DNA of 25,223 nt from a virus, in the IMG/VR virus record IMGVR_UViG_3300022723_000287, positions 1 to 25,223 of that record; one strand, given 5' to 3'. A program made the translations under genes and the position numbers. The notes beneath the pieces are model-generated. The model saw only the letters and a list, made by a program, of their open reading frames with translations. It was not told the DNA's origin and ran no database searches. Shown here one piece after another: positions 1 through 25,223 of this stretch; position 1 is the first letter of the stretch, and each line of letters opens with the position of its first letter.

Positions 1-384
1 TCAGGCGAACACCCGTCCCGGCTGCTCGTCCCACGGTAGCGAGGCGACGAAGCACAGGTCGTAGAGGCTGATCGCGCAGGGCTCGCGGCGCACGACCAGC
101 CGCTCGAGGACATCCGGCGCCAGCCATGCGAGGCGCAGGAGGCGGCTGACGTAGCGGTCGGACAGGCCCTCCTCGGCGGCGAGATCCGCGATGGTGGTGA
201 TCTCGGCGCGCTCCAGTCGCTTTCGCCACGCCCATGCCCGGCCGATGGCGCGCATCACGCGGGGATCCTGTCCCGGCGCCGGGCCCGACGTCTCGATGTC
301 CTTCGGCGGCAGGATGCGCGGCCGCCCGCCGCGCTTGCGGACCGTGAGCGGGATGTGAACGCGGATCGTCTGGTTTGCGGGCAT
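1..384 (-). CDS. 127-aa HTH-like protein downstream of serine recombinase
   Basis: Complete small ORF whose start overlaps the recombinase stop by one base (TGATG on the minus strand), so it is the last visible gene of the recombinase operon. The N-terminus is basic (KRGGRPRILPP). Residues about 45-95 carry a Trp/Arg-rich helix, then an AAEEGLSDRYVSRLLRLAWLAP segment that looks like a helix-turn-helix. From memory, a similar segment forms the C-terminal tail of some large serine recombinases and sits in ParB-like proteins, so this may be a DNA-binding accessory or a split-off tail of the recombinase. That role is inference from position and motif. The protein ends exactly at the window edge with its own stop codon. 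Confidence 0.65.
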   Translation of the reverse strand: MPANQTIRVHIPLTVRKRGGRPRILPPKDIETSGPAPGQDPRVMRAIGRAWAWRKRLERAEITTIADLAAEEGLSDRYVSRLLRLAWLAPDVLERLVVRREPCAISLYDLCFVASLPWDEQPGRVFA

Positions 385-1709
385 CAGGCTGCGTCCTCCT
401 GCGCAGGCGTCATCAGGCTCGCCAGCGCGCCGAGCCCGTCATGGCGCAGGTCGATGTCGAGGCCGTCCTCGCCCGCCGTCACGCGCGCGACGAGCAGCTG
501 GACGACACGAGCCTGCTCGGCCGGGATCAGCGATTTCCAGAGATCTTCGAATTGCGTCAGCGCCGCGGTCACGGTGGCCTCGTCGAGGTCGGGCCGCTCC
601 TTTTTCAGGACGCGGGCGGTGCGCGCGATGATCTCCGGCGTGCGCAGCAGCCGTCGGATCTCGCCGATGACCGCTTCCTCCACCACGGCCGCGGGCAGCC
701 GCTGGGGCCCGCGCAGCTCGGCCGTGGGCCGCTTCTGGATCACGTCCATCGAGACGTAGTAGCAGTACCGCCTGTTGTCCTTCTTGGTGTGGTGCGGGGT
801 CATCGCGGCGCCGGTCTCGGTGAAGATCAGCCCGTGCAGCAGCGCCGGTTCGGTGCTTCGCGTGCGCCCGGCGCGCTGGTTCCGGTTGCCGGCCAGCACG
901 GCATGGGCGGCGTCCCACAGATCGGCATCGACGATTGGCTCGTGCATGCCCGGATAGGTCTCGCCCTTGTGGGTGATCTCGCCGCGGTAGATGCGGTTGT
1001 GCAGCAGCTTGTAGAGCGCCCCGCGGTCGATGGGCCGGCCGCGCTTGGACCGGATGCCGCGGGCGTTCAGCTCCCGGATTACGGCGGCGGTTGAATCGGA
1101 CTGCGCGAAAAGCTCGAACATGGTCCGCACCTGCGCCGCCTCGGCCGCGTTCACGATCAGCTTGCGGTCGACCACGTCGTAGCCGAGCGGGACGTAACCG
1201 CCCATCCACATGCCCTTCTTCTTCGAGGCGGCGACCTTGTCGCGGATCCGCTCGCCGATCACCTCGCGCTCGAACTGGGCGAAGCTGAGCAGGATGTTCA
1301 GCGTCAGCCGTCCCATGGACGTGGTGGTATTGAAGGACTGCGTGACGGATACGAAGGTCACGCCGTTGCGGTCGAAGATCTCGACCAGCTTCGAGAAATC
1401 CATCAGCGCGCGGCTGAGGCGGTCAATCTTGTAGACCACGACCACGTCGATCAGCCCATCCTCTACATCGGCGATCAGCTGCTTGAGCGCGGGGCGGTCC
1501 AGCGTGCCGCCGGAGAACCCGCCATCGTCGTATCGCTCGCGCAGGCAGGCCCAGCCCTCGGCGCGCTGGCTCGCGATGTAGGCCTCGCAGGCCTCGCGCT
1601 GCGCGTCGAGGCTGTTGAACTCCATGTCGAGCCCTTCCTCGCTCGACTTGCGGGTGTAGATGGCGCAGCGCAGGCGGCGCGCCGGTTCGGTCTGGGTTTT
1701 TCTGGTCAT
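384..1709 (-). CDS. Large serine recombinase (resolvase/invertase family)
   Basis: 441-aa site-specific recombinase. An N-terminal resolvase domain (about residues 12-160) carries the YTRKSSEEG motif with Ser22 at the catalytic nucleophile position, and DVVVVYKIDRLSRALMDF with the conserved Arg residues. A recombinase domain (about 185-290) includes GGYVPLGYDVV and a YKLLHNRIYRGEITHKG segment. The HTKKDNRRYCYYVS region normally accompanies a zinc ribbon, but paired CxxC motifs are absent. I chose the ATG at 1709 because GGAGGT lies 5 nt upstream; a longer ORF reading from 1811 would start inside the intron's domain V. The protein is the likely integrase of the element. Its start overlaps the DUF2924 stop (ATGA) once the intron is removed, which implies translational coupling. 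Confidence 0.93.
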   Translation of the reverse strand: MTRKTQTEPARRLRCAIYTRKSSEEGLDMEFNSLDAQREACEAYIASQRAEGWACLRERYDDGGFSGGTLDRPALKQLIADVEDGLIDVVVVYKIDRLSRALMDFSKLVEIFDRNGVTFVSVTQSFNTTTSMGRLTLNILLSFAQFEREVIGERIRDKVAASKKKGMWMGGYVPLGYDVVDRKLIVNAAEAAQVRTMFELFAQSDSTAAVIRELNARGIRSKRGRPIDRGALYKLLHNRIYRGEITHKGETYPGMHEPIVDADLWDAAHAVLAGNRNQRAGRTRSTEPALLHGLIFTETGAAMTPHHTKKDNRRYCYYVSMDVIQKRPTAELRGPQRLPAAVVEEAVIGEIRRLLRTPEIIARTARVLKKERPDLDEATVTAALTQFEDLWKSLIPAEQARVVQLLVARVTAGEDGLDIDLRHDGLGALASLMTPAQEDAA

Positions 1710-3391
1710 CGCGCACCTCCGGTCTGGTCGAGATGAACGTGGGGGCAGGGCGCCGTGTCGGGATTGCTCCCGCCGGTTTCCCCACCCCCCGTTCCCGAAC
1801 CCGGCGTGCACCTTTCGTTATGCACCGGGCTCTCCGGACCTGTCTGGGCATAGTCGGGGTATTGCAGCCGCTTCAGAGAGTGGCGCTCCACCTTGAGATC
1901 GGCGACGATGGCCAACGGCCGGTGATCCGTCCATTGACTTCGGTTTCGATCCGGCAGGCGATGCCAGTATCGGCGATAGACCCCCCGGCGGGAGGTGTAG
2001 GGGTACTTCTTGCGCAACCACCGCCAGACCCGTCCCCACGCATAATGGTCGATGCGCGTGAACACGGCCTTTGCGCCGTGGCAGTGCCGATAGAAGCGGC
2101 CCCAGCCGAGCAGAAGCGGGTTGAGCGCCGCGATCACCTCCCGGAGTGGAAGGTTCCGATGCGCCCGTGTGGTCAGAGCCTTCACGCGGTGGCAGAGGTC
2201 CTTGGTCCGGTCCTTCGGGATTTCCAGCCGGGGCCAGTAGCCCCATCGGTCGTCCCAGCGCAGCCGTACCCGGTGACCGAGGAAGATGAACCCCTCGGTC
2301 AGGGGCGTGACATGCGTCTTTTCCGGCGAGAGCGTGAGTTTCAACTCATCCGCCAGAAAGGTGGCAAGTTCCTCCTTCTCCTCCCGGGCCTGATCTTCGG
2401 TTCCCGTGACGAGCACCACGAAATCGTCCGCATACCGGATGGGCAGGAACACCGGTCGTCCCGCCTTGCGTTCGCTGTGGCGGTATTTCCGGATGGCATC
2501 GCCGGGGCGGGCATATTCACCGCCGTCGCGCTTGCGGCGCGGGGCGATGAACCTGGCGTAGCGTTCCTCTATGGCCGCCAAGGTGATGTTGGCCAAGAGA
2601 GGCGACAGCACGCCGCCCTGTGGGGTCCCGGTCTCGGTGCGCGTGAAAGCGCCCTCGCTCAGCACCCCTGCCTTGAGGAAGGACCGCACGAGCCGACACA
2701 CCCGTCCGTCGCCGACCCGCCGTCTCAGGCGCGTCATGACATGGTGATGGTCGATATTGTCGAAACAGCCCTTGATGTCCCCTTCGATGACCCACTGGTA
2801 CGGCGGATGGGACCGATCTGTTCCGGGCGACGGCTTGGTCGGACGGATCGCGTTCCGGATATGCTCCAGAGCATCGCGACACGCCCGCTTGGGACGAAAC
2901 CCGTACGAGACGGGCAGGAAGCCCGCCTCGAAGATCGGTTCCAGCATCTGCAGGACAGCAGCCTGAACGACCCTGTCCCGGACCGTAGGCACACCCAGCG
3001 GCCGGAACTGGCCCGGTTTTCCGCGTTTGGGGATCATCACGCGCCTGACCGGCGTCGGGTGATACTCCGCGGTGCGGAGCATCGCCCTCGTATCGGTCAG
3101 GAAGCGTTCGACCCCGTGGCGGCGCTGGATGGACCGCACGGTCACCCGGTCCGAACCCGCCGAGCGTGCCCCGCGATTGCTCGCGATGCGCCGCCACGCC
3201 ATCCGGAGGTTGCGGGGGTCGGTGACCCAGTTCCACATGTCCCGGTAGGCGCTGTCAGGTTCGGCCCGACTCCACCTGTAGAGTTTGCCTTGAATGTCGA
3301 GAAGCCACGCCTTGTCAGCCTGATAAACGGAGTCCACCGTTCCTTTCTCCTTCTTGCACATCTCCACACACGTCCTGGTCCCCTTCGCCAT
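1706..3391 (-). CDS. ltrA: Group II intron-encoded reverse transcriptase/maturase
   Basis: 561-aa LtrA-type protein. Reverse transcriptase motifs are visible in order: RT1-2 around residues 110-150 (PVRRVMIPKRGKPGQFRPLG), SYGFRPKRACRDAL (162-175), EGDIKGCFDNIDH (203-215), GTPQGGVLSPLLANI (255-269), and the catalytic RYADDFVVL with YADD at 320-323. A maturase X domain follows (about 395-480, GWGRFYRHCHGAKAV). No HNH endonuclease domain follows it. The ORF has no stop inside the intron. Its last ~45 residues are read from domains V and VI and the 3' exon, and it stops at 1706 in the same frame and stop codon as the spliced DUF2924 gene. The start at 3391 is uncertain; Met11 at 3361 is an alternative. 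The protein should promote splicing and retrohoming of the intron. Confidence 0.92.
   Translation of the reverse strand: MAKGTRTCVEMCKKEKGTVDSVYQADKAWLLDIQGKLYRWSRAEPDSAYRDMWNWVTDPRNLRMAWRRIASNRGARSAGSDRVTVRSIQRRHGVERFLTDTRAMLRTAEYHPTPVRRVMIPKRGKPGQFRPLGVPTVRDRVVQAAVLQMLEPIFEAGFLPVSYGFRPKRACRDALEHIRNAIRPTKPSPGTDRSHPPYQWVIEGDIKGCFDNIDHHHVMTRLRRRVGDGRVCRLVRSFLKAGVLSEGAFTRTETGTPQGGVLSPLLANITLAAIEERYARFIAPRRKRDGGEYARPGDAIRKYRHSERKAGRPVFLPIRYADDFVVLVTGTEDQAREEKEELATFLADELKLTLSPEKTHVTPLTEGFIFLGHRVRLRWDDRWGYWPRLEIPKDRTKDLCHRVKALTTRAHRNLPLREVIAALNPLLLGWGRFYRHCHGAKAVFTRIDHYAWGRVWRWLRKKYPYTSRRGVYRRYWHRLPDRNRSQWTDHRPLAIVADLKVERHSLKRLQYPDYAQTGPESPVHNERCTPGSGTGGGETGGSNPDTAPCPHVHLDQTGGAR
1715..1720 (-). 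promoter_or_regulatory. Ribosome binding site of the recombinase
   Basis: GGAGGT on the minus strand, 5 nt before the ATG at 1709. It lies in the predicted 3' exon of the group II intron, so the intron does not separate the site from the recombinase gene. It fixes the recombinase start at 1709. Confidence 0.75.
1735..1794 (-). ncRNA. Group II intron domain VI with bulged branch-point A
   Basis: On the minus strand GAACG (1794-1790) pairs with CGUUC (1739-1735), and GGGGG (1789-1785) pairs with CCCCC (1745-1741). A single unpaired A at 1740 lies between the two 3' strands. The apical hairpin CGGGA-GCAA-UCCCG (1772-1759) ends in a GNRA tetraloop. The bulged A is followed by seven bases to the predicted 3' splice site, the spacing normal for lariat-forming group II introns. 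Confidence 0.8.
1797..1832 (-). ncRNA. Group II intron domain V
   Basis: A 36-nt hairpin on the minus strand. GAGCCCGG (1832-1825) pairs with CCGGGUUC (1804-1797) over 8 bp. Next come a short bulge, a distal UGCA/UGCA stem, and a loop containing CGAAAG. The AGC catalytic triad is present at the second to fourth bases. Length and layout match the usual ~34-nt domain V. It lies inside the 3' end of the reverse transcriptase reading frame. Confidence 0.87.
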
Positions 3392-3940
3392 GTGGCCGGC
3401 TTTCCCGGCCTCGGACTACTACGGGACCTCTGCCCCCCGGCACGGTCATGGCCCGACTTCGAAGGTGTGCCGCCCGCGCAGGCGGACGGCGGCCATGCCG
3501 GGGTTCCGGCGTTCCGATCGAGAACCCTTGGATCGTTAGGCGGTCTGCTCTACCCCAGAGCGCTCTGCCCGACGGCCATGATGAGGGGCCGTCGGTCATG
3601 CCATTGTCGCGGCATGCCCAGACCGGTTTCGGTAGCCGGTCCGGATCGCGCGCCGTACATCCCCGCTGCCTCGTAAGGGATGGTGTGCGTTTAGGTGCTG
3701 AGGCTTCAGGCACAGACTTCGTTTCCTCGCCATGGATCCTGCGGTAGCCCGGCTCCGGGGAGGACAGCCCCTTGTCCGGACAGTTCAGACCGCTCGGCTA
3801 TTTTCATCCGGAATGTCGAATCCCATTCCGAACTCGCGGCCCCCTTTCGACTATGCTCATCTCATAGTGAGGCGGCTCCTTTGACCGCCGGTCTTCGATC
3901 AGTTGTGGGCACGGTTACACTCATTTACCGTTTGAACTCA

Positions 3941-4447
3941 TTACCTTGTGCGCGTCCGTGCCCGGGCGCCGCGCACCCCGAAGAACCGCCAGCCATTCCA
4001 GTGCGCCCCGGTGATCGCACGGACCGCGGCCGACAGCGACTTGAAGCGCCGGCCTTGCCATTCGAAGCCGTCCGCCAGAACGGTGACCATGTGCTCCTCG
4101 CCGCCCCACTCGCGAACCAGCTTCGTGCCGGGTGCTGGCTTGCGCGGGTCCGCCACCATGCCGCCCAGCTTGCCGCTCATGACCTCGTCCGCCAGCGCGT
4201 CGAGCGTGCGGCGCGTCTCGCGGCGCAGCCCGCCATGGGCCAGTTCCTGGATGCGGTAGCCGAGCCGAAGCTCGAGGTTGCCGCGGCTGGCGTTCGGCGC
4301 GCGTTCCCCGAAGATGGCCTGCCACTTCTCCTGTAGGTCGGGCACCGTCATCGCCTTAAGCGCGGTCAGTTCGGCCAAGACGTCGATCCTCTCCGCCTGG
4401 GGCGCGGGTGCGTCCTGTGCGTCTGATTTCCTTGCGTTTTTCCTCAT
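3941..4447 (-). CDS. DUF2924 family protein, split by the group II intron
   Basis: Contiguous ORF of 168 aa, of which residues 1-157 (4447-3977) are the true first exon. The last 11 residues (VRGARARTRTR) are intron read-through. The core has family features: LAELTALKAMTVPDLQEKW near the N-terminus, ELRLGYRIQELAHGGL, GTKLVREW, and the C-terminal FEWQGRRFKSLSAAVRAITG...NGWRFFG. After splicing, eight codons from 1732-1709 (LDQTGGAR) plus TGA complete a 165-aa protein whose stop overlaps the recombinase ATG. The start at 4447 has GGAG 7 nt upstream. DUF2924 proteins travel with serine recombinases in alphaproteobacterial elements; their biochemical role is unknown, and a directionality or DNA-binding helper is only a guess. 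Confidence 0.88.
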   Translation of the reverse strand: MRKNARKSDAQDAPAPQAERIDVLAELTALKAMTVPDLQEKWQAIFGERAPNASRGNLELRLGYRIQELAHGGLRRETRRTLDALADEVMSGKLGGMVADPRKPAPGTKLVREWGGEEHMVTVLADGFEWQGRRFKSLSAAVRAITGAHWNGWRFFGVRGARARTRTR

Positions 4448-4662
4448 GCGTCGTCTCCAACTCGGTTGCGAACCTGTCTCCGACGACGGCGTCTGAGGGC
4501 GAGGATGTCCAGCGAACTGTCTCCGTCGAGTGGAGATTTCTCGTTCGTTTCCGGTGGGTTGGTGCGCGCGATTGCGCTGGCGAGGATGGCGGCCAGTTCC
4601 GTCAGCCGCTCATTGGTGGGGAGCGTCTCGGCGGGCGGCGCGAAGGTGCTGTCGTGGGGCAT
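4444..4662 (-). CDS. 72-aa small protein heading the recombinase operon
   Basis: Small ORF whose stop overlaps the DUF2924 start (ATGA, 4447-4444), so the two are translationally coupled. AAGG lies about 10 nt before the ATG. The N-terminal half predicts a helix (TNERLTELAAILASAIART). The C-terminus is strongly basic (ALRRRRRRQVRNRVG), suggesting nucleic-acid contact. Function is unknown. The 131 nt between it and the protease stop (4663-4793) hold an AT-richer stretch around 4720-4740 that could contain the operon promoter, but I cannot define clear -35/-10 boxes. Confidence 0.65.
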   Translation of the reverse strand: MPHDSTFAPPAETLPTNERLTELAAILASAIARTNPPETNEKSPLDGDSSLDILALRRRRRRQVRNRVGDDA

Positions 4663-4793
4663 GGGGAGCGAACCTTCTGAGGCGGTTTGCTCCGTGTTCG
4701 CCGGTCTCGACGATGTAACTCAAGTTAAAACAATGGGTTGTCGTATGCCTGCGTGCTCATGCGCAGCTTATGGTGTCCGGCGCTGAGATGACG

Positions 4794-7235
4794 TCATACG
4801 CCAATCTGGGCAACATTTAGGTTCGCGATCGCCGTTTCTACTTCGGTGTAGAGGTCAGCCTCAACATCACCGGCATCCAATTCAACCACAAGCGCAAAGC
4901 GCGCCGCCTTCTGGTCGACGTTCTGAACCGACTTGGATTTCCACCAACCCGCCACTGGGTGGACGGCGAGAAGATTTCGCCGTGCGAGGTCCGAGGCGGG
5001 ACAACGAAGCTCATCGATGTGCAGGGAACCCACGTCGCGCCGGTTGCGACCAAAAACCCAGCCGTCATTGTCCGCTACCGGATCGGCATCCGGGTCATTG
5101 GCCAGTTTGTTTATCCGGGCCTGGAATTGCGCATGGTTCTCACTGGCTCGGTTCAGCTTGAACCGCAGGTTGTGGGAGGCATAGCGGAATTTCGAGCCGC
5201 GAGCCGCTTCCGAAGGATTGGGTTCGACGAAAGTGCTGAGTGCCACGCGAAGAGTGACTTCGGTCGCGCCCAGCTGCCGGAGCGCCTCTCTCGGCCAAGG
5301 TAGCTGGAAGAACTTCATCTGGTTGTGGACGGGCTCTGCTCCGGCAGATGTGCTCGGCCGATATGGGACTATCGTGTCCTGGACGATGAGAGATAATGCG
5401 TTCGCAGCGCTGCGTCGTGCGCGCGTTGGATCCGGAACACCGTAGCCGTATCGCTGAAACAGTCGAACGAAGTCGCCCTTTGATGGATTTGCCGGAAGGT
5501 GCGCCTCCATCTGCTGCGTCCATCGCGCAGACGAAACGAAAATCGCCCGGATCGTTTCCGGCCACAGGTGTGGGTAGTCTTCCCAGAGCTCGGTGATCGC
5601 TTTGGCCGCCAGCGCCGTCGCGGCGCTTGTGTCAGAAGTCGTCGTTAGCGACCGCATTGGGTATTGGTGGTCCGTTGTAAGCAGCGAGAGCGCCGGGTGA
5701 TTCAACGGCGGCGGAACGTGATCCTGAACCCAGTTCCCGCCTTCCATCACGATGTCGGGCTTGATCGGCCAATGCTTGGACCAGCTTGCGGTACGCGATG
5801 ACGGTGCCAGATCGCCCAAGGGCGCAATTGCCTGCCCGGGCAGGCCAGCAGGCAACCTCACCTTTTCCGTGTAAGCGCCGACACAGATAGAGTTCCAAGC
5901 TTGAGCCGGTGACTCAATCTCGTGATCAGGGTCGTCACAAATCGATAGGTAGTCGCCGCCTCGGAAGAGGTTCTGGTCCGTGTTGCCCGCCGAGATCACG
6001 AACAGCCGCTGTCGATGCTGATTGCCCGACACCCCAGCTGTCAGCTGATCGATCTCGCTCGACCATGAAGTCGGTGCGCCGTCATGAGGTGTGTCTTCGT
6101 CGGTAGTGCTGGCCATCGAAAAGGTTCGGCCACGCTCGGCATTCGCCTCGACCGCGTTGACGGCATTCAGCACTACTGCTCCCAGCAGATGGTGAGGGTT
6201 CTGGCCAGCATCAGGGATGATCTTCGCGGACTCGAGCCGATGCCTGACATGAACCGGCATATTGCTCTGGATCACTGGCAGCAGATCTCCGTAGAGCGAA
6301 AGGCCCGCTAACTGCGTACCGTGCCCACGGGTGTCATCTAGCCCCCAACCGGGTTCCGCTGCGTGACGGTCGCCCGGGTCAAGGAAAGGCCGAACCAATG
6401 GATGGTTCAACCCGATGCCGCTATCGAGGAGCGTAATGTATCGCGGATCCGCTGCGTCGGGCGGCTGCAACAGGCCCTCCATCGCTTGCGCCCACTCGGC
6501 CTGTTCCTCAGGCGGCATGCCCTCGAAAAAGTCGGACAGGACCGTTGGGGCAGCGAGCGCCTTCACAGTTCCCAAATGGCGAACGGCCGCAGCGATTTGG
6601 TCGTGCGTTCCATGACCGACAACGACAATGTCTTCGGGAAACTCAAGACGGCCGCCTTCCCAGCGGATCCCGAAACGCTCTGCCCCGTGGAGAAAAGATT
6701 CGTCTTCCGCCCGATTGAGCCAGATTTCCCACGGATGTTCTGGACCTTGGGCAGGAAACCTTTCAGGCGGGCTGCGCCAAAGAGCGCGCAAGCCAGCTTC
6801 CATAATGGCTGAAATGCTTTGAACCAAGTCTGCGTTCTTCGGGCGATCTCCCTGTGTTCTTTGTTCTGGGAACGCTTCGAACGCCTCCACCTTCCTCCTG
6901 AGTTTGCTCACACCGGTGGAAGTAGCAAAAACAGTAGCACGTGCCGGAGCTGCGTCATTCTCAGGGTCTGTGACGCTGAGAAGGTGGAGGCCACTGGCAT
7001 CCAGGCTCTTCGTCACGAATGGCTCGTTCGGCCTGCCTTGAAACTCGAGATAGACGCCCGGACGATTGTCTGCGGCTGGATCTCCGAGGTCATCGATCGC
7101 GCGAAGTAAGCTCTGAGCGTGTGCTAGGCGATCTGGAACATCACTTGGTTTTCTTGTTCTCGGACTGCTTTTTGCTCGAAACGCGACTGCCCGACCGAGG
7201 CCGTTCACGATCAGATGGGGGCGATTTCGTTCCAT
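4794..7235 (-). CDS. Subtilisin-like serine protease (S8 family), partner of AAA+ ATPase
   Basis: 813-aa protein without a signal peptide, so probably cytoplasmic. A complete S8 catalytic set is visible: Asp271 in YITLLDSGIG, His305 in TRGHGTQLAGL, oxyanion Asn418 in VISAGN, and nucleophile Ser537 in TTTSDTSAATALAAK. The ~260 residues before the protease domain include an RPHL motif at residues 6-8 region and a second His-Gly-Thr (207-210) that is not part of the triad. About 270 C-terminal residues form an unassigned, partly beta-rich domain. The start at 7235 overlaps the 3' end of the ATPase gene by 95 nt. I keep it because the conserved-looking RPHL follows directly. The protein likely degrades or cleaves targets presented or sensed by the ATPase; the substrate is unknown. 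Confidence 0.93.
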   Translation of the reverse strand: MERNRPHLIVNGLGRAVAFRAKSSPRTRKPSDVPDRLAHAQSLLRAIDDLGDPAADNRPGVYLEFQGRPNEPFVTKSLDASGLHLLSVTDPENDAAPARATVFATSTGVSKLRRKVEAFEAFPEQRTQGDRPKNADLVQSISAIMEAGLRALWRSPPERFPAQGPEHPWEIWLNRAEDESFLHGAERFGIRWEGGRLEFPEDIVVVGHGTHDQIAAAVRHLGTVKALAAPTVLSDFFEGMPPEEQAEWAQAMEGLLQPPDAADPRYITLLDSGIGLNHPLVRPFLDPGDRHAAEPGWGLDDTRGHGTQLAGLSLYGDLLPVIQSNMPVHVRHRLESAKIIPDAGQNPHHLLGAVVLNAVNAVEANAERGRTFSMASTTDEDTPHDGAPTSWSSEIDQLTAGVSGNQHRQRLFVISAGNTDQNLFRGGDYLSICDDPDHEIESPAQAWNSICVGAYTEKVRLPAGLPGQAIAPLGDLAPSSRTASWSKHWPIKPDIVMEGGNWVQDHVPPPLNHPALSLLTTDHQYPMRSLTTTSDTSAATALAAKAITELWEDYPHLWPETIRAIFVSSARWTQQMEAHLPANPSKGDFVRLFQRYGYGVPDPTRARRSAANALSLIVQDTIVPYRPSTSAGAEPVHNQMKFFQLPWPREALRQLGATEVTLRVALSTFVEPNPSEAARGSKFRYASHNLRFKLNRASENHAQFQARINKLANDPDADPVADNDGWVFGRNRRDVGSLHIDELRCPASDLARRNLLAVHPVAGWWKSKSVQNVDQKAARFALVVELDAGDVEADLYTEVETAIANLNVAQIGV

Positions 7236-8223
7236 TCAGCGATGTTCCAAGTCCTTGCAACGAACGCCTGCGCTCTATCGAAGCGATCAGCGTCTCCGTC
7301 AGAATTCGGTCTGTCGAGGACAAGACGGCGCGTCTTCCCGCGTCTTCGCCCGCAGCAACAACATCTGCCGTCGAAAGGCCTTCCGCAACCCTAGATACAG
7401 CGTCCCAATCCACATCGTCTACGTTGAAGCCGATCAAGCGCCGCCGCATCGCTTTCTGCACAGCTTCCCTTGAAGGTAGCTCATAGGGCAGCACCAGCTC
7501 GAAACGCCGAAGAATCGCCCTGTCGAGAATCTCAGGAATATTCGTGGTGGCCACCACGATCGACGGTCCTGTGTCCTCATCTAGGAACTGCAGGAATGAG
7601 TTCAGGATACGCCTTGCTTCGCCAACGTCATTCTCGTTCCCGCGAGATGCAGCCAGCGCGTCGATTTCGTCGAACAGATAGACACCGCGGGTCGTACGGA
7701 TCGCATCAAATATCAGGCGCAGTTTCTGCGCAGTTTCACCCATGAATTTGGTTATGAGTCCGTGCAGGAGCACTGTGAACAATGGGAATTTCAGCTCACC
7801 AGCCAATGCCTCTGCACTCAGCGTTTTTCCCGTCCCCGGCGGACCCGAGAAAAGAAGGCGTCGGCGTGGATGCAGACCTTTTTCCTCCAGAAGGTCACGT
7901 TTCCGAGTCTCGACCACGATCTGGCGCAGCTCGTCGGAGAGGTGGTCCGGTAAGATCAGATCGTTGAGAGTGGTTGTCGGATAGCGTGCACCCAAGATGC
8001 CGGCGAGATCGCCGCGCGGCGCGGCCAGCGGTGTCAGCTTTGCAGTAGAACTGGTCTTTGGAACGCGCGATGCCTCCGCCCACTGGCGCAGCTGTTCCGC
8101 CAGTCGTGTGTGGCCGCGCTGCTCTTCCGCGGCGGCAAGCTGCATCGCGAGATCGAAGAAACGCTCTTCATCCCCCTCCGCATGGCTCTTAACGAGCCCG
8201 ATAAGTTGCTGTGCCGACGCCAT
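7141..8223 (-). CDS. AAA+ ATPase, partner of S8 protease
   Basis: 360-aa single-module AAA+ protein of the classic (FtsH/VPS4/26S-like) type. Walker A is GPPGTGKT at 127-134, Walker B VYLFDEID at 181-188, sensor 1 ATTN at 225-228, and arginine fingers Arg239-Arg240. The pore-loop region FMGETAQKLR follows. Residues 1-60 form a helical N-terminal part, and the last 30 residues are a basic, low-complexity tail (KKQSENKKTK). AAAGG lies 8 nt before the ATG. It is first in a two-gene unit with the S8 protease, overlapping by 95 nt. The plausible role is ATP-driven recognition, remodelling or delivery of a protein to the protease, or gating of protease activity. Base composition here and in the protease gene is visibly less GC-rich than in the phage genes, suggesting separate acquisition. 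Confidence 0.95.
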   Translation of the reverse strand: MASAQQLIGLVKSHAEGDEERFFDLAMQLAAAEEQRGHTRLAEQLRQWAEASRVPKTSSTAKLTPLAAPRGDLAGILGARYPTTTLNDLILPDHLSDELRQIVVETRKRDLLEEKGLHPRRRLLFSGPPGTGKTLSAEALAGELKFPLFTVLLHGLITKFMGETAQKLRLIFDAIRTTRGVYLFDEIDALAASRGNENDVGEARRILNSFLQFLDEDTGPSIVVATTNIPEILDRAILRRFELVLPYELPSREAVQKAMRRRLIGFNVDDVDWDAVSRVAEGLSTADVVAAGEDAGRRAVLSSTDRILTETLIASIERRRSLQGLGTSLNGTKSPPSDRERPRSGSRVSSKKQSENKKTK

Positions 8224-8290
8224 TTTCGAGCCTTTACGACTTTCTCGGCGCAGCCTAAACTCCCGCGCCTTTCTCCATTGTTTAGCAATG

Positions 8291-8312
8291 TCGCTGGCTG
8301 ATGTGCCAGCGA
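8291..8312. promoter_or_regulatory. Perfect palindrome upstream of the ATPase-protease pair
   Basis: TCGCTGGC and GCCAGCGA (8 bp each) are separated by TGATGT. The palindrome lies 68 nt before the ATPase ATG in the 154-nt gap 8224-8377. Just downstream, on the minus strand, TTGCTAAACA resembles an extended -10 box. No T-run follows the palindrome, so an intrinsic terminator is less likely than an operator or activator site. This is inference from sequence only. Confidence 0.42.
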
Positions 8313-8377
8313 AACCGGTCCTGCGACCTGAGTTTTTCGGTCACGTTGCCGAGGAGACTCAACGCCGCCTCGGGCGA

Positions 8378-9109
8378 TCAATGCCGCGTCGCCCCACGAG
8401 CCACCCCATCTGTTTCCAGCCGCAGCGTCGCCCGCCACAGCGGTGTCTTCATGAACACGGCCTCCTCGAAGCGATCCCTCGCCGTGCCACGCCCCTGCTG
8501 CAGCAGCCCCACCCAACAGAGCGGTCTCAGCACCTGGATGTAGAGTTGCCCCATCACCTCGTCATAGCGCGGGCGCGTTCCCGTCTCAGGTTCGCCGAAG
8601 AGCACGCCGCGGAGGTGGGCGCCGGTGGCGCCGTTCTCGGACTCGACGTTGAGCACGTTCAGGAACACGTCCCAGTTGTCCAGGATCGGCGTGTCGTCGA
8701 ACCGCGAAATGCTGGCGTGGTTGATCCGGAACAGGAAGAACGGGACGACCGTGCCGAAGATGCGGCCCGGATGGCCCGCCAGCGCCTGGCCAGCCTTGGT
8801 TGGCCGGAATTCGCCCTTGTAGTGCCGCCCGAGCTTCATCGCGATCATCAGGTCGTGCAGCACCATGAGCGGGACGAAATCGGGCTCGTTCAGCACCTTG
8901 TTGACGGCGAAGAGGTCCGCTTCTGTGTGGCCGGGCCAGTCGAATTCGGTCGCGGCCCAGTGCACGAACACCCGCTTGAACGCCTTGGAAGGCGTCAGAG
9001 GGATGCCGCCATGCTCGCCGATCCAGGCGAAAGTCTTCTCCACCCCGCGCACCATCGGTGAGAACGCCAGCGCCGGATCGGCATCGTCGACCTCGCGGAA
9101 CGCGATCAC
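8378..9109 (-). CDS. 243-aa protein of unknown function, downstream of S24 repressor
   Basis: I place the start at GTG 9109, one base after the repressor stop (TGA-G-GTG). The in-frame extension to 9271 is an antisense shadow of the repressor. The protein has a mixed helical layout: LTPSKAFKRVFVHWAATEFDWPG (about 40-65), a leucine-rich LHDLMIAMKLGRHYKG followed by RPTKAGQALAG (about 85-115) that resembles a winged-helix, and a C-terminal LRPLCWVGLLQQGRG...KTPLWRATLRL (about 195-235) with a similar character. I do not recognise a named family. The coupling to a CI-like repressor suggests a regulatory or superinfection role, but that is a guess. Its original promoter, upstream of the repressor, has been lost. 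Confidence 0.72.
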   Translation of the reverse strand: MIAFREVDDADPALAFSPMVRGVEKTFAWIGEHGGIPLTPSKAFKRVFVHWAATEFDWPGHTEADLFAVNKVLNEPDFVPLMVLHDLMIAMKLGRHYKGEFRPTKAGQALAGHPGRIFGTVVPFFLFRINHASISRFDDTPILDNWDVFLNVLNVESENGATGAHLRGVLFGEPETGTRPRYDEVMGQLYIQVLRPLCWVGLLQQGRGTARDRFEEAVFMKTPLWRATLRLETDGVARGATRH

Positions 9110-9110
9110 C

Positions 9111-9298
9111 TCAGATCTCTCGCGCGAACCAACGGATGCGGCCGACGATGTGGATCTCGTCGGCCGTTCGCTCGTAGGGGCTGTAGAAGCCGTTGTCCGA
9201 GATGACGCGTACGGCGGGCGGGTCGCTGTTCGGGATGTGCTCGAGCCGCTTGGCGACAAGCCCCATGCCATCGTCCAGCACGAAGATGCCGGGTGGGT
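9111..9298 (-). pseudogene. S24 (CI/LexA-type) phage repressor, C-terminal remnant
   Basis: The 60 or so residues from PPGIFVLDDGMGLVAKRLE to DEIHIVGRIRWFAREI match the C-terminal half of S24 peptidase-type phage repressors. GLVAKRLE supplies the Lys of the Ser-Lys autocleavage dyad; YSPYERTADEIHIVGR is the usual C-terminal strand pattern. The N-terminal helix-turn-helix and the catalytic Ser region are absent. Upstream of about 9298 the sequence turns into the opposite-strand capsid gene. An ORF can be read up to 9374, but its first residues are antisense capsid. The repressor is therefore truncated and has no native start or promoter. Confidence 0.8.
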
Positions 9299-9522
9299 TC
9301 GCCGAGCCCCGGCTCGATGCGGCGAGCGAGACCGCCTGGTATCTGGCGGCCAGCCCGAACCAGATCGACACCATCGAATACGCCTATCTCGAGGGCCAGC
9401 AGGGCGCCTACATCGAGACGCGCAACGGCTTCGACGTGGACGGCGTCGAGATCAAGTGCCGCCTCGACTTCGGCGCCAAGGCCATCGACTGGCGTGGCCT
9501 CTACAAGAACCCCGGCGCGTGA
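9298..9522 (+). pseudogene. Major capsid protein (protease-capsid type), C-terminal remnant
   Basis: The frame from FAEPRLDAASETAWYLA through IDTIEYAYLEGQ, IETRNGFDVDGVEIKCR and LDFGAKAIDWRGLYKNPGA to TGA at 9520-9522 has the hallmark ending of major capsid proteins fused to ClpP-like prohead protease in alphaproteobacterial siphoviruses. That identification is from memory of the family. Only the last 74 codons are present. The upstream in-frame Met at 9193 lies in repressor sequence and is not a native start. The N-terminal several hundred residues and all head genes normally upstream (terminase, portal, protease) are missing. Confidence 0.8.
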
Positions 9523-9533
9523 GCCCGGCGATC

Positions 9534-9561
9534 CCCTGAACCCTGATCCCTGATCCCTGAC
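9534..9561. repeat. Four tandem 7-nt units (CCCTGAW)
   Basis: CCCTGAA, CCCTGAT, CCCTGAT and CCCTGAC follow one another in the gap between the capsid remnant and the cement protein gene. It is non-coding, and I see no known function. Confidence 0.6.
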
Positions 9562-9563
9562 GT

Positions 9564-9589
9564 ACGGGCGGTCCCGATGGGCCGCCCGT
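9564..9589 (+). other. Hairpin in capsid/cement-protein intergenic gap
   Basis: ACGGGCGG (9564-9571) pairs with CCGCCCGT (9582-9589). An inner CCC/GGG stem around GAT adds 3 bp, with one bulged T. There is no T-run after it, so a simple intrinsic terminator is doubtful. It may tune RNA stability or expression between capsid and cement genes. Confidence 0.45.
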
Positions 9590-9613
9590 CGTCGTATCCA
9601 AGAGGACCTCGCG

Positions 9614-9949
9614 ATGAAGAACTACGTCCAGCCCGGCTCCACCCTTACCCTGACCGCGCCCTACGCCGTGACCTCCGGCGACGGTCTCCTCGTCGGCGCC
9701 ATCTTCGGCGTGGCGGCCGGCGATGCCGCAAGCGGCGCGACCGTCGAAGCGGCGCTCACGGGCGTCTTCGAACTCACCAAGATCGGCTCGCAGGCCTGGA
9801 CCGTGGGCGCCAAGGTCTATTGGGACGACACCAACAAGCGCTGCACCACGGTTGCGACCGACAACACCCTCATCGGCGTGGCCGTCGAAGCGGTGGCGGG
9901 CGGGGCCGGCGACACCATTGGCCGGGTGCGCCTGAACGGCAGCTTCTGA
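9614..9949 (+). CDS. DUF2190 family capsid cement protein
   Basis: 111-aa protein with the usual DUF2190 layout: N-terminal MKNYVQPGSTLTLTAPYAVTSGDGLLVG, a central LTGVFELTK strand, KVYWDDTNKRCTT, and a C-terminal Gly-rich AGDTIGRVRLNG. Family members decorate phage heads and follow the capsid gene, as here. GAGG lies about 7 nt before the ATG. It appears intact even though the capsid gene itself is truncated, so it has no obvious partner in this prophage. Its stop overlaps the next start (TGATG). Confidence 0.85.
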   Translation: MKNYVQPGSTLTLTAPYAVTSGDGLLVGAIFGVAAGDAASGATVEAALTGVFELTKIGSQAWTVGAKVYWDDTNKRCTTVATDNTLIGVAVEAVAGGAGDTIGRVRLNGSF

Positions 9950-10773
9950 TGACCGCCTTCGCCGCCGCCCTCGACGCGCTCTTCGCGGACGCGCATCTCG
10001 CGCGCGATGTGGTCTACACCGCCGAGGGCGGCACTCCCGCGATGGTCCGCGCCATCCTGCGCCGGCCCGACGACGTGACGAACTTCGGCGAGGCGCGCAT
10101 CTGGTCGGAAACCACGAGGCTGGATCTGCGCATCGCCGAGGTGCCGACCCCGCGCCCCGGCGACCGCATCGAGATCGACGGCGAGGCCTTCCTCATCCAG
10201 GCCGGAGAGAAGGCCGTCACCGCCGCCATGCGCGAGGCAGGCACCGGGCTCAAGACCGCCTGGCGCGGCCAGATCACCGGCGCGGGGCTCGGCCGGCGGC
10301 TCGCCAACTCGATCCGGAGCCAGACCTACCCGAAGGCGGGCGAAAGCCTGAACGCCGCGGCGCTGGTCTGGTCCAAGGCCCCAGAGATCGTCGGCGCCCA
10401 CGACACCGGACCGCTGATCCGCTCGAAGGAGGGGTTCTGGCTCGCGATCCCGACCGAGGCTGCCGGGCGAGGCCTTCGAGGCGCCAAGCTCACCCCCGGC
10501 GAATGGGAGCGCCGACGCGGCCTCCGCCTGCGGTTTGTCTATCTTCGTCGCGGCCCGAGCCTGCTGGTCGCCGACCGCGCCCGGATCAACACCCGCGGCC
10601 AGGCGGTGGCGTCGCGCGCCAAGACCGGCCGCAACCAGGTCACCGCGCCGATCTTCCTGCTGGTGCCGCAGGTCAAGCTGCCGAAGCGGCTCGACCTCGA
10701 TCGGGATGCAGAGCGGGCGCATGACAGCGTGCCGGGGCTGATCGTCGCGAACTGGGTGGAGGGACGGATTTGA
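9949..10773 (+). CDS. Fused head-tail joining protein and DUF6441-type protein
   Basis: 274-aa ORF that reads like two separate phage proteins fused. Residues 1-84 (FAAALDALFADAHLARDVVY ... RIWSETTRLDLRIAEVP ... DRIEIDGEAFLIQ) match a head-tail joining protein. That family usually continues about 20 residues further. From residue 85 (GEKAVTAAMREAGTGLKTAWR ... GLGRRLANSIRS ... LNAAALVWSKAPEIVGAHDTG ... ITPGEWERR-like ... APIFLLVPQVKLPKRLDL) it matches a DUF6441-type tail-associated protein lacking its start. The join is near 10200. An in-frame deletion of the gene boundary is the simplest explanation. Family assignments are from memory. The head-joining half is probably non-functional. Confidence 0.82.
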   Translation: MTAFAAALDALFADAHLARDVVYTAEGGTPAMVRAILRRPDDVTNFGEARIWSETTRLDLRIAEVPTPRPGDRIEIDGEAFLIQAGEKAVTAAMREAGTGLKTAWRGQITGAGLGRRLANSIRSQTYPKAGESLNAAALVWSKAPEIVGAHDTGPLIRSKEGFWLAIPTEAAGRGLRGAKLTPGEWERRRGLRLRFVYLRRGPSLLVADRARINTRGQAVASRAKTGRNQVTAPIFLLVPQVKLPKRLDLDRDAERAHDSVPGLIVANWVEGRI

Positions 10774-10787
10774 TGTGAAGCGGCTCT

Positions 10788-11333
10788 TCAGCCCAGCGTC
10801 GCGCGCACGTTCGCCATCGGAATGAAGATGCGCTGCGGGTTCTGAGGGTCGCCGAGCGACCGGAAGCCGAGTTCTTCGTAGAATTTCCAGCGACGGTCGA
10901 AGTGATCGTCCTTGAGCACATCGAGGACGATGGCCGCAGCACCCATCTGATCGGCGATCCCGAGGCAGCGCCGCATGGCGTCCACGACGAGGGCGGTTCC
11001 AAGCCCTTTGCCCTGCATGTCATCGCGCACGGCAACCGCGCGGATGTAGATGACAGGGATGTCGGGCACACCGGCGCGTTGCCATTTCCCGGGGCCGAGA
11101 TCCGCTCGGACGGCCATCGCGCCGAGAGTGTAAAAGCCCAGCACGGCAGGATCATCGCCAGCTGTGGCAATCCACGCAGCGACCATTCCGGTCTTGATCT
11201 GGTCCGAGAGCGACGACTTCAGGAAGTTGTCGATGGGGCCAAAGCCACAAGTGAAGGCGCTGCGGTCATGCAGCGCCTTGTCGAATTTCGCGATCGTCAG
11301 AGCGGGCGCGTCCGCCGCGGTCTCAGCCGGCAT
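10788..11333 (-). CDS. GNAT acetyltransferase toxin (TacT-like)
   Basis: 181-aa GNAT enzyme on the strand opposite to the tail genes. It starts with the TacT-type pattern FTCGFGPIDNFLKS (27-40). Acetyl-CoA binding motif A is AVRDDMQGKGLGTALV (101-116, with QGKGLG). Near the C-terminus is FYEELGFR with Tyr152 as the likely general acid. TacT-family toxins acetylate aminoacyl-tRNA and halt translation, and are neutralised by a DUF1778 antitoxin such as the gene upstream. The two ORFs overlap by 11 nt. The gene ends 14 nt from the stop of the convergent fused connector gene. Confidence 0.9.
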   Translation of the reverse strand: MPAETAADAPALTIAKFDKALHDRSAFTCGFGPIDNFLKSSLSDQIKTGMVAAWIATAGDDPAVLGFYTLGAMAVRADLGPGKWQRAGVPDIPVIYIRAVAVRDDMQGKGLGTALVVDAMRRCLGIADQMGAAAIVLDVLKDDHFDRRWKFYEELGFRSLGDPQNPQRIFIPMANVRATLG

Positions 11334-11631
11334 CCTTCAGGAGGCCCTTCGACGCTTCCGCGGCACGAGCCAACCCGGGCACGACCTGACCGGGCGCCTC
11401 GACGGCTGCCTTGAATGCATCGAATGCCTCAACGGGCAAGACAGAGAGGGACACACGTTGCTCGACCTCCTGCGCACGCAGAAGGGCCGCCTGACGAATG
11501 AAGTCGGCTTCCTGCAGGCCGGTTGCAGCGGCAGCGGCCTTGATGCGCTCTTCATCCGCGCGGTGCATGCGCAATTCCTTGCGCGCTTCCATCTTGCCCG
11601 GGGTCGGGCTCACAGTCTCGATGGCGAACAT
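11323..11631 (-). CDS. DUF1778 antitoxin (TacA-like)
   Basis: 102-aa antitoxin. A ribbon-helix-helix DNA-binding part (about residues 16-60: KELRMHRADEERIKAAAAATGLQEADFIRQAAL) precedes a C-terminal toxin-binding region (LPVEAFDAFKAAVEAP ... GLARAAEASKGLL). The start at 11631 has AAGGAG 7 nt upstream; later Met codons exist but lack a good site. It is first in the operon with the GNAT toxin. A palindrome over the promoter just upstream fits the autorepression known for this family. Confidence 0.9.
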   Translation of the reverse strand: MFAIETVSPTPGKMEARKELRMHRADEERIKAAAAATGLQEADFIRQAALLRAQEVEQRVSLSVLPVEAFDAFKAAVEAPGQVVPGLARAAEASKGLLKDAG

Positions 11632-11654
11632 GGTCGGTCTCCTTCAGAGCAACT

Positions 11655-11683
11655 CATGTACGGTAAAACGCCGTACATGTCAA
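11655..11683 (-). promoter_or_regulatory. Promoter with palindromic operator of the toxin-antitoxin pair
   Basis: On the minus strand TTGACA (11683-11678) is a perfect -35 box and TACATG (11660-11655) a fair -10, with a 17-nt spacer. The inverted repeat CATGTACGG-N7-CCGTACATG (11655-11679, 9-bp arms) spans from the -35 edge to the -10. A bound antitoxin or toxin-antitoxin complex would therefore block polymerase. It lies 24 nt before the antitoxin start. Confidence 0.7.
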
Positions 11684-11794
11684 TGATCATCATCGGCATC
11701 GTCCTCACCACGGGGAGGCGGATGATCATGAAACCCATCATGATCGGCATGCCGGTGATCCTCCCGGAAAGCCGTCGATCAGGACGATAACACC

Positions 11795-12214
11795 ATGCCC
11801 ACCCCCCGCGAAACCATCCTCGCCGCGCTGCACGCGCGGCTCTCGGCGCTGCCTGCCACCGCCCTGCGCGGTGAGGTGCTGCCGGAGCGCGTGCCGGCCG
11901 ATGGCCTGCTGATCCTGCGCGACGGCGAGCCGGGGGAGCCGGAGGTGACGCTGTCGCCGCTCGCCTACCACTACCAGCACCGCGCCGAGATCGAGGCGGT
12001 CGTGCAGGGCGCCGCCCGTGACGCGGCCTTCGACACGCTGATCGGAAGCATCGGCGCAGCACTCGCCGCCGACCGAACGCTGGGCGGGCTCTGCGACTGG
12101 GTCGAGGCGGAAGCGCCGCGGCCCGTCGATCTGCCGGTCGAGGGCGCGGCCAGCATGAAGGCGGCGGTGGTCCCGGTCATCTTGCACTATTCGACAGCCG
12201 ATCCGTTGGGGTGA
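11795..12214 (+). CDS. Tail terminator/minor tail protein (DUF3168-like position)
   Basis: 139-aa protein: RETILAALHARLSALP, a short beta segment (ADGLLILRDGEPGEPEVTLSP), YHYQHRAEIEAVVQG, then DTLIGSIGAALAADRTLGGLCDW and the C-terminal VVPVILHYSTADPLG. Size, the helix-strand pattern and position just before the tail tube gene fit a gpU-like tail terminator. Homologs are often mislabelled acyl-CoA transferase. The start follows AGGA about 10 nt upstream. The 164 nt between the antitoxin start and this gene carry the toxin-antitoxin promoter plus GATCATGA-N6-TCATGATC (11724-11745). Confidence 0.75.
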   Translation: MPTPRETILAALHARLSALPATALRGEVLPERVPADGLLILRDGEPGEPEVTLSPLAYHYQHRAEIEAVVQGAARDAAFDTLIGSIGAALAADRTLGGLCDWVEAEAPRPVDLPVEGAASMKAAVVPVILHYSTADPLG

Positions 12215-12220
12215 CCTCGT

Positions 12221-12329
12221 GGCCAGCCTGAAGGCCGCGTTCGGCGGGACGATAGTCCACTGGACTGTCGTCTGATCCGCCTCACTCCCGGTGGTGCTGC
12301 ACTATTCCACGGCCGATCCGCTCGGCTGA
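12221..12329 (+). repeat. Second, broken copy of the tail-terminator gene 3' end
   Basis: 12221-12239 repeats 12148-12166 (17 of 19 bases), and 12287-12329 repeats 12172-12214 (34 of 43 bases, encoding PVVLHYSTADPLG-stop versus PVILHYSTADPLG-stop). Between the two blocks the first copy has 5 bases and the second has 47, including a near-perfect palindrome. It has diverged too far for a recent tandem duplication. It is better read as the leftover end of a homologous gene after recombination. No start exists, so it is not translated as a protein of its own. Confidence 0.82.
12248..12272. repeat. Near-perfect 12-bp palindrome inside the broken gene copy
   Basis: GACGATAGTCCA and TGGACTGTCGTC flank a single C; 11 of 12 positions pair and the twelfth is a G-T wobble. 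GCGG before and CCGC shortly after can extend the stem with a bulge. It lies exactly within the extra 47 nt of the second gene-end copy, so it looks inserted. No T-run follows. A REP-like or small non-autonomous palindromic element is possible. Confidence 0.6.
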
Positions 12330-12353
12330 TCCCGACAACCCGAGGAGAACACC

Positions 12354-13292
12354 ATGGCACGAGCCCAGGGGGCGCGGGCGCTGATGGCGCTTGCGTTCGA
12401 GACGACCTATGGAACGCCGCCCGCGAGCGGCTTCACCCGCATGCCCTTTGCCAGCACGTCGCTCGGCGCGGAGCAGCCGCTGCTGAACTCGGAGCTTCTC
12501 GGCTACGGCCGCGATCCGCTGGCGCCGATCAAGGACGCGGTCACGGCGGACGGCGATGTCGTGGTGCCGCTCGACGCGGAGGCCTTCGGCTTCTGGCTCA
12601 AGGCCGCGTTCGGTGCGCCGACCACCACGGGCACCGGTCCCTGGACGCACGAGTTCCAGTCCGGCGTCTGGATGCTGCCAAGCCTCTCCATCGAGACCGG
12701 CATGCCGGAGGTGCCCCGCTACGCGATGTACTCAGGCTGCGTGCTCGACCAGATCACTTGGCAGATGCAGCGCTCGGGGCTCCTGACCGCCGCCGCCCGG
12801 CTGGTGGCGCAGGGCGAGACGGTCGGCACGACCACCAGCGCCGGAACGCCCGCCGCACTGGAGCTGAAGCGCTTCGGCCATTTCAACGGCGCGATAGCCC
12901 GCAATGGCACCGCCCTCGGCAATGTGGTCTCGGCCGAGATCATCTATGCCAACAACCTCGACCGGATCGAGACCATCCGGAACGACGGCCGCATCGACGG
13001 GGCGGACCCAAGCATCGCGGCGCTGACCGGCCGGATCGAGGTCCGCTTCGCCGACCAGACGCTGGTGACGCAGGCGATCAACGGCGAGGCCTGCGAGATG
13101 GAATTCGCCTACGTCCTGCCGTCCGGCGAGAGCTTCACCTTCACCGTGCACGCCGTCTACCTGCCGCGCCCGCGCATCGAGATCTCGGGGCCGCAGGGCG
13201 TGCAGGCCACCTTCGACTGGCAGGCGGCGCGCGACAGCGTGGTCGGCCGGATGTGCACCGCAACCCTTGTGAATGACGTGGAGACGTATTGA
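12354..13292 (+). CDS. Phage tail tube (major tail) protein
   Basis: 312-aa protein starting MARAQGARALMALAFETTYGTPPASGFTRMPF, the typical opening of tail tube proteins in this phage group. It continues with beta-rich repeats: KDAVTADGDVVVPLDAEAFGFWLKAAFG, LSIETGMPEVPRYAMYSGCVLDQ, LKRFGHFNGAIARNG, ANNLDRIETIRNDGRIDG and a C-terminal HAVYLPRPRIEISGP. It polymerises into the tail tube around the tape measure. A strong GAGGAG lies 8 nt before the ATG. Its stop overlaps the chaperone start (TGATG). Confidence 0.87.
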   Translation: MARAQGARALMALAFETTYGTPPASGFTRMPFASTSLGAEQPLLNSELLGYGRDPLAPIKDAVTADGDVVVPLDAEAFGFWLKAAFGAPTTTGTGPWTHEFQSGVWMLPSLSIETGMPEVPRYAMYSGCVLDQITWQMQRSGLLTAAARLVAQGETVGTTTSAGTPAALELKRFGHFNGAIARNGTALGNVVSAEIIYANNLDRIETIRNDGRIDGADPSIAALTGRIEVRFADQTLVTQAINGEACEMEFAYVLPSGESFTFTVHAVYLPRPRIEISGPQGVQATFDWQAARDSVVGRMCTATLVNDVETY

Positions 13293-13729
13293 TGCTGACG
13301 CTCGATTTGACCAACGCGCCGCGCTGGCATGACCTCACTCCCGGTGTCCGGGTGCAACTGCGACCGCTGACCACCGCGCTGATGGTGGCGACGCGCAGCG
13401 ACCCGGCCGTCGAGGCAGTTCCGGAGGAGGCCTCCGACGAGGAGCGCGCGGTCGCCTTCGCCAAGGCGCTGGCGCGGCGGGCCGTGCTCGCCTGGGAGGG
13501 CGTGGGCGGTGCCAGCGGCGATCCCATCGAGCCGGGGCCGGAGGCCATCGACGCGCTGCTCGATGTCTGGCCCATCTTCGAAGCCTTCCAGCTGACCTAC
13601 GTCTCCAAGGGTCTGCTGCTGGAGCAGGAAAAAAACGCCTCCGCGCTCTCGCCGAATGGTCCTTCGGCGGGGGCGAGCGGTACTGCGAAGCCTGTTCGCA
13701 AACCTGCCCGGACTGCCCGGCGCGGCTGA
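13292..13729 (+). CDS. Tail assembly chaperone, zero-frame product (gpG-like)
   Basis: 145-aa protein from ATG 13292, overlapping the tail tube stop. An in-frame TTG at 13289 is a less likely start. Residues 1-115 are a compact domain (RWHDLTPGVRVQLRPLTTALMVATRS ... DEERAVAFAKALARRAVLAWEGV ... AIDALLDVWPIFEAFQLTYVSKGLLLEQEKN). After the slippery site the zero frame reads a low-complexity Ser/Ala/Pro/Arg tail (ASALSPNG ... RTARRG) unlike a folded domain. That is as expected when the biologically used extension lies in the -1 frame. Position between tail tube and tape measure genes is the classic place of the lambda G/T pair. Confidence 0.82.
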   Translation: MLTLDLTNAPRWHDLTPGVRVQLRPLTTALMVATRSDPAVEAVPEEASDEERAVAFAKALARRAVLAWEGVGGASGDPIEPGPEAIDALLDVWPIFEAFQLTYVSKGLLLEQEKNASALSPNGPSAGASGTAKPVRKPARTARRG

Positions 13730-13956
13730 ACCGGCCGCTCACCCATGAGGGTTGGCAGGTCTGGGACCTGGTCGGCCGCCTCGGCGGCCAGCTGCGCGTG
13801 CTGCCCGGCGCCGTGATCGGCTGGGACCTGACCGCGGCGCTGGCGCTCGGTGACGCGCTCGGCGTGCCGCCCCTCGCCATGGCCGAACTGCTGCCCGTCA
13901 TCGAAGCGGTGATGGTCGCGAAACTCAACGAACAGATGGAACGCCCCGATGGCTGA
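13292..13956 (+). CDS. Tail assembly chaperone, -1 frameshift product (gpGT-like, 221 aa)
   Basis: The -1 frame opened by A AAA AAC at 13630-13636 runs from codon CGC at 13636 to TGA at 13954-13956, adding 106 residues to the first 115. The extension looks like real protein: RALAEWSFGGGERYCEACSQTC, then CPARLNRPLTHEGWQVWDLVGR, and a helical GWDLTAALALGDALGVPPLAMAELLPVIEAVMVAKLNEQ. Two CxxC motifs (CEAC, CPDC) three residues apart suggest a zinc knuckle. No good start codon precedes it in this frame, so it depends on frameshifting. It overlaps the tape measure start by 8 nt. In tail morphogenesis the GT form wraps the tape measure and recruits tube subunits. The location is 13292-13636 plus 13636-13956 with base C13636 read twice. 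Confidence 0.82.
13630..13678 (+). other. Programmed -1 frameshift signal
   Basis: The heptamer A AAA AAC (13630-13636) is in the correct phase: zero-frame codons are GAA AAA AAC. About 8 nt downstream, CGCCGAA (13650-13656) pairs with TTCGGCG (13663-13669), and GCTC (13645-13648) with GAGC (13675-13678), giving a candidate stimulatory hairpin. A run of 7 A is rare in this GC-rich sequence. Confidence 0.85.
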
Positions 13957-16363
13957 AAAGCGTGTGTCCGTTCGCCTCGCGGCCGTGGGCGGACGGCAGG
14001 TGCGCGCCGAACTGGAAGGCGTGGGCGAGGCCGGGTCGCGCGGCTTCGGACGGCTGAGCCGGGAGATGGAAGCGGCCAACGCCCGGCTTGCGGCCTTCTC
14101 GCGGCGGGTCCGGGTCGCGGCGGCCGCCGCCGTGGCAGCCGCCGCCGCTGCTGGCGTGGCGATGATCCGCTCCGGCCTGCAGACGGTCGATGCGCAGGCC
14201 AAGCTCGCGCAGTCGCTCGGTACCACGGTCGCCTCGATCCAGACGCTGGAGCGCGCGGGCGAGCTTGCGGGCGTCTCGATGTCCGGCATCGAGCAGGCGA
14301 CGAAGGATCTGACGCGCCGTCTCAGCCATGCGGCCGCCGGGACCGGCCCCGCTGCAGATGCGCTGGAGCGGCTGGGCCTTTCCGCCAACGAGCTGATCGC
14401 CCTGCCGCTGGACCAGCGCGTGGGCGCGATCAACGCCGCCATCGAGAACTTCGTGCCTGCCGCTGAGCGCGCGGCCGTCGCTGGGCAGCTCTTCGGCGAG
14501 GAAGGCTCAATCGCGATGAGCCGGATCGACACGGCGACGCTGCGCCAGGCGACCGAGGACGTTCGCGCTTTCGGTGTCGTCGTCTCCGAGCAGGATGCCG
14601 ACCAGATCGAGCGCACGAACGACGCCATCTCCCGGCTCGGCCTTGTCTGGCGCGGGCTCTCGAACCAGCTGGCGGTCGCTGCGGCTCCGGCGCTGGAAGC
14701 CGTCGCCGACGCCATGGCCGCGGTCGCCAGCCGCACCGGGCCGCTCGGCATCGCGATCCGCGGCCTCTTCGACAACATCGGTCGCCTGACGACCTACGCC
14801 GCAACCTTCGCCGCCTTCCTCGCGGGACGCTGGGTGGCCGGCATGGCGGCTGCGGCGCTCTCGGTCCGGGGCCTCACCACGGCGCTGGTCGTCTTGCGCG
14901 GCGCGCTGATCCGGACCGGCATCGGCGCGCTGATCGTCGGCGCGGGCGAGCTCGTCTACCAGTTCACTCGGCTCGTCTCCGGTGCGGGCGGGTTCGGCGA
15001 AGCGATGTCGCTCGTAAAGGACCTCGCCGTCGAGGTCTGGGAGCGCATCAGGATGGGTGCTGCTGCGGCAGGCGCGGCCGCCACGGCGATGTTCTTTGAC
15101 CTGAAGGCTGACGCAGCGTCGGGCATGCAGAGCGCCATCGAGAGCGTCGTCGGTTTCGGCAACACGGCGGCGAATACCTTCGAGGGCGCTTACGAGGCGA
15201 TCAAGGCGATCTGGGGCCTGCTGCCCGCCGCCATCGGCGACCTGGCGTTCCAGGCGGCCAACAGCCTGGTCGACGGCGTCGAGGCGATGCTGAACGGCGT
15301 GGTCTCGCGCATCAACGGCTTCATCGGCGGCATCAACCAGGGGCTGGAAGCACTCGGCTCCGAGCGCCGCATCTCGCTGGTGCCGGATCTCGACCTCGGC
15401 GAGATCGAGAACCGCTTCGAGGGCGCGGCCAGCGCTGCCACGACGGCGGCGCAGGCGGCGTTCGACCGCGCCTTCGAGGACAACCCGCTCACCGCGCCCG
15501 ATCTCGGCCTGACCGAGGCGGCGAACAGGGCGCTCGAGTCCGCGAATGTCTACCGCAGCGCCGCGCGCGATCTCGCCGAGGGCGCTCGCGCGCCCCTCGA
15601 AAGCTGGCAGGCGCTGCGCGATGCGGTTCGGGGTGCCGACGAGGCCAGTGCCGATGCGCTGACCGAGGCCACTAGTGCTTCCGAGCGGCTGGAGACGGCG
15701 CTCGGCAATGCCGGACGCGCCGCCACGGGTGCAGGTGCTGCGGCCGGAGCTGCTGCTGCGGTAGCGGAGCCCGCGACCGAGGCCGCCGTCACCGGCTGGC
15801 AGGCCGTCACCGCAGCGCTCTCCGACTACGCCAGCAAGGCCCGCGACATCGGCGGTGACATCGGCCAGAGCCTCGTCGGCGCATTCCAGTCGGCCGAGAA
15901 CGCGGTGGGCCAGTTCGTGAAGACCGGCAAGCTGAACTTCCGCGACCTCGTCACCTCGCTGCTCGCCGATCTCGCCCAGCTCGCGGCGCGGCGGTTCATC
16001 CTCGGGCCGATCGCAAACGCGCTCTCCGGCGTGTTCTCCGGGGCGGGCGGCATCTTCGCCAACGTCCTGCATGCGGGCGGGATGGTTGGATCGGCCGGAC
16101 CCTCGCGGATCGTCCCGGCCATGGCTTTCGCCGCCGCCCCGCGCATGCATTCAGGCGGCATGGCGGGGCTGCGTCATGACGAGGTGCCCGCGATCCTGCA
16201 GCGCGGCGAGCGGGTGCTGTCGCGCCGTGAGGCGCAAACCTACGGCGCGGGCGGGGTCAACGTCACGATCATGGCGCGTGACGCCGAAAGCTTCCGCCAG
16301 TCCCGCACCCAGGTCGCGGCAGACATCGCCCGCGCCGTGTCGCTCGGGCGGAGGGGCATGTGA
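13949..16363 (+). CDS. Phage tail tape measure protein
   Basis: 804-aa protein with the features of lambda-family tape measures. It has a basic N-terminus, an Ala-rich helix (about 45-75), long helical stretches, and a hydrophobic, putatively membrane-active segment at about 290-335 (LVVLRGALIRTGIGALIVGAGELVYQF). The C-terminal block has FADLVTSLLADLAQLAARRF-like sequence and the hallmark HSGGMAGLRHDEVPAILQRGERVLSRREA (Asp744 onward), ending in NVTIMARDAESFRQSR. It sets tail length and helps DNA ejection. It is far longer than gene transfer agent tape measures, so the original particle had a longer siphovirus tail. The start overlaps the chaperone -1 frame, and the stop overlaps the next ATG (TGATG). 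Confidence 0.93.
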   Translation: MAEKRVSVRLAAVGGRQVRAELEGVGEAGSRGFGRLSREMEAANARLAAFSRRVRVAAAAAVAAAAAAGVAMIRSGLQTVDAQAKLAQSLGTTVASIQTLERAGELAGVSMSGIEQATKDLTRRLSHAAAGTGPAADALERLGLSANELIALPLDQRVGAINAAIENFVPAAERAAVAGQLFGEEGSIAMSRIDTATLRQATEDVRAFGVVVSEQDADQIERTNDAISRLGLVWRGLSNQLAVAAAPALEAVADAMAAVASRTGPLGIAIRGLFDNIGRLTTYAATFAAFLAGRWVAGMAAAALSVRGLTTALVVLRGALIRTGIGALIVGAGELVYQFTRLVSGAGGFGEAMSLVKDLAVEVWERIRMGAAAAGAAATAMFFDLKADAASGMQSAIESVVGFGNTAANTFEGAYEAIKAIWGLLPAAIGDLAFQAANSLVDGVEAMLNGVVSRINGFIGGINQGLEALGSERRISLVPDLDLGEIENRFEGAASAATTAAQAAFDRAFEDNPLTAPDLGLTEAANRALESANVYRSAARDLAEGARAPLESWQALRDAVRGADEASADALTEATSASERLETALGNAGRAATGAGAAAGAAAAVAEPATEAAVTGWQAVTAALSDYASKARDIGGDIGQSLVGAFQSAENAVGQFVKTGKLNFRDLVTSLLADLAQLAARRFILGPIANALSGVFSGAGGIFANVLHAGGMVGSAGPSRIVPAMAFAAAPRMHSGGMAGLRHDEVPAILQRGERVLSRREAQTYGAGGVNVTIMARDAESFRQSRTQVAADIARAVSLGRRGM

Positions 16364-16989
16364 TGGCGTTTCACGAGGTCCGGTTTCCGGACAACATCAG
16401 CCGAGGCGCGCGTGGCGGACCGGAGCGGCGCACGCAGATCGTCGAACTCGCCTCGGGCGACGAGGAGAGGAACGCCAGCTGGGCCAACTCGCGCCGCCGC
16501 TATGATGTGGCCTACGGCATCCGGCGCGCCGACGATCTGGCGGCAGTCGTCGCCTTCTTCGAGGCGCGGAATGGGCGGCTCCATGGCTTCCGCTTCAAGG
16601 ATTGGGGCGACCACAAGTCCTGCCTGCCTTCGGGCACGCCATCGCCGACCGATTAGGTCATCGGCACCGGCGACGGCACGACGTCTGCCTTCCAGCTGGT
16701 GAAGCGCTACGCCTCGGGCAGCCAGACATGGAGCCGGACGATTACCAAGCCGGTCGCCGGTACGGTCCGCGTCGCCAGAGATGGTGCGGAGCAGCTCGGC
16801 GGATGGTCTGTCGGCACGACCACCGGCTTGGTGACCTTCGACAGCGCGCCCGCGGCAGGCGTCGCGATCACCGCGGGCTTTGAGTTCGACGTGCCGGTCC
16901 GCTTCGACACCGACGCGCTCGACGTGACGCTCGACCTCGAGCGGCTCGGCTCGATCACCTCCATTCCGCTTCTGGAGATCCGGCGATGA
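16363..16989 (+). pseudogene. DUF2460 distal tail protein (RcGTA g12-like) with in-frame TAG
   Basis: The reading frame from ATG 16363 (TGATG overlap with the tape measure) runs 97 codons to TAG at 16654-16656. It then stays open for another 110 codons to TGA at 16987-16989, which overlaps the next gene as ATGA. The N-terminal half (HEVRFPDNISRGARGGPERRTQIVEL ... SRRRYDVAYGIRRADDLAAVVAFFEAR ... FRFKDWGDHKS) and the half after the stop (VIGTGDGTTSAFQLVKRYASG ... FEFDVPVRFDTDALDVTLDLERLGSITSIPLLEIR) together make one complete DUF2460 protein of about 208 residues, the usual size. The context SPTD-stop-VIGTGDG suggests CAG (Gln) changed to TAG. Unless suppressed, or a sequence error, the distal tail protein is not made. 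Confidence 0.88.
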
Positions 16990-17336
16990 ACGACACAGGC
17001 AGCTTCGTTGCGGCCGTGCTGCGCGAACTCGCGGCCTCGACCGCCGTGATCCTCGCCGCCTGGGGCGCGCTGGGCGGCGCGACGAACGCGCTGACCACCA
17101 AGATGCGGCTGCGCGATGCGCTGCGGCACATCCTGCTCGGCGGGCTGATCGCGGCCGGGATGGGCAGCCTCTCGATGGCCGTGATCACCGCCTGGCTCAG
17201 CCTTCCGCCCGAGGCGATCCCCGCGGGTGGGGCGGCGGGCTCGGCCGCCTATCTCGTCGGCGTCTTCGGGCCGGCCTTCATCGAGATGCTGCTCGTCCGC
17301 CTGCGTCGCGCCAACGAAGGCAACGGCGATGAATGA
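16986..17336 (+). CDS. Holin candidate (three-helix membrane protein)
   Basis: 116-aa protein with about three hydrophobic segments (residues about 8-32, 48-72, 80-100), a charged TKMRLRDALRH loop and a charged C-terminus (RLRRANEGNGDE). It overlaps the DUF2460 stop (ATGA) and precedes the endolysin gene. Position and topology make it the best holin candidate. I cannot assign it firmly to a holin family. Confidence 0.65.
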   Translation: MNDTGSFVAAVLRELAASTAVILAAWGALGGATNALTTKMRLRDALRHILLGGLIAAGMGSLSMAVITAWLSLPPEAIPAGGAAGSAAYLVGVFGPAFIEMLLVRLRRANEGNGDE

Positions 17337-17460
17337 TCTCATCCGCCTCGCGCGCTCCCTCCGCTGCGACCCGGCCGACCCACGGCAGGCTTTCGCCCAT
17401 CGCCTGCGCATCGGCCTCGCCGTCGCGGCGCTGATCCTGACCCTCTCGCTACTCCGGTAA
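17329..17460 (+). CDS. 43-aa single-span membrane protein
   Basis: Short ORF starting inside the end of the holin candidate (8-nt overlap) and ending 4 nt before the endolysin gene. A positively charged N-terminus (LIRLARSLRC ... RQAFAHRLRI) precedes one C-terminal membrane helix (GLAVAALILTLSLL). It could be an antiholin or accessory lysis peptide. Tight packing in the cassette is the main evidence that it is real. Confidence 0.55.
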   Translation: MNDLIRLARSLRCDPADPRQAFAHRLRIGLAVAALILTLSLLR

Positions 17461-17464
17461 TCCC

Positions 17465-18124
17465 ATGCACATGACCGACCGGGGCCTGCTGGCCCTCGTC
17501 CGGCACGAAGGACTCGTGCCCGGGCCCTATCTCGATGTGAAACAGGTCTGGACCTTCGGCATCGGCCACACGGCCGCGGCCGGGCCGCCCGATCCCGCCA
17601 CCATGCCGCGCGGCATGCCCGCTGATCTTGATGCCGGGATCCGCCAAGCGTTCCGCGTCTTCCGCGCCGACCTCGCGCGCTACGAGGCCGCCGTCCAGCG
17701 GGCCGTGATGGTGCCGCTGGAGCCGCACGAGTTCGATGCACTGGTCAGCTTCCACTACAACACTGGCGGCATCGCCAAGGCCGCACTGACCCGCCACCTC
17801 AATGCCGGAAATCGCGTTGCAGCCGCCGACGCGTTTCTGAACTGGCGGCGACCGGCATCGATCATTCCGCGCCGGGAGGCGGAGCGCGACCTGTTCCGTC
17901 ATGGCCGCTATCCAAGCGGCACGATCCCGGTCTGGTCCGTGGATCGCAGCGGCTGCGTCGACTTCTCCCGGCCGATCCGTCGCCTGACGGAGGATGAGGC
18001 GCTGACCCTGCTACGGCGACCTCCAACACCGCGGCCGCCGGACCGCGATCCTGAACCCGATACGCCGACCGGCTGGCTCGCCCGGCTGGCCGCCTTCTTC
18101 TCCACCCTGAACCGGAGGGCCTGA
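17465..18124 (+). CDS. Phage endolysin, GH24 lysozyme
   Basis: 219-aa muramidase without a signal peptide, so holin-dependent. The catalytic triad has the same spacing as T4 lysozyme (E11-D20-T26): Glu15 in VRHEGL, Asp24 in YLDVKQ and Thr30 in VWTFGIGHT. Downstream motifs are FDALVSFHYNTGG and NWRRPASIIPRREAERDLF, typical of the family. The C-terminal 50 residues include a Pro-rich stretch (RRPPTPRPPDRDPEPDTP) and a short hydrophobic helix near the end, unusual for GH24 and possibly a cell-envelope anchor. Met3 is an alternative start. It cleaves peptidoglycan at the end of the lytic cycle. Confidence 0.93.
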   Translation: MHMTDRGLLALVRHEGLVPGPYLDVKQVWTFGIGHTAAAGPPDPATMPRGMPADLDAGIRQAFRVFRADLARYEAAVQRAVMVPLEPHEFDALVSFHYNTGGIAKAALTRHLNAGNRVAAADAFLNWRRPASIIPRREAERDLFRHGRYPSGTIPVWSVDRSGCVDFSRPIRRLTEDEALTLLRRPPTPRPPDRDPEPDTPTGWLARLAAFFSTLNRRA

Positions 18125-18129
18125 TCCCA

Positions 18130-18360
18130 ATGCGATACGTCCGACCCAATTCCATGACCTGGTGGGCAGGACTGCTGGCCATGCTCACCGGCATCGCCTC
18201 GCTTGTGCTGCCCACGACCGGGCCGCTCGGGGAAGTGTCCCACCTCGTCGCGCTGCTCGCCGGCTCGGGCGATGCCTCGCCGGCCGGTCTGATGTTCCTC
18301 GGTCTGGGCCTGATCGGTCTGCGCGACCGGATCGAGCGCGGGTTCCGCGGCGATGCTTGA
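18130..18360 (+). CDS. 76-aa two-span membrane protein in lysis cassette
   Basis: Two hydrophobic segments (residues about 11-30 and 51-65) and a charged C-terminus (RDRIERGFRGDA). It begins 6 nt after the endolysin stop and overlaps the next small ORF by 8 nt. It could be a second holin or antiholin. No family recognised. Confidence 0.65.
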   Translation: MRYVRPNSMTWWAGLLAMLTGIASLVLPTTGPLGEVSHLVALLAGSGDASPAGLMFLGLGLIGLRDRIERGFRGDA

Positions 18361-18454
18361 GTTCTTCGCAGGCGTGGTCGTGGGCGGCGGCCTCGGCGTC
18401 TTGGTCGTCGCCCTCTGCGTCGCCGCCGCGCACGGGGAGCGGGACGATGGCTGA
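18353..18454 (+). CDS. 33-aa membrane peptide in lysis cassette
   Basis: Very short ORF (MLEFFAGVVVGGGLGVLVV then ALCVAAAHGERDDG): one Gly/Val-rich membrane helix and a charged tail. It overlaps both neighbours by 8 nt, in keeping with the dense coupling of this cassette. Function unknown. Confidence 0.45.
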   Translation: MLEFFAGVVVGGGLGVLVVALCVAAAHGERDDG

Positions 18455-18677
18455 TCTCCTGATCTGGCTGGTTGCGGCTTTCGGCGCCGTCGGGGGCGCC
18501 GTCCTCGGCCGGTTCTGGGGCCGCGTCAAAGGGGAGCGCGTGGGCAAACGGGAGGCGGAACGCGATGCCATGGAAGACAAGAACAAGCGTGTCGAGCGCG
18601 GGCGGGATGCGGTTCGTGACGGTCGCGGCGCTGGCGATCCTGCTGACCGGCTGCGCCGCAACGATGGGAACTGGTGA
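18447..18677 (+). CDS. Inner-membrane spanin candidate (Rz-like)
   Basis: 76-aa protein with an N-terminal membrane anchor (LLIWLVAAFGAVGGAVLG, residues 4-21) followed by a highly charged, helical region (KGERVGKREAERDAMEDKNKRVERGRD). The topology fits an i-spanin, and the next gene, an overlapping lipoprotein in another frame, is the matching o-spanin. It is shorter than lambda Rz. Confidence 0.68.
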   Translation: MADLLIWLVAAFGAVGGAVLGRFWGRVKGERVGKREAERDAMEDKNKRVERGRDAVRDGRGAGDPADRLRRNDGNW

Positions 18678-18807
18678 CGGGGGCTGCGCCTCCTATGCCG
18701 AGGCGCGGCTCGCCCGGCCGGCTGCCGAGACCGTCGCGGAGGTGCCGCCGGACTGGGCGGACTGGATCGCCGATCTCGACGACCGAATGACGGGAACCTG
18801 CCGATGA
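18607..18807 (+). CDS. Outer-membrane spanin lipoprotein candidate (Rz1-like)
   Basis: 66-aa protein with a short signal peptide and lipobox (VAALAILLTGC, modified Cys16). It overlaps the i-spanin gene by 71 nt in a different frame, the arrangement typical of Rz/Rz1 pairs. The mature part is small, with ARLARPAAETVAEVPPDW. It would bridge to the i-spanin and fuse inner and outer membranes during lysis, which also implies a Gram-negative host. Its stop overlaps the next start (ATGA). Confidence 0.72.
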   Translation: MRFVTVAALAILLTGCAATMGTGDGGCASYAEARLARPAAETVAEVPPDWADWIADLDDRMTGTCR

Positions 18808-19688
18808 AATCCTTCTCGTCCGCCCTGCAGGCCCATCTCGACGAGGGCACGACCACGCTCGCCTGGTGCTGGCGGATCACGCGGGCCGACGGCGTCACCT
18901 TCGGCTTCACCGACCATGACCGGACGCTGAGTTTCGACGCGACCGACTTCGAGCCCGAGACCGGCCTCACGGCCTCCGAGGTGCGCTCGGGCTCGGACCT
19001 GTCCGTCGATGCGCAGGACGCGGAAGGCGTGCTGACCTCGGACCGGATCACCGAGACCGATATCCTCGACGGCCGCTGGGACAACGCCGAGGTCGAGGTC
19101 TGGCGGGTGAACTGGGCCGACACGGGTCAGCGCGTCCTCATGCGACGCGGGGCCATCGGCCAGATTCGGCGCGGGCGGCTGGCCTTGGTCGCCGAGGTGC
19201 GTTCGCTCGCGCATGTGCTGGGTCAGACAGTCGGGCGGACCTTCCAGGCGACCTGCGACGCGGCGCTTGGCGATACGCGCTGCGGCGTCGATCTGGAGGA
19301 TCCCGCCTTCAAGGGAACTGGCGCCGTCATCGACCTGCTGCGCGACCGGGCCTTCACCGCCTCGGGCCTCGGCGGCTTCGAGGCGGGCTGGTTCACTTTC
19401 GGCACCATCGAATGGACCAGCGGCTCTAACGCGGGGCGTCAGGCCGAGGCGCTGGGCCATGACGTGACGGATGGCGTCGCGATCCTGACGCTGCTCGAAG
19501 CGCCGGTGCGGGCCATCGCCGAGGGCGACGCCTTCACCATCCGCGCCGGCTGCGACAAGCGCATCGAGACCTGCGGGGCGAAGTTCACGAATACAGTCAA
19601 CTTCCGCGGCTTCCCGCATATCCCCGGCCAGGACACGATCCTGCGCTACGCCAGCCGGGACGGCGGACATGACGGAGGCGTGCTGTGA
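18804..19688 (+). CDS. DUF2163 tail hub protein (RcGTA g13-like)
   Basis: 294-aa protein. The N-terminal DUF2163 region (LDEGTTTLAWCWRITRADGVTFGFTDHDR) is followed by beta-rich sequence, and the C-terminal domain ends in NTVNFRGFPHIPGQD. Four cysteines, in TCDAALGDTRCG (151, 160) and AGCDKRIETCG (250, 257), are placed as expected for a metal site. Lambda gpL and the gene transfer agent hub hold an iron-sulfur cluster by comparable cysteines, so a [4Fe-4S] cluster is likely here. It forms the hub between tail tube and baseplate. Confidence 0.9.
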   Translation: MKSFSSALQAHLDEGTTTLAWCWRITRADGVTFGFTDHDRTLSFDATDFEPETGLTASEVRSGSDLSVDAQDAEGVLTSDRITETDILDGRWDNAEVEVWRVNWADTGQRVLMRRGAIGQIRRGRLALVAEVRSLAHVLGQTVGRTFQATCDAALGDTRCGVDLEDPAFKGTGAVIDLLRDRAFTASGLGGFEAGWFTFGTIEWTSGSNAGRQAEALGHDVTDGVAILTLLEAPVRAIAEGDAFTIRAGCDKRIETCGAKFTNTVNFRGFPHIPGQDTILRYASRDGGHDGGVL

Positions 19689-20119
19689 ACCCGGCCGATC
19701 CGGATCGGGTCATCGCCGCGGCGCGAACCTGGCTCGGCACGCCCTACCACGATCAAGCGAGCCTCCGCGGCGTCGGCTGCGACTGCCTCGGACTCGCCCG
19801 TGGGGTCTGGCGCGAGATCGTCCGTCCCGAGCCGTTCCCGATCCCGCCCTACAGCCGCGACTGGGGCGAGACCGGCCCGCGTGAGGTTCTGGCCGAGGGC
19901 GCGCGCGCCATGATGATCGAGGTGTCGCCCGCCGAGGCGGGCCCCGGCGCGCTGGTCCTCTTCCGCATGAAGCCGCGCGCCATCGCCAAGCATGTTGGGA
20001 TCCTGACTGGGTCCGATACCTTCCTCCACGCCTACGAGCGGCTCGGCGTGATCGAGGAACCGCTCACCGTGTCCTGGCGGCGGCGCATGGCATTCGCCTT
20101 CCTGTTCCCGCAACGCTGA
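19685..20119 (+). CDS. NlpC/P60 family tail peptidase (RcGTA g14-like)
   Basis: 144-aa cysteine peptidase starting at GTG 19685 (GTGA overlap with the hub stop; GGAGG 6 nt upstream). Catalytic Cys34 lies in GCDCLGLARG, His103 in AKHVGILTG, with His115 (FLHAY) a candidate third residue. The TWLGTPYHDQASLRGVGCDC opening is typical of phage tail NlpC/P60 enzymes. It should cut peptide cross-bridges of peptidoglycan locally during DNA entry. Confidence 0.93.
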   Translation: MNPADPDRVIAAARTWLGTPYHDQASLRGVGCDCLGLARGVWREIVRPEPFPIPPYSRDWGETGPREVLAEGARAMMIEVSPAEAGPGALVLFRMKPRAIAKHVGILTGSDTFLHAYERLGVIEEPLTVSWRRRMAFAFLFPQR

Positions 20120-20128
20120 GACCCCGAC

Positions 20129-23100
20129 ATGGCCACTCTCGTTCTCGGTGCCGCTGGCGCCGCCATCGGCGGTTCGATAGGCGGCGCGATCCTCGGCGTG
20201 AGCGCTGCGACCATCGGCGGCTTCATCGGCTCGACCATCGGCTCGGTCGTCGACAGCTGGATCATCTCGTCGCTGGCGCCGACGCAGCGCATCGAGGGCG
20301 CTCGGCTCGACACGCTGCGCATCACCTCCGCTACAGAAGGCGCGGTCATCCCGCGGCTCTACGGTCGCATGCGCATGGGCGGCAACATCATCTGGGCGAC
20401 CGATTTCCGCGAGGAGACCAAGACCACCACGCAGGGCGGCGGAAAGGGCGGCGGGGGCGGCAAGGTCAAGACCACCGAGTATCTCTACTACGCCTCCTTC
20501 GCCGTCGCGCTCTGCGAGGGCCCGATCACCGGCATCGGGCGCATCTGGGCCGACGGCAAACCAATGGACCTCTCCGGCGTCACCTGGCGCTGGTATCCCG
20601 GCGACGAGGCACAGACGGCGGACCCTTTCATCGCGGCCAGGATGGGGGCGGCCAGCACGCCGGCCTACCGCGGCACGGCCTATGTGGTCTTCGAGGAGCT
20701 GGCGCTCTCGACCTACGGCAACCGCCTGCCGCAACTTTCCTTCGAGGTGTTCCGACCGCTCGCCGACCCCGATACCGCCGAGGGGCTGACCCGCGCCGTC
20801 ACCATGATCCCGGCCTCGGGCGAGTTCACCTACGCGACGCAGGCGATCCGCAAGACCGATGGCGGCGCGACGGTGCCCGAGAACCTGAACGCGCTCTCGG
20901 ACACCGCCGACATGGCGGTGGCGCTCGACCGTCTGCAGGCCATGGCGCCGAAGGTGGAGAGCGTGAGCCTCGTGGTCGCCTGGTTCGGGAACGACCTCCG
21001 TGCGGGCGAGTGCACGATCCGCCCGGGCGTCGAAGTCTCGGCGAAGACCACGAGCCCGCAGACCTGGTCGGTGAATGGCGTCAGCCGCGCCAGCGCCTTC
21101 CTCGTCAGCCGCGACGACGAGGATCGTCCCGTCTATGGCGGCACGCCGTCCGACTTCGCGGTGGTGCAGGCCATCCAGGAGATGAAGGCGCGCGGGCTGC
21201 GCGTCACCTTCTACCCGTTTATCCTGATGGACGTGCCGCTCGGTAACACCCTGCCGAACCCGTATTCCGACAACGCGGCCGAGACGGGCCAGCCTGTATT
21301 CCCCTGGCGCGGCCGGATCACCTGTTCTCCAGCGGCGGGTTTCGCCGGGACCGTGGACAAGACCGCCACGGCGGCCGCGCAGGTCGCGGCGCTGTTCGGC
21401 GCGGCCACGCCCGCCAGCTTCAGCGTCTCGGGCGAGAGCGTCAGCTGGACCGGGCCATCGGGCGACTGGGGCCTGCGGCGCATGGTGCTGCACTACGCCC
21501 ATCTCTGCGCGGCGGCAGGCGGGGTGGATGCTTTCCTTATCGGCACCGAGATGCCGGGGCTGACGACGATCCGCTCGAGTGCGTCCATCTATCCGGCGGT
21601 GCAGGCCTATCGGGACCTCCTCGCGGATGTCCGCTCGATCCTCGGGGCCGAGACGAAGATCGGCTATGCGGCCGACTGGTCGGAGTATTTCGGGCACCAG
21701 CCGGGCGACGGCTCGGGCGACGTGTTCTTCCACCTCGATCCGCTCTGGGCCGATCCGGAGATCGATTTTGTCGGCATCGACAACTACATGCCGCTCTCGG
21801 ACTGGCGCGACGGCTTCGAACATGCCGACGCGGCCGAGGGCTGGCCCGCGATCTATGACCGGGCCTACCTGCAGGCGAACATCGCGGGCGGCGAAGGCTA
21901 CGACTGGTTCTACGCCAGCGCCGCCGACCGCTCCGCACAGGTCCGCACCCCAATTACCGATGGGGCGGCGGCCAAGCCGTGGGTCTTCCGCTACAAGGAT
22001 CTGCGCGCCTGGTGGTCGAACCCGCATTACGACCGCCCCGGAGGCGTGGAGAGCGGGACGCCCACGGCGTGGACGCCGGAGTCCAAGCCGATCTGGTTCA
22101 CCGAGCTTGGCTGTCCGGCCATCGACCGCGGCACCAACCAGCCGAACGTCTTCTTCGACCCGAAGTCGTCGGAGAGCTTCACGCCGCATTTCTCGCGAGG
22201 CTGGCGCGATGACGCCATCCAGCGGGCGTATCTCGAGGCGACGTACCTCTGGTGGGGCACCCCGGCAAATAACCCGGTGTCCTCGATCTACGGTGGCCGG
22301 ATGGTGCACGTCCCCGAATGCGCCGCATGGACCTGGGACGCGCGGCCCTATCCGTTCTTCCCGGCGCTGACAGACGTCTGGACGGACGGGGCGAACTGGC
22401 GGCTTGGTCATTGGCTGACCGGGCGGCTCGGCGCGGTGTCGCTGGCGGCGCTCGTGCGGCACCTCTGCCTGCGCGCCGGGCTGCCCGAGTCCCGGATCGA
22501 TGTCACCGGGCTCTGGGGCGCGGTCGAGGGCTACGCCATCACGGCGCTGGAAAGCCCGCGCGCCTCGATCACCACGCTCGCGCGGCATTTCGGCTTCGAC
22601 GCGGTCGAGACCGAGGGCGTAATCCGCTTCGTCATGCGCGGCCGGGCGGCGGTGAAGAGCGTCGGCCCCGACGATCTCGCCGCGCCTCGCGAGGGTGATA
22701 TCCTCGAACTGACCCGTGGTCAGGAGACCGAACTGCCGCAGGCCCTGAAATGGCAGGTCGCCCGCGCCGACGAGGATTACGAGGCCGCGCAGGTCGAGGC
22801 ACGGCGCATCACCGTCGACACGACCCGCATCGCCTCTGAGTCCTTCCCCATGGCGGTGCCGCCCGAGGAAGCCGAACGGCGTTGCCGCCGCGCGCTGATG
22901 GAGGCGTGGGTGGGCCGCGAGACGGCGGCGTTCCGTCTGCCGCCGTCGCGGCTCGTGCTCGACCCGGCCGACCCAATCCGGCTCGCGCATGACGGGCGGC
23001 TGGTCGATCTGCGGCTCGTCTCCATCGCCGATGCAGAGGCGCGCGGCATAGAGGCGGTCCGCCAGGACCGGGCGACCTACGACCTGCCGCCCGGCGATCC

Positions 23101-24094
23101 GCGCGCGGCATCGCTGACGCGCGCCGTCGTCTTCGGCGCGCCGGACGCGGTGCTGATGGACCTGCCGCAGCTGACCGAGGATCAGCCCGCGCATCGGCCG
23201 TTCGTCGCCGCCCACGCGGTTCCCTGGCCGGGCGAGATGGCGGTGTTCCGCAGCCCCTCGACCGATGGCTTCGAGCTGCTGGCCACGTTCGGCAGCCGCG
23301 CCCGGATTGGCACGCTGGTCTCTGATCTCTACGCGGGGCCCACCTCGCGCTTCGACCTCGGCAATGCGCTGGTCGTCGACCTGTTGACCGGCACGGTGGA
23401 AAGCGTCACCGACCTGACGCTGTTCGGCGGGGCGAACGCGCTCGCGATCGAGAGCGCGCCCGGCACCTGGGAGATCGTGCAGGCGGGCGCGGCGGAGCTG
23501 CTCGCCCCCGGCCGGTATCGGCTGACCCGCTTGCTGCGGGGTCAACGCGGCACCGAGGCCGCCATGGGCAATCCGACGCCCACCGGCGCGAGGGTCGTGG
23601 TACTCGATGACAACCTCGCGTCCCTGCCGATCGCCGAGGCCGACCTTGGGATCCCATGGAACTGGCGCGTCGGCCCCGCGAGCCGCCCGGTGACCGACGA
23701 GACCTATGTCGCGCAGGCCTTCAAGCCAGCGGGCGTCGGGCTGCGGCCGTTTTCCGTCGCCCATATCGAGCAGCCATGGCGCACTCCACGCGCGCCCGGC
23801 GATCTGACGATCCGCTGGACACGCCGGTCCCGAGCTCTCGCGGCCGACAGCTGGGGCGGGCTCGAGGTGCCGCTTGGCGAGGAACTGGAAGCCTACGAGG
23901 TCGAGATTCTCGACGGCACCACCGTGAAGCGGGTGCTGAGCACGACCACCACCAGCGTGGCCTACACCTCCGCCCAGCAGACCGCCGACTGGGGCACGCC
24001 GCTCGGGCCCGGCGACACGCTCGACATCCGCATCTTCCATCTCTCCGCCCTCGTGGGGCGGGGCGCGCCCAAGATCGTCACACTCACGTTCTGA
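20129..24094 (+). CDS. Baseplate megatron, GTA TIM-barrel-like protein (RcGTA g15-like)
   Basis: 1321-aa multidomain tail-tip protein. The Gly/Ala-rich hydrophobic N-terminus (residues 1-45, LVLGAAGAAIGGSIGGAILG) is followed by YGRMRMGGNIIWATDFRE and a GGGKGGGGG loop, typical of phage tail-tip proteins. A TIM-barrel domain covers about 430-760, with acidic residues in glycoside-hydrolase-like settings: Glu474 in FLIGTEMPGL and Glu659 in IWFTELGCPA. Also present are FVGIDNYMPLSDW and a WWGTPANNPVS segment. The C-terminal half contains a phage-tail domain and fibronectin-like beta sequence. It likely binds and perhaps trims host surface glycans. Size and order match RcGTA g15. A 1490-residue antisense ORF here is a GC artefact. 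Confidence 0.93.
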   Translation: MATLVLGAAGAAIGGSIGGAILGVSAATIGGFIGSTIGSVVDSWIISSLAPTQRIEGARLDTLRITSATEGAVIPRLYGRMRMGGNIIWATDFREETKTTTQGGGKGGGGGKVKTTEYLYYASFAVALCEGPITGIGRIWADGKPMDLSGVTWRWYPGDEAQTADPFIAARMGAASTPAYRGTAYVVFEELALSTYGNRLPQLSFEVFRPLADPDTAEGLTRAVTMIPASGEFTYATQAIRKTDGGATVPENLNALSDTADMAVALDRLQAMAPKVESVSLVVAWFGNDLRAGECTIRPGVEVSAKTTSPQTWSVNGVSRASAFLVSRDDEDRPVYGGTPSDFAVVQAIQEMKARGLRVTFYPFILMDVPLGNTLPNPYSDNAAETGQPVFPWRGRITCSPAAGFAGTVDKTATAAAQVAALFGAATPASFSVSGESVSWTGPSGDWGLRRMVLHYAHLCAAAGGVDAFLIGTEMPGLTTIRSSASIYPAVQAYRDLLADVRSILGAETKIGYAADWSEYFGHQPGDGSGDVFFHLDPLWADPEIDFVGIDNYMPLSDWRDGFEHADAAEGWPAIYDRAYLQANIAGGEGYDWFYASAADRSAQVRTPITDGAAAKPWVFRYKDLRAWWSNPHYDRPGGVESGTPTAWTPESKPIWFTELGCPAIDRGTNQPNVFFDPKSSESFTPHFSRGWRDDAIQRAYLEATYLWWGTPANNPVSSIYGGRMVHVPECAAWTWDARPYPFFPALTDVWTDGANWRLGHWLTGRLGAVSLAALVRHLCLRAGLPESRIDVTGLWGAVEGYAITALESPRASITTLARHFGFDAVETEGVIRFVMRGRAAVKSVGPDDLAAPREGDILELTRGQETELPQALKWQVARADEDYEAAQVEARRITVDTTRIASESFPMAVPPEEAERRCRRALMEAWVGRETAAFRLPPSRLVLDPADPIRLAHDGRLVDLRLVSIADAEARGIEAVRQDRATYDLPPGDPRAASLTRAVVFGAPDAVLMDLPQLTEDQPAHRPFVAAHAVPWPGEMAVFRSPSTDGFELLATFGSRARIGTLVSDLYAGPTSRFDLGNALVVDLLTGTVESVTDLTLFGGANALAIESAPGTWEIVQAGAAELLAPGRYRLTRLLRGQRGTEAAMGNPTPTGARVVVLDDNLASLPIAEADLGIPWNWRVGPASRPVTDETYVAQAFKPAGVGLRPFSVAHIEQPWRTPRAPGDLTIRWTRRSRALAADSWGGLEVPLGEELEAYEVEILDGTTVKRVLSTTTTSVAYTSAQQTADWGTPLGPGDTLDIRIFHLSALVGRGAPKIVTLTF

Positions 24095-24104
24095 AGGCCA
24101 TCCC

Positions 24105-25223
24105 ATGTCCGACGCCACGACCCATCTCCTGCTGCCCTACATCCTGGCGGCGCAGGCCCAGAAGCACGTCACCCACAACGAGGCGCTGCGGCTGCTCGAC
24201 GGGCTCGTCCAGCTCTCGGTGCTCGACCGGGACCTGACCGGGCCGCCTGGAGGCCCCGCCGACGGCGACCGTTACATCGTCGGCTCGGGCGCGACGGGCG
24301 ACTGGGCGGGCTGGGATCTGAACGTCGCACTCTGGACCGACGGCGCCTGGCTGCGCCTGCCGCCGCGGACTGGCTGGCGGGCGTGGGTCGAGGAGCTCGA
24401 CGGATCAGCAAACTCTCCGGGGGAGAGTTTGCCCGGAGAACGGCTGCTGCTGGTCTATGACGGTGCGGGCTGGATCGGGACCACGCCCACGGCGCTGCAG
24501 AACATGGCGCTGCTCGGGCTGGGGACCACGGCCGATGCGTCGAACCCGTTCTCGGCCAAGCTCAACGCGGCGCTCTGGACGGCGAAGACCGTCTCTGAAG
24601 GCGGCACCGGCGATCTATTCTACACGATGAACAAGGAGGCTGCGGGCGACGATCTCGGGCTGACGCTGCAGACCGGTTTTGTGACGAAGGCGCTGGTGGG
24701 CCTTTTCGGCTCGGATCGCTTCCGCCTCGCGGTCTCCGCCGACGGCAGCACCTTCTTCGACGGGCTCAGCGTCGACAACGCGAACGGCATCGTCGACCAG
24801 CCCCGGCTGCCGCGGTTCAAGGCGTACACGAACTACGACAACTATGTCGGCGTCGGAACCTGGACGAAAATCGCCATCAACAACACCGACTACAACGACC
24901 AGGGCGCCTTCGATGCCGCCAACAACCTCTTCGTGGCCCCGGTGGACGGCACCTACCTCTTCGGCGCGACGCTGCTCTACAAGATCAACGCCAGCACGTC
25001 GGCGCGGATGAGCGGGCGGCTCGCGCTGAACGGCACGACCGAGATCCGCGGCTCGTTCGGCGAGATCAGCGGCGCGCATGTCTCCGAGGCGACGGCGCTC
25101 TGGCTGCAGACGATGGTGCCGCTGACGGCGGGCGATACAGTTGAGCTGCAGGGGTATTTCCGGGTCGCGGACGGCTACTTTGCCGCCGACCAGACGTCCT
25201 TCTGGGGCGCGAAGCTGGGATGA
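24105..25223 (+). CDS. DUF2793 protein with C1q-like C-terminal domain (tail fibre/receptor-binding candidate)
   Basis: 372-aa protein. Residues 1-130 form a DUF2793 domain (THLLLPYILAAQAQKHVTHNEALRLLDGLVQL ... PPGGPADGDRYIVG ... LLLVYDGAGWI). A linker with Ser/Gly/Thr (about 165-230) follows. Residues about 234-372 look like a C1q/TNF-type jelly roll: FKAYTNYDNYVGVGTWTKIAINN, NNLFVAPVDGTYLFGATLLYK, LALNGTTEIRG, and VPLTAGDTVELQG. C1q-like trimers bind ligands at particle tips, so this is the likely receptor-binding protein. Codons 102-110 are formed by a perfect palindrome that looks inserted. The gene ends with TGA at the window edge. Confidence 0.82.
   Translation: MSDATTHLLLPYILAAQAQKHVTHNEALRLLDGLVQLSVLDRDLTGPPGGPADGDRYIVGSGATGDWAGWDLNVALWTDGAWLRLPPRTGWRAWVEELDGSANSPGESLPGERLLLVYDGAGWIGTTPTALQNMALLGLGTTADASNPFSAKLNAALWTAKTVSEGGTGDLFYTMNKEAAGDDLGLTLQTGFVTKALVGLFGSDRFRLAVSADGSTFFDGLSVDNANGIVDQPRLPRFKAYTNYDNYVGVGTWTKIAINNTDYNDQGAFDAANNLFVAPVDGTYLFGATLLYKINASTSARMSGRLALNGTTEIRGSFGEISGAHVSEATALWLQTMVPLTAGDTVELQGYFRVADGYFAADQTSFWGAKLG
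24408..24432. repeat. Coding palindrome inside the DUF2793 gene
   Basis: GCAAACTCTCC and GGAGAGTTTGC (perfect 11-bp arms) flank GGG. It is in frame and encodes the ANSPGESLP segment between WRAWVEELDGS and GERLLLVYDG, where the DUF2793 fold would normally run straight from one strand to the next. Its AAAC/GTTT content differs from the GC-rich surroundings. It looks like a small palindromic element that inserted without breaking the frame. Confidence 0.65.

What the first reader, a model, noticed from the sequence alone, without database searches (positions are those of the whole stretch)
4794..8223. AAA+ ATPase plus cytoplasmic subtilase cargo pair in a prophage: candidate defence or abortive-infection system
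An intact AAA+ ATPase and an intact S8 protease (Asp271, His305, Asn418, Ser537) form a two-gene unit with a 95-nt overlap. They sit between the recombinase operon and the repressor remnant, where prophages often carry accessory genes, and are less GC-rich than the phage genes. The protease has no signal peptide and large unassigned N- and C-terminal domains. An ATPase sensor controlling an intracellular protease would suit anti-phage defence or toxin activation. To my knowledge the pair recurs in bacteria, but I cannot tie it to a named system.
Basis: partly seen in the sequence, partly recalled or inferred. Interest (0 to 1): 0.62.

Follow-up and report, generated by a model that had tools for sequence, protein, structure and literature searches.

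The report
IetAS defence cassette in prophage hotspot
The gene pair is a divergent member of a known bacterial anti-phage/toxin-antitoxin system (IetAS: an ATP-driven motor plus a cell-internal protease), carried in a slot where related prophages swap different, mostly defence-like, genes or carry nothing.

Summary
An AAA+ ATPase (7141-8223, -) and a subtilase (4794-7235, -) overlap by 95 nt. The pair does have a name: PADLOC identifies it as IetA and IetS (NCBIfam 'IteA/IteS'), although it scores far below NCBIfam's equivalog cut-offs, so it is a divergent subfamily. Homologues tested by others act as toxin (protease) and antitoxin (ATPase).

The context supports a defence role. Against the empty site of a related prophage, the pair is a self-contained 3.63-kb, low-GC cassette (4746-8375) between the gene after the prophage repressor and the promoter region of the DUF2924/recombinase operon. 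In relatives the same slot is empty (18 contigs) or holds other cargo (11 kinds in 15 contigs, window included), among them PD-Lambda-4, PifA, a GmrSD protein and a second, divergent IetAS. It is a prophage defence hotspot of the P2/P4/Vibrio kind. IetA models as a PAN/proteasome-ATPase-like motor.

Best reading: a TA-type, probably abortive-infection, defence cassette. Trigger and protease target are unknown. The system is known; this member, its subfamily and this hotspot appear new.

The parts
4746..8375 (-). Exchangeable cargo cassette holding ietA-ietS with its own upstream region
   Evidence: Flanks align to the empty site of L025, where 36 nt stand in place of these 3,630 bp; same two edges, within a few dozen nt, for 11 kinds of cargo
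4794..7235 (-). IetS: cytoplasmic subtilase (813 aa), catalytic D271/H305/S537, N418 oxyanion
   Evidence: PF00082 E=1.5e-46; PADLOC IetS PDLC02198 E=1.2e-31; residues located, invariant
7141..8223 (-). IetA: AAA+ ATPase (360 aa), Walker A 127, Walker B 183, pore-loop F160-M161-G162
   Evidence: PF00004 E=4.9e-30; PADLOC IetA PDLC04232 E=1.3e-69, residues 1-319; fold nearest to PAN/26S Rpt ATPases
7141..7235 (-). 95-nt overlap: variable disordered tail of IetA (326-360, pLDDT<50) over the conserved N-terminus of IetS
   Evidence: the same overlap in relatives down to about 60% identity
8224..8375 (-). Cassette's own upstream region (promoter not identified by the sigma-70 scan)
   Evidence: About 140 nt conserved in relatives that lie outside this slot (L005, L008, L010, L126)
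8378..9130 (-). Anchor gene of unknown function after the repressor (conserved part = residues 48-297 of the 297-aa ORF); absent or disrupted in some cargo-bearing relatives
9118..9305 (-). Remnant (last ~62 aa) of the HTH-S24 prophage repressor
   Evidence: 88-100% identical to intact repressors in most slot-bearing relatives
4720..4745 (-). Conserved right edge of the slot, CGACAACCnnTTGTTTTAACTTGA, presumed promoter/operator of the DUF2924-recombinase operon
   Evidence: Shared by the filled and empty slots compared
3941..4447 (-). Anchor: DUF2924 gene (its last ~12 codons here are read from intron sequence)
   Evidence: PF11149 E=1.8e-47
384..1811 (-). Anchor: serine recombinase / phage integrase (its first ~26 codons here are read from intron sequence)
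   Evidence: PF00239, PF07508; phrog_95 integrase E=2e-107

Best explanation
The pair is a divergent IetAS module carried as exchangeable cargo in a prophage defence hotspot. Shown here: an intact, selected ietA-ietS operon, homologous to IetAS, in a discrete cassette that alternates with other defence genes or with nothing. Inferred: IetA is a PAN/proteasome-ATPase-like hexameric motor that holds the cytoplasmic subtilase IetS in check or controls its maturation (antitoxin role). When a phage or competing element disturbs IetA, or makes a protein that IetA or IetS senses, IetS is unleashed, cleaves essential host or phage proteins, and the infected cell stops growing or dies. The same logic stabilises the element that carries it.
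For: Family: PADLOC IetA 1.3e-69 and IetS 1.2e-31; NCBIfam IteA 3.8e-57 and IteS 1.3e-7, both below cut-off. Coupling: IetA is just upstream in all 11 family genomes with a long IetS frame and in the fetched loci whose IetS 5' end is present. Selection: dN/dS 0.02-0.11. Hotspot: empty site L025; 11 kinds of cargo with common edges; PADLOC finds PD-Lambda-4 (5e-265), PifA (1.6e-234), Orf5/HEC-06 (7.9e-185) and a second IetS (3.9e-287) there, while eight of nine backbone genes of the window tested give no hit or only a marginal one, the exception being the intron reverse transcriptase. Motor: IetA fold closest to PAN/Rpt/FtsH, pore loop conserved in 13 of 14. Literature: SgiAT of SGI1, protease toxin and ATPase antitoxin shown in E. 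coli (PMC5006074); Mycoplasma TA132/3 likewise (PMC8562856); IetAS on Pf prophages (PMC11878078).
Against: No experiment on this pair. IetS matches PADLOC models only over about residues 258-805, so the N-terminal third is divergent and the target may differ. Both NCBIfam equivalog cut-offs are missed by far (30 of 900 and 194 of 510 bits). The Pf-phage study could not make an IetAS lysogen, so its resistance link is correlative. The IetS structure model is too poor (pLDDT 46) to judge its domains. Plasmid and plasmid-like contexts fit pure addiction as well.
Confidence: 0.8

Rival explanations
1. Addiction/stability module: IetAS keeps the prophage or plasmid in the cell by killing segregants and excluding incompatible elements; anti-phage activity is incidental or absent.
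For: The founding pTiC58 pair is described by its title as determining stability and incompatibility (Yamamoto 2009, cited); SgiAT promotes maintenance of SGI1; 455 plasmid records carry a homologue, most on conjugative plasmids; L006/L007 homologues look to sit beside ParB/RepB-like genes (by eye).
Against: The slot's other cargos with strong family matches are defence genes rather than other TA addiction modules. The host prophage is already a deletion remnant, yet the pair shows purifying selection against relatives, which addiction to an excisable element explains less well.
Confidence: 0.3
2. Phage-serving gene: the pair acts for the prophage itself (virion protein maturation, repressor cleavage/induction), not as a host-protecting system.
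For: It sits next to the lysogeny region; proteases have such roles in phages (general knowledge).
Against: It is absent from 18 related contigs with the same anchors and replaced by unrelated genes in others; the homologue is common on plasmids without phage genes.
Confidence: 0.04
3. Ordinary housekeeping protein quality control (an ATP-dependent protease) picked up by a phage.
For: IetA resembles PAN/FtsH/Rpt ATPases in sequence and fold.
Against: Patchy: 18 of 295 genomes have any IetS match; low-GC mobile cassette; toxic homologues in the literature.
Confidence: 0.03

Closest known systems
IetAS (IetA/IetS of pTiC58; PADLOC IetA/IetS; NCBIfam IteA/IteS)
   Same: Adjacent AAA+ ATPase then S8 peptidase, profile matches to both, catalytic and Walker residues kept, mobile-element context
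   Different: Well below the NCBIfam equivalog cut-offs; N-terminal third of IetS not matched by PADLOC models; carried by a Rhodobacterales-type prophage; genes overlap by 95 nt
SgiAT of Salmonella genomic island 1 (PMC5006074)
   Same: AAA-ATPase antitoxin and subtilisin-like protease toxin in one operon; related by its authors to pTiC58 IetAS
   Different: Island maintenance is the demonstrated role; sequence not compared directly here
Mycoplasma TA132/3 (PMC8562856)
   Same: AAA-ATPase (353 aa) + subtilisin-like protease (757 aa) operon with neutralisation shown
   Different: Chromosomal in mycoplasmas, no phage test reported in the passages read; sequence not compared directly
Prophage antiviral hotspots of P2/P4 and of Vibrionaceae/Bacillales prophages (Rousset 2022, PMC9122126)
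   Same: Small slot (~1-5 kb) with high gene turnover between conserved phage genes; the Vibrionaceae one also lies between repressor and integrase
   Different: Different phage family (GTA-like tail genes, serine recombinase + DUF2924); no entry for IetAS in that paper's main text

Membership tests
IetAS (PADLOC) | IetA-like AAA+ ATPase matching family profiles | tested here: met
   PDLC04232 E=1.3e-69 over residues 1-319; three further IetA models
IetAS (PADLOC) | IetS-like S8 peptidase matching family profiles | tested here: met
   PDLC02198 E=1.2e-31, profile 248-781 of 795; N-terminal third unmatched. PADLOC's own per-system cut-offs were not available
IetAS (PADLOC) | The two genes adjacent on one strand, ATPase first | tested here: met
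   95-nt overlap; same order in relatives
IetAS (PADLOC) | Intact catalytic triad and Walker motifs | tested here: met
IetAS (PADLOC) | IetS toxic, IetA neutralises it | not testable with these tools
   Shown by others for SgiAT and Mycoplasma homologues
IetAS (PADLOC) | Protects cells against phage | not testable with these tools
   Needs plaque assays; the family is listed as anti-phage in PADLOC/NCBIfam
NCBIfam IteA/IteS equivalogs (NF042959, NF042956) | Score above curated equivalog cut-off | tested here: not met
   194 of 510 bits and 30 of 900 bits: homologous, not the same isofunctional group
pTiC58 IetAS | Direct sequence similarity to the founding pair | not tested
Prophage antiviral hotspot (Rousset type) | Same anchors with diverse, unrelated cargo or none | tested here: met
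   11 kinds of cargo in 15 contigs (window included), 18 empty contigs
Prophage antiviral hotspot (Rousset type) | Cargo enriched in known defence genes | tested here: met
   5 of 11 kinds with strong PADLOC matches (window pair, PD-Lambda-4, PifA, Orf5/HEC-06, second IetAS), 2 weaker (NsnA, DitA); backbone control nearly negative
Prophage antiviral hotspot (Rousset type) | Cargo shown to block phages | not testable with these tools
   Needs experiments

The most novel reading that the evidence does not exclude
IetA and IetS form a true ATP-dependent protease: a PAN-like unfoldase ring that threads a phage-derived or infection-marked substrate into, or pulls an inhibitory N-terminal domain out of, a cytoplasmic subtilase. 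That would be an AAA+/subtilase immune protease, unlike the AAA+ proteases with ClpP-, HslV-, Lon-, FtsH- or proteasome-type peptidases.
Probability: 0.25. Interest if true: 0.65.

Novelty: new member of a known kind. Interest (0 to 1): 0.38.

Why it matters
IetAS is listed as an anti-phage system, but its mechanism was still described as unknown in 2025 (PMC11878078). A natural prophage-borne pair with a defined cassette, an empty site and close relatives is a good test object. The slot itself is a ready source of untested candidates: four kinds of cargo found at the same edges (L018, L022, L050, L051) match no defence profile, or only marginally.

Tried and rejected
Structure of IetS: the AlphaFold2 model from 15 sequences has mean pLDDT 46, so no fold search was run on it. 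A beta-alpha-beta-beta-alpha-beta run at 167-228 (block pLDDT ~57-84) just before the catalytic domain looks like a subtilase pro-domain, but this is only a hint. No solved structure is similar in sequence to IetS. A wider viral scan with the alignment gave only four more loci. The phage collection has just two records with a match, both without annotation. Promoter and terminator scans gave nothing above chance. Repeats at the cassette edges: none convincing, so no transposon-like mechanism is proposed; exchange by homologous recombination in the conserved flanks is a guess. The inverted repeat TCGCTGGC-6-GCCAGCGA upstream of ietA was considered as an operator, but it is not kept in more distant relatives. 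Reading the pair as a housekeeping protease was rejected for its patchy distribution. The papers on pTiC58 IetAS (Yamamoto 2009) and of Gao 2020 are not held; what they show rests on citations in other papers and on memory.

Full report
What is there. The window is a 25,223-base virus record of IMG/VR. On the minus strand it carries a 360-aa AAA+ ATPase (7141-8223) followed by an 813-aa S8 peptidase (4794-7235), overlapping by 95 nt. All four are invariant in an alignment of 15 relatives, one of them only 25% identical. The ATPase has Walker A, Walker B and RRFE motifs and a pore-loop-like F-M-G. Outside the overlap dN/dS against four relatives is 0.05-0.11 for the protease and 0.02-0.05 for the ATPase. 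Both genes are therefore intact and under purifying selection.

Which family. PADLOC profiles name the pair IetA (E=1.3e-69) and IetS (E=1.2e-31). NCBIfam points to the same family under the spelling IteA/IteS, but the scores are far below its equivalog cut-offs (194 of 510 and 30 of 900 bits). I read this as a divergent subfamily of a known system, not as the isofunctional group NCBI curated. The IetS match begins only at about residue 257, so the N-terminal third is not covered. In other papers the ATPase/subtilase pair is a toxin-antitoxin module: SgiAT of Salmonella genomic island 1, with protease toxin and ATPase antitoxin shown in E. coli (PMC5006074), and Mycoplasma TA132/3 (PMC8562856). 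Both cite the pTiC58 pair (Yamamoto 2009). IetAS is listed among anti-phage systems; a 2025 study of Pf prophages correlates it with resistance and calls its mechanism unknown, but could not obtain the IetAS lysogen (PMC11878078).

How it is distributed. Among 295 genomes of one relative's family, 18 have any IetS match. Eleven have a long IetS frame, and all eleven have an IetA match just upstream on the same strand (pairing read off the two tables). A twelfth, G100, has IetA followed by a split IetS. Plasmids carry many homologues: 455 records, 373 covering 80% or more of the query, most of them conjugative. This is accessory, mobile distribution, not a core gene.

The slot. Three IMG/VR relatives (L002, L003, L004) have the pair between the same anchor genes; in L004 the contig ends inside IetS, so only one flank is seen. 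Scans with the anchor gene o297 and with the recombinase brought in about a hundred related contigs. In 18 of them the o297-DUF2924 gap is only about 340-425 bp, i.e. empty; in 15, the window included, the slot holds cargo (counts made by hand from those tables, one contig counted once). Comparing the window with the empty site of L025, the left flank matches up to 2 nt past the o297 stop codon and the right flank from 4745 leftwards, so the cassette is 4746-8375, with 36 nt in its place in L025. The other cargos share the same edges to within a few dozen nt. In five of them (L045, L046, L047, L048, L051) o297 itself is missing and cargo follows the repressor directly.

What else sits there. 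Eleven kinds of cargo were seen. By PADLOC: PD-Lambda-4 (L017, 5e-265), PifA (L045, 1.6e-234; L048 has a near-identical protein), Orf5/HEC-06 GmrSD (L046, 7.9e-185) and a second, very divergent IetAS (L047: IetS 3.9e-287, IetA 34% identical to the window's), besides the window's own pair. Weaker: NsnA-like GmrSD_N (L019, 1.5e-35) and DitA-like (L024, 2e-15). No or only marginal hit: L018 (SLFN_AlbA_2 by Pfam), L022 (596 aa), L050 (the 443-aa protein), L051. As a control, nine backbone genes of the window were scanned: seven gave nothing, DUF2924 a marginal hit (4e-5), and only the group II intron reverse transcriptase gave strong, generic RT hits. Two IetAS pairs of different subfamilies in one slot, among other defence genes, is the strongest contextual argument. 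Caveat: PADLOC models cover candidates as well as proven systems, and the set of contigs was gathered by similarity to this window, not sampled at random.

This is the arrangement Rousset and colleagues described for P2, P4, Vibrio and Bacillales prophages: small slots of about 1-5 kb between conserved phage genes, in Vibrionaceae between repressor and integrase (PMC9122126). I found no mention of IetAS in that paper's main text, and a paper search for Rhodobacter prophage hotspots returned nothing that I recognised as this one; that search was narrow.

Mechanism. The IetA model (pLDDT 74.6) has a three-helix N-terminal domain, a linker, the AAA+ core and a disordered tail; the tail is the part whose codons overlap IetS. 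Its nearest solved folds are 26S Rpt subunits, PAN and FtsH, and the pore loop is aromatic-hydrophobic-Gly in 13 of 14 relatives. I infer a threading motor. Whether the motor restrains IetS, matures it or feeds it is not known. The IetS model is too poor to use. My committed reading is a TA-type, probably abortive-infection, defence module: IetA keeps IetS inactive until infection upsets the balance, then IetS cleaves essential proteins. Steps shown here: intact pair, family, coupling, cassette, hotspot. Steps shown by others for homologues: toxicity and neutralisation. Steps inferred: trigger, motor-protease contact, target, cell death.

Prophage state. Only the last ~62 aa of the repressor remain, joined at about 9305 to a capsid-like C-terminus on the other strand (the capsid assignment is by eye); relatives have whole repressors of about 225-230 aa, some read here as longer ORFs. 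A group II intron (1733-3977) sits at the DUF2924/recombinase junction. The prophage is probably defective, yet the cargo is intact.

Verdict. Observation confirmed and interpretation supported, with the correction that the system already has a name. New: a divergent member in a Rhodobacterales-type prophage and a prophage defence slot with several untested cargos.

Noticed in passing
window 1733-3977 (RT/maturase 1706-3391, -): Group II intron inserted at the DUF2924/recombinase junction; absent from relatives L017, L045, L046, L047.
   Followed up: partly
window 9118-9522: C-terminal ~62 aa of an HTH-S24 repressor (-) joined by deletion to a capsid-like C-terminus (+): probably a defective prophage.
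   Followed up: partly
L047:3252-7071: A second, very divergent IetAS pair in the same slot, with a 71-aa ORF upstream that by eye resembles a small DNA-binding regulator.
   Followed up: partly
L018:8747-10270; L022:9005-10795; L050:5431-7178; L051:5706-7189: Slot cargos with no, or only marginal, defence-profile match (SLFN_AlbA_2 protein; 596-aa protein; 138+443 aa pair; 399+95 aa pair): candidate new defence genes by position.
   Followed up: partly
L003:6001-8435 (= L009, L038, L058): IetS is frameshifted near codon 102 and the IetA pore loop reads F-K-G instead of F-M-G: decayed copy or sequencing error.
   Followed up: no
window 20129-24094 and 18804-20119 (+): Tail genes of the gene-transfer-agent type (GTA_TIM, Rcc01698_C, NlpC/P60) in a prophage.
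   Followed up: no
window 10788-11333 (-): GNAT acetyltransferase on the strand opposite to the surrounding structural genes: another cargo gene.
   Followed up: no
L126:4438-8469: IetAS next to the same kind of repressor but, by eye, with a tyrosine-type integrase instead of the DUF2924/serine recombinase.
   Followed up: no
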